From positions 186,001 through 250,000 of the forward strand of contig PLCN01000017.1 of the NCBI GenBank assembly GCA_003134785.1: a stretch of 64,000 bases of DNA, written 5' to 3'. Under the pieces are notes generated by a model. That model did not search any database, was not told the origin of the DNA, and worked only from the letters and a program-made list of their open reading frames with translations. The position numbers were made by a program, and so were the translations under genes. The stretch comes from Spartobacteria bacterium (GTDB taxonomy: Bacteria; Verrucomicrobiota; Verrucomicrobiia; Chthoniobacterales; UBA10450). Positions 1 to 64,000 of the stretch are shown piece by piece (positions within the stretch are counted from its first letter, which is position 1; the number at the start of each line of letters is the position of its first letter).

Positions 1-717
1 AATGTGGCGGTAGCGCAACGGCTGATAGCCGGCCGCGGTCATCTCGCTCAGGTCACGGTCGGATGCGAGCGTCTTGCTGAAGGGCGCCGCCTCGTAGAAA
101 ACCGCCCGCTTCTTTTCCGCATTGAGCCATTTTACAAACAGAAGCACGTGGCCGTTCGGCTGGTTCATGATATCGGCCGCTTCCAGCACATCGGGGGATG
201 AAAGTTTCTGACAGATCGATGAAAGCGAGTTCGTGGAATAGCGCGCGGTCAACTTCCAGCAGTGACAAATAAAACCGGAACAATCCACGCCGACCGCATC
301 GGCGCTGACCGCTTTGTCCCCGCGTCTCCGTTTCTCGGAAGTGTAAACATCGCCGCCGGCTTTCCCCGCACGGATTCCAGCGCTGAAACTCTTCGGACTA
401 TCGTTTCCACCCCATTTGTAAGCGACGCCGATATTCTCCGCATCGGGGATCCAACATTCGCTGAGGGGGTCGCCGTGGCCGCCCTCGCGATCCGGCGTAT
501 GAACTTCAACGCCGTCCGCATCCTTTCCATGCCGCACATTTTTTGCCGACGACTGCCAGCGATGCTGGATGAAGGACTCGGCAATCTTGAGCGACTCGGC
601 TCGGGTGAGTGATTGAGCGGAACTGAGATCCGCGCGGGCAGTCAAGACCGCAACCAGGACGATCAGAGATCGCGCCCATTTACCCGAATAAGTTGGTTGA
701 ACCCGCAGCGAAACCAT
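1..717 (-). CDS. NlpC/P60-type cell-wall hydrolase, partial (3' end outside window)
   Basis: The frame is open from 717 to the window edge (239 codons, no stop). Residues about 13-29 form a hydrophobic segment after a basic start, consistent with export. The core shows GVAYKWGG (residues 97-104), then DCSGF with a candidate nucleophile Cys at 146, then NGHVLLFV with His at 190. This order (aromatic-WGG, DCSGF, GH followed by a hydrophobic strand) is that of NlpC/P60 papain-like amidases that cut peptidoglycan stem peptides. The gene lies 89 bases downstream of recA on the same strand. The ATG at 717 is the first plausible start, but the frame stays open upstream. The fold is well supported; substrate and full length are unknown. 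Confidence 0.72.
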   Translation of the reverse strand, partial: MVSLRVQPTYSGKWARSLIVLVAVLTARADLSSAQSLTRAESLKIAESFIQHRWQSSAKNVRHGKDADGVEVHTPDREGGHGDPLSECWIPDAENIGVAYKWGGNDSPKSFSAGIRAGKAGGDVYTSEKRRRGDKAVSADAVGVDCSGFICHCWKLTARYSTNSLSSICQKLSSPDVLEAADIMNQPNGHVLLFVKWLNAEKKRAVFYEAAPFSKTLASDRDLSEMTAAGYQPLRYRHI

Positions 718-806
718 GACCGCCGAATAAAGCGCGACATTCGCCGCGACGCGAGAACTACCGAGCCCCAAAGGCAGTGGGATGAAGCGGGACGTCTACG
801 CGACTA

Positions 807-1844
807 CTACTTTTTGTCCTCGTCGAGCTTGGCTTTCACGGCCGTCTCGATTTCATCGTAGAGTGCCTGGTCGTTCTTTAACGCTTCTTTCCCAGCATCG
901 CGTCCCTGGGCCAATTGAGTCCCTTTGTAACTGAGCCACGAGCCGCGCTTCTCGATGATCTGCTTTTCCAACGCGAGATCGAGCAGCGCACCGGTCGAAG
1001 AAATGCCTTCGTTGTACATGATATCGAACTCGGCTTCCGTGAAGGGCGGCGCGACTTTATTCTTCACGATCTTCACTCGCGTCCGGTTGCCGGTGACCAC
1101 ACCGTCCGTTTGCTTGATCGCGCCGATGCGCCGGATGTCCACTCGCACACTCGCATAAAACTTCAGCGCCTTGCCGCCCGGAGTTGTCTCCGGATTGCCA
1201 AACATCACGCCGATTTTTTCCCGAATCTGGTTGGTGAAAATGCAGCAGGTCCGCGCTTTCGAAATCAACGAGGTCAACTTTCGCAGCGCGGCGCTCATGA
1301 GCCGCGCCTGCGCGCCCACCGTAACGTCGCCGATCTCTCCTTCCAGCTCCGCTTTCGTCACGAGAGCTGCGACAGAATCGAGCACAATCACGTCGAGCGC
1401 GTTCGAACGCACGAGCGTCTCGCAGATGCGGAGCGCTTCCTCGCCGGAACTCGGCTGGGACACGAGCAGATCGTCCAGATTCACGCCAAGCCGGCGCGCA
1501 TATTGCGGATCGAGCGCGTGTTCGACATCGATGAACGCCGCGAGTCCGCCGCGCTTTTGCGCTTGGGCAATGACGGTAAGCGTGAGTGTAGTCTTGCCCG
1601 AAGATTCCGGCCCGAAAACTTCCACGACACGGCCCCGTGGAAAACCGCCCACGCCAAGCGCGCGATCGATCAAAATATTGCCGGTGGGAATGACGTCGAT
1701 GTCGACGATAGAATCGTCGCCGAGCCGCATGATCGCGCCGTCGCCGTAATCTTTCGCGATCTGTTGGATCGCCAAATCGAGGTTCTTATTGCGGGCGGCA
1801 GTAACTTTGTCTTCGGGGGGTTTTTCTTCGGTTTTCGTGGCCAT
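807..1844 (-). CDS. recA: RecA recombinase
   Basis: The product is the ATP-dependent DNA strand-exchange protein of homologous recombination and SOS induction, 345 residues, the normal length. The Walker A motif GPESSGKT lies at residues 78-85, the sequence [12 protein letters not shown] marks Walker B, and [20 protein letters not shown] is the conserved L2-loop region. The ATG at 1844 begins [11 protein letters not shown] frame extension upstream to 1931 translates intergenic palindrome sequence and is rejected. No strong Shine-Dalgarno is seen before this start. The C-terminus is acidic and lysine-rich (KAKLDEDKK), as usual. No LexA-type operator could be recognised. Confidence 0.97.
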
Positions 1845-1921
1845 AGGAGAACTGCTTAAGTACGGCCAGTGTCCGGCTTCGCCAAGCAGAAAAGCTCCCG
1901 GGAGGTGTAGGAAAATAACGA

Positions 1922-1951
1922 CAGGCCGCAAACCTCGCGGCTTGCGGCCTG
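1922..1951 (-). terminator. Hairpin between hsp20 and recA
   Basis: CAGGCCGCAA at 1922-1931 is repeated as its exact complement at 1942-1951 around a 10-base loop. On the minus strand it follows the hsp20 stop at 1974, and only a weak T-rich stretch comes after it. It may end or attenuate hsp20 transcription before recA. Confidence 0.45.
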
Positions 1952-1973
1952 CGCCACTAACCCAACCTGTGCT

Positions 1974-2351
1974 TTAAGCGACCGCGATCTTGCGCGGCTT
2001 CACCTGTTCCGCCTTCGGCAGAATCAAAGTCACGACGCCCTGCTCGATCTTCGCGCTGATTTTTGCGGCGTCGATCGACGGGTCGATCTCGAACGAGCGG
2101 CGGAAATTTTCCGGCCGCGATTCCCGATGGATGAGCGTGCCCTCAACAGAAGGTATCGCCCGCCGTCCCAGGATCGTCAGCTCATTATTCTCGACCCACA
2201 TCTCGAGATTTTCCTTGCTCACGCCCGGCATCTCGACTTCGAGCGTGTAGCCATCGGCGTTTTCGAGAACGGCGGCCGCAGGCGCGATAAATTGTTCTGT
2301 CGCCTGGCGCTCACCGTTGCTGCTGCGATTTTCGCGAACTAAAGTATTCAT
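1974..2351 (-). CDS. Hsp20/alpha-crystallin small heat-shock protein (1)
   Basis: An ATP-independent holdase of 125 residues that binds unfolding cytoplasmic proteins. The alpha-crystallin domain is visible from YTLEVEMPGVSKENLEMWVE to the C-terminal GVVTLILPKAE strand, which is the conserved GVL/TLxLPK signature. A short C-terminal tail PRKIAV carries an IxV-like anchor for oligomerisation. A purine-rich AAAGGAAAA sits before the ATG. It is the second of two tandem hsp20 genes, 23 bases after the first, so the two probably share one transcript and may form mixed oligomers. No CIRCE or ROSE-type element could be recognised upstream. Confidence 0.93.
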   Translation of the reverse strand: MNTLVRENRSSNGERQATEQFIAPAAAVLENADGYTLEVEMPGVSKENLEMWVENNELTILGRRAIPSVEGTLIHRESRPENFRRSFEIDPSIDAAKISAKIEQGVVTLILPKAEQVKPRKIAVA

Positions 2352-2374
2352 TGTTTTCCTTTCTTGGGAGTTGC

Positions 2375-2839
2375 TCAGTTGAGATTGATTTGGATTTGCT
2401 TCGGCTTCGCTTCCTCAGCCTTCGGCAGCGTCACCGTGAGAACGCCGTCCTTGTAGAAGGCGTTGACTTTGTTCACGTCCACTCGGGTCGGAAGAGTAAT
2501 GCTGCGGCGAAACTTTCCGGTGAAGCGTTCCGTGCGCGCGGCGCTATCTTTGACGTTCTCGTCTTTGCGCTCGCCGCTGATGGTCAGCGTTCCGTCCTGG
2601 AGCGAAATCTCAATGTCTTCCTTGCGCATGCCGGGGAGCTCGACGACGGCGACAATGTTGTCATTGTTCTGGTAGAGATCGAGCGCCGGAGTCCAACCGG
2701 AAAACAACTGCGATTGGCGGCCCAGGCCGGACCAGAAGGGCAGCTCCAGAAGCGTGTCGAGGTCGTTCCGCAGATTTGCCCAGCGATCAAGCGATGGCAG
2801 CATCACGGAATTTGGTGTTTGATAACGAATTAAGCTCAT
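2375..2839 (-). CDS. Hsp20/alpha-crystallin small heat-shock protein (2)
   Basis: A 154-residue small heat-shock chaperone and the first gene of the tandem pair. It has a longer N-terminal arm (LDRWANLRNDLDTLLELPF) than its neighbour. The alpha-crystallin domain then runs from DNIVAVVELPGMRKEDIEIS to YKDGVLTVTLPKAEEAKPK, and the GVLTVTLPKAEE signature is textbook. The tail has QIQIN, an I-x-I anchor. The start at 2839 is supported by AGAGGAAAT a few bases upstream. The two copies differ mainly in the N-terminal arm, which in this family sets substrate choice and assembly size, so they are not simple duplicates. Confidence 0.95.
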   Translation of the reverse strand: MSLIRYQTPNSVMLPSLDRWANLRNDLDTLLELPFWSGLGRQSQLFSGWTPALDLYQNNDNIVAVVELPGMRKEDIEISLQDGTLTISGERKDENVKDSAARTERFTGKFRRSITLPTRVDVNKVNAFYKDGVLTVTLPKAEEAKPKQIQINLN

Positions 2840-3041
2840 ATGATTTCCTCTGTTGATATTGGGTGTGTAATTGAAAAGCTGATCATCCAGTTAGCGAAAC
2901 AAATGCCATGATCGTTGGTCCGCCCGAATGCGGACGTTAAGTAATTGAAATGGAAAAGGTTATTTCAAAGCAGCGTTGGGACGTGGGGCGAGCAACTTGT
3001 AACCACTTGGCACACCTTTTCCCGGTCCGGACAACCTGGCT

Positions 3042-4082
3042 GTGAGACAAAACATCACTGACGAGATGTTGATGCGGGCGGCGCTTCGTGAGGCCCGGAA
3101 GGGGCTCGGCCTAACGAGTCCGAACCCAGCGGTGGGCGCCGTTCTCGTGATCGACGGAAACATTGTTTCCAAGGGGCATCATGCGGGCGCTGGCTTGGCG
3201 CACGCAGAAGTCGAGTGCCTGCGGCGATTCAAAAAAACGGTGCCGAAGAGCGCAGTGCTGTTCGTAACGTTGGAACCGTGCTCGACGGTAGGTCGAACTG
3301 GCCCGTGCACCGACGCGATTATCCAGGCCGGCGTCCGGCAGATTGTTATCGGCGCGCCGGATCCCAATCCGCAACACTCGGGGCGCGGAATCGACATGCT
3401 GAAAACGGCGGGGCTCGATGTCCGCAGCGGCATTCTGGCGGAGGAATGTTCCGCGCTCAACGAAGCCTATAACAAATGGATCACGACGGGGCGTCCCTTT
3501 GTCATCGCCAAATGCGGGATGAGTCTGGACGGGAGATTGTCGCGGCCGCCGGGCGAGACGCGCTGGATCACGAGCGCGGCGTCGCGCCGGCGCGCTCACC
3601 AGTTGCGCGCGCAAGTGGATGCGATCCTGATCGGCGGGAAAACATTGCGCGCTGATAATCCGCGTCTCACCATCCGCGGTGTGCGCGGAGCGAAGCAACC
3701 GTGGCGAGTTGTCCTGTCGCGCTCCGGCCCTCTGCCGCGGGAGGCGCATCTTTTTGCGGACCGTTTCGCCCAGCGCACGATGGTTTGCCGCGCGAAGAAT
3801 CTCGAACTGGTTCTACGCGACCTCGGCGAGAAGGAAATCACCAGCGTGCTGATCGAAGGCGGAGGCGAAATTCTCGGGCACGCTCTCGATCTGCGGCTCG
3901 TGGACAAAGTGCAGATCTATGTCGGCCCGATGTTCACGGGCGGGCCGGTGATTGCTTTCGGTGGACTTGGAGCTGCGTCCACCCCAGAGGCGCCGCGACT
4001 CGATCGCGTGCGCTATGAGCGAATCGGTCAGGACATTTGTGTCATTGGGTACCCGACCTATAATGGCTTCACATCCGAATAA
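3042..4082 (+). CDS. ribD: Bifunctional riboflavin deaminase/reductase RibD
   Basis: It catalyses two successive riboflavin steps: deamination of the pyrimidine intermediate, then NADPH reduction of its ribose. The 346 residues match the two-domain family. The N-terminal cytidine-deaminase-like domain has the zinc-site HAE at residues 54-56 and PCSTVGRTGPC at 79-89. The C-terminal reductase begins near KWITTGRPFVIAKCGMSLDG and contains the substrate-binding stretch TRWITSAASR. The chosen start is GTG at 3042; an ATG at 3066 is a possible alternative. No other rib genes are adjacent and no FMN riboswitch was found in the 200 bases upstream. The gene stands alone, diverging from the hsp20 pair. 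Confidence 0.94.
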   Translation: MRQNITDEMLMRAALREARKGLGLTSPNPAVGAVLVIDGNIVSKGHHAGAGLAHAEVECLRRFKKTVPKSAVLFVTLEPCSTVGRTGPCTDAIIQAGVRQIVIGAPDPNPQHSGRGIDMLKTAGLDVRSGILAEECSALNEAYNKWITTGRPFVIAKCGMSLDGRLSRPPGETRWITSAASRRRAHQLRAQVDAILIGGKTLRADNPRLTIRGVRGAKQPWRVVLSRSGPLPREAHLFADRFAQRTMVCRAKNLELVLRDLGEKEITSVLIEGGGEILGHALDLRLVDKVQIYVGPMFTGGPVIAFGGLGAASTPEAPRLDRVRYERIGQDICVIGYPTYNGFTSE

Positions 4083-4142
4083 TATTTAACAACTCTACGT
4101 CTTAACTACTGTTCAATAGTCATCAACTTGAGAGGTTTCAAA

Positions 4143-4427
4143 ATGAATTGGAAAAAGTTTCTCGTAATTGGTCTGGCCGTTGGCGCTTTCGCGTTTGCGG
4201 CGGCACCTCGGAGCGAAGCGCGTGTGTCAGTGGGGATCGGATTCGGTTTCCCGGTCGGAATCGGATATTACGACTACGGTTATCCCGGATATTATCCCTA
4301 CGGATATAATTACTACGGCCCGCGCTATTATGCCCGCCCGGTGGCTTATGTAGGGCCTCGGTTCTACTGGTCGCATGGCCGGCGCATCTATTATCCGAGG
4401 CGCTATCACCATCGCTACTGGCGTTAA
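4143..4427 (+). CDS. Small Tyr/Gly-rich secreted protein
   Basis: A protein of 94 residues from the ATG at 4143, which follows a GAGAGG Shine-Dalgarno. A clear signal peptide (MNWKKFLVIGLAVGAFAFAA, ending at an AXA-like site near APRSEA) is followed by a low-complexity body of YGYPGYYPYGYNYYGPRYY type, then a basic C-terminus rich in Arg, His and Tyr. There are no cysteines. Proteins of this type are common as small exported or envelope-associated proteins in soil bacteria, but their role is not established. It is a single-gene unit between ribD and a convergent gene. No function is assigned. Confidence 0.75.
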   Translation: MNWKKFLVIGLAVGAFAFAAAPRSEARVSVGIGFGFPVGIGYYDYGYPGYYPYGYNYYGPRYYARPVAYVGPRFYWSHGRRIYYPRRYHHRYWR

Positions 4428-4516
4428 GCTCTTTTCGCGGGCTTAGAATCCACGCAGGTGTTGGTGTCGGCGCTAACGAAGTGTCGTCAGAGCGGAGAAA
4501 AATTTAGGGCGTGCTC

Positions 4517-4867
4517 CTAGAGGAGAAGGCTGTCTTCCCACGAATTGTTATCGTCGGACGTGAGGATATCGTCCAAATCGGCGATCACTTCGTAGTCTTG
4601 GGCGCTAACGATTTCCATTTTGTCTGAGTGCGATTTTGACGACGACGGAACAGACGTCTGCGTCCGCAAGAGAGCCACCGCGATCAACGCCATCGCGACG
4701 CCGGTGGCCGGAATCAATCGGCGAAGACCGAACCATTCGCGCAGAGTTGACGAGGCCCGGCGCTGCCGGATTTCTCGCAAAACGTTCCGCGAGAAGAAAG
4801 GCGAGACCTTCGGCTCCTCCGCGCGGCCGAGGAGGTCCCAGAGTTTCGGATCGTCATCGCGTTTCAT
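4517..4867 (-). CDS. Hypothetical single-pass membrane protein downstream of rpoD
   Basis: A protein of 116 residues. Residues 1-48 are charged and cytoplasmic in character (PKLWDLLGRAEEPKVSPFFSRNVLREIRQ). One membrane span follows (LIPATGVAMALIAVALL), then an acidic outside tail ending EDSLLL. The topology recalls anti-sigma factors or accessory membrane proteins encoded with sigma genes, and it starts 51 bases after rpoD on the same strand. It has no zinc-binding anti-sigma motif and rpoD is the housekeeping sigma gene, so that analogy is weak. It is best left as a conserved-looking hypothetical gene. Confidence 0.6.
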   Translation of the reverse strand: MKRDDDPKLWDLLGRAEEPKVSPFFSRNVLREIRQRRASSTLREWFGLRRLIPATGVAMALIAVALLRTQTSVPSSSKSHSDKMEIVSAQDYEVIADLDDILTSDDNNSWEDSLLL

Positions 4868-4918
4868 GGTCGTCGATTAAACTCCGTTACTCCGCGAAAG
4901 TTGCGAGGCGACCCGCGT

Positions 4919-6769
4919 CTACGTTTCCGCCGCTTCGAGAAAACCCTCCAACTGCCGGATGCGCGTGGGATGCCGCATCTTGCGCAAGGCTTTCGCTTCG
5001 ATCTGGCGAATGCGTTCGCGCGTGACGCGAAATTGGCGGCCGACTTCCTCGAGCGTTCGGCTGTAGCCATCCACGAGTCCGAATCGCTGCTCGAGCACCT
5101 GCCGCTCGCGCTCGGTCAAGGTCTCGAGCACATCCTTGATCTTCTCTTTCAAGAGAACAATCGCGGTCATGTCGCTCGGATTCTCCGCGCCTTTGTCCTC
5201 GATGAAATCGCCGAAATTTGTCTCTTCGCTCTCGCCTACCGGCGATTGGAGCGAGATGGGCTGCTGCGCCATTTTTAGCACCGCGCGCACGCGATCCACC
5301 GGCAGCAGGATTTCCTCCGCCACTTCTTCCGGCGTCGGCTCACGTCCATATTCCTGGACGAGCTGCTTCTGCACGCGCATCAGCTTGTTGATCGTCTCGA
5401 TCATGTGCACGGGGATGCGGATGGTGCGCGCCTGGTCCGCAATCGAGCGCGTGATCGCCTGGCGAATCCACCAAGTGGCGTAGGTGGAAAATTTATAACC
5501 TCGCCGATACTCGAATTTCTCGACTGCCTTCATCAACCCCATGTTCCCTTCCTGGATCAGATCCAGAAACGAGAGGCCGCGATTCGTGTATTTTTTTGCG
5601 ATGGAAATAACGAGCCGCAAGTTCGCTTCGACCATTTCGGTTTTGGCCCGCAGCGCCTTGTGCAGCCAGCTCTTCAACGCCCGATATTGCTCGGTGTACT
5701 CTTCAAGCGACAGCCAGAGCGAACTCTCGAGGTCGCGCGACTTGATCCCGAGCGGTGAACGGGCGCCATGCTCACGCGGGTGCTTGCTCATCTCGCCCTG
5801 AAGCAGCGTCAACACCTGGTACTGCTCGTCCGCCAGGTGAACGAATTCCTCCGTCACCTTTTGTTTGAAATAAAATTTCGGATAGAGCTTTTGCAGCGAG
5901 CCGACAGCTCTTTGAAACGACTTCAATTTCTTCGCATCCTTCCGGGCCGAGCCATGAAGGATCTGCGAATACTGCTGGCGAATTGAGGCGCCCAGTTTCC
6001 CCACCTGCTTGCAGAGTCGCGGCAGCAATTTCATGTAACGCTCCCGGCTCTCGATTTTCTTGTCGAGAATGACGCGATCGAAACGTTCTCCCCCCTCGGT
6101 CAATTTCTGGGCGAGATCGAGATGCGCCTGCGCGATGAAACCGAAGCGATTGATCAGGCGTTGCACCATGATTTCGGCCTCCTCGATGCGCTTGGAAATC
6201 TCGACCTCCTGTTCGCGCGTCAGCAACGGGACCTGACCCATTTGCTTGAGATACATCCGCACCGGGTCATCGAGAATATCGAGCTTCGTCTCGGGCTTCT
6301 CCTCTTCCTCTTCCTCTGAGTCCTTCTTCCCGTCCTTGTACCGATCGACCTCCGAAGCTTCGATGATGTCGATCTCCATCCGGCGCAGCCGCGTCAGAAT
6401 CGCGTCGAGCTCATCCGCATCGGTAACCTCAGCGGGAAGCGATTCGTTCAGGTCGTCGAAGGTGAGATATCCCTGTTCCTTTGCGAGTTTGATCAACTCG
6501 CGAATGCGCGTCTGAACATCGCCAGTCGCCGCGGGCGGCAGGATATCGCCTACGTCCAAGTTTTCGGCACCGTTCAATCCCTTGCGTAAACGCGCTGGAA
6601 CAGCTCCGCTCTTTTTTTGCGCACGCGAACTCTTAACCGAAGAAGCCTTCGCTGATTTCTTCGGGCGGCCGACTTTTTTCGGCTTCGCCGCGCGTACCGT
6701 ACGCCTTGCTTTCGCTGGCTTCTTCAGCCGGGGCCGGCCTCGGGATTTTTTTTTCGAATGCTTTGGCAA
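4919..6769 (-). CDS. rpoD: Primary sigma factor (sigma-70)
   Basis: The housekeeping sigma subunit of RNA polymerase, 616 residues. Region 1.2 to 2.1 starts near [21 protein letters not shown]. Region 2.3-2.4 is [20 protein letters not shown], which melts and reads the -10 element. Region 4.2 contains [20 protein letters not shown], the helix-turn-helix for the -35 element. A non-conserved insert lies between regions 1.2 and 2, as in other primary sigmas. The first 60 residues are unusually basic, with RGRPRLKK and VGRPKKS, which resemble AT-hook cores. The gene follows dnaG by 63 bases, the conserved macromolecular-synthesis order, here without rpsU. Confidence 0.97.
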
Positions 6770-6832
6770 GACTTTGTGCTGTTTGAGGTTTTCAGCCGGC
6801 TTCCGCTCGACTCACTGCCCCCTCAGCGACAG

Positions 6833-8635
6833 TCAGGTGTCGAGCACGCGGGCAGACGAAAACTGGGAAAGCTCGCGGAGTTGCTCCGTGAGGTCAAGAA
6901 TTTGTTTCTGCAAATTGACCGCTTCTCCCGTGGTCAAGCCGCGGAGCTTCAAGCGGCTTTCGACAGCCTCAAGTTCCCGTCGTAAACCTGCTTGGAAGAG
7001 CCCTTTCCACCATTCGTGGACTAATTGCTCTGGATTCCTGGGGAATCTTCGAACAAGAAGGGACGAGAAAAATGATTCTTCTCCGGTCGGGAGCGAACTG
7101 GTAAACGCCGCGACAGAGGCCGGATCATCGGGGTTAAAGTCTGCTTCTAGAATCCGAACGAGTGGTTCCGCACATCGAATCATTCCGGCTACTTCGCGCC
7201 AATTTTGTGAGAGTAAGTAACTCCGGCATGCACCGCTTCGTAACGCCAGCATGCACAAGAAATCAACCTTGGGCGATTCATAGGGCGTATAGTCAATTGC
7301 TTCTGAGGGTTTTTTCTGCTCTCTCAAATCTGGCGTAACATCCGGGAATTCCTCCTTGGGAATACCCAACCTTGCTGCCGCCTTGGATGCAAGCTGTCCA
7401 CGTAGCGTCCGGTCGTGAACCCGAGCCATAGTTGCTCCCACCTTTCGAGCCAATTCCATCCTGGTCGATAATGAATTCATGTCTGTTAGCGAAACCTCGT
7501 GTTCGATCCAATAATCGAAAAACTCGCGCGCGGCCGCCACGCGGTTCTGAAACTCTTCCGTCCCTTTTCCGCGAATCAGCGAGTCCGGATCTTCACCGGC
7601 CGGCATTTCCGCGACACGAATGATCAAATCGTTTTGCAAAAGGGCATCGAGTGAACGCTCCGCCGCCTTTCGTCCGGCAGTGTCGGCGTCGAAGCAAAGA
7701 ACAACTTCATTCACAAAGCGCTTCAGCAAGCGCGCCTGTTTTTCGGTGAAAGCAGTTCCCTGTGGGGCTACGACATTGGTGACGCCGGCCTCGAAGACCG
7801 TAATGAGATCGAGCTGTCCTTCGCAGACGATCGCGCAGTTCGCCTCGATCAGGCCGCGTTTTGTCTTATGCAGACCGAAGAGAACGTTCCCTTTTCGGAA
7901 AAGCGGCGTCTCGGGCGAGTTTAAATACTTGGCCCCCGCCGCCTCCTTGTCGAGCACGCGACCGCTGAAGGCAATTACCTCCCCCACATCATTGTGAATC
8001 GGAAACATGATGCGGCCGCGGAAGCGATCGTAGGTTCCTCCTTCCGGTCGGTTTTCGTCTCGCGGCTTGATCAAGCCGCTTTGCAGAATCTGCGGCGGCC
8101 GGTAACCGCGATCGACTGCCCACGTTAGAAACGCGTCCCAACTGTCGGGCGCAAAACCAATTTGCCAGTCATTCGCGATACGGCCATCGATCCCGCGCTT
8201 CTTGAGGTACTCACGGGCAGGCTTGCCGACCGCGCCTTTCACCAAATTCTCATGAAACCATTCCGCCGCTTCGGCGTGGAGCTGGAGCAACGTGCGTCGC
8301 GTTTCATGCTGACGATCGTCCTCGCCCCCGGCACCGCGCTCTTCGATCACGGGAATTCCCGCGCGCGCCGCCAGCTTTCGCACGGCCGCGGGAAAATCGA
8401 GATGCTCGTAATCCATCACAAAACGAAAGACGCTTCCGCCGACGCCGCAGCCAAAGCAGTGAAACGTCTGCCGCTGCGGGCTCACCGTGAACGAGGGCGT
8501 CTTCTCCTGATGAAACGGGCAGAGCGCCTTGAAGGTCGTGCCCGCGCGTTTCAGCGGAAAATACGATCCGATCACTTCCACGATGTCGTTCGCGGCCGCG
8601 ACCTGCTCGATGTTTTGTGTGGGGATCGTTCCCAT
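6833..8635 (-). CDS. dnaG: DNA primase
   Basis: It makes RNA primers at the replication fork. The chosen ATG at 8635 gives 600 residues. The N-terminal zinc ribbon has C39, H42, C60 and C63 (ALCPFHQEKTPSF then HCFGCGVGG). The catalytic TOPRIM core is marked by IVCEGQLDLITVFEAG and VVLCFDADTAGRKA. The C-terminal third, which docks the replicative helicase, is poorly conserved, as usual. A frame extension to 8716 lacks homology character and is rejected. The gene probably shares a transcript with rpoD downstream. Its start is 106 bases from the divergent membrane-protease gene. Confidence 0.96.
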   Translation of the reverse strand: MGTIPTQNIEQVAAANDIVEVIGSYFPLKRAGTTFKALCPFHQEKTPSFTVSPQRQTFHCFGCGVGGSVFRFVMDYEHLDFPAAVRKLAARAGIPVIEERGAGGEDDRQHETRRTLLQLHAEAAEWFHENLVKGAVGKPAREYLKKRGIDGRIANDWQIGFAPDSWDAFLTWAVDRGYRPPQILQSGLIKPRDENRPEGGTYDRFRGRIMFPIHNDVGEVIAFSGRVLDKEAAGAKYLNSPETPLFRKGNVLFGLHKTKRGLIEANCAIVCEGQLDLITVFEAGVTNVVAPQGTAFTEKQARLLKRFVNEVVLCFDADTAGRKAAERSLDALLQNDLIIRVAEMPAGEDPDSLIRGKGTEEFQNRVAAAREFFDYWIEHEVSLTDMNSLSTRMELARKVGATMARVHDRTLRGQLASKAAARLGIPKEEFPDVTPDLREQKKPSEAIDYTPYESPKVDFLCMLALRSGACRSYLLSQNWREVAGMIRCAEPLVRILEADFNPDDPASVAAFTSSLPTGEESFFSSLLVRRFPRNPEQLVHEWWKGLFQAGLRRELEAVESRLKLRGLTTGEAVNLQKQILDLTEQLRELSQFSSARVLDT

Positions 8636-8741
8636 GCGCGTTACTTTTCGCTCGTTTGGGGGCCGGAGCGATGTCAAACTAAACCAGAGACGGCATGCTT
8701 CCACCAGTTGTCGCAATGCGCGCGCTCTTCGGCTTTCATCA

Positions 8742-10142
8742 ATGAAAACTTTTCTCCGCTATCTGCTGATGCTTTCCAGCCTGGCCATGCTTCCGCGGCA
8801 GATGGAGGCGCGTGAGGTCATTCACAAGGGCGATACCGTGGTCGTTCCCTTGCGCGGGGAAATTTCGCCGCCGTTGTTTTTGTTTCTCCGACGGGCCGTG
8901 AAGGTCGCCGAGAGCGCGGAAGCAGGAGCGATCGTTTTTGAAATGGACACGTACGGCGGGCGTCTCGACACCGCCGCGGACATCACCAGCGTGATGAATC
9001 ACGCGACCATCCCGACCTACACCTTCATCAATTCGAATGCCGGTTCGGCGGGCGCGCTCATCGCGCTGGCCACGCAGCATATTTACATGTCGCCCGTGAG
9101 CGCGATCGGCGCGGCCGCACCCGTTCTGGCTACCGGCGAAGATCTCCCGGCAACCGAACGTGAGAAGACGATTTCATATTGGTCCGCGCTAATCCGCAGC
9201 TCCGCCACACGCAACGGTCACAATCCCGACCTCGGTGAAGCTTTCATGACTAAGGAGAAGGAAGTGAAAATCGGCGACCGCGTCGTGCATCCGAAAGGTT
9301 CACTCCTCACGCTCACGGCACAGGAAGCGACCGAGAAGATCAACGGAAAACCTTTGCTCGCCGACGGCATCGCCGATTCGGTCCAGGATCTGGCGCAGAA
9401 GGCCGCGCTGAAAGGTCAACTGGTCGCGCTTGATCCGAGCGGATTCGAGCGGCTCGCATTTTGGATCACACAGCTTGCGCCATTGATTCTCCTGCTCGGG
9501 ATTATTTGCGCCTATCTCGAATTCAAAATCCCCGGCGCGAGTCTGCCCGGAATCATCGCCGCTCTTTGTTTCGCGCTTTTTTTCCTCGGGCATTACCTGG
9601 CTGGCCTGGCAGGCTGGGAAGTCGTCGCGCTCTTCGTGCTCGGCGTCGTGCTCGTCCTGATCGAGGTTCTGTTTTTCGCGCACTCGACCATTGTCTTCGG
9701 CGTGGTCGGAGTCTTTCTCATCCTCGGCTCGTTGCTCTGGGCGATGATCGATCGTTATCCCGGCGAAACATTTTTGCCGACGGGCGGAATGCTCGCCGTT
9801 CCGCTGCGCAATCTCTTCCTCGCGATGCTCGCCGCCACCGTCGTGATCATGATTCTCGCGCGTTATCTTCCGCGGACGAGCATCTACCGCCGGTTCGCGC
9901 TCATGACCACGAATCCGCCCGGCCCCTCGCTCGCAGGCGCGCCGCGGGAATTCGCCACGGCCCTCGCGCTCGCCCCCGGAATGGAAGGCGCTGCGCTCAC
10001 GACACTCCGACCCAGCGGCAAGGCCCGCTTCGCCAATCACGTCGTGGATGTCGTGACCGAAGGCGAATTCATCCCGGCCGACACACCCGTCACCGTAATT
10101 CAAACGGACGGGATGCGCGTCGTCGTCAAGCAGGCTGGTTGA
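8742..10142 (+). CDS. NfeD-type membrane protein with ClpP-like serine protease domain
   Basis: A protein of 466 residues from the ATG at 8742. A signal peptide (MKTFLRYLLMLSSLAML) precedes a ClpP/crotonase-fold domain with EMDTYGGRLDTAADITSVMN and SNAGSAGALIALATQHIYM, where the Ser in NAGSAGA is the expected nucleophile. Four to five membrane spans follow from about residue 240 (LAPLILLLGIICAYLEFKIP onward), then a C-terminal OB-fold NfeD domain (GKARFANHVVDVVTEGEFI). This is the long NfeD/NfeDb architecture that acts with stomatin-like proteins in membrane quality control. No stomatin gene is adjacent. A longer frame reading back into dnaG is rejected because the signal peptide fixes the start. 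Confidence 0.9.
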   Translation: MKTFLRYLLMLSSLAMLPRQMEAREVIHKGDTVVVPLRGEISPPLFLFLRRAVKVAESAEAGAIVFEMDTYGGRLDTAADITSVMNHATIPTYTFINSNAGSAGALIALATQHIYMSPVSAIGAAAPVLATGEDLPATEREKTISYWSALIRSSATRNGHNPDLGEAFMTKEKEVKIGDRVVHPKGSLLTLTAQEATEKINGKPLLADGIADSVQDLAQKAALKGQLVALDPSGFERLAFWITQLAPLILLLGIICAYLEFKIPGASLPGIIAALCFALFFLGHYLAGLAGWEVVALFVLGVVLVLIEVLFFAHSTIVFGVVGVFLILGSLLWAMIDRYPGETFLPTGGMLAVPLRNLFLAMLAATVVIMILARYLPRTSIYRRFALMTTNPPGPSLAGAPREFATALALAPGMEGAALTTLRPSGKARFANHVVDVVTEGEFIPADTPVTVIQTDGMRVVVKQAG

Positions 10143-10163
10143 CGCAAACGTTCGAAGCGTCCG

Positions 10164-10364
10164 CTATCCACCCGCGACGACGCGAACGAATTCGATGCGA
10201 TCGCCCTCCGCCAGAAGGCGCTGCGTCCATTCGCGCTGATGAAGGGCGGTGGCGTTATGCTCGATCAGGACTGCGTTGGGATGAAGACCGTAGTGCGCGG
10301 CAAGCTCGGCGATATTAGTCGCGCCATTTGTCTGGGCCCGCTCGCCGTTGACCCACACAGTCAT
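10164..10364 (-). CDS. thiS: Sulfur carrier protein ThiS
   Basis: A protein of 66 residues beginning MTVWVNGE and ending VVAGG. The ubiquitin-like fold and the C-terminal Gly-Gly, which is adenylated and converted to thiocarboxylate, define ThiS, the sulfur donor for the thiazole ring of thiamine. The start ATG overlaps the thiH stop (ATGA), so translation is probably coupled. This also selects the ATG at 10364 over an in-frame ATG at 10397. No thiG or thiF is in the window, although ThiS and ThiH need ThiG to make thiazole. Confidence 0.93.
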   Translation of the reverse strand: MTVWVNGERAQTNGATNIAELAAHYGLHPNAVLIEHNATALHQREWTQRLLAEGDRIEFVRVVAGG

Positions 10365-11485
10365 GACGCAAGAAGCGCGGGATCCCAATCTTTCCAAACC
10401 GGCTCAAAACCGCTGCGGCGCAGAAAGGCCGCGACTTCCGCGGGCGAGCGTTCGTCGCTGATTTCGAATTGGCCCGTGGCCAGCGCATCTTCTCCGTTTT
10501 GGAATTCCGGCGCGACGATGCGGCCTCGCACAGTGCGGTGGAGATTGCCCACGCCTTGGCCCGTGTAACCGCCCGGCTCCGTATGGCTGCCGGCACTCAT
10601 TATGGTCACGCCTAACGAGACCAAAACATCGCGCAAAGCAGCCCGCTCCCGTGTGCTGAGCACAATTCCAACCTGCGGAAAAGTAATGCGGAACGCGCAG
10701 ATCAATTGAGCGAGTTCGCGGTCCGCCATCGAGAAAGCCGGATGGAATTCACCGGCGGCCGGGCGCAATCTCGGAAGGCTCACGGTGATTTGCGCCTGCC
10801 AGCAGCGCTTCAGCAAATATTCCGCATGCGCGGCGAGTCCCACCGCTTCTTCCTGCCAGCGGGTTAGGCCGAAGAGCGCGCCGATTCCGATCCGGCGAAA
10901 TCCGGCTTCGTAGCCACGTTGCGCGCAATCGAGCCGCCAATTGAAATCGCGTTTGGGTCCGGAAGTGTGCATCTCCGCATAGACTTCCCGGTCGTACGTT
11001 TCCTGATAGACCACCAAACCCTCCGCGCCAGCTTCGACAATCGGAACGTAATCGGCCGCCTCCATTGGTCCGACCTCGATCGAGATCGATGAAAAATCTG
11101 GGGCCAGCGCGCGGACGCAGTCGGCCAGATAATTTTGGCTGATAAACTTCGGATGTTCGCCGGCGACGAGTAAAATCTGCCGGAATCCTTCCTGCGCCAG
11201 ATACCGGCCTTCCGCGATCACTTGATCGAGATTGAGCGTGACACGCAGGATCGGATTGTCCCGCGAGAAGCCGCAATACCGGCAATTGTTGATGCACTCG
11301 TTGGAAAGATAGAGTGGAGCGAAAAGCCGCATGGTCCGTCCGAAATTTTGCAGCGTGAGGGCGCGCGACTGCTGGGCCAACGCTTCCAGTTCCGCATCGG
11401 ACTTGGGAGAAATCAGATCCTCGAAGCGATGGAGAAGCTGCGACTTCTGCAGCGGCAAATTATCCAGGAGTTGGGCGAACGACAT
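10361..11485 (-). CDS. thiH: 2-iminoacetate synthase ThiH
   Basis: A radical-SAM enzyme of 374 residues that splits tyrosine to dehydroglycine for the thiamine thiazole ring. The 4Fe-4S motif C-x3-C-x2-C is visible as CINNCRYCGF. The barrel continues with QILLVAGEHPKF and the C-terminal BATS-type region. The start chosen is the ATG at 11485 (MSFAQLLDNLPL); an ATG at 11527 adds 14 residues without family character. Use of ThiH rather than the oxidase ThiO is typical of anaerobic or facultative lineages. No TPP riboswitch was recognised upstream. One copy of the 10-mer GCCTAACGAG lies in this gene at 10610. Confidence 0.94.
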   Translation of the reverse strand: MSFAQLLDNLPLQKSQLLHRFEDLISPKSDAELEALAQQSRALTLQNFGRTMRLFAPLYLSNECINNCRYCGFSRDNPILRVTLNLDQVIAEGRYLAQEGFRQILLVAGEHPKFISQNYLADCVRALAPDFSSISIEVGPMEAADYVPIVEAGAEGLVVYQETYDREVYAEMHTSGPKRDFNWRLDCAQRGYEAGFRRIGIGALFGLTRWQEEAVGLAAHAEYLLKRCWQAQITVSLPRLRPAAGEFHPAFSMADRELAQLICAFRITFPQVGIVLSTRERAALRDVLVSLGVTIMSAGSHTEPGGYTGQGVGNLHRTVRGRIVAPEFQNGEDALATGQFEISDERSPAEVAAFLRRSGFEPVWKDWDPALLAS

Positions 11486-11541
11486 TCGAAAGCAATTTCG
11501 GTCGTCTGCTTGGTTTCGCAATACCACCCTCGAGCGCGATC

Positions 11542-11577
11542 TCGATCACGAGCAGGAGCATGAGCACGATTACGAAG
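11542..11577. repeat. CACGAG-rich dispersed repeat, copy 1
   Basis: The sequence contains ATCACGAGCAGGAGCATGAG and then CACGATTACGA. Near-identical runs occur at 28724-28768, 35121-35156 and 46988-47022, with looser relatives at 27345-27441 and 39694-39768. This copy lies between thiH and the terminator of the outer-membrane gene. Confidence 0.8.
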
Positions 11578-11580
11578 ACA

Positions 11581-11613
11581 AAAAAAGCCGGGAACGCATA
11601 CAGCGTTCCCGGC
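11581..11613 (-). terminator. Rho-independent terminator of the outer-membrane protein gene
   Basis: A perfect 11-bp stem (11587-11597 with 11603-11613, GCCGGGAACGC) with a 5-base loop is followed on the minus strand by six Ts at 11586-11581. It lies 25 bases after the stop of the barrel protein gene. Confidence 0.93.
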
Positions 11614-11638
11614 GTCTCGCTAAATTATGCTGCGCTGT

Positions 11639-12319
11639 TTAGAACGCGAAGTTGATGCCGGTGCGGGCCATGCCGAAATTGTTGTTCGCGCCCGACACGA
11701 CGTTCCAACTGAAATCGTTCAGCAGACCGATATGGGGTGTGAAACGAACTTCGAAGCCGCCGCCGACCTGGCCAAGCGCCCGGCTGTCGCTTCGATCGAA
11801 TTCTCTCCGGACGATCCCGAGCGGTTGGTTGGGATCGAGGAAGAAGTCGTGGTCACGACCGCCTCCGAAAATACCGCCGCCGCCCAGCCAAACGTAAGGA
11901 GCAAAACGCGAGCAACTGATTGGCAATCGCAAGGTGAAGGTGCCGAGAACTCCGCCGACGGCGTGCGTATCATCGTTGGTCAGCGGAAAACGAACAAATC
12001 CGTTGTCACCGATCTCACGAGTATCGGCGCGAGTAATGAATCCTTGCACGCCAAACCCAAAGTAACGATGGACAAATAACTTCGCATCGAGAGCGCCGCC
12101 CCAGGCGTGATCGGCGGCAAAATAGGTATCATCCCGCCAGTCGCTCCCGGTAAAGGCGTAAACTCCGCTCAGGCTGAGATTGAATTCCCGGTCCGCGTAC
12201 CACTCGGGACACGGCGGCGGGGCGACGGATTTCGATTCCTTCGAATAGGTTTCGCTCCCGGCGAAAGCGGCTGAGCTTAAGGCGACCGCTGCGCATAAGC
12301 TAAGGGCTAGTTTCTTCAT
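11639..12319 (-). CDS. Outer-membrane beta-barrel protein
   Basis: A protein of 226 residues with a classic signal peptide (MKKLALSLCAAVALSSAAFA) cleaved near residue 20. The mature part alternates short amphipathic strands with Gly/Asn/Asp turns (FNLSLSGVYAFTGSDW, ALDAKLFVHRYFGFGVQGFI, FAPYVWLGGGGIFGGG) and ends in Phe (GINFAF), the usual insertion signal for outer-membrane barrels. It resembles OmpA-like or opacity-type 8-10-strand porin-like proteins. It is monocistronic with its own terminator. The specific role is not known. Confidence 0.82.
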   Translation of the reverse strand: MKKLALSLCAAVALSSAAFAGSETYSKESKSVAPPPCPEWYADREFNLSLSGVYAFTGSDWRDDTYFAADHAWGGALDAKLFVHRYFGFGVQGFITRADTREIGDNGFVRFPLTNDDTHAVGGVLGTFTLRLPISCSRFAPYVWLGGGGIFGGGRDHDFFLDPNQPLGIVRREFDRSDSRALGQVGGGFEVRFTPHIGLLNDFSWNVVSGANNNFGMARTGINFAF

Positions 12320-12462
12320 TTGTTGTCTCCGGTTTCGGTTAAGTCTGCAGCGCGTCGGTTAAGGTATCGCGCTCTCCTGCAAGAATGTTATTGGGGTTCT
12401 CGTAAATCGTGGCATAGGCAAGGCAAATTGCAAGGAACTGAGGTCTGATTGTTTGCGAGTAG

Positions 12463-14037
12463 TCAAGGCTTTAATTCCGCCCCTGAATTTGCGTCTGTGA
12501 TGGTGAATTTTTCGTGGTGATAGGCCGGATCGCCGCGGAACATCAGCCGGCCGGCATACCGCCGCTCCAACTCTACCAGGAACTCTTCGTCCTCCTCCTT
12601 TAATCTCTTCAACACGTCAGGATTCAAAATGACTCGGAAATCATGCACGCTGTCCTGATATTTTCGCATGACGGTGTTCAACGTCCGGTGCAGCTCGACG
12701 CTGGTGGTCATGGAAGTCTTCACTACCCCACGGCCCGTGCAATAGGGGCAATTTTCGTAAATTGAATCGCTCAGGCTCTCCTGCGCACGCTGCCGCGTCA
12801 TCTCCATCAGCCCGAGCGCGGAGAGCGGGAGGACGTGGGTTTTGGCTTTGTCCCGCTTCAGGCGTTCCCTCATCAAGGTGTAAACCATCTGCTGATCCTT
12901 GCGGTTCTTCATGTCGATGAAATCGCCGATGATCAGGCCGCCGACATTCCGCAGGCGCAATTGCCGCGCGATCTCGTCAGCCGCTTCGAGATTGGTTTGC
13001 AGAATCGTCTTCTCGACGTCGCGCCCGCCTTTGTTCCGGCCCGTGTTTACGTCGATGGCCACCAGCGCTTCGGTTTCATCGATCACGATGTAGCCGCCGC
13101 ATTTCAACCAGACCTGGCGATGGAACGCGTCGTCGATTTGTTTCTGGATGCCGAACGTTTCGAAAATCGGCGCCGCGCCGTCGTAAAATTGGATGCGGTT
13201 GCGGGCGCGTCTCGAAATTTGTCCCACCATTTCATTCATCCGATCGATCGCCGCGCGATCGTCGCAGATCACCTCGTCGATTTCGTCCGTGAGAAAATCG
13301 CGCACCGTCCGGTCGACCAGGTCGGGTTCTTCGAAGACGCGGCAGGGAGCCGGCTCCGTCTGGATGAGTTGCTCGACCTTCGCCCATTGCTCGACCAGGA
13401 AGCTCAGATCACGGACAAAGTAGCGCGCGCGCTGTCCCTCCCCCACGGTCCGGATAATCACGCCGATGCCCTCGGGAATCTCCAGGTCGCGCAGGATCTT
13501 GCGCAGGCGTTCGCGTTCCTTCGGGTCCTCGATCTTTCGCGAGATGCCGCTGCGATCGCTGTAGGGCATGAACACCAGATAGCGCCCGGCGAAACTCAGA
13601 TTCGTCGAGACCCGGGGACCTTTCGTTCCGATCGGACCTTTGGTGACCTGAACGATCACATCGGATCCCACCGGATAGATGCTCGGGATATCTTTCGCGG
13701 TGATTCGTTTTTTGGGCCGCCGGTCTTTCGGGCGATCAATCTCCTCGATACCGCTGTCGAGCGCGGCGGGAATAGCGTCCCAAAAGTGGAGGAACGCATT
13801 TTTTTCGAAGCCGATGTCGACGAACATCGCCTTCAACCCCATCTCTATGTTCTTAACTTTGCCTTTGTAAACGCTGCCGACAATGTTCCGCGCGCTGTTG
13901 CGCTCGACGTTATATTCTTCGAGCCGTCCGTTTTCGAGGAGGGCCACTCGGCGCTCCAATTTCTCGACGCTGATGATCAGCTTGTTGCCGGTCTTGGGCG
14001 CGCCGAAACCTAAAATACGTTTCACCTTTTCTATCAT
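12463..14037 (-). CDS. rng: Ribonuclease G/E family protein
   Basis: An endoribonuclease for rRNA and mRNA processing, 524 residues. It has an N-terminal S1 domain (NIVGSVYKGKVKNIEMGLKA), an RNase H-like and 5'-sensor region, the catalytic metal-binding region around GGYIVIDETEALVAIDVNTG, and the Zn-link CPYCTGRG that pairs protomers. It lacks the long disordered degradosome arm of RNase E, so it is RNase G-sized. It follows mrdA by 72 bases; an RNase G gene close to the mreBCD cluster is also seen in enterobacteria. A role in septation or rRNA 5' end maturation is possible by analogy only. Confidence 0.93.
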   Translation of the reverse strand: MIEKVKRILGFGAPKTGNKLIISVEKLERRVALLENGRLEEYNVERNSARNIVGSVYKGKVKNIEMGLKAMFVDIGFEKNAFLHFWDAIPAALDSGIEEIDRPKDRRPKKRITAKDIPSIYPVGSDVIVQVTKGPIGTKGPRVSTNLSFAGRYLVFMPYSDRSGISRKIEDPKERERLRKILRDLEIPEGIGVIIRTVGEGQRARYFVRDLSFLVEQWAKVEQLIQTEPAPCRVFEEPDLVDRTVRDFLTDEIDEVICDDRAAIDRMNEMVGQISRRARNRIQFYDGAAPIFETFGIQKQIDDAFHRQVWLKCGGYIVIDETEALVAIDVNTGRNKGGRDVEKTILQTNLEAADEIARQLRLRNVGGLIIGDFIDMKNRKDQQMVYTLMRERLKRDKAKTHVLPLSALGLMEMTRQRAQESLSDSIYENCPYCTGRGVVKTSMTTSVELHRTLNTVMRKYQDSVHDFRVILNPDVLKRLKEEDEEFLVELERRYAGRLMFRGDPAYHHEKFTITDANSGAELKP

Positions 14038-14109
14038 AAGCGGGGAGAGGATTTGTGATCATGAGCCGGTGCTTGCCGTTGTGGTTTGCGTTAGGTTCCG
14101 ATCAAGAGT

Positions 14110-16371
14110 TTATCTGCGGCCCGGGGGGCGACGCACCGGCGATGGAGCGGGTGGCGGCGTCGGCTTGGGCCGAATGCCGAAAAGTCTTTCGAAAAAACTG
14201 GGTTTTCGCGGCGGCGGAGTCGGCGCGGGTGGAGGACGAACCGTCTTCTTTTGGCCGGCAACCTTGCCGTTGGCATCGGCTTCGAGTTCCACATCCGGAT
14301 TCGCACTGGTCGCCGCCATGTCGGAATTAGTGGATCCGTCGAGGTTCTCCTCGTCGGTCGCGGTCAGTTTGGGATTGGAATCCTTGAAGTCGACCGCGGC
14401 GATCATCTGGAATGGATTGGCTTTGTGCGCGGGCGCGAGCCAGGCCAGTTGCGGAGTATACGTCCCCTCGTCCATGGCCAGTGTGCGGGAAAGAATGCGC
14501 GCGGCAATGGGAGCAGCCACGGAACCGCCATGCTCGCCGCCCTGGACCATGACCGCGATCGTATATTTCGGCGAATCATAGGGCGCGAAGCAGGCAAACC
14601 ACGAAATCGTGTCCTTCCTGCCGTCGGTCATGGCCTGCGCGGTGCCGGTTTTGCCTGCGACCTTCACGCCGCTGAGGCGCCCTTTGGCCCCTGTGCCCCC
14701 ATCTTCATTCACGACTCTCAAGAGACCGTTCCGCGCTATTTCAATCTGGCTCGATTTCAAATCGAAGCGCAGATCGCGATGGACCTTCGGCGCCGAGGAA
14801 ACGACCGGCACGCCTTTCTCATTCAGGATCGGTTTGCCGTCGGCGCCGGTGAGGCTTTGCACCAGCTTCGGATAATAAGAGACGCCGCCATTCGCGACGG
14901 TGGCATAGACCATCGCGAGCTGGAGCGGCGTGACCAGATCGTATCCCTGACCGATGGAAACGTTCGCGGTGTAAGCCTGCGACCACCGCTCGCGCGGATA
15001 ATGAATGCGCATCCAATCCGGACCGGGCAACACCCCGGGCGATTCATTCGTGATTTCGATTCCGGAAGTTTTGCCGAGCCCGAGCGAATCGCCGGTTTCA
15101 TCGATCATCTCGATCCCGGCCGCGTTGCCGAATTGATAAAAGAACGAGTTACAGGAAACCTTGATCGCATCCGAAACGCCGATCACCCCGTGGCTGCCAC
15201 CTTTCTCGCCGATCCAGCAATGAAAAAAATGATCGCCATAACTCACGCCGCCGCCGCAGTTGAAATGCTGGTTGGCGAGACCCTTCCGAAGTCCCGCGAG
15301 AGTGGTCACGAGTTTGAAGGTCGAACCGGGAGGGAACGCGCTCACCGCGCGATTGACCAGCGGATCCGCCTCGTCTTTCCGCAGCGCTTCCCAATCTTTC
15401 AGTTTGATGCTGGGAATAAAACTGTTGGGATCGAATGACGGCACCGAGGCCATCGCGAGAATGTTTCCGTTATTCGGATCCACCACCACGGCCGCGCCGC
15501 GCCCGACCGATCGCAACGCCTCTTCCGCGATCATTTGGATGCGCGCGTCAATGGTCAGGTTGACGTTCGCCCCCTGCTGCGGCGGCTCTTCGCGCAGGAC
15601 CCCTTCGATCTGGCCCTTCGCGTTCCGGCGCATGTAACGCACGCCGGGCTTTCCCTTCAGATATTCATCCATCGATTTCTCGATGTTCGATTTCCCCTCC
15701 GCGTCGCCCTGATAAAAAGTGTACTTCTTCGCCTCTTCCTTGTTCGTGTCGTCGGGCGCGCCGACATAGCCAAGCATGTGCGCCGCGAGCGCGCCGTAGA
15801 TGTACGAGCGCACGGGCTTGATCGTAATATCCACGCCGGGCAGGCCAACATCGTGTTCGGAGAACTTCGCCATCGTTTCGAAGTCGATATCCTTGATGTA
15901 GGTGTACGGCACTTCGGTGTTGGTGCGGAAATGCCGTTGCAACTGCGCGGCATTATAATTTCGCGCCAGGTCGAGATCGTCGAGCCGCGGCGCCACCGCG
16001 GTATTGACGATCTTGATGATGTCCGGCTCCTTCAAATCTTTCGGCATGCCGTTGATCGTCGTCCGGTATTCCGTCAAAGGAGGCGGGCCCACTTTTTCGC
16101 GGAAACCCTTCACCATCTCCGGCAGATAAAAATCGACTTCATAGCTGGCGCGGTTTTGCACCAGCGTCGTTCCGTTGCGATCGCGAATCTCACCGCGCAC
16201 GGAAGGAATGCGCACCGTCGCTTCCGAGCTGCCGCGAATCTTCGCCGTCCATTCCGGACCGTGCGCCACCTGGACGAGCCAGAGCTTTCCGAGGAGCGCG
16301 GCCAGGCCCAGCAGCATGAGCAGCGCGAGAAATTGGAGCCGCCAAATTGGGTTAACGCGGCGCCGGTTCAT
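14110..16371 (-). CDS. mrdA: Penicillin-binding protein 2 (elongasome transpeptidase)
   Basis: It cross-links peptidoglycan during cell elongation. The product has 753 residues, longer than the usual 600-650. One N-terminal membrane span (LQFLALLMLLGLAALLGKLW) precedes the dimerisation domain. The transpeptidase domain then shows SxxK as GSTFK (about residue 350), SxN as SCN (about 405) and KTG as GKTGTA (about 573). The extra length is a C-terminal tail from about residue 655, ending in a Pro/Arg-rich stretch with PPPAPTPPPRKPSFFERLFG. The start overlaps the mreD stop by four bases, so the two are coupled. RodA, its glycosyltransferase partner, is not adjacent. Confidence 0.95.
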   Translation of the reverse strand: MNRRRVNPIWRLQFLALLMLLGLAALLGKLWLVQVAHGPEWTAKIRGSSEATVRIPSVRGEIRDRNGTTLVQNRASYEVDFYLPEMVKGFREKVGPPPLTEYRTTINGMPKDLKEPDIIKIVNTAVAPRLDDLDLARNYNAAQLQRHFRTNTEVPYTYIKDIDFETMAKFSEHDVGLPGVDITIKPVRSYIYGALAAHMLGYVGAPDDTNKEEAKKYTFYQGDAEGKSNIEKSMDEYLKGKPGVRYMRRNAKGQIEGVLREEPPQQGANVNLTIDARIQMIAEEALRSVGRGAAVVVDPNNGNILAMASVPSFDPNSFIPSIKLKDWEALRKDEADPLVNRAVSAFPPGSTFKLVTTLAGLRKGLANQHFNCGGGVSYGDHFFHCWIGEKGGSHGVIGVSDAIKVSCNSFFYQFGNAAGIEMIDETGDSLGLGKTSGIEITNESPGVLPGPDWMRIHYPRERWSQAYTANVSIGQGYDLVTPLQLAMVYATVANGGVSYYPKLVQSLTGADGKPILNEKGVPVVSSAPKVHRDLRFDLKSSQIEIARNGLLRVVNEDGGTGAKGRLSGVKVAGKTGTAQAMTDGRKDTISWFACFAPYDSPKYTIAVMVQGGEHGGSVAAPIAARILSRTLAMDEGTYTPQLAWLAPAHKANPFQMIAAVDFKDSNPKLTATDEENLDGSTNSDMAATSANPDVELEADANGKVAGQKKTVRPPPAPTPPPRKPSFFERLFGIRPKPTPPPAPSPVRRPPGRR

Positions 16372-16910
16372 TCGTAGGGTTCCGCTTCGGGGAGATAAGG
16401 ATTAGCCGTGAGCCGGCCTAACGAGTGCAAAATCCAAAACACCAGCGGCGCCATGATCATCGCGATCACGCCCGGCCCGCCGATTTGCCACCAGGCTTCA
16501 CGCGTAAAAACAAGTGAGCCGCGGCGGAAAGCAATCATGAGGTATTGGGAAAGAAGAATCGCGGACGTGCACAGCCCGCTCATTATGCAATGCACCTCCC
16601 AGCGTCCCCGAATAAATAAAGGCCTCAGGCCATGCATAATGGCCGCCAGCACGGCGTAGAGGAGTATTGACCATCCGACCGAAATTTCAACTCGCGCCCC
16701 GATCGCTTGCACCGTCACGAGATCGAGAAGGAGTCCGGCGAAGAAAGCTTGCGCGAGCACGAGCGGAAACGGGAGCGCCATCGCGCCGTAGAAAACGATC
16801 ACTGGCACGAGGTAAATCCGCGCGTTGTACATCCAGTCGAGCGGCGGGATGAAGAATTCCAGCACCTGCGCGAGGAAAGTCAGCACCAGCAGGATAATGA
16901 AAAAGATCAT
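16368..16910 (-). CDS. mreD: Rod-shape protein MreD
   Basis: An integral membrane subunit of the elongasome, 180 residues. It has five to six predicted spans (MIFFIILLVLTFLAQVLEFF; YLVPVIVFYGAMALPFPLVLA; SWSILLYAVLAAIMHGL; the final FWILHSLGRL). Family identity rests on length, topology and position: the start overlaps mreC by four bases and the stop overlaps mrdA. A copy of GCCTAACGAG at 16416 lies in the last codons, read here as SLG. Confidence 0.88.
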   Translation of the reverse strand: MIFFIILLVLTFLAQVLEFFIPPLDWMYNARIYLVPVIVFYGAMALPFPLVLAQAFFAGLLLDLVTVQAIGARVEISVGWSILLYAVLAAIMHGLRPLFIRGRWEVHCIMSGLCTSAILLSQYLMIAFRRGSLVFTREAWWQIGGPGVIAMIMAPLVFWILHSLGRLTANPYLPEAEPYE

Positions 16911-17710
16911 TTGCGTCCCGTCACCACGAACACGTCTTCGAGATGCGACAAATCCACTGCCGGTGCGATTCGCGCCTGGCCATCAAGTTCGCGCACCCGA
17001 AAACTCTGCACCGTTCCGATGAGCAATCCCGAGGGAAAAACTCCGCCCATCCCGGAGGTGTAGGCCTTCCGGCCCGTTTCGATGTTCGCTTGTTTGGAAA
17101 GAAAATTCAGATCGAGCAACGGCGTGACCGATCCGGTCACGCGTTCGCCCTGCACGATGCCCTGCTCGCGCGTTCCTTCGACCGAGGCCGCGACGCGACA
17201 GTTTTCGTCCGAAAGCAAAAGGACGATCGTGATGTTGTCGCCCACCGTCGTCGTCTTGCCGACGACTCCTTCGTCGGTCACCACCGGCATGTCGCTTTCG
17301 ATATGGTCGTTTTTCCCGCGATTGATCGTGACGGTCCGCCACCAGGTCGATGAATCGCGCGCCACGATTTCCGCGGGCACTAGCCGGAAGATCGAGCGTT
17401 CCTTGTATTCAAGCGCGCGCCGCAAACGATTCACCTCGTGCTCCACGTCGCGCAACGCCTGGTTCGTCGCCTTGAGCGATCGATTCTCCACTTTGAGCGA
17501 TGCATTATCGCGCTCGACTTCCTCGAGCGTTTGCAAACCGGTCCGGACAGAAGTGATTTGCTTCTGAAGGCCGGACCCCGTCCGGAGAAACGGCGAGATC
17601 AAAGAATAAAATCCCGCCTGGAGTTTGCGCGTGCTGTCCGCCCCGAAGCTGAGAAAATAAGCGAGCATCGCCGCGAAGATGCCCAGCGCGATAATGCTCG
17701 AGCGATTCAT
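16907..17710 (-). CDS. mreC: Rod-shape protein MreC
   Basis: A periplasmic scaffold of the elongasome, 267 residues. There is an N-terminal membrane anchor (IIALGIFAAMLAYFLSF), a coiled coil (EEVERDNASLKVENRSLKAT) and a beta-rich domain with AEIVARDSSTWWRTVTINRG and VVGKTTTVGDNITIVLLLSD, which is the MreC signature region. It starts 98 bases after mreB, the gap being filled by an inverted repeat, and overlaps mreD by ATGA. Confidence 0.95.
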   Translation of the reverse strand: MNRSSIIALGIFAAMLAYFLSFGADSTRKLQAGFYSLISPFLRTGSGLQKQITSVRTGLQTLEEVERDNASLKVENRSLKATNQALRDVEHEVNRLRRALEYKERSIFRLVPAEIVARDSSTWWRTVTINRGKNDHIESDMPVVTDEGVVGKTTTVGDNITIVLLLSDENCRVAASVEGTREQGIVQGERVTGSVTPLLDLNFLSKQANIETGRKAYTSGMGGVFPSGLLIGTVQSFRVRELDGQARIAPAVDLSHLEDVFVVTGRK

Positions 17711-17805
17711 GCGGAAGGTGGAATGCGGAATTCGGAATGCGGAAAGAAAGAAAAGGCAGTCACGGCGCGGTCGGTATCATGTCCGCAATCCACCTTCCGC
17801 ATTCG
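17711..17805. repeat. Inverted repeat between mreB and mreC
   Basis: GCGGAAGGTGGA at 17711 is matched by its complement TCCACCTTCCGC near 17789-17800. The left arm continues as tandem GGAATGCGGAATTCGGAATG units. It resembles the other arm-and-spacer elements of this window and could fold in the mreB-mreC transcript. Confidence 0.7.
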
Positions 17806-17808
17806 CTG

Positions 17809-18846
17809 CTACCGCCAATTGCGATCGGATGAAGCCACCTGACGCAAAAATTTAAGTTCATTGAGGCATTTGCCGGTTCCTTCCGCCACCGCACTCAGGG
17901 GATCTTCGGCAACATGGACAGGCAGACCGGTCTCTTCGCTCAAAAGTTTGTCGAACCCGCGCAGCAGCGCGCCGCCGCCCGCGAGCACCAACCCACGGTC
18001 GACCAGATCCGCCGATAACTCCGGCGGACAACGCTCGAGCGTGATGCGCACCGAATCGACAATGGTCGAGATCGGTTCCAGTAACGCTTCCCGCACTTCC
18101 TGCGACGTGATCATGAGCGTCTTCGGCAGACCGGCCACGAGATCGCGGCCTTTCACCTCCACGCTCGTCTCCTTTTCGCTTGGATAAGCCGACCCTATTT
18201 TGATTTTGATTTCTTCCGCGGTCCGCTCGCCAATCATTAAATTGTAAGCGCGCTTCATGTATTGCACGATCGCTTCATCCAGCTCGTCGCCCGCCACGCG
18301 CACGCTGCGGCTGAAGACAATTCCAGAAAGTGAAATGAGCGCCACCTCCGTCGTGCCGCCGCCGATATCGATAATCATGTTACCCGCCGGATCCTGCACC
18401 GGAAGGCCAACGCCGATCGCAGCCGCCATTGGCTCCTCGATCAAATAAACTTCGCGCGCGCCGGCATTGGTGGCTGATTCGCGCACGGCGCGCTTTTCCA
18501 CTTCAGTAATTCCCGACGGCACCGCGATCACGACCCGCGGTCTCGCGCGCACCCGACGGCCATGCACCTTCATTATGAAATGCCGGAGCATCGCTTCGGT
18601 AATTTCGAAATCCGCGATCACGCCATCTTTTAGCGGACGCACCGCGACGATGTTGGACGGCGTGCGGCCGAGCATCCGCTTCGCTTCATCGCCGACCGCG
18701 AGCACTTTGTTCGTGCCGGCCTGTACCGCGACGACCGAGGGTTCGCGCAGCACGATGCCTTGATCCTTGACGTACACGAGCGTGTTCGCCGTGCCGAGAT
18801 CGATACCGATGTCGCTGGATAACCAGCCGAAGAGTCCGTTGAACAT
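17809..18846 (-). CDS. mreB: Rod-shape actin homologue MreB
   Basis: A cytoskeletal ATPase, 345 residues, that positions the elongation machinery along the membrane. The actin-fold phosphate motifs are visible: [20 protein letters not shown] near the N-terminus, [20 protein letters not shown], and [17 protein letters not shown] near the C-terminus. It heads the shape cluster on the minus strand, with mreC, mreD and mrdA after it. The start sits 384 bases from rpe on the other strand, a space mostly taken by repeats. Confidence 0.97.
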
Positions 18847-19004
18847 GAAATTTAGTCTTTAGATTGGTCGCTGAAACGCACTATCCAGTCTGTCGGAAGC
18901 GCGTTCTGGCTTCGATTCATAGCACCATGTGTGCGAGCGCGATAACGACCGGCTGAAACCGGTAGTATCTAGAAACGGACACCCGCCGCGTCAAGGGAAA
19001 GCTG

Positions 19005-19199
19005 CCGCCCTTTCGCTGGCGAAAGGGCGGAACGTCCAACGTCCAACGCTCAACGTCCAACGTCCAACGACAGAAGCCTCTCTTGAAATTCACTGCTAAA
19101 AGTGAGAGGCGAGCGCCCTTTTCGCCACCGTCACTACCTCGCACCGCGTTTCCCTCTTCAATTGAACGTTGGACGTTGAACGTTGGACGTTGGACGTTT
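19005..19199. repeat. Composite palindromic element upstream of rpe
   Basis: It begins with a perfect 12-bp hairpin (CCGCCCTTTCGC at 19005 against GCGAAAGGGCGG at 19019). Tandem AACGTCCAACGTCCAACG copies follow to about 19069, then about 90 unrelated bases, then the inverted set GAACGTTGGACGTTGAACGT from 19161 to 19199. The CCAACGT arms recur singly at 24711 and 35826. This fills the mreB-rpe gap; no gene is seen there. Confidence 0.85.
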
Positions 19200-19229
19200 C
19201 CCTTCTTCTCTTTTTCAGCACCGTTTCTT

Positions 19230-19898
19230 ATGACGTCCCAAAAAGTCCTCGTCGCTCCTTCCATCCTCGCCGCGGACTTCTCGCATCTCGAAACCGAGAT
19301 CCACCGCGCTGAAGAAGCCGGCGCCGATTGGCTGCACCTCGACATCATGGACGGTCACTTCGTCGATAATATTTCGTTCGGTCCCGCCGTCGTCGCGACC
19401 GTGCGCAAACACACGAAGCTCCCGCTCGATGTCCATCTCATGATCGAACATCCGGATCATTACGTGCCGCGCTTCCTCGAAGCCGGCGCGAATTCCATCA
19501 CCGTCCACGTCGAGCCCGAAGCGAAACATGACGTGGCGAAAACCTTGAGCACGATCCGCGCGGCTGAATGCGGAGTTGGGTTGACTCTAAATCCAGCGAC
19601 ACCGTTCGAAGCAGTCGAGCCGTATCTGGCAAGCATCGATCTGCTCCTGGTCATGACGGTGCATCCCGGTTTCGGCGGCCAGCCGTTCCGGCTCGAGATG
19701 ATGGAAAAAGTGAAACGCGCGAAGACATGGCGTGATGCTCACCAATCCACGTTGCACATCGAAGTCGACGGTGGAATCAATCCCGCGACCGCAAAGCTCT
19801 CGATCGCAAACGGCGCCAATGTCCTGGTCGCCGGCACCTCAATTTTCCGCGCTGAAGATTACGCGAAAGCGATCAGCGAACTTCGCGGAAACGCGTAG
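19230..19898 (+). CDS. rpe: Ribulose-phosphate 3-epimerase
   Basis: It interconverts ribulose-5-phosphate and xylulose-5-phosphate in the pentose phosphate pathway. From the ATG at 19230 the product is 222 residues, the normal size. The TIM-barrel motifs are LVAPSILAADFSHLE, LHLDIMDGHFVDNISFG (with the metal-binding His and Asp), DVHLMIEHPDHYV, VMTVHPGFGGQPF and EVDGGINPATAK. A 49-residue frame extension upstream is only translation of the GGACGTTGAACGTT repeat and is rejected. The gene is monocistronic. Confidence 0.96.
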   Translation: MTSQKVLVAPSILAADFSHLETEIHRAEEAGADWLHLDIMDGHFVDNISFGPAVVATVRKHTKLPLDVHLMIEHPDHYVPRFLEAGANSITVHVEPEAKHDVAKTLSTIRAAECGVGLTLNPATPFEAVEPYLASIDLLLVMTVHPGFGGQPFRLEMMEKVKRAKTWRDAHQSTLHIEVDGGINPATAKLSIANGANVLVAGTSIFRAEDYAKAISELRGNA

Positions 19899-19933
19899 CG
19901 GGTCGAACACCTAGCGGCGCGGATGCCATTTCT

Positions 19934-20076
19934 GGGGAGCGCAGGCTGCCAGCCTGCAGCTGCCGGCAGCTTGCCGGCAACACTTGGCGACGCCATACCA
20001 TTATTTCGCGTGGTCGGATCCATCTCCGCGTCTCGGCAAGCTGCCGAGACGAGCAGGCTGGCAGCCTGCGCTCCCC
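19934..20076. repeat. Composite palindrome with GGGGAGCGC ends, copy 1
   Basis: The outer arms are GGGGAGCGCAGGCTGCCAGC at the left and its complement at the right. Inside are two hairpins, one around GCCGGCAGCTTGCCGGC and one around CTCGGCAAGCTGCCGAG, with about 50 unrelated central bases. Copies 2-4 are at 21920, 41862 and 46369. It lies between the convergent rpe and secretion ATPase genes. Confidence 0.9.
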
Positions 20077-20090
20077 CAATCCGCAGCGCT

Positions 20091-21848
20091 CTACTCCAGC
20101 ACCACCGGCGCTTCGCCGATCATCGCGGGCGCGCTTTGCACCTCGGTCTCGGCCATCATTTCGTCGTTCTGCGTGACGCGCACCACTTCTTCGATCGTCG
20201 TCTTCCCTTCCCCGACGCGACGCCAGCCGTCCTGCCGCAACGTTTCCATCCCTTCCGAGATTGCGCATTGCTTCAGCTCGCCGCCATCGCGTTTTTGCAT
20301 GATCAACTTCTTCAACGGCTCGGTCACGACACAGATCTCGTAAATCGCGAGCCGTCCGAGGTAACCGGTTTGCCGGCAAAGATCGCAACCCGCGCCGCGC
20401 TGGAACCGTGTGCCCAGCTCGCGTGGAATGCCAATCTCCGCCAGATACTCACGCGGGTAATCCACCGGCTGCGCGCAATGCGGACAGATCGTGCGCACGA
20501 GCCGTTGCGCGATAAACGATTTCACGACCGACGCGAGCAGGAACGGCTCGACATCCATATCGAGCAAACGCGTGATCCCGCCGACCGCGTCGTTCGTATG
20601 CAGCGTGCTAAAGACAAGGTGCCCCGTCATCGCCGCGCGAATCGAGATGTCCGCCGTTTCGATATCGCGAATCTCACCGACCATGACCACGTTCGGATCC
20701 TGCCGCAAAATATGGCGCAGGCCTTTCGCGAAAGTGAGATCGATCTCCGGTTTTACATCGATCTGCGACACGCCCGGCAGCCGATATTCCACCGGCTCTT
20801 CGATCGTGATGATCCGGCGCGAGACGGAATTGATGCTGCTGAGAAAGCAATAGAGTGAAGTGGACTTGCCGCAGCCGGTCGGGCCGGTCAGCAAAATAAT
20901 TCCGTTCGGCTGGTTGAGCAGATGGCGAATGATCTTCGATTGCTTCTCGCTCAAATCGAGCCGGTCGAAACCGAAATGCTGTTCGGTGCGGCTGAGCAAA
21001 CGCAAGCTGATCGATTCGCCGTTCACCGTCGGGATGGTCGAGACGCGCACGTCGATATTCTGCTCGTGCGCCTGCAAATTGATCCGGCCATCCTGCGGCA
21101 GACGGCGCTCGGCGATGTCCATGTGCGCCATGACTTTCAAGCGCGAGAGGATGGCCGATTGGAGGAGGCGCAATTGCGGCGGCACCGCCACTTCGTGCAG
21201 GATTCCATCGATGCGATAACGAATGCGCAGATCGTCTTCGAGCGGCTCCACGTGAATATCCGTCGCGCGCTCCAGGATCGCTTCGCGAATGATCTGGTTC
21301 ACGAATTTCACCACCGAAGCTTCCGGATCGTCCGCGTTCAAGTCCGTGCTCGTCTCGATGTCCTGCGAACCTTCGTAAGACCGATTCGACTTCAGGATTT
21401 CATCGAACGTTTCCGCGCCGACGCCGTAGACGGTTTTCATCGCGCGCAGGATTTGCGCGCGCGGCACCAGCACCCATTCCGCCGGTCCCTTCAGCAATTG
21501 CGAAGCGAGCTGCCGGCCGACCGAGTTAAACAAATCGTAAGTCGCGAGCACGACCGTTTTGTCCTTCGTCTCGATCGGCAGAATGTGATGTTGAAAAACG
21601 AACCGGCTCGGCAGCATCCCGAGCGTCGAGCGCTCGATTTTCATTTTGTCGATCGAAATGACCGGCACCTGAAAATAATTTCCGATCGCTTCCAGGAAAC
21701 GCTGCTCGTCTACCTTGCCGGAATCGAGCACCTGGCTCGTCCACGATCCGCCGTTCAAATTGCCGGCGAGTTCGGCGGCTTCGGCCTGAGTCGGCACGCC
21801 ACTGGCGAGAAGAAGATTGACGAGAGATTGGCTAACGGCGGCGTTCAC
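20091..21848 (-). CDS. Type II secretion / type IV pilus assembly ATPase (GspE/PilB)
   Basis: A hexameric cytoplasmic ATPase, 585 residues, that drives pseudopilus or pilus assembly. The N-terminal MshEN-type domain (VDEQRFLEAIGNYFQVPVIS) precedes the ATPase core. That core has Walker A GPTGCGKSTSLY, the Asp box IITIEEPVEYR, Walker B (HILRQDPNVVMVGEIRD) and the His box HTNDAVGGITRLLD. A zinc-binding tetracysteine follows (CPHCAQPV and GCDLCRQTGYLGR). It lies downstream of the secretin gene with a repeat between. GspE and PilB cannot be told apart from this sequence alone. Confidence 0.93.
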   Translation of the reverse strand: MNAAVSQSLVNLLLASGVPTQAEAAELAGNLNGGSWTSQVLDSGKVDEQRFLEAIGNYFQVPVISIDKMKIERSTLGMLPSRFVFQHHILPIETKDKTVVLATYDLFNSVGRQLASQLLKGPAEWVLVPRAQILRAMKTVYGVGAETFDEILKSNRSYEGSQDIETSTDLNADDPEASVVKFVNQIIREAILERATDIHVEPLEDDLRIRYRIDGILHEVAVPPQLRLLQSAILSRLKVMAHMDIAERRLPQDGRINLQAHEQNIDVRVSTIPTVNGESISLRLLSRTEQHFGFDRLDLSEKQSKIIRHLLNQPNGIILLTGPTGCGKSTSLYCFLSSINSVSRRIITIEEPVEYRLPGVSQIDVKPEIDLTFAKGLRHILRQDPNVVMVGEIRDIETADISIRAAMTGHLVFSTLHTNDAVGGITRLLDMDVEPFLLASVVKSFIAQRLVRTICPHCAQPVDYPREYLAEIGIPRELGTRFQRGAGCDLCRQTGYLGRLAIYEICVVTEPLKKLIMQKRDGGELKQCAISEGMETLRQDGWRRVGEGKTTIEEVVRVTQNDEMMAETEVQSAPAMIGEAPVVLE

Positions 21849-21919
21849 GCGCGCATCTTACACGCGACCCGCGGAATTGTCATGCTGCGGCTGTTTTTTT
21901 TGGGACGCGGCGTGATCTT

Positions 21920-22071
21920 GGGGAACGCGGGCTTCCCAGCCCGCAGTTGCCGGCATCATGCCGGCAACATTCCCGATGAATGCGAGGACATAAGAAGATC
22001 AACGAAACATTGGACGCGCAATGCATCTCGGCAAGATGCCGAGATGGGCGGGCTGGAAGCCCGCGCTCCCC
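21920..22071. repeat. Composite palindrome with GGGGA ends, copy 2 (variant)
   Basis: It has the same architecture as the copy at 19934, but both stems differ in a compensated way. The outer hairpin is GCGGGCTTCCCAGCCCGC instead of GCAGGCTGCCAGCCTGC. The inner hairpins are GCCGGCATCATGCCGGC and CTCGGCAAGATGCCGAG. Base pairing is kept while sequence changes. It separates the secretion ATPase and secretin genes. Confidence 0.88.
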
Positions 22072-22075
22072 AATA

Positions 22076-24583
22076 CTATTTCGTCCCCGGGAGATCCGGC
22101 GCCGGAAGATCAAGTTGTTTCCCATCGCCCGGCTTCGGGCAATCGGGGCAATCGTCTTGATCCATCTCCGGACCAATATGGGTTCTGTCCTCAAATTTCT
22201 GCCGGAGATGATAGAGATCGAGCTTCGTTAGTGCGACCTCCGGGCGCATCAGGACGATCAGCTCTGTCCGGCTCCCGGTTCTGCTCGTTTGTCTAAAAAG
22301 GGCTCCGACTACCGGGATGCGACTGAGATAGGGAATGCCCGTCTTGGTGACCTTCTTGTTATCCGTAATCAACCCACCCAGCACAATGGTCGAGCCATTC
22401 GGCGCCGAAACGGTTGTCTTAATATACCGGGTCACAATGGTCGGGATCTGATTGCCATCGATCACTGCGGGGGTGCCCAGGCTGTCGAGCTTCTGCAAAA
22501 TATCCAGCGACACCTCTTTTTCGGAGTTGATCAGCGGGACTACCTCGAGCTGAAGCGCTACTTTCTTAAATTGGATACTCGACTGAGTTCCAAAATTGTT
22601 GGTGGCGGGCGTGGAGCCCGCAGTGGTAGTGGTCGTAGGAATGAAGGACGACAGGGTACTGACCGGCACCGGGATTTCCTGGCCGGAAGCGATAATTGCC
22701 TTCTTGTTGTTACTTGTGAAAACGACTGGGCGATTGAGCACTCTGAAACGGCTGGTTGAATCGAGCGCATGCAGAATCGCGCCCAGGCCATCCCGGCCAC
22801 TACTCAGAAAAACATTTGCGCCGCTGGTACCCGCGGCGGTCGCAAGCGGGAGCAGCGAATTAAGACTAATGAGACCGGCGGGATCCACCAAAGACGCGCC
22901 GGTACCATTTTGCGTAAACCCGGCAAAGGTGCTGTTCCCTTGGGTCCTGGGCAATGCGTTACCGTTGATGTCGGTATGAGCTGTTCCTCCACTCTTCAAC
23001 CAATCGACGCCGAATTCCTGGTCGTTATCCAACGAAAGCTCGCCGATGACGGTGCTCAAAGCGACCTGCGGTGCTTTCACGTCCATCTCGTCCAGAATTT
23101 TTGCAACTTTGACGACCACCTCGCGATTGCCCAGGACGATAATCGCGTTCGCGCGTTGATCAGCGATGATCTTCGCGTTTCCGATCGTGACGGCTTTCGG
23201 AGTCGTGTCGACCGCCTGCGTTGAAAGTTCCTCCGAGAAACCCGAACTCCCGCCGCTCGAGCCCGAATCGAACCCAGAGCTGGAGGAGGACGAGGAGGTA
23301 GATGTTGGCCGGCGCTGCTGTTGTTGCGGCTGGGCGTTCGGGTTCGCCGCGCCGGTATCCCCACCGCCTTTATCGGAGCCGGGCTCCGTTAACGCCTGCA
23401 CCAGCACGGGCAACACATCCGCGGCAGAAATATAGCGCAGTGCGCGCGTGACCGGCTTGCCGAATTCAACGTTCGCATCGAACTCCGCAATCAGTTTGCG
23501 GACGAACGGCATGTTGATCGGACGTGTGATGACGTGGATCCGGTTCGTCCGCACATCGGCCGAAATCTTGATCTTGCCGACGACAATCGAATCTTCCGTC
23601 AGCGCGGTGAGCGAGCTCAAATCCCCGCCTTCGATCTGGACCTGCGGCGGCACGTTTGGCGGCTGACGCACCGGGCGGACTCCGGCTACGGGCTGCGTCT
23701 GGCCCGGCGTCTGAGTTCCTTTTTCAAAAACGTCTTTCAACATTTCGACCACCTTCGTCGCATCGGCCCGCTCCAGTTTAATGAATTCGCTCACCACTTC
23801 CGCGGGTGGGATGTCCACTTGCTCGATGATGTGGACGAGACTGCGGATCACGCTCGAATTTTCCGTGACCAGAATGCTCGATGATTTCGGCAGGGCGAGA
23901 AACGAAGTGTAGGTCGACGGCGGGAGATATTGGCCGAGCACTTGTTGCAGCTCGATCGGATCGGCATAGCGCAGCTTGAAAAGAAAACTGATGACGTGAT
24001 CGCCGGCCGGGATATCGGAGTCATCGGAAATGATGGGCACCCCGGCGCCGCGCGGATTTTTCCCGGTGCCGATGACTTTGAGAATGTCGCCTTCCGCGGG
24101 GATGAGCGAGTAGCCGTTCATGAGCAGGTTCATCTCGATGATCTTGATGGCTTCTTCGCGCGGGACGGGTTTGCTGATGAAGATGTTGACCTTGCCCTGG
24201 ACGAAATTGTCCATGACCAGCCTCTTGCCGGTGAGCGTTTCGTAGAGGTGCAGGACGTCGGCCACGTCGCTGTTGGGATATTGCAGGACTACGGTCTTAT
24301 CCGGAATCGGCGTGGCGGAAGGTGGAGGCGGATAGGGAGCTTCTTCCAAAGAAGTAGGAGGGGCGAGGGGCTGCGAAGCGGGCGATTCGGTTGCGGCCGG
24401 TTTGGTTGTCGTCGTAGAAGCGGGAGAACGCGCCGGGGACACGGACGGAATTGGTGCTGCGATCACGCGAGGGGTGCGCGCCGGCGCGTCCTTTGACGGA
24501 GCAACGGTGGGCGCCGGAGCCTGGGCAGAACTAAACTTCACCGCTGCGAGGAACAGCGCCGCGATGCATAAATGCCGTAGCAC
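22076..24583 (-). CDS. gspD: Type II secretion secretin (GspD)
   Basis: An outer-membrane secretin, 835 residues. A signal peptide (MLRHLCIAALFLAAVKF) is followed by a Pro/Thr/Ser-rich linker to about residue 90. The periplasmic N0 domain follows (VVLQYPNSDVADVLHLYETL), then N1-N3 repeats (LVTENSSVIRSLVHIIEQVD; VEMLKDVFEKG; IVLGNREVVVKVAKILDEMD). A Ser/Gly-rich linker sits before the last of these. The C-terminal beta-barrel domain has VVLGGLITDNKKVTKTGIPY and PVVGALFRQTSR, the secretin signature. It probably forms a transcription unit with the ATPase gene. No GspC, F, G or pilotin genes are in the window. Confidence 0.94.
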   Translation of the reverse strand: MLRHLCIAALFLAAVKFSSAQAPAPTVAPSKDAPARTPRVIAAPIPSVSPARSPASTTTTKPAATESPASQPLAPPTSLEEAPYPPPPSATPIPDKTVVLQYPNSDVADVLHLYETLTGKRLVMDNFVQGKVNIFISKPVPREEAIKIIEMNLLMNGYSLIPAEGDILKVIGTGKNPRGAGVPIISDDSDIPAGDHVISFLFKLRYADPIELQQVLGQYLPPSTYTSFLALPKSSSILVTENSSVIRSLVHIIEQVDIPPAEVVSEFIKLERADATKVVEMLKDVFEKGTQTPGQTQPVAGVRPVRQPPNVPPQVQIEGGDLSSLTALTEDSIVVGKIKISADVRTNRIHVITRPINMPFVRKLIAEFDANVEFGKPVTRALRYISAADVLPVLVQALTEPGSDKGGGDTGAANPNAQPQQQQRRPTSTSSSSSSSGFDSGSSGGSSGFSEELSTQAVDTTPKAVTIGNAKIIADQRANAIIVLGNREVVVKVAKILDEMDVKAPQVALSTVIGELSLDNDQEFGVDWLKSGGTAHTDINGNALPRTQGNSTFAGFTQNGTGASLVDPAGLISLNSLLPLATAAGTSGANVFLSSGRDGLGAILHALDSTSRFRVLNRPVVFTSNNKKAIIASGQEIPVPVSTLSSFIPTTTTTAGSTPATNNFGTQSSIQFKKVALQLEVVPLINSEKEVSLDILQKLDSLGTPAVIDGNQIPTIVTRYIKTTVSAPNGSTIVLGGLITDNKKVTKTGIPYLSRIPVVGALFRQTSRTGSRTELIVLMRPEVALTKLDLYHLRQKFEDRTHIGPEMDQDDCPDCPKPGDGKQLDLPAPDLPGTK

Positions 24584-24710
24584 GGGTTTTATGTAATAGG
24601 TCGGGGGGGCGCGGTCAACCTAGTTCCCTCGGTGGCAGGGCGGTATTTTGGAGGAGAAGGCCCAAGCAAGATTGGAAGTCGCCATTGCAGGCACAGCGTG
24701 TTTAAAAGAA

Positions 24711-24747
24711 AACGTCCAACGCCCAACGTCCAACATCCAACGTCCAA
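24711..24747. repeat. CCAACGT tandem repeat, second locus
   Basis: Five imperfect copies of a CGTCCAA-type unit (AACGTCCAACGCCCAACGTC and on) run up to the start codon of the SnoaL-like gene at 24747. The unit matches the arms at 19031-19199. Confidence 0.8.
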
Positions 24748-25229
24748 TGAAGAGCCTGAGAGAGCACCGCGAGAGCTGGAAAAATCTTCTTATCATTGCA
24801 CTCGTCTCAGCCGGTTTCGACGGGGGAACTTCAGTGACGGCCGCGGCGAGCGAACACGGCAGTTCTCAAGATGTCGCGGAAATCCGCGCGGTGATGGCGG
24901 CGCAAGTATCGGCCTGGAATCGCGGCGATATCGATGGGTTCATGAACGGTTACGCCCGATCCGATGCGACTGAATTCGTCTCGGGCGACAAACTCACGCG
25001 TGGCTGGCAAACCGTGCGCGATCGTTACCAGAAAAAATACGACAACCGCGAGAAGATGGGAACGCTGACGTTTTCAGAGCTGAAAATCACAGCGCTCGGC
25101 GCGGACGCGGCATTGGTGATCGGATGCTGGAAGCTGGCCCGCAAGAAAGACAAACCGCATGGGTGTTTCACGCTTCTGTTCCGCGAGACGCCCGCCGGCT
25201 GGCGCATCGTGCACGATCATACTTCGTAG
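24747..25229 (+). CDS. Exported SnoaL-like / DUF4440 protein
   Basis: A protein of 160 residues from the ATG at 24747. An N-terminal hydrophobic stretch (NLLIIALVSAGF) suggests export. The body has the cone-fold signature EIRAVMAAQVSAWNRGDIDG, with FMNGYARSDATEFVSGDKLT and a C-terminal FTLLFRETPAGWRIVHDHTS strand pair. Members bind small ligands or act as accessory domains, and no catalytic assignment is possible here. The upstream 33 codons of a longer frame are translated repeat and are rejected. The GTAG-REP pair follows its stop. Confidence 0.78.
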   Translation: MKSLREHRESWKNLLIIALVSAGFDGGTSVTAAASEHGSSQDVAEIRAVMAAQVSAWNRGDIDGFMNGYARSDATEFVSGDKLTRGWQTVRDRYQKKYDNREKMGTLTFSELKITALGADAALVIGCWKLARKKDKPHGCFTLLFRETPAGWRIVHDHTS

Positions 25230-25262
25230 AAATTCGCGCGTGAGCTGTTCGCACGCGCAATT

Positions 25263-25357
25263 CGGCGGTCATAGACCGCCGCTACAGGAAGAAGGCTGCC
25301 GCTTCGTATGGCGCGAGGAACCATGGTCCGTCCTGTAGCGGCGGTCTATGACCGCCG
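25263..25357. repeat. Inverted pair of GTAG-REP palindromes next to the RAYT gene
   Basis: GTAG stands directly at the foot of the hairpin CGGCGGTC-TAT-GACCGCCG at 25335-25357. The same unit lies inverted at 25263-25285, about 50 bases away. GTAG 5' to a REP stem is the recognition mark of REP-associated tyrosine transposases, and one is encoded 45 bases further on. Confidence 0.92.
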
Positions 25358-25401
25358 AAAGAAGCGGTGATTCTCCAAAACGCGTCCGCGAAATCTGGAG
25401 A

Positions 25402-25884
25402 TCAATCATGGTACTCCAGCGGATGCACTTGCCCGCTGAACGGCCATTCCCGCCAGTCTATTACTAATCCGGCGCGCACGGGATTATCGCGAACATATTC
25501 CCATTTCTGACTGCACGAATCGGCGCTGCGCAGCACATGATCGAAGAAGCCTTTCTGCCAATGCGGCGATGGAACATTCAGATTCCTGAGTGTCTTCGAC
25601 AAAGAATTCTTCAACGATTTCACCCAAGCAGCCAGCGTGACATCCGAATCCAAGGCGACAAAAAGATGAATGTGATCCGGCATCAAAACATAGGCTCCGA
25701 CAAATGCACCACGACCTTCGCCAAGCTTGGCGAACTCCAGGAAAGCGCGATGCATTTCAGGGACCGCAAGAATCGAGCGGCGGTTCGATGCGGTCGCTGT
25801 GACAAAATAAATCGACGCAGGTACAAATATCCTTTCGAGCCGGCGCAGTCTGGCTTTGCGCGCTTTGTCTCCTTCGGCGGTCAT
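25402..25884 (-). CDS. REP-associated tyrosine transposase (RAYT, Y1/HUH)
   Basis: A single-strand DNA nuclease of the IS200/IS605-related TnpA-REP group, 160 residues. The HUH motif is HIH at residues 71-73 (VLMPDHIHLFV), and the catalytic Tyr is Y130 in EYVRDNPVRAGLV. The N-terminal YFVTATASNRR strand is typical. The gene is bracketed by REP palindromes that carry GTAG, and its ATG sits in the loop of the REP at 25875-25897. Such proteins are thought to create and move REPs, are usually single-copy, and are not insertion sequences themselves. It runs in the same direction as mpl, starting at its 3' end. Confidence 0.93.
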   Translation of the reverse strand: MTAEGDKARKARLRRLERIFVPASIYFVTATASNRRSILAVPEMHRAFLEFAKLGEGRGAFVGAYVLMPDHIHLFVALDSDVTLAAWVKSLKNSLSKTLRNLNVPSPHWQKGFFDHVLRSADSCSQKWEYVRDNPVRAGLVIDWREWPFSGQVHPLEYHD

Positions 25885-25897
25885 AGATCGCCGCTAC
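25875..25897. repeat. GTAG-REP overlapping the mpl stop and RAYT start
   Basis: On the minus strand GTAG is followed by a CGGCGATC/GACCGCCG hairpin with one mismatch to the consensus. The TAG of GTAG is the mpl stop codon (25896-25894), and the loop supplies the ATG of the transposase gene. Confidence 0.88.
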
Positions 25898-27312
25898 AGG
25901 GAAGAATCGGAAGCAGCGCGCAATTTTTTCAATAACTTCTCGTGGATTCCTTCGAACCCGCCGTTGCTGAAAACAATCACGACGTCTTCGGTCTTCAGCA
26001 GCGGAACCAGGCGGTTGATAATATGCGCGGCATCCGGTTCGTAGAAGGCGGGGCGGCCGGAAGCGGCGATCGCGTCTACGACGGCTTCCGGATTGAGACG
26101 TTGTTCCGGCGGGATTTGGTCCAGGCGCGCGACCTGCGAAATGAAAACGCCGTCGGCCAGCTTCAGCGCATCGGGCAGCTCCTGCTGAAAGATCGCGCGC
26201 CGCGTCGTGTTCGAGCGTGGCTCGAAGATCGCCCATAAACGAGAGCCCGGATAACGATGCCGCAACGCGCGCAGCGTTTCCCGGATCGCGGTCGGATGAT
26301 GTCCGAAATCGTCGATCACTTTTATTCCGCGCGCTTCCCCGCGCACTTCCTGGCGGCGGGCGATCCCCTGAAATTTCGTGAGCGCTTTCTGAATCTTCGT
26401 GGCCGACACGCCGTAGAAACGCGAAGCGGAAATCGCCATGGCCGCATTGCGCACGTTGAATTCGCCAATGAGCGGCACCTCGAATTCATCTTCGCCCAGA
26501 GTGAAGCGCGAGCCTTCGGTGGAATAGGTGACCTCCTTGATTTGTTGCGCGCAATTCGGCGAGAACCCGATCTCGACCATCTGCGCCAGGAACGGCTGTA
26601 GTTGCTTCACCACCTCCAGGCAATTCGCATCGTCCCCATTCAAAAGCACCATCCCGTTTTGCGGCACGATATTGAGCAAGCGCCGGAAGCTAAGCTTGAT
26701 CTCGTCGAGGTTGTTGAAGATATCGGCGTGATCGAACTCGATGTTGTTTACGATCACGAGCTCCGGCAGGTAATGGACGAACTTCGAGCGCTTATCGAAG
26801 AAGGCGGAATCGTATTCGTCGCCTTCAATGACGAAATATTTTGAATCGTTCAGGCGCGCGCCCTGCCCGAGATTTTTCGGAATGCCGCCGATCATGTAAC
26901 CAGGATCGAGTTTCGCGGAGGTCATGATCCAGGTGAGCAGCGCGGTGGTGGTGGTCTTTCCGTGCGTGCCGGTGACGACGAGATTGTGCCGGCCGCGCAG
27001 GAAAAATTGCTTCAAGACTTCCGGCAGCGACATGTAGTAGAGCTTCCGGTTCAAGACGGCTTCCACTTCCGGGTTGCCGCGGACCATGGCGTTACCAACG
27101 ACGATGACTTCGGCGTCCGCCGGAATATTTTCGGGGCGATAACCCTGATGGAGCGCGATTCCCTTGCTTTCGAGGAACGTCGACATCGGCGGATAAACAT
27201 TTTCGTCCGAGCCGGTGACGGTGAACCCACGCTCGCGCAGCGCCGCCGCGACCGATCCCATGGCGGTGCCGCAGATGCCGAGGAAATGGAAATTACGCGG
27301 GGCGTCCGTCAC
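25894..27312 (-). CDS. mpl: UDP-N-acetylmuramate:L-alanyl-D-glutamyl-diaminopimelate ligase (Mpl)
   Basis: It rejoins recycled murein tripeptide to UDP-MurNAc, so it serves cell-wall recycling. The 472 residues form three Mur-ligase domains. The N-terminal motif HFLGICGTAMGSVAAALRER and the VYPPMSTFLE stretch are typical of Mpl rather than MurC. The ATP loop is VVTGTHGKTTTTALL, with the central domain FVIEGDEYDSAFFDKRSKF and the C-terminal DDFGHHPTAIRETLRAL. It is not next to other mur genes. The C-terminus ends where a REP begins, and that REP provides the stop codon. Confidence 0.9.
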   Translation of the reverse strand: MTDAPRNFHFLGICGTAMGSVAAALRERGFTVTGSDENVYPPMSTFLESKGIALHQGYRPENIPADAEVIVVGNAMVRGNPEVEAVLNRKLYYMSLPEVLKQFFLRGRHNLVVTGTHGKTTTTALLTWIMTSAKLDPGYMIGGIPKNLGQGARLNDSKYFVIEGDEYDSAFFDKRSKFVHYLPELVIVNNIEFDHADIFNNLDEIKLSFRRLLNIVPQNGMVLLNGDDANCLEVVKQLQPFLAQMVEIGFSPNCAQQIKEVTYSTEGSRFTLGEDEFEVPLIGEFNVRNAAMAISASRFYGVSATKIQKALTKFQGIARRQEVRGEARGIKVIDDFGHHPTAIRETLRALRHRYPGSRLWAIFEPRSNTTRRAIFQQELPDALKLADGVFISQVARLDQIPPEQRLNPEAVVDAIAASGRPAFYEPDAAHIINRLVPLLKTEDVVIVFSNGGFEGIHEKLLKKLRAASDSSL

Positions 27313-27344
27313 GCGGATTCCTTTACGATGCGAGTGAACGTTTG

Positions 27345-27441
27345 GCTACTGAAACGCAAATACTCCTGCTCCTGATCTTGATCTTGCTCCTGATCAAAAC
27401 GAAGTCAGTGCGAGCGCGATCGGGAGCAGGATCATGAGCAA
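27345..27441. repeat. CACGAG-type dispersed repeat, inverted-arm form
   Basis: The left arm has CTCCTGCTCCTGATCTTGAT and the right arm has GGGAGCAGGATCATGAGCAA, about 30 bases apart. The element is preceded by GTTTGGCTACTGAAA, which also precedes the copy at 28724. It fills the gap between mpl and the PIG-V-like gene. Confidence 0.72.
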
Positions 27442-27449
27442 GAGGAGAA

Positions 27450-28664
27450 CTAATGCGCCCACCAGCCGCGGACGAATTGCGTGGCGTTCAACGCGTAAAA
27501 CAGAAGGCAGAGAAACGCGATGCTGTAATGCGCGAACACTCGCCGCCGCCATTGCCCTAGGAGCATGAACAACGGAAAAAGCGTGAGCAAATACCGCGGG
27601 GAACAGAGCGTGAAGCTGTCGCAGAAGATCAACACCCAGCTGACCGCGAGATAAATCGTGTAACAAGGCCGAAGCCGAAACGCCGCCGCGACCAGGCCAA
27701 TCGTGCCGATGGCGAATGCGGCGAGCTGCGCGCCATGCTGCATGACGCGCTCGATCGGATCGTCGCGCATGAGATCCTTCCAGCCGGATTGCAAGGCGGG
27801 CCAGGGTGACGACAAAGAGCGATACCAATGTTCCCGCTGAAACTCCAAAAATTTCAGCGGGTCTCCGAAGTAGTGATAATTCAAATAGAGATAAGCGAGC
27901 AGACCGAGCGGGATCAGGCTGAGGAACGCGCCATCCCAGCGAATTTGACGCCAGCGAAAATTCTTCTGGTGGAGATATTCGAACGCCAGCGGCAGCATGA
28001 TGGCCAGACCGGAAATGCGACTGCCCGTTGCCAGCATTCCGAGCAGCGCGCACGGCAGCCAGCGTCCGAGCCTGGCGTAGTAAAAGGCGCCAATCGTCAA
28101 GACAAGGAAAAGACTTTCCGAATAACCGATGTGCAAAAAATACGCCGTCGGAAAGATGGAAAAATAGAAGACCGCAACTTTGGCTGCGCGCCGGCCGAAT
28201 TCCTTTTCGGTCAGCAGAAAGCAATAGCAAAACGCGCCGATGCAACAAACGTTCGAAAGGACGACCGCCGCGACATGCCAGTCGGGGATGAGAAAGTGAG
28301 CGAGATAAATGAGGTGGGGATAGAGCGGGAAGAAGACGATCATGAATCGCTGCTCATCGGAGGCATCGGCGGTGTAGCCGGATTGCGCCAGGTCCAGGTA
28401 ATGCGTCGCATCCCAACGATTCCAAATCCCGAGCCAGCCTTCCGGAGGCATCACGTTCTCAATCACGAGGTAGGCGCAGAAGCCGAAGGCAAACGTTACG
28501 ACCGTGGAGCAAAGCGCGATCGCGATCGGGAATCGAAGAACTCGGAGCCGGGGCCAACGCCGGGCGGGCGATAACTCACGGGTAGCTTGCGTCGCTGGAG
28601 CAACGTTTGCGTCGATGGCGGTGGAGACTTCAGCGTCAGGCAAATCTTCCCGCGCGCCAATCAT
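27450..28664 (-). CDS. PIG-V-like membrane mannosyl/glycosyltransferase
   Basis: A protein of 404 residues with about ten membrane spans. The motif WDATHYLDLAQSGY after the first span, MIVFFPLYPHLIYL, and FPTAYFLHIGYSESLFLVLT are the conserved features of PIG-V-related GT-C transferases that use lipid-linked mannose. A Trp-Asp pair in the first outer loop is the probable catalytic site. Bacterial members modify envelope glycans or lipids; the substrate is unknown. It diverges from the three-gene membrane-protein unit that starts at 28865, with a CACGAG repeat between them. Confidence 0.75.
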   Translation of the reverse strand: MIGAREDLPDAEVSTAIDANVAPATQATRELSPARRWPRLRVLRFPIAIALCSTVVTFAFGFCAYLVIENVMPPEGWLGIWNRWDATHYLDLAQSGYTADASDEQRFMIVFFPLYPHLIYLAHFLIPDWHVAAVVLSNVCCIGAFCYCFLLTEKEFGRRAAKVAVFYFSIFPTAYFLHIGYSESLFLVLTIGAFYYARLGRWLPCALLGMLATGSRISGLAIMLPLAFEYLHQKNFRWRQIRWDGAFLSLIPLGLLAYLYLNYHYFGDPLKFLEFQREHWYRSLSSPWPALQSGWKDLMRDDPIERVMQHGAQLAAFAIGTIGLVAAAFRLRPCYTIYLAVSWVLIFCDSFTLCSPRYLLTLFPLFMLLGQWRRRVFAHYSIAFLCLLFYALNATQFVRGWWAH

Positions 28665-28690
28665 TCGAATTCCTATACGCTCCCGCCAAG

Positions 28691-28768
28691 AGTTTGGCTA
28701 CTGAAAGGCATTCAACGATTTTTCGTTCTCGTGCTCCTGCTCGTGCTCGTGATCGTGATCGCTTCCCG
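28691..28768. repeat. CACGAG-type dispersed repeat, copy with GTTTGGCTACTGAAA flank
   Basis: The core is CTCGTGCTCCTGCTCGTGCT followed by CGTGATCGTGATCG, the reverse complement of the copies at 11542 and 46988. The flank GTTTGGCTACTGAAA at 28691 is shared with 27345. It lies in the divergent intergenic region. Confidence 0.78.
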
Positions 28769-28864
28769 GCGCATTCAAGTTACGGCTTGAGGAAAAAGAG
28801 AATCTGCTTTCCCTATTGGCCGCTCTCCTGTTCTGCTGGTGAGCGCGCTGAAACCGGAAAACGC

Positions 28865-30091
28865 ATGAATCTCAAACCCACGACTGACACACTCTGGGCC
28901 GTCGCCGCCGCCCTTTTTGCCGGGACCGTTTTCTATTTTTCAGCCAAGGCTCCCCACATGAATTTCGATTACACCTATCGGATCGCGCTGGCCCTTTTGA
29001 GCGGCCATGCGGGTTTGAAAGACCATCCGGGTTCCTGGTTAAATGAGTTAGTCCCGTTTGGACGAAAATTTTATTCGGTTTTCCCACTCGGAGCAGTCCT
29101 CGCCAATATTCCGCCGGCGCTCTTGCGAAAAATGGGCCTGATCCAACAGTGGCCGGCGCGCGGTATGGCCGCACTGGTCGCGGGGTTGTGCGTTTATTTC
29201 TTTCACCGCCTTTCCTATGTCGCGCCCATGTCTCAGCCGCGCCGCATCCTGATGGCGTTGTTTCCAATCTTCGCGACGTGGACGTGGTGCAATCTGGGAT
29301 TTGCCGGCGCCTGGCAAGTCGCGCTCGGTTTCGCAGTCCTGGGCCAGGCGGCCAGTCTTTACTACACCTTTGTGCGCCGGAATCCGCTCCTGGCAGGCAT
29401 CTGGTTCGCCCTGGCTTTTGGCAATCGGACGGAGCTGTTCCTAACGACGCCCATCTATGTTTATTATCTCTGGCGAACCCAGCCGTCGGAAGGAGTCACC
29501 GGCGACCGGCTCACGACCGAGAGGAAATGGCGCCGAACCTGGATGGATCAGGCGCGCTTCCTCGCCGTGCCGGCTCTGCTACTGCTTTGCACCGCGGCTT
29601 ATAATTACGCGCGCTTTCATTCGCTAACAGACTTTGGCTACGCGCGGATCCCCGGAGTGTTGAAAGAACCGTGGTACCAACATGGGTTGTTTTCGTGGCA
29701 CGCGATCCCGTGGAACGTGCACAAAATGTTGTTCGAAGGCCTCGCGGATATGCCGCAGTTTCCCTACATTAGATTTTATCCGTTCGGGTGCTCGATTTTT
29801 ATGGCCAGTCCGTTCCTGGTCTTGCTCTTTCGGGAAGGGGGTAAACACAGAGCCGCTTCCTGGCTGGCCATCGGCGGGTTGACCCTCATCCTCTGGTTCC
29901 ACGGCAATCCAGGCGGCTGGCAGTTCTCTTATCGCTACGCCATGATCTTATTGCCGTGGATGTTCTTGTTAATCGTCGAGAACGGCCCGCGCCGATTGAC
30001 GGCGACAGAGACCACGCTCTTCCTCTTCTCTACTCTTATTAATGGCATCGCCGTTTATGAATTCCTTTGGACAACTATGATCCACCCGTGA
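28865..30091 (+). CDS. Polytopic membrane protein, possible GT-C glycosyltransferase (1)
   Basis: A protein of 408 residues from the ATG at 28865, with about ten hydrophobic spans. Early features are FYFSAKAPHMNFDYTYRIAL and an outer-loop stretch NELVPFGRKFYSVFPLGAVL. Later SYRYAMILLPWMFLLIVENG precedes the last span. The layout resembles uncharacterised ArnT-like or PMT-like GT-C proteins, but the expected acidic pair in the first loop is not clear. It opens a run of three overlapping genes, its TGA overlapping the GTG of the next. A frame reaching back to 28607 is rejected because it translates repeat DNA. Confidence 0.65.
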   Translation: MNLKPTTDTLWAVAAALFAGTVFYFSAKAPHMNFDYTYRIALALLSGHAGLKDHPGSWLNELVPFGRKFYSVFPLGAVLANIPPALLRKMGLIQQWPARGMAALVAGLCVYFFHRLSYVAPMSQPRRILMALFPIFATWTWCNLGFAGAWQVALGFAVLGQAASLYYTFVRRNPLLAGIWFALAFGNRTELFLTTPIYVYYLWRTQPSEGVTGDRLTTERKWRRTWMDQARFLAVPALLLLCTAAYNYARFHSLTDFGYARIPGVLKEPWYQHGLFSWHAIPWNVHKMLFEGLADMPQFPYIRFYPFGCSIFMASPFLVLLFREGGKHRAASWLAIGGLTLILWFHGNPGGWQFSYRYAMILLPWMFLLIVENGPRRLTATETTLFLFSTLINGIAVYEFLWTTMIHP

Positions 30092-31476
30092 CTTCCGGCG
30101 CCGAACTCAAGGACGGAAGTAGTCGCTCGCCCCGCCTTCTGCCGCTCACCATCGCGCTAAGCCTGCTCCTTTGGATTATCGCCACTACGGGCGGTCGCCA
30201 GATTTTCGTCAAAGAGGTCCTGGGAGAGGCTTACGATTCCCAAGCGGAGCATTTTCTTCGCGGCGACCCGGGAGTAGACCTCGGGGCGATACGTCACGAG
30301 GCGATGATTGTAAACGGCCAGACTCGGATGTACTTCGGACCCTTCCCCGCTTTTCTGCGCATGCCGCTAAATTTTATTTATCCCGGCGGGCGGGGTTACT
30401 GGTCGCGCATCTCAGGATTCTGCGCAGGAGTTATCGCGCTGGCCGCTTTCGCGGGACTCGTTAGTATGGCCTTGCGCTCGTCCCCACTCTCACCTCGCTG
30501 GCGAAATTGGGTGGGAAATGCCTCTCTCATAGGATTCGTCTTCGGCTCGCCGCTCTTACTCCTTCTCGGAAGCCTTGCCATCTACCATGAAGCGATCGTA
30601 TGGGGTCTAGCTTGGTCGCTGGCCGCTCTTTATTTCGCCTGCCGATCCCGAAAGGCCGAGGGCACGGCGTTGACTCGCTCCTTGCTCGGCTTCTCTTTTT
30701 GCGCTGCCGGAGCCTTGCTTTCCCGGGTGACTTTCGGTGCGCCCCTCCTTCTGATTGCGCCTCTTCTCTCGCTTCGTTTCCTCCGCCGGGACCAGATACG
30801 TAACCTGGCCGCGCTTCTTCTGCCGCTCGGGACAGCGCTGATTTTCCATTTGTTTCTGAGTTACGCGAAATTCGGCAGTTTTCTCGGGACCAGCTACGAG
30901 CACTACATCAATCCGACCCACCGGGAGTTCGTGCTCAAACACGGGATTTTTGGTCTCGAACGCGTCCCCTACAGTTTCGCGGACTATTTTTTCTTGCGCC
31001 GTCCTGAATTCCAGCATGGCCCTCCGTTTCTGAAAGCGCAGCATTTTCGATCCTATAATCACCCCTCGTTCTTTTCTAACCCTTTCACCGAAACTTATTC
31101 GTCCCTGCTCTGGTCCTCATCCTGGATAACGCTTGGCGCCATGGTGGGAGTGGTCTTGCTCCTTCGACCCAAAACCTCCGATGGATTGGACCGCGCGATC
31201 GCCGCCATCCTCTTCACTCAAGCTATCGGCATCATGTCCTTCCATGCCCTGGCCCAGCGTTACCTGGCCGAGTTTTATCCCTTTCTTGTTTTCTGCTTTG
31301 TTATCTTACTGCGAAGTGGCGGAACGACTTTGTTCCGGATGCGATACGCCTTTATCGGCTTAGTGGCCCTTTCGGTCGTGATTAACTCGCTCGCAACCGC
31401 CTCCTGGCTGGAAGAAGACCGCAACCTGCCGATCGAAACCCACAATTTTTGGACACTGGGACAGAAGAAAAAATGA
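30088..31476 (+). CDS. Polytopic membrane protein, possible GT-C glycosyltransferase (2)
   Basis: A protein of 462 residues from a GTG that overlaps the previous stop (GTGA). A TTG at 30067 is an alternative. About nine to ten membrane spans are present. FGPFPAFLRMPLNFIYPGGR lies in the first large loop, and FLSYAKFGSFLGTSYEHYIN in the middle resembles the paralogous position in the first gene (YNYARFHSLTDFGYARIPG). That similarity suggests the two are distant paralogues. The C-terminal part has QRYLAEFYPFLVFCF. No precise function can be given. Confidence 0.63.
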   Translation: MTSGAELKDGSSRSPRLLPLTIALSLLLWIIATTGGRQIFVKEVLGEAYDSQAEHFLRGDPGVDLGAIRHEAMIVNGQTRMYFGPFPAFLRMPLNFIYPGGRGYWSRISGFCAGVIALAAFAGLVSMALRSSPLSPRWRNWVGNASLIGFVFGSPLLLLLGSLAIYHEAIVWGLAWSLAALYFACRSRKAEGTALTRSLLGFSFCAAGALLSRVTFGAPLLLIAPLLSLRFLRRDQIRNLAALLLPLGTALIFHLFLSYAKFGSFLGTSYEHYINPTHREFVLKHGIFGLERVPYSFADYFFLRRPEFQHGPPFLKAQHFRSYNHPSFFSNPFTETYSSLLWSSSWITLGAMVGVVLLLRPKTSDGLDRAIAAILFTQAIGIMSFHALAQRYLAEFYPFLVFCFVILLRSGGTTLFRMRYAFIGLVALSVVINSLATASWLEEDRNLPIETHNFWTLGQKKK

Positions 31477-32834
31477 TGTCCGCGGATCAACCAAGTCCAC
31501 CTTTAAACAGATCTAATCTGTGGCGAACCCGCCTTCTTTGGCTTGCCCTTGCTATCTCGTTTCTTCTCTCAGTCTTCGCCGCCTTCCGGGCGGGTTATGT
31601 AGGTCCCGACTACGACGTTCATATCGCGCGTCTAACCAACTGGCCGAAAATTTTCGACTTCTCCACTACAAGTCCGCCCACCTACTTCCTTCTAGGTCAC
31701 GGGCTTTTTACTTTGATCGGACGTCACAACGGTTTTCCCATCGCCCTTTCGATCATGCAGGCTGCCATCAATACCCTCGCCCTTTGGTGGTTTTTTCTTT
31801 ACGCGGAGCGCCGGTTTGAATCGCCCGCCATTTACCTCGCGATGGTTCTTTTTCTCGCTTTCCTGCCGGTGCGAATTATCCACGCCACCACTCTTGGGAC
31901 GGATTGCACAACAATTCCCCTCTTTGTGCTTCTTCTTTTTTCTCTGGACAAATTTTTGTCTGAGAAAGGTTCGACCCTGAAAAACGCCGCCTATCTTGGT
32001 TTGGCCTTAACCGCGGCCATAGGGTCGAAATACAGTTTCATGGCGCTACTTCCCGCCATATTCCTCATTCTTATCGCGCTGTGGAGAAAGCGGGCCTGGG
32101 GTTTCAAACGCTTCGTCATGATTTGCGCCATCGTTTTGGTTGTCCCTTCGGCTTTCTCGCTCAGCACCTTTTGGTTGAGCAGCCGCGTGCACGGCTATAA
32201 CACGGAGAAGCATTGGCTCCCGCGCGGCATGTCGCCTGACATGAATTACAAAGACCTCTTTCTGGTGAAAACTAACGACGCCCAATTATTCAAGGCTCCC
32301 GAGTACTTCAAGAAGACGATCCTCGCCGCGCACCGGCACAGCTATCTGGGTTTGGTCCATCTGGGAATTTTCACCGACACGATGAATCTCTTCCAGGATC
32401 TGACTGTCCCTCAGCGGATCAACAGCATTCTGATTCCCGATCAGAAAGCACGGCGCGGCTGGAAAACTCCCGTGATGGTGGCGTCCATGTCGCTGGGAAT
32501 TCTCTGGACGCTCTGCGCATTGATCGGCACGCCCTGGGCTTTGTTTCGGGCGACGCGAAACCTCTGGAACGCAAGCTTGCAGCGGGAAGACATCGCGATC
32601 CTCTTGGGAACCGCTTTTTTTCTGCTCATGTTTCTCACCATCCCTTTCGTGCATGGCGGCGCAATCTTCGGATATTGGACGCCACGTCTTATTCTGCCGT
32701 CATTGCTTTGCTTTTCGTTGGCCGCATTTCTTTTCCTCGACCGGAAGGTCGCCAGAGGATCTCGAGGAGTCGCCCTCGTAGTCCTTGTTCTGGTGGCGGC
32801 ACAATGCGCGATCGAAACTATCATGCTGGCCTGA
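31473..32834 (+). CDS. Polytopic membrane protein, possible GT-C glycosyltransferase (3)
   Basis: A protein of 453 residues from an ATG that overlaps the previous stop (ATGA). About ten spans are present. A loop motif GYVGPDYDVHIARLTNWPKI carries acidic and His residues after the first span, as in GT-C and PMT-like proteins. Further on are FLPVRIIHATTLGTDCTTIP and GSKYSFMALLPAIFLILIAL. It ends the three-gene overlapping unit, which probably works on one envelope glycan or lipid. It converges on the CHASE2 cyclase gene with 29 bases between. Confidence 0.65.
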   Translation: MMSADQPSPPLNRSNLWRTRLLWLALAISFLLSVFAAFRAGYVGPDYDVHIARLTNWPKIFDFSTTSPPTYFLLGHGLFTLIGRHNGFPIALSIMQAAINTLALWWFFLYAERRFESPAIYLAMVLFLAFLPVRIIHATTLGTDCTTIPLFVLLLFSLDKFLSEKGSTLKNAAYLGLALTAAIGSKYSFMALLPAIFLILIALWRKRAWGFKRFVMICAIVLVVPSAFSLSTFWLSSRVHGYNTEKHWLPRGMSPDMNYKDLFLVKTNDAQLFKAPEYFKKTILAAHRHSYLGLVHLGIFTDTMNLFQDLTVPQRINSILIPDQKARRGWKTPVMVASMSLGILWTLCALIGTPWALFRATRNLWNASLQREDIAILLGTAFFLLMFLTIPFVHGGAIFGYWTPRLILPSLLCFSLAAFLFLDRKVARGSRGVALVVLVLVAAQCAIETIMLA

Positions 32835-32863
32835 CACGAGCCGGGCAAAAATTGCCGACAACC

Positions 32864-34969
32864 TCACTTCTTCTTAAAGACTTCCACGGCATTCCACGCT
32901 TGATCCGGCGGCCGTTCTTCATATTCCAGCGCGCGCTCCAGATACATTTTGGCCAGCGCATCGTCCGGATAAAATTCGAGGAACTGCGAGAACAGAATCT
33001 TCGCCTGGGTGAAGTCGCGCTCGCGAAATTTTCGGAACCCGGCTTCGTAGGCCTCGAGGCGCTGGAGAAATTCCTGGTCGCCGGCGTCGTTCTTCGCGCC
33101 GATCAAAGTGAAGATCTCGACCGGCTTTGTTTTTCCTTTTACTTGCACGAGCGCAACGCTCCGGAGATGAAATTCATCGAGGATCAGTTCGCTGGCGCGC
33201 GCGCCGACTAAAATATCGACGGCATAGGTCCGCGTGAGCGCTTCGAGGCGCGAGGCCAGATTGACCGCATCGCCGATCACGGTCGGATCGGCTTTTTCCT
33301 GCGAACCAATGTTCCCGCCGAGAACGTCGCCGTGATTGATGCCCATGCCGATCGCGAACGGCGCGGTCCCCTCTGCTTTCCATTTTTCGTTGAGCGCGCG
33401 CAACTCGCGGCGCATGGCCAGAGCAGCCCGCGCGCACGATTTCGCATCTTCCACCGTGCCACGGCTGCTAACATTTCCCCAAACGGCCATGACGGCATCC
33501 CCGATGAATTTGTCGAGCGTGCCGTCATGCTGGAAGACCGCCGCGGTCATGCGGCTCAGGTATTCGTTGAGTTTTTTCACCAGCGCCTCCGGATCGGCGT
33601 CTTCGGTCATCGCGGTGAAACCGACGATATCGGAAAACAGAATCGTGGCCGGGATGCGCACCCCGCGCAGGCTGCTGTAAAAGCTGTCGGGATTATCGAG
33701 GATCTCTTTCACGAGATTTTTCGAAACGTAACGTTCGAGCGTCCGTCGGGTACGCATCTTCTCGATGCGTTCCAGCACGTATTCGAAACCTAACGAGAGA
33801 AAACCGCCGCCCAAAAATGCGATCAGCACCGGGACAACCACGACGAGCAAACCGGCGCGATCGTAGGCGATGCGCGCGAACGCCAGATAACCCGCAACGG
33901 TCGCGAGCAGCGTCAGAAATGAGACGAGCGGCCGCCTAACGAGTGCAATCAGGACCCAGGCGAGGATGCCCGCCGCGCCGACCAGAAAGAGATCGACAAC
34001 CTCCGAAGTGTTATGGAGGAATTCATGGTCGAGCGCCGCCGCGATCGCTTGCAAATGCAAGACCGGACCCGGTGTGTCCAGCTCCATCGGGGTGGCGACA
34101 ACGTCAGGTTGGATCTGGGCGGACCACCCAACGATCACGATCTTGTCTTTGAAGAAAACCCCGTCCGCATAATTTGCGTGCCACAACTTCGAGTCGAAAA
34201 CTTCGTAGAGCGGACGCGGAGGATAGGCGTCACTTCCGCTGAAACGGATTGGATGCTGTTGCCGGTCGCGGATTACGTCAGTTACACGCCCCAGTTTCTC
34301 GAGGACGCGCGCGGAAAAGGATTCGAAAATTTCCTCGCCGGGAAAGGGTTTGAGACGGCCCACATCGCGCTCGGATCGGGTGAAGTAAATCCCGCGGACT
34401 ATCCCATCCACCGAGTCCGACCAAAAATTTACAAAGCCCACGCGATCGTCCTGGAGGGGGGGCGGTGGAATGATCGAGGCATTTGGGACGACGATTTGGT
34501 GCGTCCCGCTCTCATCGATATTCGCGCCGACGACCACGCGATCACGATACCGGTTGAGCGCTTCGCGAAATGCGGGGTCGCCATCATTCGGCGGGTTGCA
34601 GACAAAATCGAACATGACCAACCGCGCGCCAGCACCGAAAAGCCGGTCGAGCAACAGAGACCAGACTTCACGCGACCAAGGAAATGGCCGCTCCGTCATT
34701 AACTGCAGCGCGCGATTATTCGCGAGTTCTTCCGGCAACAATGGCGGCAGCTCCAGCGTGCTCTGGTCGATCCCGAGGAAAACGAAATCGGGACGCGTCG
34801 CGGTCTTGCGGCCTTCGCGCTGGAGAAAATTCTCGTAGTTTTGTTCCTGCCGCCAAATGGCCGAAACGAAAGGGAAACTCGGGAAAAAATGGATCGCGAT
34901 GATAGTCCCGGCGCAGAGCGCGCAAATCGCCGCCACCACCAAACGTCGATGACGACTGAGCCAATCCAT
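32864..34969 (-). CDS. CHASE2-domain adenylate/guanylate cyclase
   Basis: A membrane signalling enzyme of 701 residues from the ATG at 34969. An N-terminal span (LVVAAICALCAGTIIAIHFF) leads into an extracytoplasmic CHASE2 sensor (DFVFLGIDQSTLELP; RLVMFDFVCNPPNDGDPAFR; DKIVIVGWSAQIQPDVVATP). Three closely spaced spans follow, then a class III cyclase domain with TILFSDIVGFTAMTEDADPE and DKFIGDAVMAVWGN, both metal-binding Asp residues being present, plus INHGDVLGGNIGS. The C-terminus has a TPR-like stretch. It probably makes cAMP in response to an envelope signal. The signal and the cyclic nucleotide are not shown by sequence alone. Confidence 0.93.
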   Translation of the reverse strand: MDWLSRHRRLVVAAICALCAGTIIAIHFFPSFPFVSAIWRQEQNYENFLQREGRKTATRPDFVFLGIDQSTLELPPLLPEELANNRALQLMTERPFPWSREVWSLLLDRLFGAGARLVMFDFVCNPPNDGDPAFREALNRYRDRVVVGANIDESGTHQIVVPNASIIPPPPLQDDRVGFVNFWSDSVDGIVRGIYFTRSERDVGRLKPFPGEEIFESFSARVLEKLGRVTDVIRDRQQHPIRFSGSDAYPPRPLYEVFDSKLWHANYADGVFFKDKIVIVGWSAQIQPDVVATPMELDTPGPVLHLQAIAAALDHEFLHNTSEVVDLFLVGAAGILAWVLIALVRRPLVSFLTLLATVAGYLAFARIAYDRAGLLVVVVPVLIAFLGGGFLSLGFEYVLERIEKMRTRRTLERYVSKNLVKEILDNPDSFYSSLRGVRIPATILFSDIVGFTAMTEDADPEALVKKLNEYLSRMTAAVFQHDGTLDKFIGDAVMAVWGNVSSRGTVEDAKSCARAALAMRRELRALNEKWKAEGTAPFAIGMGINHGDVLGGNIGSQEKADPTVIGDAVNLASRLEALTRTYAVDILVGARASELILDEFHLRSVALVQVKGKTKPVEIFTLIGAKNDAGDQEFLQRLEAYEAGFRKFRERDFTQAKILFSQFLEFYPDDALAKMYLERALEYEERPPDQAWNAVEVFKKK

Positions 34970-35017
34970 TAACGCGATTTTAGGAGTCAGCCGCCTGGCG
35001 GCCAATGCAATTCTGTT

Positions 35018-35076
35018 GTAGCGGACCGCCGAACGATTTCACACCGCGCGTTCGGCGGTCATAGACCGCCGCTACA
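35018..35076. repeat. GTAG-REP pair, left unit truncated
   Basis: A full unit (CGGCGGTCATAGACCGCCG then CTAC) at 35054-35076 faces a shortened one at 35018-35032 where GTAGCGG runs directly into ACCGCCGAA. An internal deletion of one stem arm explains it. The 385 bases between the cyclase gene and rplT hold only this and the CACGAG repeat. Confidence 0.85.
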
Positions 35077-35120
35077 GGAATTCCGCTCGCGACCGTGATC
35101 GAAATTCAACCTCCGTAGGA

Positions 35121-35156
35121 TCGATCACGAGCAGGAGCACGAGTACGATTACGAAG
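35121..35156. repeat. CACGAG-rich dispersed repeat
   Basis: It contains ATCACGAGCAGGAGCACGAG then TACGATTACGA, differing from the copy at 46988 by very few bases. It lies upstream of rplT. Confidence 0.8.
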
Positions 35157-35354
35157 GATCAGCGAACAGAAACCATTTGTGATTTAGAGTGAGCCAGCTA
35201 CTTTTCCGGCCCGCGACGCCCGATGGCGCCGCGACGATCTGCCCACCTGGTCCCGTAAGGCCGGACCGAATCAGCGAATGAGGTCGCGCAGATCATAATA
35301 ATAAAAAAACAATCCGCTGAAAGAAGGAGTCCGGCAGCCGCCGGATAAAACAAA

Positions 35355-35738
35355 ATGCCAAGAGCCACTAACGCCCCGGCCAGCCGGGAGCGACGCAAGC
35401 GCGTTCTAGATCAAGCCAAGGGTTACCGCGGCCGCCGTTCCAAACTTTTCCGTTACGCGAAGGACGCGACAATGAAAGGCAAATACTGGGCCTATCGCGA
35501 TCGCAAAACGCGCAAACGCACTTTCCGTTATCTCTGGATCCAGCGCCTGAACGCCGCCGTCCGCGCGCAAGGTCTCACCTACAGCCGTTTCGCCGAGGGC
35601 TTGAAAGCCGCGAACATCGGGCTCGATCGCAAGATCCTTTCCGATCTCGCCATCACCGACGAAGTCGCGTTCAAGGGAATTGTCGAGCAGGTGAAAACCG
35701 CGCTCGAGAATAAAGCGAAAGCGAAGAAGGCGGCGTAG
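35355..35738 (+). CDS. rplT: 50S ribosomal protein L20
   Basis: A 127-residue ribosomal protein needed for early 50S assembly. The basic N-terminal extension ([20 protein letters not shown]) and globular part ([37 protein letters not shown]) are typical. A Shine-Dalgarno (GAAGGAG) lies about 30 bases upstream and AATAAAACAAA is closer. rpmI and infC, the usual upstream partners, are absent from the 385 bases before it. It precedes pheS, a common gene order, with a REP pair in between. Confidence 0.97.
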
Positions 35739-35741
35739 CCT

Positions 35742-35812
35742 GTAGCGGCGGTCTATGACCGCCGAGGCTCGGCTAACACGATCAACGTTCGGCGGTCATA
35801 GACCGCCGCTAC
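35742..35812. repeat. Inverted pair of GTAG-REP palindromes between rplT and pheS
   Basis: GTAG plus CGGCGGTC-TAT-GACCGCCG at 35742-35764 faces the inverted unit at 35790-35812 across 25 bases. Both units match the consensus exactly. The first begins three bases after the rplT stop. Confidence 0.92.
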
Positions 35813-35825
35813 AGTTCGCTGAATT

Positions 35826-35861
35826 GGATGTTGGACGTTGGGCGTTGAACGTTGGACGTTT
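35826..35861. repeat. GGACGTTGGGCGTTGAACGTT repeat before pheS
   Basis: Tandem CGTTGGA-type units, the inverse of those at 24711, end eight bases before the pheS ATG. This stretch makes an apparent N-terminal extension of PheS, which is not real. Confidence 0.8.
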
Positions 35862-35868
35862 CTTCTCC

Positions 35869-36885
35869 ATGACGCACGCACTGGAAGAATTGCGCTTGTC
35901 CGCCTTGCGCGAGATCGGCGAGGCCACCGACGAACAAGCTCTCGAGGCCACGCGCGTCCGTTACCTCGGGCGCTCGGGCAGCATCTCGGCCTGGGCCGAT
36001 CGGATGAAATCGCTCAGCAAGGAAGAGCGTCCCATCGTGGGCAAGCTTCTGAACGAAGCACGCAACGCCGTCACGGCCGCGATCCAGCAAAGCTCCGAGC
36101 GTCTTCGCGCGGCGAAGGAATCGAGCGAGCTGGCGAACCTCGATATATCGCTTCCCGGCACCGCGGCCGAACTCGGCTCGCTGCATCCGTTGACGCAAAT
36201 GCTCGATCGCGCCATTGGCATTTTTCGGCGAATGGGTTTTGCGCTCGCCGAAGGACCGGATGTCGAAACGGAATGGCATTGCTTCGACGCGCTCAACACC
36301 GCACCCGATCACCCCGCGCGAAACGAGCAGGATACATTTTTTTTGCCGGATGGCCGTGTGCTTCGCACGCACACTTCGACCGTGCAGATCCGCACGATGG
36401 AAAGCGCACCGCCGCCCATTCGCGTGATCGCTCCGGGCGCTGCATATCGCCGCGATGAAGTGGACGCCACCCACAGCGCCCAATTTCACCAGATCGAAGG
36501 ACTTTACGTTGATGAAGGCGTGAGCGTCGCGGACCTGAAAGGGACGTTGGAATTTTTTCTGCGCGAGCTTTTCGGCGCTGATTCGCAGGTCCGTTTCCGT
36601 CCCCATTATTTTCCCTTCACCGAGCCGAGCTTTGAGATCGACGTGAAATCAAAAGCGCTCAGGGGCGGCGAGAAATGGCTGGAAGTTTGCGGCTGCGGGA
36701 TGGTGCATCCGGCTGTTTTCGAAGAGGTAAACAAAGCGCGAAAGGACAACGCCTACGATCCGGAGAAGTGGAGCGGGTTCGCGTTCGGATTGGGCATGGA
36801 TCGGCTGGCGATGATTTTGTTCGGCGTTCCCGATCTTCGATTGTTTGCCGCCAACGATCTGCGTTTTCTGAGGCAATTCGCATGA
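35869..36885 (+). CDS. pheS: Phenylalanyl-tRNA synthetase alpha subunit
   Basis: The catalytic subunit that charges tRNA-Phe, 338 residues from the ATG at 35869. The N-terminal tRNA-binding coiled coil (LEELRLSALREIGEATDE) precedes the class II core. That core has HPLTQMLDRAIGIFRRMGF, motif 2 around APGAAYRRDEVDATHSAQFH, and motif 3 GFAFGLGMDRLAMILFGVPD. It is followed by pheT after 139 bases of repeat DNA, whereas in many genomes the two genes are nearly contiguous. Confidence 0.97.
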   Translation: MTHALEELRLSALREIGEATDEQALEATRVRYLGRSGSISAWADRMKSLSKEERPIVGKLLNEARNAVTAAIQQSSERLRAAKESSELANLDISLPGTAAELGSLHPLTQMLDRAIGIFRRMGFALAEGPDVETEWHCFDALNTAPDHPARNEQDTFFLPDGRVLRTHTSTVQIRTMESAPPPIRVIAPGAAYRRDEVDATHSAQFHQIEGLYVDEGVSVADLKGTLEFFLRELFGADSQVRFRPHYFPFTEPSFEIDVKSKALRGGEKWLEVCGCGMVHPAVFEEVNKARKDNAYDPEKWSGFAFGLGMDRLAMILFGVPDLRLFAANDLRFLRQFA

Positions 36886-36904
36886 GTGTGTCTTGCCTTT
36901 CTCT

Positions 36905-37020
36905 GGGCAGCGCACGCGTCTCGCGTGCTGTTTTCGGCGCCCTCGCCGAAAAATCTTTACCGGAGCCATTGCCGTTCGGCGAGGCGCCGAACGGGGCACG
37001 CGAGGGCGCGCGCGCTCCCC
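36905..37020. repeat. Composite palindrome with GGGGAGCGC end, variant family
   Basis: The outer hairpin arms are GCGCACGCGTCTCGCGTGC at the left and GGCACGCGAGGGCGCGCG at the right, ending GCGCTCCCC. The inner hairpins are TTTTCGGC/GCCGAAAA and GTTCGGC/GCCGAAC. The plan matches the elements at 19934, 21920, 41862 and 46369, but the stems differ throughout. It sits inside the pheS-pheT operon. Confidence 0.82.
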
Positions 37021-37024
37021 AGAC

Positions 37025-39373
37025 ATGAAATTTTCCGTTAACTGGCTGCGCGAATTTGTCGAGCTGCCCTCGACCGTGGAAGAGCTGGCCGAGCTTCTCA
37101 CGCTCGCTGGCATCGAAATCGAACGCATCGAAAAGCGCGGCGCGAACTTCGACAAAGTCGTTGTAGCACAAATCACCTCTTCTGCGCAGCACCCGAATGC
37201 GGATCGCCTGAGCGTTTGCCAGGTCGATGACGGCAGCGGACAACCACGCCAGATCGTTTGCGGCGCGAAGAATTACAAAGTGGGCGACAAAGTTCCCCTC
37301 GCCCTGCCGGGCGCAATCCTGGCGCACGATTTGAAAATCAAGCCGAGCAAACTGCGCGGTGTTGAATCGCAAGGCATGCTCTGCAGCCCGAGCGAACTCG
37401 GCCTCTCCGAAGAGAGTGAAGGACTCTTAATTCTTTCACCCGACGCAAAAATCGGCGCGCCGATCGCCTCATTCTTTCCCGACGACACGATCCTCGAGGT
37501 CGAGATCACGCCAAACCGCGGCGATCTCCTCAGCCATTTTGGTTTGGCGCGGGAAATTGCGGCGCTGGTAGGGTCATCGCGCTGCGATGACCGCGGACGG
37601 CGCAGCGCGCCGTCCCTACCATTGAAGCGCGATGGCGTGCGGATCTCCGCGCCTAACGAATGCCCCTTCTATTCCGCGCGGCGGATCGAAAACGTCACAG
37701 TTGGTCCCAGTCCCGATTGGCTGCGCGCGAAACTGGACGCGGTCGGCCTGCGCTCGATCAACAACATCGTGGACATCACCAATTTCGTGATGCTGGAAAT
37801 CGGCCAGCCTCTGCACGCTTTTGATGCGGACAAATTGACGGGTGGAATCAACGTCCGGCTCGCTCATGAAAACGAACAATTCCTCGCCCTCGATGGAAAG
37901 AACTACTCGTTAGGCCCGGACACTCTCGTTATTGCCGACGACGTGCGAGCGGTTGGCATCGCGGGAGTGATGGGCGGCGAAGACACCGGCGTGACCGAGA
38001 CGACGAAGAACGTGCTCCTGGAAAGCGCCTACTTCCGCCCCGGAAGCGTCCGACGCACCGCGAGAAAATTGAATCTGCCGAGCGATTCGAGTTACCGCTT
38101 CGAGCGCGGAGTCGATCCGGCGATGATCTTGCCGGCATCGCACCGCGCCACCGAATTGATTCGCGAACTCGCCGGAGGAAATCCCTCGCCTGAAATTGCG
38201 ACAGCGGGAGAGCTTCCGGCTCCGCCCGCGGATGTCTTGTTGCGCTACGAACGCTCCAATGAACTTATCGGCCTGCCGGTCGCGAAGGAACGCGTCGATG
38301 AAATTCTCGAACGATTCGGCTTGAAGAAAGCGCGCTCCAGCGAAGACGAAACGTCATGGCACATTCCGACTCACCGTTCTGATCTTCAGCGTGAAGCCGA
38401 CTTGGTCGAAGAGGTCGTGCGCGTGTTTGGAATCGAGCGCGTGCCGGTACGATATCGCAGCCGCTTCACGCCCTCATCAGAAGCGGATCGCAACTACGAT
38501 TTCGAGTCGGTATTGCGTGCGCGTTTGTCTGGCCACGGACTTGTGGAGGTCCGGACTTCGAAATTGATTTCAAGAAAAGCCACCGCTTTTGAAGAGGCCC
38601 TCTCACTACGCAATCCGCTAAACGAAGACCACGTCGCGTTGCGCAGAAGCTTCTATCCGCCGTTGCTCGACGTCTTAGTGCGCAACGTAATGGCGGGCGC
38701 GAAACGCGTCGCAATTTTTGAGGTCGGCCGAGTTTTCATCCCTCCAGAGGCCAAAGAAGAACGGCATCTTGGTATTCTTCTTTGGGGAAACACAGCATCA
38801 TTGCTTCATTGGCGCTGCGAAAATCGCGCCCTCGATTATTTCGATCTTAAAGGAGTAATTGAATCACTCTCAATCCCGACTTCATTTAAACGAGTTCAGC
38901 GGCCCGATCTCATGCTGGCCGCGGAAATTTGGTCGAATAACCAGCGAATTGGTTTGGTGGGCCAAATACCATCAGAACGGAGATTGACGATTGGGCCGAC
39001 GAGTCCCGTATTGTTTGCAGAGCTGAATGTAGATCTGATCGCGCACGCACAGACTGCCTCCAGTTTTCGCGAGGTCGCAAAATTTCCGTCCGTCACGCGC
39101 GACATCGCGATGATCGTTCCAGAAAAATTAAGCCACGCAGAAATTTTCTCGACGATCGCGAGCGTGAATGAACCGCTCCTGGCGAGCATTGAATTATTCG
39201 ATGTTTTCAGCGGAAAAGAAGAACAAAATTTCGGCGCGGGAAAAAAGTCGCTGGCATATGCGTTGACATACCGCGACAAAACTCGCACACTGACGAACGA
39301 CGAAATCACCGTGGTCCACGCGAAGATTCGCGAGCGGTTGCAGCGGGAATTGGGAGTGGAACTACGGGAATAG
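37025..39373 (+). CDS. pheT: Phenylalanyl-tRNA synthetase beta subunit
   Basis: The partner of PheS with editing and tRNA anticodon-binding roles, 782 residues from the ATG at 37025. It has an N-terminal EMAP-like tRNA-binding domain (VVVAQITSSAQHPNADRLSV), the B3/B4 editing region (LRSINNIVDITNFVMLEIGQ; SAYFRPGSVRRTARKLNLPS), the B5 domain and a C-terminal ferredoxin-like anticodon domain (FREVAKFPSVTRDIAMIVPE). Residues 181-198 are encoded by a REP pair (separate entry), placed in a linker that normally varies in length. A frame extension to 36893 is translated repeat. Two copies of the GCCTAACGAG-type motif lie here. Confidence 0.96.
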   Translation: MKFSVNWLREFVELPSTVEELAELLTLAGIEIERIEKRGANFDKVVVAQITSSAQHPNADRLSVCQVDDGSGQPRQIVCGAKNYKVGDKVPLALPGAILAHDLKIKPSKLRGVESQGMLCSPSELGLSEESEGLLILSPDAKIGAPIASFFPDDTILEVEITPNRGDLLSHFGLAREIAALVGSSRCDDRGRRSAPSLPLKRDGVRISAPNECPFYSARRIENVTVGPSPDWLRAKLDAVGLRSINNIVDITNFVMLEIGQPLHAFDADKLTGGINVRLAHENEQFLALDGKNYSLGPDTLVIADDVRAVGIAGVMGGEDTGVTETTKNVLLESAYFRPGSVRRTARKLNLPSDSSYRFERGVDPAMILPASHRATELIRELAGGNPSPEIATAGELPAPPADVLLRYERSNELIGLPVAKERVDEILERFGLKKARSSEDETSWHIPTHRSDLQREADLVEEVVRVFGIERVPVRYRSRFTPSSEADRNYDFESVLRARLSGHGLVEVRTSKLISRKATAFEEALSLRNPLNEDHVALRRSFYPPLLDVLVRNVMAGAKRVAIFEVGRVFIPPEAKEERHLGILLWGNTASLLHWRCENRALDYFDLKGVIESLSIPTSFKRVQRPDLMLAAEIWSNNQRIGLVGQIPSERRLTIGPTSPVLFAELNVDLIAHAQTASSFREVAKFPSVTRDIAMIVPEKLSHAEIFSTIASVNEPLLASIELFDVFSGKEEQNFGAGKKSLAYALTYRDKTRTLTNDEITVVHAKIRERLQRELGVELRE
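37567..37620. repeat. GTAG-REP pair inserted in frame inside pheT
   Basis: The left unit is GTAG then GGTCATCGC-GCT-GCGATGACC. The right unit, inverted, reads GTAG then GGACGGCGC-GCT-GCGCCGTCC on the minus strand. The outer GGTAGGG and CCCTACC arms also pair. The 54 bases equal 18 codons and keep the pheT frame. Confidence 0.85.
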
Positions 39374-39391
39374 TTCTTTGATAGGGTCGAG

Positions 39392-39461
39392 AGTTTTTGA
39401 TTGAGGGTTGGGATGAAAACCAGAGTTTTTCGCTCAACTCTCAACCGAGAACTCTCAACCA
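39392..39461. repeat. GAGAGTTGAGGGTTG-type inverted repeat
   Basis: GAGAGTTTTTGATTGAGGGT is followed about 30 bases on by CTCAACTCTCAACCGAGAAC and CTCTCAACC, a partly complementary pair of tandem arms. It lies between the pheT stop and the 6S RNA gene. Confidence 0.6.
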
Positions 39462-39463
39462 TT

Positions 39464-39643
39464 TACCCTGCGGTGTTCGAGATTACAGGTGTGATTCCCG
39501 AACCGATATTTCATTGACTAGGAGGCTTGGTTGCACTTGGGGAAGATGACATGCCTTAATTGGAAGTCAGACGCTCCTGCGACGGTCGTCCGCCCGTTAC
39601 CGAAAGGGAACGGGATATCCGCCTTAACGGCATTTGCGGGGTA
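39464..39643 (+). ncRNA. ssrS: 6S RNA (regulator of sigma-70 RNA polymerase)
   Basis: About 180 bases that fold like an open promoter and sequester housekeeping RNA polymerase in slow growth. The 5' part has GTGATTCCCGAACCGATATT then TCAT, almost the same as the conserved 5' bubble strand of known 6S RNAs (CCGATATTTCAT in E. coli). The 3' part has GACGCTCCTGCGACGGTCGT, like the E. coli CTGCGACGACAC region. The ends TACCCTGCGG and TTTGCGGGGTA pair as the closing stem. A strong terminator follows at once. It lies after pheT, a place where zapA and 6S RNA occur in several other lineages. The exact 5' end is uncertain by a few bases. Confidence 0.9.
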
Positions 39644-39650
39644 ATATTTT

Positions 39651-39688
39651 AAAGCCCGGGCTGCGCAAGCAGTCCGGGCTTTCTCTTG
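39651..39688 (+). terminator. Rho-independent terminator of the 6S RNA gene
   Basis: AAAGCCCGGGCTGC (39651-39664) pairs with GCAGTCCGGGCTTT (39669-39682), a 14-bp stem with one G-U pair and a GCAA loop. TTCTCTT continues after it. The A-run before the stem means it could also work for minus-strand transcription. Confidence 0.92.
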
Positions 39689-39693
39689 CTCAT

Positions 39694-39768
39694 GCTCCTA
39701 CTCTTGATCCTGATCCTCTGGTCGCCTAAACGATCAGGAGCAGGATCATGATTAAGAGCAGGAGGGGA
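39694..39768. repeat. CACGAG-type dispersed repeat, inverted-arm form
   Basis: The left arm has CTCCTACTCTTGATCCTGAT and the right arm GATCAGGAGCAGGATCATGA, across about 15 bases. It has the same design as the element at 27345-27441. It lies between the 6S RNA terminator and carA. Confidence 0.72.
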
Positions 39769-39818
39769 AGTTTTTGCTCTTTCGCGGACGGTTAAAGCTG
39801 CTTAGGTCTCGCCCAGCC

Positions 39819-40967
39819 ATGCGCGCAATTCTCGCTCTCGAAGACGGTCGGATTTTTGAAGGCGAATCGTTTGGCGCGACTGGCACTTGTGTCGGCGAAA
39901 TCTGTTTCAACACTTCGATGACCGGCTACCAGGAAGTCCTGACCGATCCATCTTATCGCGGTCAGATCGTGGCCATGACTTATCCGCTAATCGGAAATTA
40001 CGGCACCAATGCGCTCGATCAGGAAAGCCGTGAGCCGCACGTGCGCGGATTTGTGATCGAAGAGCTGAGCGAGGTCCCGAGCAGTTGGCGTTCTGAGTCG
40101 TCGCTCGAAGATTATCTTTTGCGCTGGAAGATCCCGGGAGTGCAAGGCATCGACACGCGCGCGCTGACGCGGCACCTGCGCGAACGCGGCGCGATGAAAG
40201 CTTGCCTAACGAGTGAAACCCTTTCGGAAAAAGAAGCTGTTCAGCGCGCGATCGACGGCGAAGGCGTGATCGGGATGGACTACGTCCGCGAGGTCAGCAC
40301 CCGCCAATCGTATCAATGGGATCCGGACGATCGGCTCAGCACGATGTGGTCGGTGGCGAGCGGAAATGCGGACGAAGTGATCCGCCAACCTTTGCCGCCT
40401 GTGCGTCATCGCGTGATCGCTTACGATTACGGGATCAAAGAAAACATCCTGCGCCGCCTGCGCCAGAATGGATTCGGCGTCACGGTTGTATCGGCGACGG
40501 CGACCGCGGATGAAGTGCTGGCCTTGAATCCGGACGGCGTCTTTCTTTCGAACGGACCCGGCGATCCGTCGGCGTTGCCCTACGCGCACGAGGCCTTGCG
40601 CGGGTTGATGGGAAAAAAGCCGATCTTCGGAATTTGCCTTGGCCATCAAGTGCTCGGTCTCGCCGTCGGCGGCAAGACGTTCAAATTAAAATTCGGACAC
40701 CGCGGCGGCAATCAACCGGTGAAAGATTTGCGCACCGGCAAGGTTGCGATCACGTCGCAGAATCATGGCTTCGCGGTGGATGCGGATTCGTTGCCGGCGG
40801 AAATGGAAGTCACGCATATCAATTTGAACGACGGCACGGTTGAGGGCATGCGTCATCGCGAATTGCCGGTCTTCAGTGTGCAATATCATCCGGAAGCGGC
40901 GCCAGGTCCGCATGATGCCGGATACTTCTTCTCGCAATTTGCGGAGCTGATCGACGAGAGCCGGTAG
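39819..40967 (+). CDS. carA: Carbamoyl-phosphate synthase small subunit
   Basis: The glutamine amidotransferase subunit that feeds ammonia to CarB for arginine and pyrimidine synthesis. From the ATG at 39819 it has 382 residues, the usual size. The N-terminal domain has GDSFGATG-like [20 protein letters not shown] and [19 protein letters not shown]. The class I amidotransferase triad is visible as the Cys in [11 protein letters not shown] and the His/Glu in [13 protein letters not shown]. The TTG start at 39774 is rejected. carB is not in the window. A GCCTAACGAG copy lies at 40204. Confidence 0.96.
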
Positions 40968-40993
40968 AGATCTTGAGTCAATCGTGCCGGGCT

Positions 40994-41083
40994 GTAGCCG
41001 CTTCGCTAGGCGAAGCGCCGGTGGTGGCGCCGCTTGTTTTGCATTGGCGCGTCCTCTCGCGCTTCGCCTAGCGAAGCGGCTAC
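40994..41083. repeat. GTAG-REP pair, second stem family
   Basis: GTAG at 40994 stands at the foot of CCGCTTCGCTAGGCGAAGCG. The inverted unit GCGCTTCGCCTAGCGAAGCG ends in CTAC at 41083. About 35 bases separate the stems. The same family occurs at 42263 (single) and 45081 (pair). It lies between the convergent carA and glycosyltransferase genes. Confidence 0.88.
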
Positions 41084-41098
41084 AGGAGCGCCTCTACA

Positions 41099-41821
41099 CT
41101 AGCGGCGCAGACGTAAGGCGGCGATTTCTTGGAGCATCCTGAGACTATCGCGCGCGAAGCTAACCTTGCTTCCATCGTAATGATTCCAGCGCACTGGAAT
41201 CTCGCGCATCCTGAGATTCGCCCGGCGCGCGAGATAGAGGAGCTCAACGTCGAAACCGAACCCGTCCGTTTTCGCCCGCTCGAGGATCGGCCGGAAGACC
41301 TCGAGGCGAAAGGCTTTGAATCCACATTGCGTGTCCCAAAAAGGAAGAGCGGTCGCGGCTCGAACGATGAGATTGAAAACACGGCCGCCCTGTTCGCGCC
41401 GCCATGGCTGACGATGACCGATCAACCGGCGGTCGAGAGCGCGTGAGCCGAACGCGACGTCTACTTCACCCGCGGCAATCGGTTGAATCAGTTTCGGAGT
41501 TTCATCGATCGGGGTAGAGAAGTCCGCATCGGAAAATAATCCGATCGGTTTCGTGGCGGCCAGCAAGCCTTCGCGCACGGCCGCGCCCTTGCCTCGGTTG
41601 GGTGAGTGCTCGATCAACCGTGTTGCGATCACGGTGCTTGCGGCAAAAACTTCGCGCACCACGGCCGAAGTTGCGTCCGTCGATCCATCGTTTACGACGA
41701 TCAATTCACTTTGCGGACTGGTGGCTTCGAGATAATTGAGCGCGCCGCGCAAACTTTGCCCGATCCGGTTCGCTTCGTTAAACGCGGGAATGACGAGGGA
41801 AAATGGAGGAAGCACGGTCAC
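41099..41821 (-). CDS. Family 2 glycosyltransferase (dolichyl-phosphate glucosyltransferase-like)
   Basis: A GT-A-fold enzyme of 240 residues without membrane spans. The nucleotide-binding motifs are LVIPAFNEANRIGQSLR, ELIVVNDGSTDAT and GLFSDADFSTPIDE, which holds the DxD-type metal site. TQCGFKAFRLEVF and GFGFDVELLYLARR are typical of the DPG/DPM-synthase-like subgroup that transfers sugar to polyprenyl phosphate. It could supply a lipid-linked donor to the GT-C-type proteins encoded at 27-33 kb, but that link is inference. It is monocistronic, flanked by repeats on both sides. Confidence 0.9.
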   Translation of the reverse strand: MTVLPPFSLVIPAFNEANRIGQSLRGALNYLEATSPQSELIVVNDGSTDATSAVVREVFAASTVIATRLIEHSPNRGKGAAVREGLLAATKPIGLFSDADFSTPIDETPKLIQPIAAGEVDVAFGSRALDRRLIGHRQPWRREQGGRVFNLIVRAATALPFWDTQCGFKAFRLEVFRPILERAKTDGFGFDVELLYLARRANLRMREIPVRWNHYDGSKVSFARDSLRMLQEIAALRLRR

Positions 41822-41861
41822 GGGATTTGGGAATGGAGACTATGCACCATTTCTTCGGCAT

Positions 41862-41996
41862 GGGGAGCGCAGGCTGCCAGCCTGCCCCGCCCGGCAGCTT
41901 GCCGGGCGGATCTGCAACCCACCCCATTTGCTCCGACTAAATCCGGATGTTCGCGGCAAGCTGCCGCGAACTGCAGGCTGGCAGCCTGCGCTCCCC
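41862..41996. repeat. Composite palindrome with GGGGAGCGC ends, copy 3
   Basis: The outer arms are GGGGAGCGCAGGCTGCCAGC and its complement. The inner hairpins are CGCCCGGCAGCTTGCCGGGC and TTCGCGGCAAGCTGCCGCGA, each self-complementary. The centre is unrelated to the other copies. Confidence 0.9.
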
Positions 41997-42030
41997 AGAG
42001 AATTGAAAATCTCGCCGGTCAGCACACGCG

Positions 42031-42192
42031 TTACTTGAAAATTGCGATGACTTTCTTGCCTTCGGAGATCGCGACCAAGCGCTCCAGACCCGCGCGAAGA
42101 TCCCGCTCGATCTCCGGCGTTGTTTTGCTGCGCGCGATCGTGCCCGCACCGCCGTGGATCACGAGGCCGATCTTCTTCTCTCGGGTTTCCAT
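42031..42192 (-). pseudogene. N-terminal remnant of isoaspartyl peptidase/L-asparaginase
   Basis: A 53-codon frame on the minus strand begins METREKKIGLVIHGGAGTIA. IHGGAGTI is the hallmark N-terminus of plant-type asparaginase/isoaspartyl peptidases. It continues TTPEIERDLRAGLERLVAIS, also fitting, then ends after about 50 residues, whereas the family needs about 300 with the catalytic Thr far downstream. No further homologous sequence is seen beyond the stop, where a composite palindrome begins at 41996. It is most likely the stump of a deleted gene. Confidence 0.6.
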
Positions 42193-42262
42193 GGTTTCTT
42201 GATTCGCTTTTGAAGCATGAGTGACTCGCCTCCCAGCTTATTTTTCAAGTTTCGCGTAGGCC

Positions 42263-42286
42263 GTAGCGCTTCGCTGTGCGAAGCGC
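42263..42286. repeat. Single GTAG-REP, second stem family
   Basis: GTAG at 42263 is followed by CGCTTCGC-TGT-GCGAAGCG, a perfect 8-bp stem. No inverted mate is seen nearby. It lies about 110 bases before mlaE. Confidence 0.8.
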
Positions 42287-42394
42287 GGACCGCAAGGGTT
42301 CTATCGCGCAACCATCACGCCGCCCACAGGGCGGCGGGTCCAGCAGCTTTTCCCCTTTGCACGTTAGGGAAGTGAGGCAACTTCCTCGTGACCC

Positions 42395-43252
42395 ATGGCC
42401 GAACCAAATAACACGAATGGCGACTCGAGCGGGACGATCCAGACCAATCCGGTCCTCGTCGTCCAGGGCATCGGTTACATGGGACGCAATCTTCTGCGCG
42501 AAATCGGGAGCATGTTTTGGTTCATCGTCTACACATTTACCGAGACGATGGAGAATGTGCGGCGCGGCCGCGTTCCGTTTCGCGCCGCGAGTTTCTTCCG
42601 GCACACCGAACGCGCCGGCGTGGGCTCGGTGCCGCTCGTGGCGATGGTCTCGTTTTTCCTCGGGCTTACCATGGCCCTCCTGACCGGATATCAACTTGCG
42701 CGCTTCGGGATGGAACGCCTGATCCCGGGCCTGGTCTGCATCGCGTTCACCCGCGAGCTGGGACCGCTCCTCACCGGCATCATGCTGGCGGCGCGGATCG
42801 GCGCGGCGTTCACGGCCGAGCTGGGCACGATGAAAGTGTCGGAGGAGGTGGAAGCGATCGAAGCCATGGGGATCAGTCCGCTGCGTTTTCTCGTCGCGCC
42901 GCGATTGCTCGCGCTTTTTGCCCTGACGCCGTGCCTCGCGGTGGTCTCCTGTATCGCCGCAGTGTTCGCGACGTTTCTGATTTCGAAGGCGTACTTCAAC
43001 ATCGCGTGGATCTATTTCACCGATCTTGTTCTAAACAGCCTCCTCATCCGGGACATCATTACCGGCATCATCAAAAGCCTCTTGTTCGGCCTCCTCATCG
43101 GCGCGATCGCGTGTTATCGCGGGCTCGGTGTCAAAGGAGGCGCGGCCGGCGTCGGCACCTCCACGACTTCCAGCGTCGTGACCGCGATCACGACTGTAAT
43201 CGGTTTCGATACGCTCTTTAACGTCGTTTACACTGTGTTCTTTCCCACGTGA
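42395..43252 (+). CDS. mlaE: MlaE-type permease of a lipid ABC transporter
   Basis: The integral membrane subunit of an MCE transporter that moves phospholipid between the inner and outer membranes, 285 residues. After a non-conserved start, the core shows SVPLVAMVSFFLGLTMALLT, then FTRELGPLLTGIMLAARIGA and AELGTMKVSEEVEAIEAMGI, the best-conserved stretch of this family. Five spans are predicted. Its stop overlaps the GTG of mlaF by four bases, so the subunits are probably made in step. Confidence 0.94.
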   Translation: MAEPNNTNGDSSGTIQTNPVLVVQGIGYMGRNLLREIGSMFWFIVYTFTETMENVRRGRVPFRAASFFRHTERAGVGSVPLVAMVSFFLGLTMALLTGYQLARFGMERLIPGLVCIAFTRELGPLLTGIMLAARIGAAFTAELGTMKVSEEVEAIEAMGISPLRFLVAPRLLALFALTPCLAVVSCIAAVFATFLISKAYFNIAWIYFTDLVLNSLLIRDIITGIIKSLLFGLLIGAIACYRGLGVKGGAAGVGTSTTSSVVTAITTVIGFDTLFNVVYTVFFPT

Positions 43253-44046
43253 TCGAAGAAGCTCCTCCACCTCCAGTCGCCGAGCTGCGCGACATCCATC
43301 TCCAGTTCGAGGAAAAAAAAGTGCTCGCGGGCGTTTCGCTCAAGGTCGAGACGCTGGATCGGCTCGTGATCATGGGCCAGAGCGGCAGCGGCAAGAGCAC
43401 CATTCTGCGTTTGATGCTCGGAATCCTGACGCCGACGAAAGGCTCGGTCTTCTTCAAGCAATTCGAGATTTCGCGGTTGCCGCGCCGCAAGCTCCAGCAG
43501 ATCCGCGCCCGCATCGGAATGGTCTACCAATACTCGGCCCTGCTCAGTTCTCGCAATGTCCGCGATAACGTCGCGCTGCCGCTGCAAGAATTGACGGACA
43601 TGAGCCGGAACGAAATCGAAGCGGTCGTCGACGAGAAATTAAATCTGGTCGGGATGGTCGACGCGAAGCAGCAGATGCCCTCCGAGCTCAGCGGCGGCAT
43701 GAAGAAACGCGTCAGCCTCGCGCGCGCCCTCGTGATGGATCCCGAGCTCATCCTTTTCGACGAACCATCAGCGGGACTCGACCCGGTTATCAGCTCAGTC
43801 ATCGACGAATTGATCATAAGTCTGACCGAGAAATCGAAGGTAACTTCGGTTATCGTCACGCATGAGATGGACAGCGCGTTCCGGATCGGCACGAAAATGG
43901 CGATGCTTTATCAGGGAAAGATAATTGAAGCAGGCGAGCCCGAGCAGTTCAGACAATCAGAGAATCCAGTGGTGGCGCAGTTCTTGAGCGGCAGCACCGA
44001 AGGACCGATCCTGGAAGGAAGCAAAGATGCAATTGAAACGAAATGA
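43249..44046 (+). CDS. mlaF: MlaF-type ATPase of a lipid ABC transporter
   Basis: The cytoplasmic ATPase partner of MlaE, 265 residues from a GTG start. Walker A is MGQSGSGKSTILRLM, the Q-loop is MVYQYSALL, the ABC signature is LSGGMKKRVSLARALVMDPE, and Walker B is LILFDEPSAGLDP. The H-loop is VIVTHEMDSAF. The signature GGMKKR is typical of the Mla/Mkl group. The reading frame overlaps mlaD by 20 bases. Confidence 0.95.
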   Translation: MIEEAPPPPVAELRDIHLQFEEKKVLAGVSLKVETLDRLVIMGQSGSGKSTILRLMLGILTPTKGSVFFKQFEISRLPRRKLQQIRARIGMVYQYSALLSSRNVRDNVALPLQELTDMSRNEIEAVVDEKLNLVGMVDAKQQMPSELSGGMKKRVSLARALVMDPELILFDEPSAGLDPVISSVIDELIISLTEKSKVTSVIVTHEMDSAFRIGTKMAMLYQGKIIEAGEPEQFRQSENPVVAQFLSGSTEGPILEGSKDAIETK

Positions 44047-45079
44047 AATCCTGACCGGCTTGCTGGTGCTGGTGACGGTCGCCGTTCTTACCGGCATCTT
44101 GATTCTGCTCGGCGCGCCCGGTCTTTTTAAGCCGCTGGTCACCTATCGGATTTATATCGATAACGCCGCCGCGATCAAACTCGGCGCTCCCGTCTTGCTC
44201 GCGGGCAGAAAGATCGGCCAGGTCGATAAATTGTACTCACCCGTCTCGAGAGAAGAAGGGAAGCGCGCTGAGGCGGCGGCAGAATCCGTCCGCCTCGCGG
44301 ATCCGAACACGACACCCACACCAAGCCCAAAGCCAAACAGCACGCCAGCCCTGGTTGAGACAAAGCCGAAGTATGAAGCGCGAATCGATGTCCGGGTCGA
44401 GAAACTCGCGGGCGTCTATAGAGACGCCAAAGCGCGTCTCATCACGCTGGGTCTCCTGGGTGAAGTAGCGATGGATTTTACGCAGGGTAATGAGAGTTCC
44501 GGCCGCGCCAGCGACGGTGAGATGTTCGTCGGCGAGCGGGTGGCCGACTTCGGCGAATCGATCTCGAAAATGCTCGATATCGTGAAGCCGGTCGCGGTCG
44601 AAGCGACGGGGACGCTGAAAGAACTCCAAACCACCGCGCAGAATCTCAGTCGCATCACCGATGAGTACTCGCAGCTGAACATGGCACTCGCCCAAATGCG
44701 CACCTTCGCCGAGAACCTGACCAATATGACGGCGCGCGACAGTTCAATCTCGATCGCGCTCAAGAATATCGAAACGATCAGCACCAATCTGGCGAGCGGA
44801 GATAACATCCAGTTAACGCTGCAAAATTTCCGGGAATCGTCGGAGAGATTGAAGTCGCTGCTCGGCGATGTCAGTCAGTTGGGGCCGGCTCTGAAAGAGA
44901 GCGGCGAGAACGTAAAGGAGCTCACCGCCACCGTGAAAACGCAACCGTGGCGTTTGATCTGGCCCAGCACGAAGAAATATCCGGAGGAGCAAACTCCTCC
45001 CGGCGACACGATCACCGTGAAAAAGTCTCCGAAACCGCAACGCCGCGCGTCACCCACTCCGCCACCGCGGACTCGCTGA
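44027..45079 (+). CDS. mlaD: MlaD-type MCE substrate-binding protein
   Basis: A membrane-anchored MCE protein, 350 residues, that forms a periplasmic ring for lipid transfer. One N-terminal span (ILTGLLVLVTVAVLTGILIL) leads into the MCE domain (TYRIYIDNAAAIKLGAPVLL; AGRKIGQVDKLY; ITLGLLGEVAMDFTQG). Between the strands, residues about 75-115 form a Thr/Pro-rich insert (TPTPSPKPNSTPALVE) not found in short MlaD proteins. A helical tail follows (residues 170-310), then a Pro/Arg-rich C-terminus. It ends the mlaEFD unit; mlaB and mlaC are absent. Confidence 0.92.
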   Translation: MQLKRNEILTGLLVLVTVAVLTGILILLGAPGLFKPLVTYRIYIDNAAAIKLGAPVLLAGRKIGQVDKLYSPVSREEGKRAEAAAESVRLADPNTTPTPSPKPNSTPALVETKPKYEARIDVRVEKLAGVYRDAKARLITLGLLGEVAMDFTQGNESSGRASDGEMFVGERVADFGESISKMLDIVKPVAVEATGTLKELQTTAQNLSRITDEYSQLNMALAQMRTFAENLTNMTARDSSISIALKNIETISTNLASGDNIQLTLQNFRESSERLKSLLGDVSQLGPALKESGENVKELTATVKTQPWRLIWPSTKKYPEEQTPPGDTITVKKSPKPQRRASPTPPPRTR

Positions 45080-45080
45080 G

Positions 45081-45168
45081 GTAGCCGCCTTGCTATGCGA
45101 GGCGTCCGGGTCGCTGAACAGTCCTGCCGTTACCCCCTTCCAAGCGCCTCGCACAGCGAGGCGGCTAC
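45081..45168. repeat. GTAG-REP pair, second stem family, after mlaD
   Basis: GTAG at 45081 precedes CCGCCTTGCTATGCGAGGCG. The inverted unit GCGCCTCGCACAGCGAGGCG ends in CTAC at 45168. The stems vary from those at 40994, but pairing is kept. It lies between the convergent mlaD and topoisomerase genes. Confidence 0.86.
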
Positions 45169-45187
45169 AGCGAATCGCAGGCGGCGA

Positions 45188-46303
45188 TCATTTTTTCATT
45201 TCCGCCAATTTTGCCTGGAGAAACGACATCACGGCTGCTTCCTCGGCCCGCAGGTCTTCCAAGTTTTCCGATAGAGCTTCTTCGGTTTTTTGCTTGAGGC
45301 CTTCGATCATGTCACCGTCGAGATAAGATTCCAGCACCACCGGGTGCACATAACATTTCCGGCAGACGGTCGGCGTGTTGCCGAGAATCTTGGCCACGGC
45401 CGCGATCGCATCTTTAATGTTCTTTTTTGCCTGCGTCTGGTTCTCGACCGGCCCCTGCGCACTCAACGCCATCGCCGTGAGCACCGTCCCCGCCCAGGTG
45501 CGAAAATCTTTCGCGGTGAACTCTTCCCCGGTGATCTCCTGCAAGTAATCGTTCACGTCCTGTGAAGTGACATCTTGCAGTTCGCCCGCCTCGTCTTCGT
45601 ACTGGAAAACATCCTGGCCGGGCAGGTCCTGTAGCTTGCGAATGATGTTCGCGAGCCGCCGATCGTTTACGTCGATCTCATGCTTCACACCGCTCTTGCC
45701 CCGGAAACTAAAGCTGAGCTTCGCGCCTTTAACGTCGACGTGACGATCCTGCATGGTCGTTAAGCCGAAAGATTTGTTCTCGCGCGCATACTCTTCGTTC
45801 CCGATCCGAATAAAGGTGCGCCCGAGCAAATGCACCACCGTGGCCAGGACCTTGTTCCGCGGCAGTTCTCGCAGCCCCATGTCCTTGTTCACCTGCCGGC
45901 GAATTTTCGGCAGCGCCTGGCCGAAAACGAGCATGCGATCGTATTTATTTTCATCGCGCGCCTCCCGCCAGCGCTCGTGATAGCGATATTGCTTGCGGCC
46001 GCGTGCGTCGCGGGCCGTGGCCTGGATATGTCCGTTCGGCGACGGACAAATCCAGACGTCTTTGTAGGCGGGCGGAATCGCGATACGCTGGATTCGCAGC
46101 ACGCGCGTTTCGTCCCGGATCGGTTTTCCATCCGCGTCGAAATATTCGAAATCGTCGCCTTTTGGTTTTCGCGTGTAACCCGGCTGATCGTCGCTCACGT
46201 AGCGCAAGCCCGCGTCTTCCGCGACCTCGACCGGGTCGATGGCGACTTCGATTTCGGAAATTTTCTTTTTTTTCTTCCGAAGTTTTGGAGTTGATGTCGC
46301 CAC
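45188..46303 (-). CDS. DNA topoisomerase IB (poxvirus type)
   Basis: It relaxes supercoils by a reversible 3'-phosphotyrosyl nick. From the GTG at 46303 it has 371 residues. The N-terminal domain has GLRYVSDDQPGYTRKPKGDD and RIQRIAIPPAYKDVWICPSP. The catalytic domain has TVVHLLGRTFIRIGNEEYAR, FRTWAGTVLTAMALS with the active-site Arg, and the nucleophile Tyr in CYVHPVVLESYLDG. The frame continues upstream to 46441, but those 46 residues are translated palindrome (ACAPQ-type) and are rejected. Type IB enzymes are scattered in bacteria, and this one is monocistronic. Confidence 0.93.
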   Translation of the reverse strand: MATSTPKLRKKKKKISEIEVAIDPVEVAEDAGLRYVSDDQPGYTRKPKGDDFEYFDADGKPIRDETRVLRIQRIAIPPAYKDVWICPSPNGHIQATARDARGRKQYRYHERWREARDENKYDRMLVFGQALPKIRRQVNKDMGLRELPRNKVLATVVHLLGRTFIRIGNEEYARENKSFGLTTMQDRHVDVKGAKLSFSFRGKSGVKHEIDVNDRRLANIIRKLQDLPGQDVFQYEDEAGELQDVTSQDVNDYLQEITGEEFTAKDFRTWAGTVLTAMALSAQGPVENQTQAKKNIKDAIAAVAKILGNTPTVCRKCYVHPVVLESYLDGDMIEGLKQKTEEALSENLEDLRAEEAAVMSFLQAKLAEMKK

Positions 46304-46368
46304 GTAAGCAATACGTGCGAGATACGATGGAAGGCTGCAATTGATTCGACGCGCGTATTTTGCAGGTT

Positions 46369-46519
46369 GGGGAGCGCAGGCTGCCAGCCTGCAGTTCGCG
46401 GCAGCTTGCCGCGAACATGAAAACCGTGAATAGAAGGGCAACGGCGATTATAGTCCGGCCCCGCAAAAGATGCGCCCGGCAAGCTGCCGGGCGCGGCAGG
46501 CTGGCAGCCTGCGCTCCCC
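46369..46519. repeat. Composite palindrome with GGGGAGCGC ends, copy 4
   Basis: The outer arms are the same as in copies 1 and 3. The inner hairpins are TTCGCGGCAGCTTGCCGCGA and CCCGGCAAGCTGCCGGG. It overlaps the false upstream extension of the topoisomerase frame. Confidence 0.9.
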
Positions 46520-46530
46520 AACAACACCAG

Positions 46531-46974
46531 CTACGCGCCGTAGCTCTTGGTAAATTTCTTGCGGGATTCGGATTCGGTCGGAGGAACCTCGGGGGCGTCA
46601 GTCTTTTCCGCGGCCGCAGAAGCTTCTGCCGCCGCCGGAGTCTCAGCCTTGGCCTCCGGTTGTGGCGGCGAAGCGGCCACACTTCCCCCCTTCGTTTGCT
46701 GCGACACTTCCACAAACGCCATCTGGAGATTCGAGAGCGTGTTCCTTAACACGGCCGATTCCTCGTTCGTCAAATTGCCACGCGTCTTCTCCTGAATCAT
46801 CGCGAGCTGATCGATGAACATCTTGGCCAGTTCCAGGTTGACCTCTCCCTGCCCGGTTTGCGGGTTCGGGATCTGCCCGAGAAACAGCGCGGCGTTTTGC
46901 GCCTGCATCATAACGAATTCAATGAAGCGTTGGGACAACTCCCCGCTTTGCGTGTTGGTCTGCACCTCGGCCAT
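46531..46974 (-). CDS. DUF1844 domain protein
   Basis: A protein of 147 residues. The DUF1844 core is seen in the first 90 residues: SQRFIEFVMMQAQNAALFLG, then VNLELAKMFIDQLAMIQEKT and EESAVLRNTLSNLQMAFVEV, a three-helix layout. The last 50 residues are Ala/Pro/Glu-rich and low in complexity. No function is known for this family, which is frequent in Verrucomicrobia, Planctomycetes and Acidobacteria. It stands between two dispersed repeats. Confidence 0.82.
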   Translation of the reverse strand: MAEVQTNTQSGELSQRFIEFVMMQAQNAALFLGQIPNPQTGQGEVNLELAKMFIDQLAMIQEKTRGNLTNEESAVLRNTLSNLQMAFVEVSQQTKGGSVAASPPQPEAKAETPAAAEASAAAEKTDAPEVPPTESESRKKFTKSYGA

Positions 46975-46987
46975 AACTTATCAGTAA

Positions 46988-47022
46988 TCGATCACGAGCA
47001 GGAGCACGAGCACGATTACGAC
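46988..47022. repeat. CACGAG-rich dispersed repeat
   Basis: It reads CGATCACGAGCAGGAGCACG then AGCACGATTACGA. A short inverted fragment ACTCGTGATCGTAA follows near 47046. It lies just upstream of the DUF1844 gene start. Confidence 0.8.
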
Positions 47023-47076
47023 TCGAGTTGACGTTTTCCGACACTTACTCGTGATCGTAAGCCCAATCGCTCTGCC

Positions 47077-49653
47077 TTATTTCTCCGGCGGCCGCACGAT
47101 CGCCAGCACGTGTGGTTGTTTCTGAAAATATTTCGCCGCGGCGCGTTTCACATCCTCGAGTGTGACCGCCTCGACATCGCGCTCGAGCGTCTGGTAGTGC
47201 GCGAAGCCCAGCCCGTAAAGCTCATCGAGCGCCGCCATGTACCCGAAGGAATCGTTGCTTTGATTCGCGATCTGCTGTTGCCCGAGCAATTTCTTTTTCG
47301 CGCGCGTTAGCTCTTCATTCGTTAGGCCTTCCGCGGCGAGCTTGTTGATTTCGTCGAGCAGCGCCGTCTTTACCTGCTCGATTTTTTGCGGATCGGTCCC
47401 GAGATAAAAAAGGAACAGTCCCTGAACCAGCCCCTGCATTTGGCTGGCGCCGACATAATAGGCGAGGCCCATCTGCTCGCGGATGCGAATAAAAAACCGC
47501 GAGCCCAGATCGCTGCTGGCTTCGTCGAGCAACTCCAGCGCATATCGATCCGGACTGAAAATATCGACTCCGCGATAGCCGACCATGATGACGCCTTGCG
47601 CCTTGTCTTTCAATTCCTCGACGGTGATGTCTTTGGTCAGAGGCGGCGGCTTCGGAGGATCGGTCAACGCAAGTTGGCCCGGGTTCATCCCAGCGAGGGC
47701 CTCTTCGAAAATTTGTTTCACTTCCGCGGCCTTGACGTTCCCGAAAATGGAAATAACGCCATTCTTCGCGACGAGATAGCGATCGCGGAATTCGAGCAAA
47801 TCTTTTTGAGTCAACCGCGAGACCGATTCCACCGAGCCCTTGCCTCGAAGCGCATAAGGATGCTGCGGGAAAAGTGCCTCGCGCAGGATATTGCGCGCAA
47901 CGGTGGTCATTTGCTCTTCGTCTTCCTGGATCCCGGCGAGCTGCACTTCCTTTTCGCGCCCGACCGCTTTCTCCGGCATGGTCGCGTTGAGCAGGACATC
48001 GGAGAGCAGCTCCGCGCCCAGTTTCAAATCGGGCTCTGTCACGTCGAGCGTGACACTGAAACTATTATTCCCGGCGTCGCTGCCGATGCTGCCCCCGACG
48101 GCTTCGATCGTGTCGGCAATCTGCTCGGCGGTGCGGGTCGTCGTGCCTTTCAGCAGCACCTTCGACATCAGCCGCGTGATTCCATTCGTCTGTCGCGTCT
48201 CGGCCAGAAGACCGCCGCGAAAGACTGCCGCCATCGAGACCAGCGGAAGCCGCGGATCTTCCCGAACAAGTAGCCGCATTCCATTCGACAGCTCGATCTT
48301 TTGAATTTCGCCGGCCGAAATGGACTTCGCCGCTTCACCCTTCGCCGCCAGCGCGCCCTTCGGGTTGAGCGAGACGATGGTGAGATTGTCACTCGTGAGA
48401 TATTTCTCCGCGACGCGGCGAATCTCTTCCGGCGTAATTTTTTGGGCGGCCGCAAGATAATCGCGCGTAAAATTCAAGTTCCGCGTCAGGAACCAGTTCG
48501 AACCGAGATCGGACGCCTGGCCCCGCATCGTGGTGAGCGATCCAAGCGAATGACTCAGCGAAATCTTCTTCGCCTTCGCCAGCTCTTCGGGGGTAACACC
48601 CACCTGCTTGATCTCATCGAGAATTTTCAGGATCAGGTCTTGCGTCGCTTCCCGCTTCGCCGGCTCGACCGTCGCATCGATTCCGAGCAACCCCGGATCG
48701 CCCGGCGTGTAGGAAAACGCCGAAACCCCGAAAGCGAGTCCCGCTTCCTCGCGCACCCGCCGATAGAGGCGCGAGCTGCGGCCGTCCCCGAGAATCGTGG
48801 AAAGAAGATCCACCGCCGGAACATCCGGATGCGTGATCTCCGGAATATGCCAGGCAAGCGAAAGCCGGGTCAGTTCCGTTTCAAATTCCTGGTGGACGAC
48901 GCGCTGTCCGAGCTGTGGCGGTTCGCTCGGGACATAAACCGGCTGGAGCGATCTCGCCGGATGATCCTTGAAGAAATCGCCCAGCTGTCGATAAACCGCT
49001 TCCGCCTCGACATCTCCCACCACCACGAAAGTGAGATTGTTCGGCACGTAACGCGCCTGGTAGTAGCGCATCACATCCTCTTGCGTGAGCTGGTTAAAAA
49101 TATCCAGCTGCCCGATCACCGGCAGCCGGTACGGATGGCGTTGAAACGCGGTCGCGAAAAGCAATTGGCCCGCCATCCGGTCCGGATCGTCCATCCCCAT
49201 GGCAAACTCGCGCCGGATTACTTCCTGTTCCTTGGCGAACTCCTCCGCGGGCAGCGTCGAATTCACCATCACGTCGGACAAAATATCGAGCGCGACGCTG
49301 GTTCCTTCCTTCGGCACATCGCTCCAGTAAACCGTCCGGTCGAACGAAGTGTAGGCATTGATGTAACCGCCCACATCCTGGATTTTTTGCGCGATCGCAT
49401 TCCAGGGCCGCGTCTTCGTTCCCTTGAAAAGCATGTGCTCGAGAATGTGCGACAAGCCCGCGCCCAGATGTTCATTCTCATCGATGCTGCCCGTGCCGCA
49501 CCACGCCTGCACGCTGGCCACGGGAGCGCTGTGGTCCTCCTGCACGATAATGGTCAGCCCGTTCGGCAGCACCCGTTTCTGCGCGGAGCTGGGCGGGAAC
49601 GTAATGCCGGCGCTGCTTTCGGGGGCGGCGGCTTTAAGATGAGCGGTGAACAT
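47077..49653 (-). CDS. M16 family zinc metallopeptidase (fused two-half type)
   Basis: A protein of 858 residues made of two M16 halves in one chain. The first half has the inverted zinc motif HxxEH as SHILEHMLFKGT (H69, E72, H73) and the downstream Glu region KEQEVIRREFAMGMDDPDRM. The second half (from about residue 430, EIQKIELSNGMRLLVREDPR) lacks the motif and has ITRLMSKVLLKGT in its place, as in pitrilysin-type pairs where one half is inactive. There is no clear signal peptide, although the N-terminal ORF end is uncertain. It probably degrades peptides; the substrate is unknown. A GCCTAACGAATG variant lies at 47316. Confidence 0.93.
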   Translation of the reverse strand: MFTAHLKAAAPESSAGITFPPSSAQKRVLPNGLTIIVQEDHSAPVASVQAWCGTGSIDENEHLGAGLSHILEHMLFKGTKTRPWNAIAQKIQDVGGYINAYTSFDRTVYWSDVPKEGTSVALDILSDVMVNSTLPAEEFAKEQEVIRREFAMGMDDPDRMAGQLLFATAFQRHPYRLPVIGQLDIFNQLTQEDVMRYYQARYVPNNLTFVVVGDVEAEAVYRQLGDFFKDHPARSLQPVYVPSEPPQLGQRVVHQEFETELTRLSLAWHIPEITHPDVPAVDLLSTILGDGRSSRLYRRVREEAGLAFGVSAFSYTPGDPGLLGIDATVEPAKREATQDLILKILDEIKQVGVTPEELAKAKKISLSHSLGSLTTMRGQASDLGSNWFLTRNLNFTRDYLAAAQKITPEEIRRVAEKYLTSDNLTIVSLNPKGALAAKGEAAKSISAGEIQKIELSNGMRLLVREDPRLPLVSMAAVFRGGLLAETRQTNGITRLMSKVLLKGTTTRTAEQIADTIEAVGGSIGSDAGNNSFSVTLDVTEPDLKLGAELLSDVLLNATMPEKAVGREKEVQLAGIQEDEEQMTTVARNILREALFPQHPYALRGKGSVESVSRLTQKDLLEFRDRYLVAKNGVISIFGNVKAAEVKQIFEEALAGMNPGQLALTDPPKPPPLTKDITVEELKDKAQGVIMVGYRGVDIFSPDRYALELLDEASSDLGSRFFIRIREQMGLAYYVGASQMQGLVQGLFLFYLGTDPQKIEQVKTALLDEINKLAAEGLTNEELTRAKKKLLGQQQIANQSNDSFGYMAALDELYGLGFAHYQTLERDVEAVTLEDVKRAAAKYFQKQPHVLAIVRPPEK

Positions 49654-49690
49654 TCAAGCAGGCAGGAGCGCCCTGATCGGCGCCGTTAAT

Positions 49691-50125
49691 TCATGACAAC
49701 TTCGGCGCGGGCAGACTGCGCGGTGCCTCGGACTTCGAACGCTTTTCCGGCTCGAATGGTTTCACAAAAGCTTCCTGAAAATCAAAGACGTTCTTGAAAT
49801 CTTCAATCGAATCATCCTCCGTCTTCCCGAAAATGCCGGCGCCGATCAGGTTGAAAACCATGTGCCCCACGTCTTCGCACGACTTGATCCCCCAGTACGA
49901 CAGGACCGTCATCACCATCGGCCCGAATTCCTTCAGCGCATATTGGCGGACGCCTTCGAGCAGCTCAGGTCCTGCGACGTGGCGGACTGAAGCGCCCTTC
50001 GTCTTTTTCTGCTGCTTGGTCGTGTAATCGAGCGCATCGCGCAGAAAAACGTAAGCATCGCGCTGATAGCGCGGATCGCCGGCCACGATGGAATCAAGAG
50101 CTTCCGCGAATCCTATTTTTTGCAT
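49691..50125 (-). CDS. Minf_1886-type conserved protein
   Basis: A protein of 144 residues from the ATG at 50125 (MQKIGFAEALDSIVAGDPRY). Conserved-looking stretches are YQRDAYVFLRDALDYTTKQQ, HVAGPELLEGVRQYALKEFG and SCEDVGHMVFNLIGAGIFGK. This pattern matches a protein family named after a Methylacidiphilum infernorum gene and found mainly in the PVC group; the match is from memory of the pattern, not a search. No catalytic motif is visible. A frame extension to 50194 is rejected. Confidence 0.72.
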   Translation of the reverse strand: MQKIGFAEALDSIVAGDPRYQRDAYVFLRDALDYTTKQQKKTKGASVRHVAGPELLEGVRQYALKEFGPMVMTVLSYWGIKSCEDVGHMVFNLIGAGIFGKTEDDSIEDFKNVFDFQEAFVKPFEPEKRSKSEAPRSLPAPKLS

Positions 50126-50317
50126 GTGTGAACGCCCGTCTCGCGAGCGCCGCCTATGATACGCAACAACGATCGAGCGAGCAACTCTTGCCACTCAACC
50201 GGCGAGCGCGAGAAATTGCATCCGGCATCGGGCAAATATTCTTGACGCGAAAAACGATCCTGTTAGAGATGCGGCGGTCGCCGGACAATCAACCAAGCCG
50301 GCGACCGGTTCCCCCCC

Positions 50318-53300
50318 ATGAAAAAATTCTCGTCATTCGGCGTCATTGTCGCCCTCCTTGTCTCCGCGGCGCTGCTTCAGACCGCAGCAGCGCAAAACAT
50401 CGGCACGGCTTTGGTCAACGGCGCGCCGCAGATCAATAGCGGGACCGTTGACGGCAACTTGCAGCAGATGACGGGCGCGAACGTGACGCTCAACGGCGGC
50501 GGGGTCATTACCGGCGATCTGCTGGTCCCGGGCACACCGGCTCTAATCAAAAATGGCCAATACACTTTGGGCGGCGTCATCGTGGGCACGGGCAGCACCT
50601 CGCCTTCCAACTACCAGGTCATCCTCAACGGGACCGTGCGTCTCGGTCATCTCCGCACCCGCACTAATCCAATCGCGATTCCGGCGCTGCCGGCGGTGCC
50701 GTCACCCACCGGCACGCGCACGGTCACGATCACGGCCGCGGGACAAAGCGCCGGCAGTTTCTCGACGCTGCGCAATTTCACGCTGAACGGGAATGTGGGC
50801 CAATACACGGTGCCACCCGGAATGTACGGTGATTTCATCGCGAATGGCGGGGCCGGTTTCACGCTCGGCGTGGCCGGTTCAACGCAGCCCGCAGTTTACA
50901 ATCTGCAACATCTTACCCTGAACGGTGCGACCAAGATCGTGGTGGTCGGGCCAGTGGTCCTTAATGTCGCAAACGGTTTCACCGCGAACGGCACCGCCGG
51001 CACTTCCACCAATCCCGCCTGGCTCAAACTCAACATCGTTGCGGGTGGTTTCACCGTAAATGGCGGCTGCACGCTTTATGGATACGCCACGGTGCCGAGT
51101 GGAACGCTCATTATTAATGGCGCGGCGAAACTGATTGGCGGCGCGAGCTGCAACGCCTTGACCGTAAACGCGAATGGTCTCTTGCAGTTGTTCGACGCCG
51201 CGAGTTTCGAGAATAAGCCTCCAACGGTCGCGATCACGAATCCCGCGGCGGGCACCGTGTTCAACGCGGGCAACGCCATCACTCTCACCGCCAGCGCGAC
51301 CGACACCGACGGTTCGGTTTCCAAAGTAGAATTCTTTGCCGGTGCCGCCAAGCTGGGTGAAGCGACTTCCTCGCCCTGGACTTACGTGTGGCAAAATGCG
51401 GCAGCGGGCTCCTACCAGTTGACCGCAATCGCCACCGACAACCTGGGCGCAAAAACTACCTCAAGCGCCGTGCCGATCACCGTGAATGCGCCACCCACGG
51501 TCGCGCTAACCGCTCCGGCAAACCAGAGCGTCTTTCAGTCGGGCAGTGTGATCTCACTTAGTGCTAATGCCGGGGATAGCGACGGCACAGTTCAGAAGGT
51601 GGAGTTCTTCGCTGACGGCGTGAAACTCGGCGAGAAGACGACGACCCCTTACTCTTTTTCCTGGACTAACGCTCTCGCGGGTCCGCACGCGCTCACCGCA
51701 CGGGCCACCGACAATAATAGCGCGCAGACTGTTTCCATGACGGTCAACATTCGGGTGAATGCCGCGCCTTCCGCGACCATGAACGCGCCCGCGAACGGAA
51801 GCGTCGCGCAGCTAGGCAGCGTGATCGCGCTGGCGGCGACCGCGAGCGATAGCGACGGAACGATCGCCAAAGTGGAGTTCTACGCGGGTGCCACAAAAGT
51901 GGGCGAAGACACGACCGCGCCTTATCAATTCAACTGGAGCAATGCACCGGCCGGCCATTACTCGCTCACCGCGCGGGCGATCGACAACGATGGCGCCCAA
52001 GGCACGTCGTCACCGATTAACCTTACCGTGAACGCGCCGCCCACGGTCGCCATCACTGCTCCCGCCCCGGCTCAGGTTTTTAATCCGGGCGTCACCATTT
52101 CGATCACGACGAGCCCGAGCGATTCCGACGGAACGGTGACGAAAGTCGAATTCTTCGCCGGCTCGAATAAGATCGGTGAAGCGGGCACCGCGCCGTGGAC
52201 GATTTCCTGGCCGGCTCCCGCGCCCGGAGTGTATCAGCTTTCCGCGGTGGCCACCGACGATCTCGGAGCGCACACCACTTCGTCCATCGTTTCGATCGGG
52301 ATCAACGCTCCGCCCACCGTGGCGATTGCTTCACCATCGGATCAAGCCGTCGTGCAACCCGGCAATCCAATCGCGATCACCGCAAATGCCAGCGACAGCG
52401 ACGGTACGATCGCGAAAGTAGAATTCTTCGCCGGTGCTACTAAGCTGGGTGAGAGTTCCTCTGCGCCTTTCACTTTCTTCTGGAGCAACGCGATCTCCGG
52501 CAGCTACACCATCACGGCGAAGGCGACCGACAATGCTACCGCATCCGCCGTCTCCGCGCCGATTCTTTTGCGGGTAAACGCACTACCCGCGGTCGCGCTT
52601 ACCGCTCCGGCGCAAGGCGCGACCTTCAGGGCCGCCGACGCGATCCCGATCAGCGCGAACGCGTCTGACTCCGACGATGGCATTACGAAAGTGGAGTTCT
52701 TCGCCGGAGGCGCCAAGATCGGCGAAGCGGGCGTGGCGCCTTATGCCATTAATTGGATGGGCGCTCCAGAAAGAGCGAGCACATTAACGGCGCGCGCGAC
52801 CGATGGTTCCGGCGCGAGCGCAACGTCCGCGGCGGTGACGATCAATGTCACCAGAATTAACACTCAGCTGACAGTTGATGCCGGTCCGGACAGACTGATC
52901 TCACTGCCGGGCGGAGCAACGCTCGAGGGTCAGGTGCTGTTGAATGGAGGGACGCCCGGCCCCGAGGTCACGCTTCAGTGGTCGCTGGTGAGCGGGCCAG
53001 GTGCCGTCACCCTCTCCGCGCCGAATTCTACATCCAGCTCCGCGAGTTTCACGCAAGCCGGTAACTACATTATCCGTCTCACTGCATCCAATGCTGACGG
53101 CGCCAACTTCGACACGACAGCGGTCACCGTTCTTTCCGCGCCACAACCTGATCCCGACTCCTTTGTTTCAAATCGAGGCCGCGAATTCTGGATGGCATTC
53201 CTTTCCAATCCTGCCGGCTCCGAACCCGCCTATGCTGGGAGGAACCTAAACATTACCTCTGAGACCGCCGCCACGGGCACGGTGGAAATTTTCAACTCCG

Positions 53301-56300
53301 TCGTGATCGATGGAAATCTGCAGGTTTCTCGGGAGGTAAAGACTTTTTCCGTCGCAGCGGGTGGCAAAACGGTAGTCGATGTGACTACCGGCTTCGCACC
53401 GGATTACCGGGGCGAATACGATCAGGTGCGGCCCAGTGCCATCCACATCGTGGCCGACGCTCCGGTCGCGGTGCACGCGTTGAACTACATGCACGCGTCG
53501 ACCGACGGAAGTCTTATCCTGCCGACGTCGCTCCTGGGCCTGGACCACTTCGTCATGGCCTATTGGAATGGAGAAACGAGCGCGAGAGTGGGAACTGAGT
53601 TAGCCATTGTGGCGACGAAGCCGCAGACGCTGGTAACCATCACCCCTACGTCCGCCACCGGCTCGCATCCGGCGGGTCAACCCTTTACTGTTACGCTTCA
53701 GACCGGAGACGTCTTCCGGCTGATTAGCATGCACGACGGAGAAGATCTCACGGGGTCACGAGTGCAGGCGGACAAGCCGGTCGCGGTCTTCGGCGGCCAC
53801 AGCCTTGCCTACGTCCCCTACAACGTTCCCTACGCCGACCACCTCTACGAGCAGATGCCATCGGTCGATCTTTGGGGCCGCCACTTCGTTACCATCCCGC
53901 TCAAGGGCCGGACCGGTGGCGACCTCCTTCGCGCGCTGGCTTCGGACGATAACACTCATGTTTCGATCAACGGTGAGATCGTCGCGACGCTTAACCGCGG
54001 CCAGTTTTATGAAACCGTCCTGACCCAGCCGGCTTATATCCTCGCCGATCAACACATCCTGCTCGCCCAGTTCGCCCAGGGTACGGAACTCGATCACACC
54101 ACGGGTGATCCTTTCCTTTCCATCGTTCCGCCTTACGAGACCTTCGGGCGGCATTACAGCATGCCCACCCCCTACTATCGGAACTATGACTTCGCGCACA
54201 ATACCTACGTCGTCTCCGATATCTACGACAGCTACCTCAGCCTTATTGTCGATTCCGCGCATGCCGCGGCGGTTACCGTCAACGGCCAGACCATTGACTC
54301 AGCTCAGTTTTTCCCAATCGCGGATAGCGGCTTCTCGGGCGCATCCATCGCGGTGCAGAAGAATTCCACATTGGATATTTCCTCGCCCACTCCGGTTGGG
54401 ACGCTGCTCTATGGCTGGGCCCCTTTCGAATCCTACGGCTACACTGGCGGACTGTATGGAGCCATGGATAATGCCTCCGCTCAGCTCCAACTAACTCAAT
54501 CTTCCGTCGCAGCTCCTGTCGGCAGCACTCATCGGGTCACGGCTTCTCTACTTGGTGTCACCGGCCTCCCGGTTCCAGATGCCCTGGTAACTTTCTCGGT
54601 TACTGGAGCAAATCCCACCACTGGTTCGGGCTTAACCTCACCGGACGGGACCGTTGAATTTTCCTGGCAAGGCCCTCAGGTGGGAAGTGACACGGTAACA
54701 GCCAGCGCGGGTGCGCGAACGGCTACGATCAATGTAACTTGGGTAGCAGCGGGCGCCAATCAACCTCCGCAAGTTAACGCGGGTCCCGATGTGGTCCTGA
54801 AACTAGGTCAGCCGCTCACGCTTCATGGAGTAGCACAAGATGATGGTATACCCGCCGGCCAGGGACTGACGGTGTTATGGTCCGCGCTCAGCGGGCTCGG
54901 CGACGTCAGCTTTAGCAATGCGTCAGCCACCGATACCATCGCCACCTTCCTTTACCCTGGAAAATACCGGATCCGGCTGACGGCTTACGACGGCCAGTTC
55001 CCGGGCGACGATGACCTATCGGTGCTGGTGGATATCCCGCCGCAATTCAAATTCGATATGCTCGTGCCCTCAGAGAATGTGGTTGATTTGGGCAAAGAGT
55101 GGACCCTTGGAGTAACAGCCGAGGACAAGGATGGAGTCATCGCCAGGATTGAGCTAATCGACGGGAATCAAGTCCTGGGCACGTTGGAGCCGAACGAAGC
55201 TCAAGTCTTCTACTATTGGACATCCTTCTCTACCGTCTTCGACACGGTTGGGACGCACACCCTCATAGTCCGGTTGATTGATGATCTGGGGATCACGGAG
55301 GAACGATCGATCAGTGTAGTCGTCCGACCAGTGCCCACGGTCCAGATTCTCACTCCCGCCAGCAACGTTACTTTGGCGGCGGGCGGTTCGGTCACCTTTA
55401 CCGCCAGTGCCAGCAGCACGGGCGGATCGATTACCCGCGTCGCCTACACTGACGTTACTGATTACTATCCGTTCGAGATTGGAGACGGCACCAGATCGAA
55501 CTACGAGTTTGATTGGACGCCGAGCTATGCTGGCGCTCGCCAGATTACCGCTGTGGCTTATGACAGCAACGGCGCCTCCGCGACATCCGCCGCCGTTATC
55601 ATCGATGTGCTATCACCAGGTAATTCCACGGTTACCATCACAAGCCCCCAGGATGGCACCTCCATCTACCCGGGGGCGACCATGACGTTGCACGCGGATG
55701 TTTCGGCCGTCTTCCCGGCTGAGGTTAATGAAGTCGATTTTGTCGATGGCTCTCAATACCTCGGCTCGAAGTATTCCCCGCCGTTTGAAGTGCAATGGTC
55801 ACCGTCTACGGTCGAGTCGCACACTCTCACCGCGTACGTTTACGATAGTTTCGGCGGCTATGCGGAGACATCGATCACCATCAATGTCGTCCCGATCCCG
55901 CCGCTAAGTGTGACGCTGGCTCAGCCGCAGCCAACCCTTCCGGTTAAGGTCAACAGTCCAACCACTCTCGCGGCAGCGATTGAAAACGTCATCGGCACCT
56001 TGCAAGATATTTCTTTTTACGTGGACGGCCAATGGCTTGATGGTGGAACTAACGGTAGTGCTATCTGGACGCCAACGACGATCGGAGTTCATGAGATCGA
56101 CATCTACGCCTTCAGCCTCAATCCATACCAGGACGGTTACGCTGTCGCTAATATTACCGTCGCCGACCTTCACTCGCCGTTCGTCCAATTCACCGCGCCA
56201 GCGAATAACTCGACTTCGCCGCCCGGCACTCCCATCGTCCTGCAAGCTCAAACCAGCGACGTCGACTCAAACCTGGCCAAGCTTCAACTCCTGGCTGACG

Positions 56301-58936
56301 GGCAACTTCTCTCGGAAACGCCACTCTCTGGCGGCGCAGGCGTCGCCAGCTTCACCTGGGATAATGCTGGCCCCGGCTGGCACGCCCTCAGCGCGCTCGC
56401 CGTCGATGACACAGCCAAAAACGGCAATGCTTCCCTGCGTGTTTTCGTTGAACGCTCCGTAACGAATGACCTCCTTCCGCCTTCTGCCTTAACCAGTGAG
56501 GCGATGTCGCCAACTAGCATTCACTTAACCTGGGCTCCCTCGACTTCAACAAACGCGACCTGCACCGCGATTGAGCGGCGTGCGGGGGTTGATGGCGCTT
56601 GGACGGAAATTGCTACGGTCGAGCAAACGCTCGCATCCTTCGACGACAGCAGCCTTGAATCCGAGACCTATTACAGCTATCGCCTCGCCTCGCTCAACGC
56701 TTCGGGCTCCCGCTCCACTTACTCCGCGGAAAGCTCAGCCACGACTTTCGTGGAGATGCCGACCTACGCCGTCATCGATATTACAGAAAGCCTGGCGCAA
56801 AGCGGGATCGCCGCGCGGTTCTTTGACTTCAAACATCTCATCGCCTCGAATGCCACCGCTGGAGCCGGTAACCCGGTCGAACTCCAAGGCACACGTGCAT
56901 TGTCCGTCAACGACAACGGCCAAGTCCTGGTGGATTCAGGCAGTGGCAACTACACCGTCTGGAGCTTCCAGGGATCACCTCAGCCCTTGAGCAAAGGTGC
57001 GGAGCCAATTGTCGCTCGGGCAATCAATGCGCAAGGTGTAGTCGCCGGCTCGAGCGATCATTCCTACCAAGACTCGGACAATAACGTGCATCTGGAGTTT
57101 CGCGCGCAAACGTGGACCGGCGGCCCAATCAACGAAATCACGCCTCACGATTCGCTCGGCGATTATCACGAACCGCGGGGCGGACCAATGCGCGGATTGG
57201 GCGACTACGAAGTATTCGAAGCTTATGGGATTGCCGATTCCGGCGACGTTGCTGGCCGCGCCAGCGTCTATTACCGCGACTACGATTACAGTGCTCAGCA
57301 CGCTGCGTTATGGTCAGGTAGCCAGTGGACCAACCTGGGCGGCTTTGAATGGGTCAGCGATCATCGCGGGCGGATGCTGCCAAGCTATGCCACAGGAGTG
57401 AATGGCAACAACCAGGTTGTTGGCGTCGGCGCGATCGATTTACCCCAGCTCCCCAGCTACCCACCCGGAACAGGCCCGCAGCACGCGTTCTTAAGCAACG
57501 GTCGAAACTGGGATGCTCCGGGTCGAACATTTCAGGATTTGGGAACTCTGGGCGGCTACGAGAGTGCTGCTTGGGACATCAACGCAAATGACTTTATCAT
57601 CGGGGTCTCAACGAAACAACAGGACGATCCGCTCTGGCGCGTTTCTGGCTTTGTTTGGGAAGGAAGCGCTCCGATGCAAGAACTCCCGACTCTTGGCGGC
57701 ACAAATTCAAACTACCCGACTGGCTATAGTTACCCGATCGCCATCAACAATCGAAACCAGATCGTCGGTCAATCGCTGCGCGTCGACCACAGCACCGTCG
57801 CTTCTCTCTGGCAAGAGAATCAGAACAATGGCGCTCCGCCGAACACACAACCTCGCTACGAGCCAGCCGATCTCAACGATTTGGTCGGTAGCTATAGAGA
57901 TTGGTTTCTGGTGAGCGCCCGAGATATCAGCAATACAGGCCTAATCGTCGGCCAAGGAATTCGTTACACCCGCGATAGCCAGGGCCAGATAGTAGGTCAG
58001 CAAGAGAAGGCATATCTGCTGGTGCCAATCGATATACGCACAATTGCTCCCGCCCATAACGGGGTTTTTGCACGTTGCGAAGATGTTCAATTATCCGCGA
58101 GTGTCACTGGGCAGGGCAAAGATTTCGTTTCACGCGTCGAGTATTGGGCCAACGGAGAAAAGGTTGCTGAAGCCACTCAAGGGGGGGGCTGGACGGCAGT
58201 GTGGAGCAAACCTCAACCGGGATATTACGACATAGTTGCACGGGCTGTCCTCAACATTGGCTCGTCCTATGTTGAAGCTCCTTCCATTATGGTCTTGGGA
58301 CTTCCGATTTCTCGTGCCTCGATGAAAGCAATGCTCAATTACGAGGTCGGCGGCGGCAAATCTTATTATGACGCCAAACTAAAGGATCCTACGTGGCCGA
58401 AGGGCAAGAGCGGAGTGACCATCGGAGTTGGATACGACTTGGGCTACAATACTGCGGCGGAAATTCGTCGAGACTGGCAGCAGTATCTTACACCGGAACA
58501 ACTAGATCGACTTGCAGCGTTAGCCGGCTTGAAGAAAACCATCGCGCGGGATCGAGTTCAATCTGTCCAGGACATTGATATTCCTTGGGAGTCCGCCATC
58601 AAAGTATTCGAATCAGTAACCTTACCGCGGTTCATCGCCGCGACACTGAGCATATATAGCAACGCAGATCAACTGAATGCGGACAGCTTTGGCGCATTAG
58701 TTTCCCTCGTCTTTAACCGTGGCACCGATCTAGCAGGCGATCGCCGACTAGAAATGGCAGAGATTGCATCGGCACTGGGGCGGGGGGATACAGCCGCCGT
58801 GCCGCAGCTTATTCGAGATATGAAACGCATTTGGGAGGGCGATCCTGATTCCCGAGGTTTGTTAACGCGGCGCGACGAAGAAGCCCGGCTTTTTCAAATG
58901 GGTCTAAATGAGGGTTCGAACCCGTGCGGTAATTAA
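50318..58936 (+). CDS. Giant secreted multi-Ig/IgGFc/HAF protein with C-terminal muramidase
   Basis: 2872 residues. A signal peptide (FGVIVALLVSAALLQTAAAQ) is followed by: a Gly/Asn-rich beta region (27-300); six tandem Ig-like repeats of about 91 residues (301-846), each with DSDGTIAKVEFFAGATKLGE-type sequence; a PKD-like domain (847-941); an IgGFc-binding-type domain (about 949-1387, starting NRGREFWMAFLSNP); an invasin-type Ig domain (1405-1478); a PKD/REJ-like domain; five more Ig-like domains; an FN3 domain (2049-2146); HAF-type repeats (2148-2568, QDLGTLGGYESAAWDINAND); another Ig-like domain; and a pesticin-like lysozyme domain from about 2662. In the last, E2676, T2701 and D2707 sit in NYEVGGG and GVTIGVGYDLGY, a spacing close to that of pesticin. 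It is probably a cell-surface or released adhesin that delivers a wall hydrolase. No sorting motif is seen. Confidence 0.88.
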   Translation: MKKFSSFGVIVALLVSAALLQTAAAQNIGTALVNGAPQINSGTVDGNLQQMTGANVTLNGGGVITGDLLVPGTPALIKNGQYTLGGVIVGTGSTSPSNYQVILNGTVRLGHLRTRTNPIAIPALPAVPSPTGTRTVTITAAGQSAGSFSTLRNFTLNGNVGQYTVPPGMYGDFIANGGAGFTLGVAGSTQPAVYNLQHLTLNGATKIVVVGPVVLNVANGFTANGTAGTSTNPAWLKLNIVAGGFTVNGGCTLYGYATVPSGTLIINGAAKLIGGASCNALTVNANGLLQLFDAASFENKPPTVAITNPAAGTVFNAGNAITLTASATDTDGSVSKVEFFAGAAKLGEATSSPWTYVWQNAAAGSYQLTAIATDNLGAKTTSSAVPITVNAPPTVALTAPANQSVFQSGSVISLSANAGDSDGTVQKVEFFADGVKLGEKTTTPYSFSWTNALAGPHALTARATDNNSAQTVSMTVNIRVNAAPSATMNAPANGSVAQLGSVIALAATASDSDGTIAKVEFYAGATKVGEDTTAPYQFNWSNAPAGHYSLTARAIDNDGAQGTSSPINLTVNAPPTVAITAPAPAQVFNPGVTISITTSPSDSDGTVTKVEFFAGSNKIGEAGTAPWTISWPAPAPGVYQLSAVATDDLGAHTTSSIVSIGINAPPTVAIASPSDQAVVQPGNPIAITANASDSDGTIAKVEFFAGATKLGESSSAPFTFFWSNAISGSYTITAKATDNATASAVSAPILLRVNALPAVALTAPAQGATFRAADAIPISANASDSDDGITKVEFFAGGAKIGEAGVAPYAINWMGAPERASTLTARATDGSGASATSAAVTINVTRINTQLTVDAGPDRLISLPGGATLEGQVLLNGGTPGPEVTLQWSLVSGPGAVTLSAPNSTSSSASFTQAGNYIIRLTASNADGANFDTTAVTVLSAPQPDPDSFVSNRGREFWMAFLSNPAGSEPAYAGRNLNITSETAATGTVEIFNSVVIDGNLQVSREVKTFSVAAGGKTVVDVTTGFAPDYRGEYDQVRPSAIHIVADAPVAVHALNYMHASTDGSLILPTSLLGLDHFVMAYWNGETSARVGTELAIVATKPQTLVTITPTSATGSHPAGQPFTVTLQTGDVFRLISMHDGEDLTGSRVQADKPVAVFGGHSLAYVPYNVPYADHLYEQMPSVDLWGRHFVTIPLKGRTGGDLLRALASDDNTHVSINGEIVATLNRGQFYETVLTQPAYILADQHILLAQFAQGTELDHTTGDPFLSIVPPYETFGRHYSMPTPYYRNYDFAHNTYVVSDIYDSYLSLIVDSAHAAAVTVNGQTIDSAQFFPIADSGFSGASIAVQKNSTLDISSPTPVGTLLYGWAPFESYGYTGGLYGAMDNASAQLQLTQSSVAAPVGSTHRVTASLLGVTGLPVPDALVTFSVTGANPTTGSGLTSPDGTVEFSWQGPQVGSDTVTASAGARTATINVTWVAAGANQPPQVNAGPDVVLKLGQPLTLHGVAQDDGIPAGQGLTVLWSALSGLGDVSFSNASATDTIATFLYPGKYRIRLTAYDGQFPGDDDLSVLVDIPPQFKFDMLVPSENVVDLGKEWTLGVTAEDKDGVIARIELIDGNQVLGTLEPNEAQVFYYWTSFSTVFDTVGTHTLIVRLIDDLGITEERSISVVVRPVPTVQILTPASNVTLAAGGSVTFTASASSTGGSITRVAYTDVTDYYPFEIGDGTRSNYEFDWTPSYAGARQITAVAYDSNGASATSAAVIIDVLSPGNSTVTITSPQDGTSIYPGATMTLHADVSAVFPAEVNEVDFVDGSQYLGSKYSPPFEVQWSPSTVESHTLTAYVYDSFGGYAETSITINVVPIPPLSVTLAQPQPTLPVKVNSPTTLAAAIENVIGTLQDISFYVDGQWLDGGTNGSAIWTPTTIGVHEIDIYAFSLNPYQDGYAVANITVADLHSPFVQFTAPANNSTSPPGTPIVLQAQTSDVDSNLAKLQLLADGQLLSETPLSGGAGVASFTWDNAGPGWHALSALAVDDTAKNGNASLRVFVERSVTNDLLPPSALTSEAMSPTSIHLTWAPSTSTNATCTAIERRAGVDGAWTEIATVEQTLASFDDSSLESETYYSYRLASLNASGSRSTYSAESSATTFVEMPTYAVIDITESLAQSGIAARFFDFKHLIASNATAGAGNPVELQGTRALSVNDNGQVLVDSGSGNYTVWSFQGSPQPLSKGAEPIVARAINAQGVVAGSSDHSYQDSDNNVHLEFRAQTWTGGPINEITPHDSLGDYHEPRGGPMRGLGDYEVFEAYGIADSGDVAGRASVYYRDYDYSAQHAALWSGSQWTNLGGFEWVSDHRGRMLPSYATGVNGNNQVVGVGAIDLPQLPSYPPGTGPQHAFLSNGRNWDAPGRTFQDLGTLGGYESAAWDINANDFIIGVSTKQQDDPLWRVSGFVWEGSAPMQELPTLGGTNSNYPTGYSYPIAINNRNQIVGQSLRVDHSTVASLWQENQNNGAPPNTQPRYEPADLNDLVGSYRDWFLVSARDISNTGLIVGQGIRYTRDSQGQIVGQQEKAYLLVPIDIRTIAPAHNGVFARCEDVQLSASVTGQGKDFVSRVEYWANGEKVAEATQGGGWTAVWSKPQPGYYDIVARAVLNIGSSYVEAPSIMVLGLPISRASMKAMLNYEVGGGKSYYDAKLKDPTWPKGKSGVTIGVGYDLGYNTAAEIRRDWQQYLTPEQLDRLAALAGLKKTIARDRVQSVQDIDIPWESAIKVFESVTLPRFIAATLSIYSNADQLNADSFGALVSLVFNRGTDLAGDRRLEMAEIASALGRGDTAAVPQLIRDMKRIWEGDPDSRGLLTRRDEEARLFQMGLNEGSNPCGN

Positions 58937-58950
58937 TCACATAAAAATAA

Positions 58951-59382
58951 ATGAAACGAAAAAGCATCTGCTCGCTAACTATGTTTATCTTTGTAGGTTT
59001 ATCGAGTTTGGCCGACACTCTGCCATCGTACATTGGAAATTACGCTTGGCGTAGCGACGACAATGGCGTGGCCCAATCCGTCAGAACTGCTATAAGTCAA
59101 CAAAACGGGTCAACCACGATCAATACTTCACTGACTTGGATTCCCGGCGCGGCCGTCGAAATACAGGCAACAGTAACGTCGGATCACGTACGGACCGTTG
59201 TTATCGACTCCCGGGATTGCACGGAGATCACTTTCTCGTTTAGTGATAGCTTCAAGAACGAGGGAGTTGCTAAGCTTGTCCTCTGCGGCGACACAGCAGA
59301 CTTGACTCTTGACGAGACAACCATGGTCGAACCGCGAGCTGTCCGGCAATACGGAGACTATCACCTCACTCGGCAGCCGTAG
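58951..59382 (+). CDS. Small exported protein next to the muramidase gene (candidate immunity partner)
   Basis: A protein of 143 residues starting 14 bases after the giant gene, with an N-terminal signal peptide (SICSLTMFIFVGLSSLADT). The mature part is beta-rich (GSTTINTSLTWIPGAAVEIQ; VRTVVIDSRDCTEITFSFSD) with two cysteines that could form a disulfide. No family is recognised. The position directly after a lysozyme-domain gene, the export signal and the small size suggest that it shields the producer's own wall. The same frame continues after two stop codons into an LprI-type domain (next entry), so this may be the first part of a broken inhibitor. Confidence 0.62.
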   Translation: MKRKSICSLTMFIFVGLSSLADTLPSYIGNYAWRSDDNGVAQSVRTAISQQNGSTTINTSLTWIPGAAVEIQATVTSDHVRTVVIDSRDCTEITFSFSDSFKNEGVAKLVLCGDTADLTLDETTMVEPRAVRQYGDYHLTRQP

Positions 59383-59394
59383 AGTAGCTGAGTC

Positions 59395-59664
59395 TTGTTC
59401 GAACTACGCAATCGCAAGCTTGTGGGTCTAAATACCGTGTACAAAGCGGCCCTGGCCACTCGAAGCGAGAAAGGTGTCGCGGCGCTCAGGGAAGCGCAAC
59501 GCGCCTGGATAACTTATCGCGACGCGGCAGCAGAAGCTTATGGCACTGGCGAAGAGGGCGACTCGCTAGAAGCACTGATGGTTCTGCGCTGCTCAGAAGC
59601 GCTGACCAAGGATCGGACAGCAGAATTGAAGAAGTTGTACTTGTCAGATCACTACCCATATTGA
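59395..59664 (+). pseudogene. LprI/DUF1311 lysozyme-inhibitor domain, N-terminally truncated
   Basis: 89 residues from a TTG. The DUF1311 core is clear: LNTVYKAALATRSEKGVAAL then REAQRAWITYRDAAAEAYG and a Cys in VLRCSEALTKDRTAEL. Full-length family members start with a Cys-containing C-x-AxTQxEMN segment before this point, and that segment is missing. The frame is the same as that of the preceding gene and is separated from it only by TAG and TGA codons (59380-59391). It is either a coupled second cistron with a weak start, or the back half of a gene broken by nonsense mutations. LprI-type proteins inhibit lysozymes in other bacteria. Confidence 0.6.
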
Positions 59665-59793
59665 CATGAACCACCCAGCCAGACGATGAAGTGAACTCCG
59701 AAAGAATTTGCGAGCAGGCTGGTACCCGCCTGCGCGATCCGGTTCCCATGACTAAGACACTTCCACTTCGATTGACGCGCGCTCCCACCAGCC

Positions 59794-59820
59794 ATCGCTG
59801 ATCTTATTCTCGTTAGGCGT
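59794..59820 (+). other. attC-like right half-site before the first cassette gene
   Basis: ATCGCTGATCTTATTCTCGT then TAGGCGT closely matches TCGCTGATCTTGGGTCTCGT then TAGGCGT at 60704. It ends in the R' core GTTAGGC (59812-59818). The left half (R'' and L'') could not be found in the 140 bases upstream. The 215 bases between 59665 and 59879 hold no gene. Confidence 0.5.
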
Positions 59821-59879
59821 CGCTACGCGCACACCGAGAATTTCCACGCAGTGAACAACCATCAAATTAGGAGAACAAC

Positions 59880-60626
59880 ATGAAAATCGTCGTCATCGGC
59901 GGCACTGGACGTATCGGCACCAAAGTCGTAAAGAACCTTCGCGACAAGGGCCATGAGGTCGTGGCCGCCTCACCTTCGAAGGGAATCAACTCAGTCACCG
60001 GCGAGGGACTGGCGCAAGCGCTTGCCGGCGCTCAGGTACTCGTGGATGTCGCGAATGCACCCTCCTGGGAGGACAAGGCAGTCCTGGAGTTTTTCGAAAC
60101 GTCGGGTCGCAACCTCCTGGCCGCGGAAGCCGCCGCGGGCGTCGGCCATCATGTGGCGTTGTCGGTTGTCGGCACCGACCGCTTGCTCGCGAGCGGTTAC
60201 TTCCGCGCGAAGATGGCTCAGGAAAATCTGATCAAGGCTTCCCCGATTCCTTACACGATCGTCCGCGCCACGCAGTTCCTCGAGTTCGTGGGCGGCATCG
60301 CCCAATCGGCGACTGAAGGACAAACGGTTCGGCTTCCACCGGTTCTGATGCAGCCCATTGTGTCGGATGATGTTGCCGCCGTCATGGCCGAAGCGGCCCT
60401 CGCGGAGCCATTGAACGGCACGGTCGATCTGGCCGGTCCCGAACCGATCCGTCAAGACGACCTCGTGCGGCAATTCCTGAGCGCAACCGGGGACGCACGG
60501 ACGGTAATCACCGATCCCAAGGCGCTCTATTTCGGCATAGCAGTGAACGACCAAAGCCTAACGCCTGGCGACAATCCACGTCTCGGTCCGACGCGTTTCG
60601 CGGACTGGCTCAGCCGCAACGCCTAA
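59880..60626 (+). CDS. NAD(P)-binding NmrA/SDR-type protein (cassette-like gene)
   Basis: A protein of 248 residues with an N-terminal Rossmann motif (KIVVIGGTGRIGTKVV) and an atypical-SDR layout: VDVANAPSWEDKAVLEFFET, then HHVALSVVGTDRLLASGYFR, YTIVRATQFLEFVGG and a C-terminal DLAGPEPIRQDDLVRQFLSA. It is a probable NAD(P)H-dependent oxidoreductase or redox sensor of the YwnB/NmrA kind; the substrate is unknown. A good Shine-Dalgarno (TTAGGAGAACAAC) precedes the ATG. The TAA stop lies inside the R'' core of the attC-like site that follows, as is common for integron cassettes. Confidence 0.85.
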   Translation: MKIVVIGGTGRIGTKVVKNLRDKGHEVVAASPSKGINSVTGEGLAQALAGAQVLVDVANAPSWEDKAVLEFFETSGRNLLAAEAAAGVGHHVALSVVGTDRLLASGYFRAKMAQENLIKASPIPYTIVRATQFLEFVGGIAQSATEGQTVRLPPVLMQPIVSDDVAAVMAEAALAEPLNGTVDLAGPEPIRQDDLVRQFLSATGDARTVITDPKALYFGIAVNDQSLTPGDNPRLGPTRFADWLSRNA

Positions 60627-60727
60627 CCAAGCTGCAGCGAACCGCGGCCTGTCCTTATGTCTAGCGCTGACTGTCTCATGAAGTCACTTGTCACTCGCGC
60701 GGTCGCTGATCTTGGGTCTCGTTAGGC
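60621..60727 (+). other. Complete attC-like recombination site
   Basis: R'' GCCTAAC at 60621-60627 and R' GTTAGGC at 60721-60727 are exact complements. Inside, L'' CAGCGAACCGCG (60635-60646) pairs with L' CGCGGTCGCTG (60698-60708) with a single unpaired A, like the extrahelical base that attC sites need. The length of 107 bases is within the attC range. The spacers between R and L are uneven (7 and 12 bases), which is unusual. Confidence 0.62.
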
Positions 60728-60736
60728 GTAACTCGC

Positions 60737-61069
60737 ATGATCGGGTCCGATGACGTAGAGAAAGCGATCAACGACGGTTCAATCTATCGACAGACGCCGC
60801 AAGTTTGGCAAGAGATGTTGGCAGCCACGACACGGATCTCCGGTCACAATCCTACGCTTGTGCACCGAATGAATCAGGCCGCAGAGCTTCTCAGACATCT
60901 ATTACGCTCTCACGAGAGCGAGCAGCAGCTAGCGCGCGCGTCCGCAAAAGCACGCGAGCAGCATAATGCGGTATTCACGATTGGTTCACGAACGCTTCGT
61001 TGGACGATTATAGCGGCAGTCGCCGCAGTGATAGGCGCTGTTGCCGCGATCATTGCGATCTTCCGATGA
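60737..61069 (+). CDS. Hypothetical tail-anchored membrane protein (cassette-like gene)
   Basis: A protein of 110 residues starting ten bases after an attC-like R' core. The N-terminal 85 residues are charged and helical (DVEKAINDGSIYRQTPQVWQ; HRMNQAAELLRHLLRSHESE). One C-terminal span (WTIIAAVAAVIGAVAAIIAI) then ends at the last Arg. No family is recognised. The size, unknown function and tight placement between recombination-like sites fit a mobile gene cassette. Confidence 0.65.
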   Translation: MIGSDDVEKAINDGSIYRQTPQVWQEMLAATTRISGHNPTLVHRMNQAAELLRHLLRSHESEQQLARASAKAREQHNAVFTIGSRTLRWTIIAAVAAVIGAVAAIIAIFR

Positions 61070-61111
61070 CTCGGATACTTTTTCCGGATGCCACGCCAAG
61101 GTCTAACCCCT

Positions 61112-61480
61112 ATGTAGGGAGTCAAGCGCGGATGTAAGGTTTGGGTTGGTTTTAGTTCATTGTTTTTTTGGATGGGTTAGTGGTTTGATTCAATCTTGGG
61201 AGCGCTTCCTCTTCCTTTTGCTCGTTGGGTTGTTGTTCCAGCGGCTCTTACTCCTATCCGTGCATCTCACCGTGGCGAGAGCACCATTTGATCAATGCGA
61301 TCGGTGGAAGAGGAACTTGAGGTGGCCCAATCTAGGGCGTCGAACAAGGACGTTTAACCTGATCAGGTTAGATGGCAGGCGCACCTCACGTTCCAAAGTG
61401 GATGTTGGTTTAGCTTAAAGTTTCGTTAGGCTAGGCCGGTGCGGCTCGCACTCCTTTGTGTTCCCCTCAAACTCATAAGT
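61112..61480 (-). ncRNA. Candidate guide (bridge/seek) RNA region of the IS element
   Basis: A non-coding 3' end of about 370 bases beyond the transposase stop. IS110-group elements encode a structured guide RNA in their long non-coding end, which lies downstream of the transposase in the IS1111 subgroup. The stretch holds GTTTAACCTGATCAGGTTAG (61360-61380) and TTCGTTAGGC (61422-61431), both like the attC cores of the target; these could be guide loops. No RNA boundaries can be set by eye. Confidence 0.4.
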
Positions 61481-62578
61481 TTAAATGCTGAGGCCAAGCT
61501 GCTCTGGGCTGAGCCGGCTGGTGCGGATGCGCCACAGATCGACCGCCAGTTGCCGGGCCACGGCTACGATTGCTTTCTTGCGCGCAGCGCCGGTAGCCAG
61601 CGCTCCTTTGGCCAGGACCCTTCTCCATTTCACTACCGCTTTGTACTCAGGCTGGAAGCGGACCAGCCGCCAGGCCAGCTCCACCAGCGCCGCTCTCAAG
61701 CGCGGGTTCCCGTGCTTGGTCACGCAGGTCTGGACCCGGGTCTTGGCGCTGGAGTATTCTCCGGGACATAAACCGGTGTAGCTCCCAACCTGGCGGCGAT
61801 TGTTAAACCGGCTCCAGTTCCCAATCTCGCGATCGATCACCACACTGGTCATGGCCCCAACTCCGCGCGGTTGCCCTGGAGCGGCGGCTGATTGGAGTTG
61901 CACGCTCAAGGCGCGGATCTTTTCCTCCAGCGCCAGTAGGATCGGCTGCGTGTTCCCGAGCAATTCCTTCATCCACTCCGGCACTTCCAGCGCCGCAAAG
62001 GTGCGCCGCTTCCACCAGCTCTTCACTGGCTCGAGCCCGTCGTTCACCATCAGACTGCGCCCCTGCGCTTCCAACTGCTTGCGCGCTTTGACCAACTGTT
62101 CGCGCTGCCGATGAATGGCGCGCACTTGTTCTTCCTCCGGGGTGGGCACCCGCACCACCGCCAACGCCTCGCGATTACCTTCCACCAACCGATCCAACTT
62201 CAGGCACAGCGCCTTGGCATCGCGCCCATCGGTCTTCACCCGCTGGTTGCGCTCATCCAACTTCTGCGGACAGACCACGTAACACGCGATCCCCAGCCCC
62301 ATCAGTTGCCGCTGCAACCCAAACCCAAATCCGCACGCCTCATAAACGGCGTGGATCTCTGCCCCGCTCTTCTGCTGCCGGAGTCTGGCCGCCCAACTCA
62401 GGAACGCTTTCTTCTGGAAGCGCTGCGCTGGCTTCGGGTTGCCTCCTCCTTCCTGCACCACCACCACGTAAAACTCCTGGTGCACATCGATTCCAAGCTT
62501 GATTGCAACCGCGCGGGGATTAAACTCTCCGCGGGTTTCCTCGAGTGAGGACGACTCTACCTTTATGGTATTATTCAT
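61481..62578 (-). CDS. IS110 family transposase/recombinase
   Basis: A protein of 365 residues from the ATG at 62578. The N-terminal RuvC-like DEDD domain has KLGIDVHQEFYVVVVQEGG with Asp 31, then HAVYEACGFGFGLQRQLMGL and RVKTDGRDAKALCLKLDRL. The C-terminal Transposase_20 domain has GAMTSVVIDREIGNWSRFNN and SYTGLCPGEYSSAKTRVQTC, in which a Ser of EYSS is the expected nucleophile. It is full length and appears intact. A start at 62614 would lie in the terminal inverted repeat and is rejected. The protein cuts and joins DNA under RNA guidance in this family. Confidence 0.93.
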   Translation of the reverse strand: MNNTIKVESSSLEETRGEFNPRAVAIKLGIDVHQEFYVVVVQEGGGNPKPAQRFQKKAFLSWAARLRQQKSGAEIHAVYEACGFGFGLQRQLMGLGIACYVVCPQKLDERNQRVKTDGRDAKALCLKLDRLVEGNREALAVVRVPTPEEEQVRAIHRQREQLVKARKQLEAQGRSLMVNDGLEPVKSWWKRRTFAALEVPEWMKELLGNTQPILLALEEKIRALSVQLQSAAAPGQPRGVGAMTSVVIDREIGNWSRFNNRRQVGSYTGLCPGEYSSAKTRVQTCVTKHGNPRLRAALVELAWRLVRFQPEYKAVVKWRRVLAKGALATGAARKKAIVAVARQLAVDLWRIRTSRLSPEQLGLSI

Positions 62579-62685
62579 ATTGTCGGGTGTAGGTCCCAAA
62601 CCCGCACCCGACAACTCCCTTCATGTCATCTATGCGATACAGACAAGTGGTTAGGTCGGGTAGGATTCTGAGCTCGAGAAGGATC

Positions 62686-63042
62686 TCACTCGCCCCAGAT
62701 GGCGAACTCGCCGCCGCCGGGGGCTTCGAAGTGGAAGCGGCGGCCGCCGGGGAATTCGAATATCTCGCGGGTGATCTTTCCGCCGAGACGCGCGACTTCG
62801 GCGCTCATCTTTTCGAGCTCCGGATGATGAAAGACGATGAGTGGTGCGCCGGCAGCCGCGGTGCCGGTCTTTTCAGAAGCGAAGAAGCCGCCGGCCATGC
62901 GGCCGTCATCGAACGAGCAATAATCCGGGCCGTAATCCTGGAACGACCAACCGAAAAGTTTGGTGAAGAAATCCTTGGTGGCGGCGAGATCTGTTGAAGG
63001 CATCTCGATGTAGTCAATGGTGTTTGGAAGAGATTTGTGCAT
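62686..63042 (-). CDS. VOC-fold (glyoxalase/bleomycin-resistance-like) protein
   Basis: A protein of 118 residues with the beta-alpha-beta-beta-beta repeats of the VOC fold: IDYIEMPSTDLAATKDFFTK, LFGWSFQDYGPDYCSFDDG, then VFHHPELEKMSAEVARLGGK and a C-terminal GRRFHFEAPGGGEFAIWGE. The family includes metal enzymes and simple ligand binders; no metal triad is clear, so no reaction is given. It starts seven bases after the stop of the partial gene at the window end, on the same strand, so they may be cotranscribed. Confidence 0.85.
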   Translation of the reverse strand: MHKSLPNTIDYIEMPSTDLAATKDFFTKLFGWSFQDYGPDYCSFDDGRMAGGFFASEKTGTAAAGAPLIVFHHPELEKMSAEVARLGGKITREIFEFPGGRRFHFEAPGGGEFAIWGE

Positions 63043-63049
63043 GGCAGTT

Positions 63050-64000
63050 TCAATTCTGGAACTGCGTCTCGAGCGCGTCGAGATAAAGTGAGATGGGATC
63101 GCGCCTCGTTTGTTCCCGTTGCGTGGCCAGCTCGGCGGCGCGCATATAATCGTCGAAGGCGCCGCTTGGCCCGCGCGACTTGGTGGCCTCGAACCAATTC
63201 ATGTAATCGTCGATCCTTTGTCTTTGAAGAGCGACGCTTCGGCGCGCCAACTTCACGCCGGCCAGCCGTTCGGCGATTCGCTTTGTTTTTCCGCGGGCAA
63301 GCAGAGAGGCAATCTCGGCATATTCCAAAATGATGGGCTGATAAATCGGATTCGCGCGGGCCGAGAGGATGCTCAACTCCCGGCTGAGCGCGACGAGTGC
63401 AGGCTTGGCGGAAGCCATTCGAATGAAATTCGCGAACTCGTCGAATGAATACCGTTTTTCAGAGCCAGCGTTGGTGATCCTGAGAAGAAGCAATTCGTCC
63501 AGGGCTCGTTCCGTTTCTTCCGCGCCAAATAATTGACAGCCCTGGCTGGTCGCGAGTTGGGCGACAAACGCAGTCCACTCCTTCTCCGCGCTGCCGTTCG
63601 CGTCGAATAGTTCGGGGAAATGCAATCGAAGATCGGTCATCGGATCATTCGAGGCGGAAGGAAGATCTGAGATAAAGCGCGCGAGACGGTGACGCCCCTC
63701 GGGACCGTGAAGAAGAAACTCCACCAGTGCCATCGAATAGGCGCGATAGAGCGAGCGGCCGGGCGCGTCGAGAACATCGGAGCGCTGCCGCAAAAAATCT
63801 GCGAGCGAAAGAATCTTCTTCGCGCTCACCGGCGCGGCCAGAATATCAACCGCCGCGGATGATCCAGAATCCGCTTGCTGCGCCGGAACTCCATCGAGGA
63901 GCCAATCGGGCGGCGACACATAGGTTGTGCCCGCGGGAACATCGGGGTGGCCGCGGTACATTCTTTCCAGGAGAATCGTGCGAAGGATTTCGCGGCGGAG
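63050..64000 (-). CDS. Hypothetical protein, partial (5' end outside window)
   Basis: The frame is open from the right edge (317 codons, no stop before 63050). Near the edge it reads REILRTILLERMYRGHPDVP and VSPPDWLLDGVPAQQ, followed by an Ala-rich stretch. Then come SLADFLRQRSDVLDAPGRSL with YRAYSMALVEFLLHGPEGRH and RLARFISDLPSA. The order DWLLDG, LYRAYSMALVEFLL and FISDL resembles the C-terminal half of gluzincin-type membrane-associated peptidases, whose HExxH would lie upstream, outside the window. The end is helical (ALQRQRIDDYMNWFEATKSR). The family call is tentative. Confidence 0.6.
   Translation of the reverse strand, partial: LRREILRTILLERMYRGHPDVPAGTTYVSPPDWLLDGVPAQQADSGSSAAVDILAAPVSAKKILSLADFLRQRSDVLDAPGRSLYRAYSMALVEFLLHGPEGRHRLARFISDLPSASNDPMTDLRLHFPELFDANGSAEKEWTAFVAQLATSQGCQLFGAEETERALDELLLLRITNAGSEKRYSFDEFANFIRMASAKPALVALSRELSILSARANPIYQPIILEYAEIASLLARGKTKRIAERLAGVKLARRSVALQRQRIDDYMNWFEATKSRGPSGAFDDYMRAAELATQREQTRRDPISLYLDALETQFQN

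What the first reader, a model, noticed from the sequence alone, without database searches (positions are those of the whole stretch)
59794..61107. Integron-like gene cassettes without an integrase in the window
A complete attC-like site (60621-60727) has complementary GCCTAAC and GTTAGGC ends and inner boxes that pair with one extra base. It contains the stop codon of one gene and lies ten bases before the start of the next. The right half of a second site (59794-59820) shares about 23 of 26 bases with it. Both genes are short, on the same strand and of doubtful function. This fits a small cassette cluster (a CALIN) in a lineage where integrons are little studied.
Basis: partly seen in the sequence, partly recalled or inferred. 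Interest (0 to 1): 0.68.

Follow-up and report, generated by a model that had tools for sequence, protein, structure and literature searches.

The report
Stranded integron cassettes in a Verrucomicrobium
The window holds two real integron gene cassettes cut off from any working integrase, with a neighbouring site broken by a jumping element that targets such sites, in a group of soil bacteria whose chromosomes also carry many cassette docking sites with no integrase gene beside them.

Summary
The attC at 60621-60727 is real: a covariance model built without it scores it 57 bits and finds only one other site in the 64 kb, a decayed attC at 59694-59818 (29 bits) that contains the reported 'right half'. 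A third attC is split by an IS1111-type element (61109-62631). So this is a CALIN: two cassettes, no integrase nearby. The same MAG holds two integron-integrase genes on other contigs; both look broken, so the array is probably frozen. CALINs, IS1111 insertion into attC and integrons in Verrucomicrobiota are in print; the window itself is a new member of a known kind. The unexpected part lies outside it. A model built only from attI sites beside intI finds 55 attI sites in loci fetched from eight genomes of this genus; 47 show no intI within 3.5 kb or to the end of the fetched stretch, and 32 of the 47 are followed by an attC. In three of the eight genomes no intact intI was found. Sober reading: repeated loss of intI. 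Boldest reading: one IntI serving many dispersed attI platforms in trans.

The parts
59694..59818 (+). decayed attC (left end box lost, inner arms and right end box GTTAGGC kept)
   Evidence: R3 29.1 bits, E 3.9e-6; not a training site; R1 26.2 bits
59813..60721 (+). gene cassette 1, bounds inferred from the G/TT cleavage point of the two right end boxes
   Evidence: inference; cleavage rule recalled
59880..60626 (+). cassette 1 ORF, 248 aa, NAD(P)-binding NmrA-like oxidoreductase
   Evidence: Pfam NAD_binding_10 4e-13, NmrA 2e-9; stop codon inside the attC
60621..60727 (+). complete attC
   Evidence: R3 57.3 bits, E 2.3e-14, site not in the model; R1 84.3 bits (training site); DNA fold
60737..61069 (+). 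cassette 2 ORF, 110 aa, hydrophobic C-terminal stretch (by eye), no family
   Evidence: no Pfam, PADLOC or NCBIfam match at E<=0.001
61101..61108 (+). left end box GTCTAAC and next base of a third attC, cut by the IS
61109..62631 (-). IS1111-type insertion sequence, 1523 bp; 12-bp subterminal inverted repeats (10 of 12 alike) with 3-bp and 7-bp outer tails. Ends placed so that the flanks read as an intact attC
   Evidence: comparison of copies
61109..61480 (-). long noncoding end downstream of the transposase, candidate seekRNA/bridge RNA gene
   Evidence: position and similarity between copies; layout of the IS1111 family in PMC11187229 (passages)
61366..61373 (-). candidate target guide (RNA sense ATCTAACC), same sequence as an attC left end box plus one base
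   Evidence: two variable bases agree with the copy's own target in 5 of 6 IS copies; this copy is the one that differs, by one base
61481..62614 (-). IS110/IS1111 DEDD transposase, 377 aa
   Evidence: NF033542 192 bits over cut-off 140; Pfam Transposase_20, DEDD_Tnp_IS110
62632..62656 (+). truncated right remainder of the third attC, ending in GTTAGGT
   Evidence: inner arms missing, not found by R3
59395..59664 (+). LprI-family ORF directly upstream of the decayed attC, possibly an older cassette
   Evidence: Pfam LprI 2e-14; an ORF that looks alike by eye follows an attC at C3:86.8 kb (not aligned)

Best explanation
The locus is a CALIN: two gene cassettes placed in the chromosome by an integron integrase that recombined attC hairpins, and now stranded. 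Shown: one intact and one decayed attC, a third attC split by an IS1111-type element, two integrase genes elsewhere in the genome that carry a stop or a frameshift and truncation, and many more attC sites. Inferred: insertion by IntI in the past; freezing because both intI copies are dead and the last attC is destroyed; target choice by an RNA guide in the IS that resembles the left end box of attC. How the array arrived here (off-target insertion, or loss of a local intI and attI) is open, because no attI is left at its head.
For: attC model without the window site: 57.3 and 29.1 bits, the only two hits in 64 kb at E<=1. Stem covariation over nine own sites: 94.6% of cells paired, 11 cells with a change on both sides against 3.2 in shuffles, 0 of 500 as high; slid controls 0 to 2. 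DNA similarity to another site of the genome, 78% over 107 bases. R1 sites in 31 of 39 genomes, own included; the 8 without are order members G073, G076, G079, G081, G082, G083, G085 and G086, none of which is among the 49 of 117 genomes with an integrase match at E<=1e-60. Integrase 465 bits; an intact copy's nearest solved relative is 2a3v, deposited as IntI4, 321 bits. IS: IS110 RNA-guided transposase, 3/7-bp tails, noncoding end downstream of tnp, left end next to an attC-like left box in 8 of the 10 copies read.
Against: Nothing found contradicts attC identity. Weak points: 59694-59818 has lost its left box; the bottom strand folds only slightly better than the top one; the TGA in intI and the frameshift could be assembly errors of a MAG; no clean empty site was found, because the interval 50125-62690 is replaced by other genes in G007, the one relative in which both outer flanks were found. 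IntegronFinder's own model was not available. R1 was trained on this genome, so its scores for nine sites are high by construction.
Confidence: 0.9

Rival explanations
1. Distributed integron: this genus keeps many attI docking sites without an integrase gene around the chromosome, each heading its own cassette array, and one IntI (or one arriving from outside) works on all of them in trans. The window array would be one whose attI has decayed.
For: R2, built only from 11 attI sites that lie beside intI, finds 55 attI sites in 58 loci fetched from eight genus genomes; 47 have no intI of 90 bits or more within 3.5 kb or to the end of the fetched stretch; 32 of these 47 have an attC on the same strand within 1.5 kb downstream; over all 55, 40 have one downstream, 1 upstream, 1 on the other strand. 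On 32 named integrase loci R2 hits four, each 38-635 bp from intI. attI stems covary: 27 double changes against 6.9, 0 of 500. G003, G005 and G006 have 9, 10 and 25 R2 matches but no intact intI.
Against: No activity shown. Relics of intI lie beside several sites. The window itself has no attI (best 15.3 bits, E 0.05). 15 of 47 orphan sites have no attC within 1.5 kb. 13 of the 47 have under 3 kb of sequence on one side. The loci were mostly picked with a pattern taken from this motif, so the 47 are a selected sample. R2 match counts include both-strand copies of a near-palindromic site, and one weak match (E 0.0017) in G079, which has no attC by R1. Sliding the attI stem by -1 still gives 12 double changes. 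R2 found nothing in 28 of the 32 named loci.
Confidence: 0.3
2. Graveyard of whole integrons: each attI-headed array once had its own intI, which was deleted or decayed in place; arrays without attI, like the window, are simply older.
For: One neighbour gene (84-86% identity over 290 aa) is followed by intI and attI in G004, but by an attI without intI in G006 and by a site that fits the attI pattern but not R2 in G005. intI relics sit beside attI in G002, G007 and G006. Both own intI copies look broken. Widespread intI inactivation with stable arrays is described in Xanthomonas (PMC12444791, abstract and passages). Loss of a recognisable intI is one of three CALIN origins named in PMC8618304 (section 2.1).
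Against: Most orphan sites show no intI relic of 25 bits or more within the fetched stretch, the shared block is mostly only about 40-60 bp by eye, and attI and attC stay well conserved where intI has vanished. At the shared locus the three genomes carry different site variants.
Confidence: 0.45
3. Off-target insertion: the window cassettes were inserted at a non-attI site (attG) by IntI acting elsewhere in the genome.
For: No attI at the head of the window array; attG insertion is described in print (PMC12901181 and PMC12444791, passages).
Against: The array starts with a decayed attC, so an older, lost head is as likely; no empty site found.
Confidence: 0.3
4. Chance palindrome, not an attC.
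For: Imperfect palindromes made of short repeats occur, e.g. 19034-19195 in a box-only scan.
Against: Non-circular model score, covariation, gene context and many homologous sites.
Confidence: 0.01

Closest known systems
CALIN (cluster of attC sites lacking an integron-integrase)
   Same: attC-bounded short ORFs on one strand, no integrase nearby
   Different: only one intact attC is left; the third is split by an IS; the genome's own integrase genes look broken
IS1111 elements that target attC (ISKpn4, ISPst6, ISPa25)
   Same: DEDD transposase, subterminal repeats with 7/3-bp tails, noncoding end downstream of tnp, insertion at one end of attC, target-matching segment in the noncoding end (features from PMC11187229, passages)
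   Different: not compared with these three directly; the 12 best-listed plasmid relatives of the transposase are 29-35% identical; the candidate guide varies between copies with the target; the second, bottom-strand guide was not found
Sedentary chromosomal integron (intI, attI, array), for example that of Xanthomonas
   Same: IntI family, attI beside intI, attC arrays, intI inactivation
   Different: arrays and attI sites occur at many chromosomal places without intI
Delta-attI-type cassettes (attC replaced by attI)
   Same: show that attI pieces can move as IntI substrates (PMC12901181, passages)
   Different: there inside mobile class 1 and 2 integrons; here attI heads chromosomal arrays

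Membership tests
attC site | complementary RYYYAAC / GTTRRRY end boxes | tested here: met
   60621-60627 and 60721-60727; the left box is lost in 59694-59818. Definition recalled
attC site | inner arms that pair with an extrahelical base, spacer, variable terminal loop | tested here: met
   covarying inner stem over nine sites, conserved extra A. Definition recalled
attC site | recombined by IntI through the folded bottom strand | not testable with these tools
   needs an assay; folds of both strands only
CALIN | at least two attC close together | tested here: met
   59694-59818 and 60621-60727; the first is decayed
CALIN | no integrase nearby | tested here: met
   genome searches place both intI copies on other contigs, C10 and C22
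complete integron | intI and attI next to the array | tested here: not met
   no intI and no attI above 15.3 bits in the window
IS1111 group | subterminal inverted repeats of 11-13 bp with 7-bp and 3-bp tails | tested here: met
   12 bp, 10 of 12 alike, tails AGATGAC and CCT; the exact ends were placed so that the flanks read as an intact attC, so the tail lengths are consistent rather than independently measured
IS1111 group | long noncoding region downstream of tnp | tested here: met
   61109-61480
IS1111 elements that target attC | insertion into attC | tested here: met
   left end next to YCTAAC in 8 of 10 copies read, one base off in 1, unrelated in 1; one of the 8 (C9:4875) is a remnant of about 36 bases
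IS1111 elements that target attC | seekRNA with top- and bottom-strand target matches | tested here: inconclusive
   one candidate guide, 5 of 6 agree (P 12/720); no second guide found
attI site (orphan sites outside the window) | sequence of the attI found beside intI | tested here: met
   R2 from intI-adjacent sites only
attI site (orphan sites outside the window) | lies beside intI | tested here: not met
   47 of 55 sites have no intI within 3.5 kb or to the end of the fetched stretch
attI site (orphan sites outside the window) | accepts cassettes through IntI | not testable with these tools
   32 of 47 are followed by an attC, which is indirect

The most novel reading that the evidence does not exclude
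In this verrucomicrobial genus the integron is a distributed system: several to more than ten attI platforms without their own integrase stand around the chromosome, each collects cassettes, and a single IntI, sometimes supplied from outside the cell, feeds them in trans; RNA-guided IS1111 elements whose guides track attC variants prune the arrays.
Probability: 0.25. Interest if true: 0.8.

Novelty: new variant of a known kind. Interest (0 to 1): 0.5.

Why it matters
The window alone adds one more CALIN. Its genome and relatives give a tractable case for where CALINs come from; PMC8618304 (section 2.1) names off-target insertion, loss of intI, and rearrangement as proposed origins. Orphan attI sites that still head arrays in genomes where no intact intI was found help to separate those origins, and if they work in trans they change the idea that one integrase owns one attI. 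They also supply an attI model, which calling CALINs by attC alone does not use.

Tried and rejected
Rfam scan of 58500-64000: three sub-threshold matches, judged chance. A box-only attC scan gave false hits at 19034-19195, a run of short repeats. Empty-site test for the window: G007 has both outer flanks (window 45194-50125 and from 62690) but about 4.2 kb of unrelated genes between; of the other six genus genomes none showed both flanks in the stretch fetched; no empty site. A second, bottom-strand guide in the IS was looked for by eye in the aligned noncoding ends and not found. Of six IS loci fetched from relatives, only two (L168, L169) showed a left end with my pattern. Several attI-like pattern sites (e.g. 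C11:143358 and C22:17274 in this genome) lack the upstream half and were not among the R2 hits; they are not counted as attI. Rows dropped: from the 79, 22 opposite-strand copies of listed sites and the rows L241:4616 and L208:3529 (19.4 and 19.2 bits); from the 103, two rows (18.9 and 18.3 bits: an opposite-strand copy in L239 and one overlapping an attI in L224). Two of the eight intI-linked sites (L209, L210) were fetched because intI was there. The idea that the attI lies at the stop codon of an upstream gene was tested at 38 sites: an open frame of 100 codons or more ends there at 3, one being intI itself; not supported as a rule. One pair, own C22:17.3 kb and G007 C24:253 kb, has conserved flanks but a different local order, so it gives no clean empty site. 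The last literature search was swamped by words beginning with 'atti' such as attitude and is worthless.

Full report
What is there. The window is G000:C3:186001-250000 of a 4.39 Mb MAG in 25 contigs, 97% complete. At 60621-60727 lies a complete attC: end boxes GCCTAAC/GTTAGGC, inner arms AGCGA-A-CCGC/GCGG-TCGCT with one extra base. The ORF 59880-60626 ends inside the left box and the next ORF starts ten bases after the site. A covariance model built from nine other sites of the genome (R3) finds this site at 57.3 bits and finds only one more place in 64 kb at E<=1, 59694-59818 at 29.1 bits. That second place contains the reported right half and is a decayed attC with paired inner arms and no left box.

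Is it more than chance. In nine sites of this genome (A3, the window site included) 94.6% of the stem cells are standard pairs; 11 cells have a change on both sides against 3.2 in shuffles (0 of 500 as high), and sliding the partners by 1-3 columns leaves 0-2 such cells. The bottom strand folds at -24.8 kcal/mol against -17.0 +- 2.7 (0 of 200 shuffles as low); the top strand reaches -23.5 (1 of 200), so strand preference is not shown. The genome has 24 model R1 sites at E<=0.05 (nine are training sites; 150 of 1121 first-look candidates were scored). R1 finds sites in 31 of 39 genomes, own included; the eight without are order members G073, G076, G079, G081, G082, G083, G085 and G086, and none of these is among the 49 of 117 genomes with an integrase match at E<=1e-60.

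The integrase. The genome holds a clear integron integrase at C10:4543-5484 (465 bits, cut-off 265) with one in-frame TGA, and a truncated, frameshifted relative at C22; their start regions are 97.8% identical over 417 bp. Read through once for searching, it aligns with intact copies of relatives, and an intact copy's best solved relative is 2a3v, deposited as IntI4 (321 bits). 45 of 117 genomes, own included, have an integrase over the cut-off. The closest named record is a Verrucomicrobia MAG, AV37 (70% identity); the phylum of the window rests on that hit and on no other marker.

The third site. At 61101-61108 stands GTCTAACC, the left end of an attC; 1523 bp of insertion sequence follow, then a truncated right remainder ending in GTTAGGT (62650-62656). 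The transposase is IS110/IS1111 (NF033542 192 bits). Subterminal repeats of 12 bp (10 alike) with 3-bp and 7-bp tails, and a long noncoding end downstream of tnp, match what PMC11187229 gives for the IS1111 family (passages), where ISKpn4, ISPst6 and ISPa25 are said to target one end of attC. I placed the exact ends so that the flanks read as an intact attC, so the tails are consistent rather than measured. In this genome the left end of the element stands next to YCTAAC in 8 of 10 copies read, is one base off in one and unrelated in one; further places were not read. The noncoding end carries RYCTAACC in RNA sense. In six copies with a complete noncoding end (four here, two from relatives) the two variable bases agree with the copy's own target in five; a permutation gives 12/720. 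The copy in the window is the one that differs. The copies are related, so this is suggestive only; no second guide was found.

Cassette contents. Cassette 1 is an NmrA-like NAD(P)-binding protein and cassette 2 a 110-aa protein without family. Other cassettes of the genome include DUF4256, RibD_C, glyoxalase, cupin and a full-length ThsB-like TIR protein of the Thoeris defence family (401 bits) beside the truncated C22 integrase ('Thoeris' recalled).

Beyond the window: attI without intI. Two other arrays of this genome, at C3:85.6 kb and C4:287.5 kb, start with a sequence that resembles the attI found beside intI in relatives. I built a model, R2, only from 11 attI sites that lie beside intI (A4). 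On 32 named integrase loci (32 of the 80 fetched) it hits four at E<=0.01, each 38-635 bp from intI: AV37, a Gallionellaceae, a Pseudoduganella and a proteobacterial MAG; 28 had no hit. So what it finds is attI, but it misses most distant attI. R1 on the same loci hit 7 of 32. In 39 genomes, own included, R2 matches in 25 (counts include both-strand copies). One match is weak (G079, E 0.0017) in a genome without attC by R1, and four order members with intI (G075, G077, G078, G080) have none. In this genome it gives six matches: two beside the broken intI copies (one is a training site, the other identical) and four without, and each of these four is followed by an attC after 275-834 bp.

The genus sample. 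I fetched 58 loci from eight genus genomes; they hold 59 of the 61 sites of the pattern (the other two are beside the own intI), and two of them (L209, L210) were taken for their intI. The reversed pattern gave 0 matches in each of the eight genomes. R2 gives 55 attI sites in these loci; 47 have no intI of 90 bits or more within 3.5 kb or to the end of the stretch, and 13 of these 47 have less than 3 kb on one side. 32 of the 47 have an attC downstream on the same strand within 1.5 kb. Over all 55, 40 have one downstream, 1 upstream and 1 on the other strand. The stems covary across 26 sites (27 double changes against 6.9, 0 of 500; slid by -1 there are 12, otherwise 1-7). A family-specific profile finds no intI beyond Xer-like tails of 66-71 bits in G003, G013, G015 and G019, the same and one 56-bit tail in G005, one 51-residue piece in G006 and one 75-residue piece in G018 ('Xer-like' is my reading). 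R2 matches and R1 attC in these are: G003 9 and 14, G005 10 and 32, G006 25 and 36, G019 19 and 27, G018 2 and 8, G013 0 and 5, G015 0 and 1. These are MAGs, so an intI lost in a gap cannot be excluded for each, but it would have to be lost repeatedly.

How it most likely works. Shown: attC sites, intI copies with a stop or frameshift, IS insertion, attI sites without intI. Inferred: IntI placed the cassettes; with intI dead and the third attC destroyed the window array is frozen unless an integrase comes from outside. For the orphan attI, loss of a local intI is plausible at one locus, where the same neighbour gene is followed by intI and attI in G004, by an attI alone in G006, and by a pattern site that R2 does not score in G005; the three site variants differ. 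Use in trans is neither excluded nor shown. Movement of attI pieces by IntI has a precedent in delta-attI cassettes (PMC12901181, passages).

Novelty. CALINs, three proposed origins for them, and integrons in Verrucomicrobiota are in print (PMC8618304, section 2.1 read). IS1111 insertion into attC is in print (PMC11187229, passages; PMC11616780, passages, which also notes limited experimental evidence on its effects). intI inactivation with CALINs at several places is described in Xanthomonas (PMC12444791, abstract and passages). I saw no report of many attI sites without intI in one genome; the searches were those (listings), with passages of PMC12901181, PMC12444791 and PMC9892861, and one search was useless, so this is a weak statement. 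The window itself is a new member of a known kind; the variant claim rests on the orphan attI sites.

Noticed in passing
G000:C3:85632, C3:91607, C4:229392(-), C4:287526 (L167, L194, L166): attI-like sites heading cassette arrays with no integrase gene of 90 bits or more within 3.5 kb; at least one such site in each of the seven other genus genomes examined.
   Followed up: yes
G000:C22, L013:118-816 (-): A cassette of the array beside the truncated intI encodes a full-length ThsB-like TIR protein (PADLOC ThsB1, 401 bits).
   Followed up: partly
G002:C54 (L238, L239) and C20, C43: Large cassette arrays in a relative: 90 attC matches out of 90 candidates scored, so probably more.
   Followed up: no
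G004:C24:13924-14979 (L213): Integrase in the same direction as its cassettes with attI at its stop codon, unlike the divergent layout of this genome's intI.
   Followed up: partly
starts of contigs C10, C22 and C9 (L010, L013, L009): C10 and C22 begin with what looks by eye like half of an attC, and C9 begins 16 bases before an attC match, so assembly probably broke at these repeats and array lengths are lower bounds.
   Followed up: no
L009:2831-2848, L009:3558-3575, L166:9158-9175: A small palindrome CTCCGAAAG..TCGGAG recurs inside attC sites, and a similar one is seen by eye in IS noncoding ends; it may be a separate repeat element.
   Followed up: no
window 58951-59664: Two ORFs (143 aa, and 89 aa LprI family) between the 2872-aa gene and the decayed attC may be remains of older cassettes.
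   Followed up: partly
window 50125-62690: This interval is replaced by about 4.2 kb of other genes in the related genome G007 between conserved flanks: a variable chromosomal spot.
   Followed up: partly
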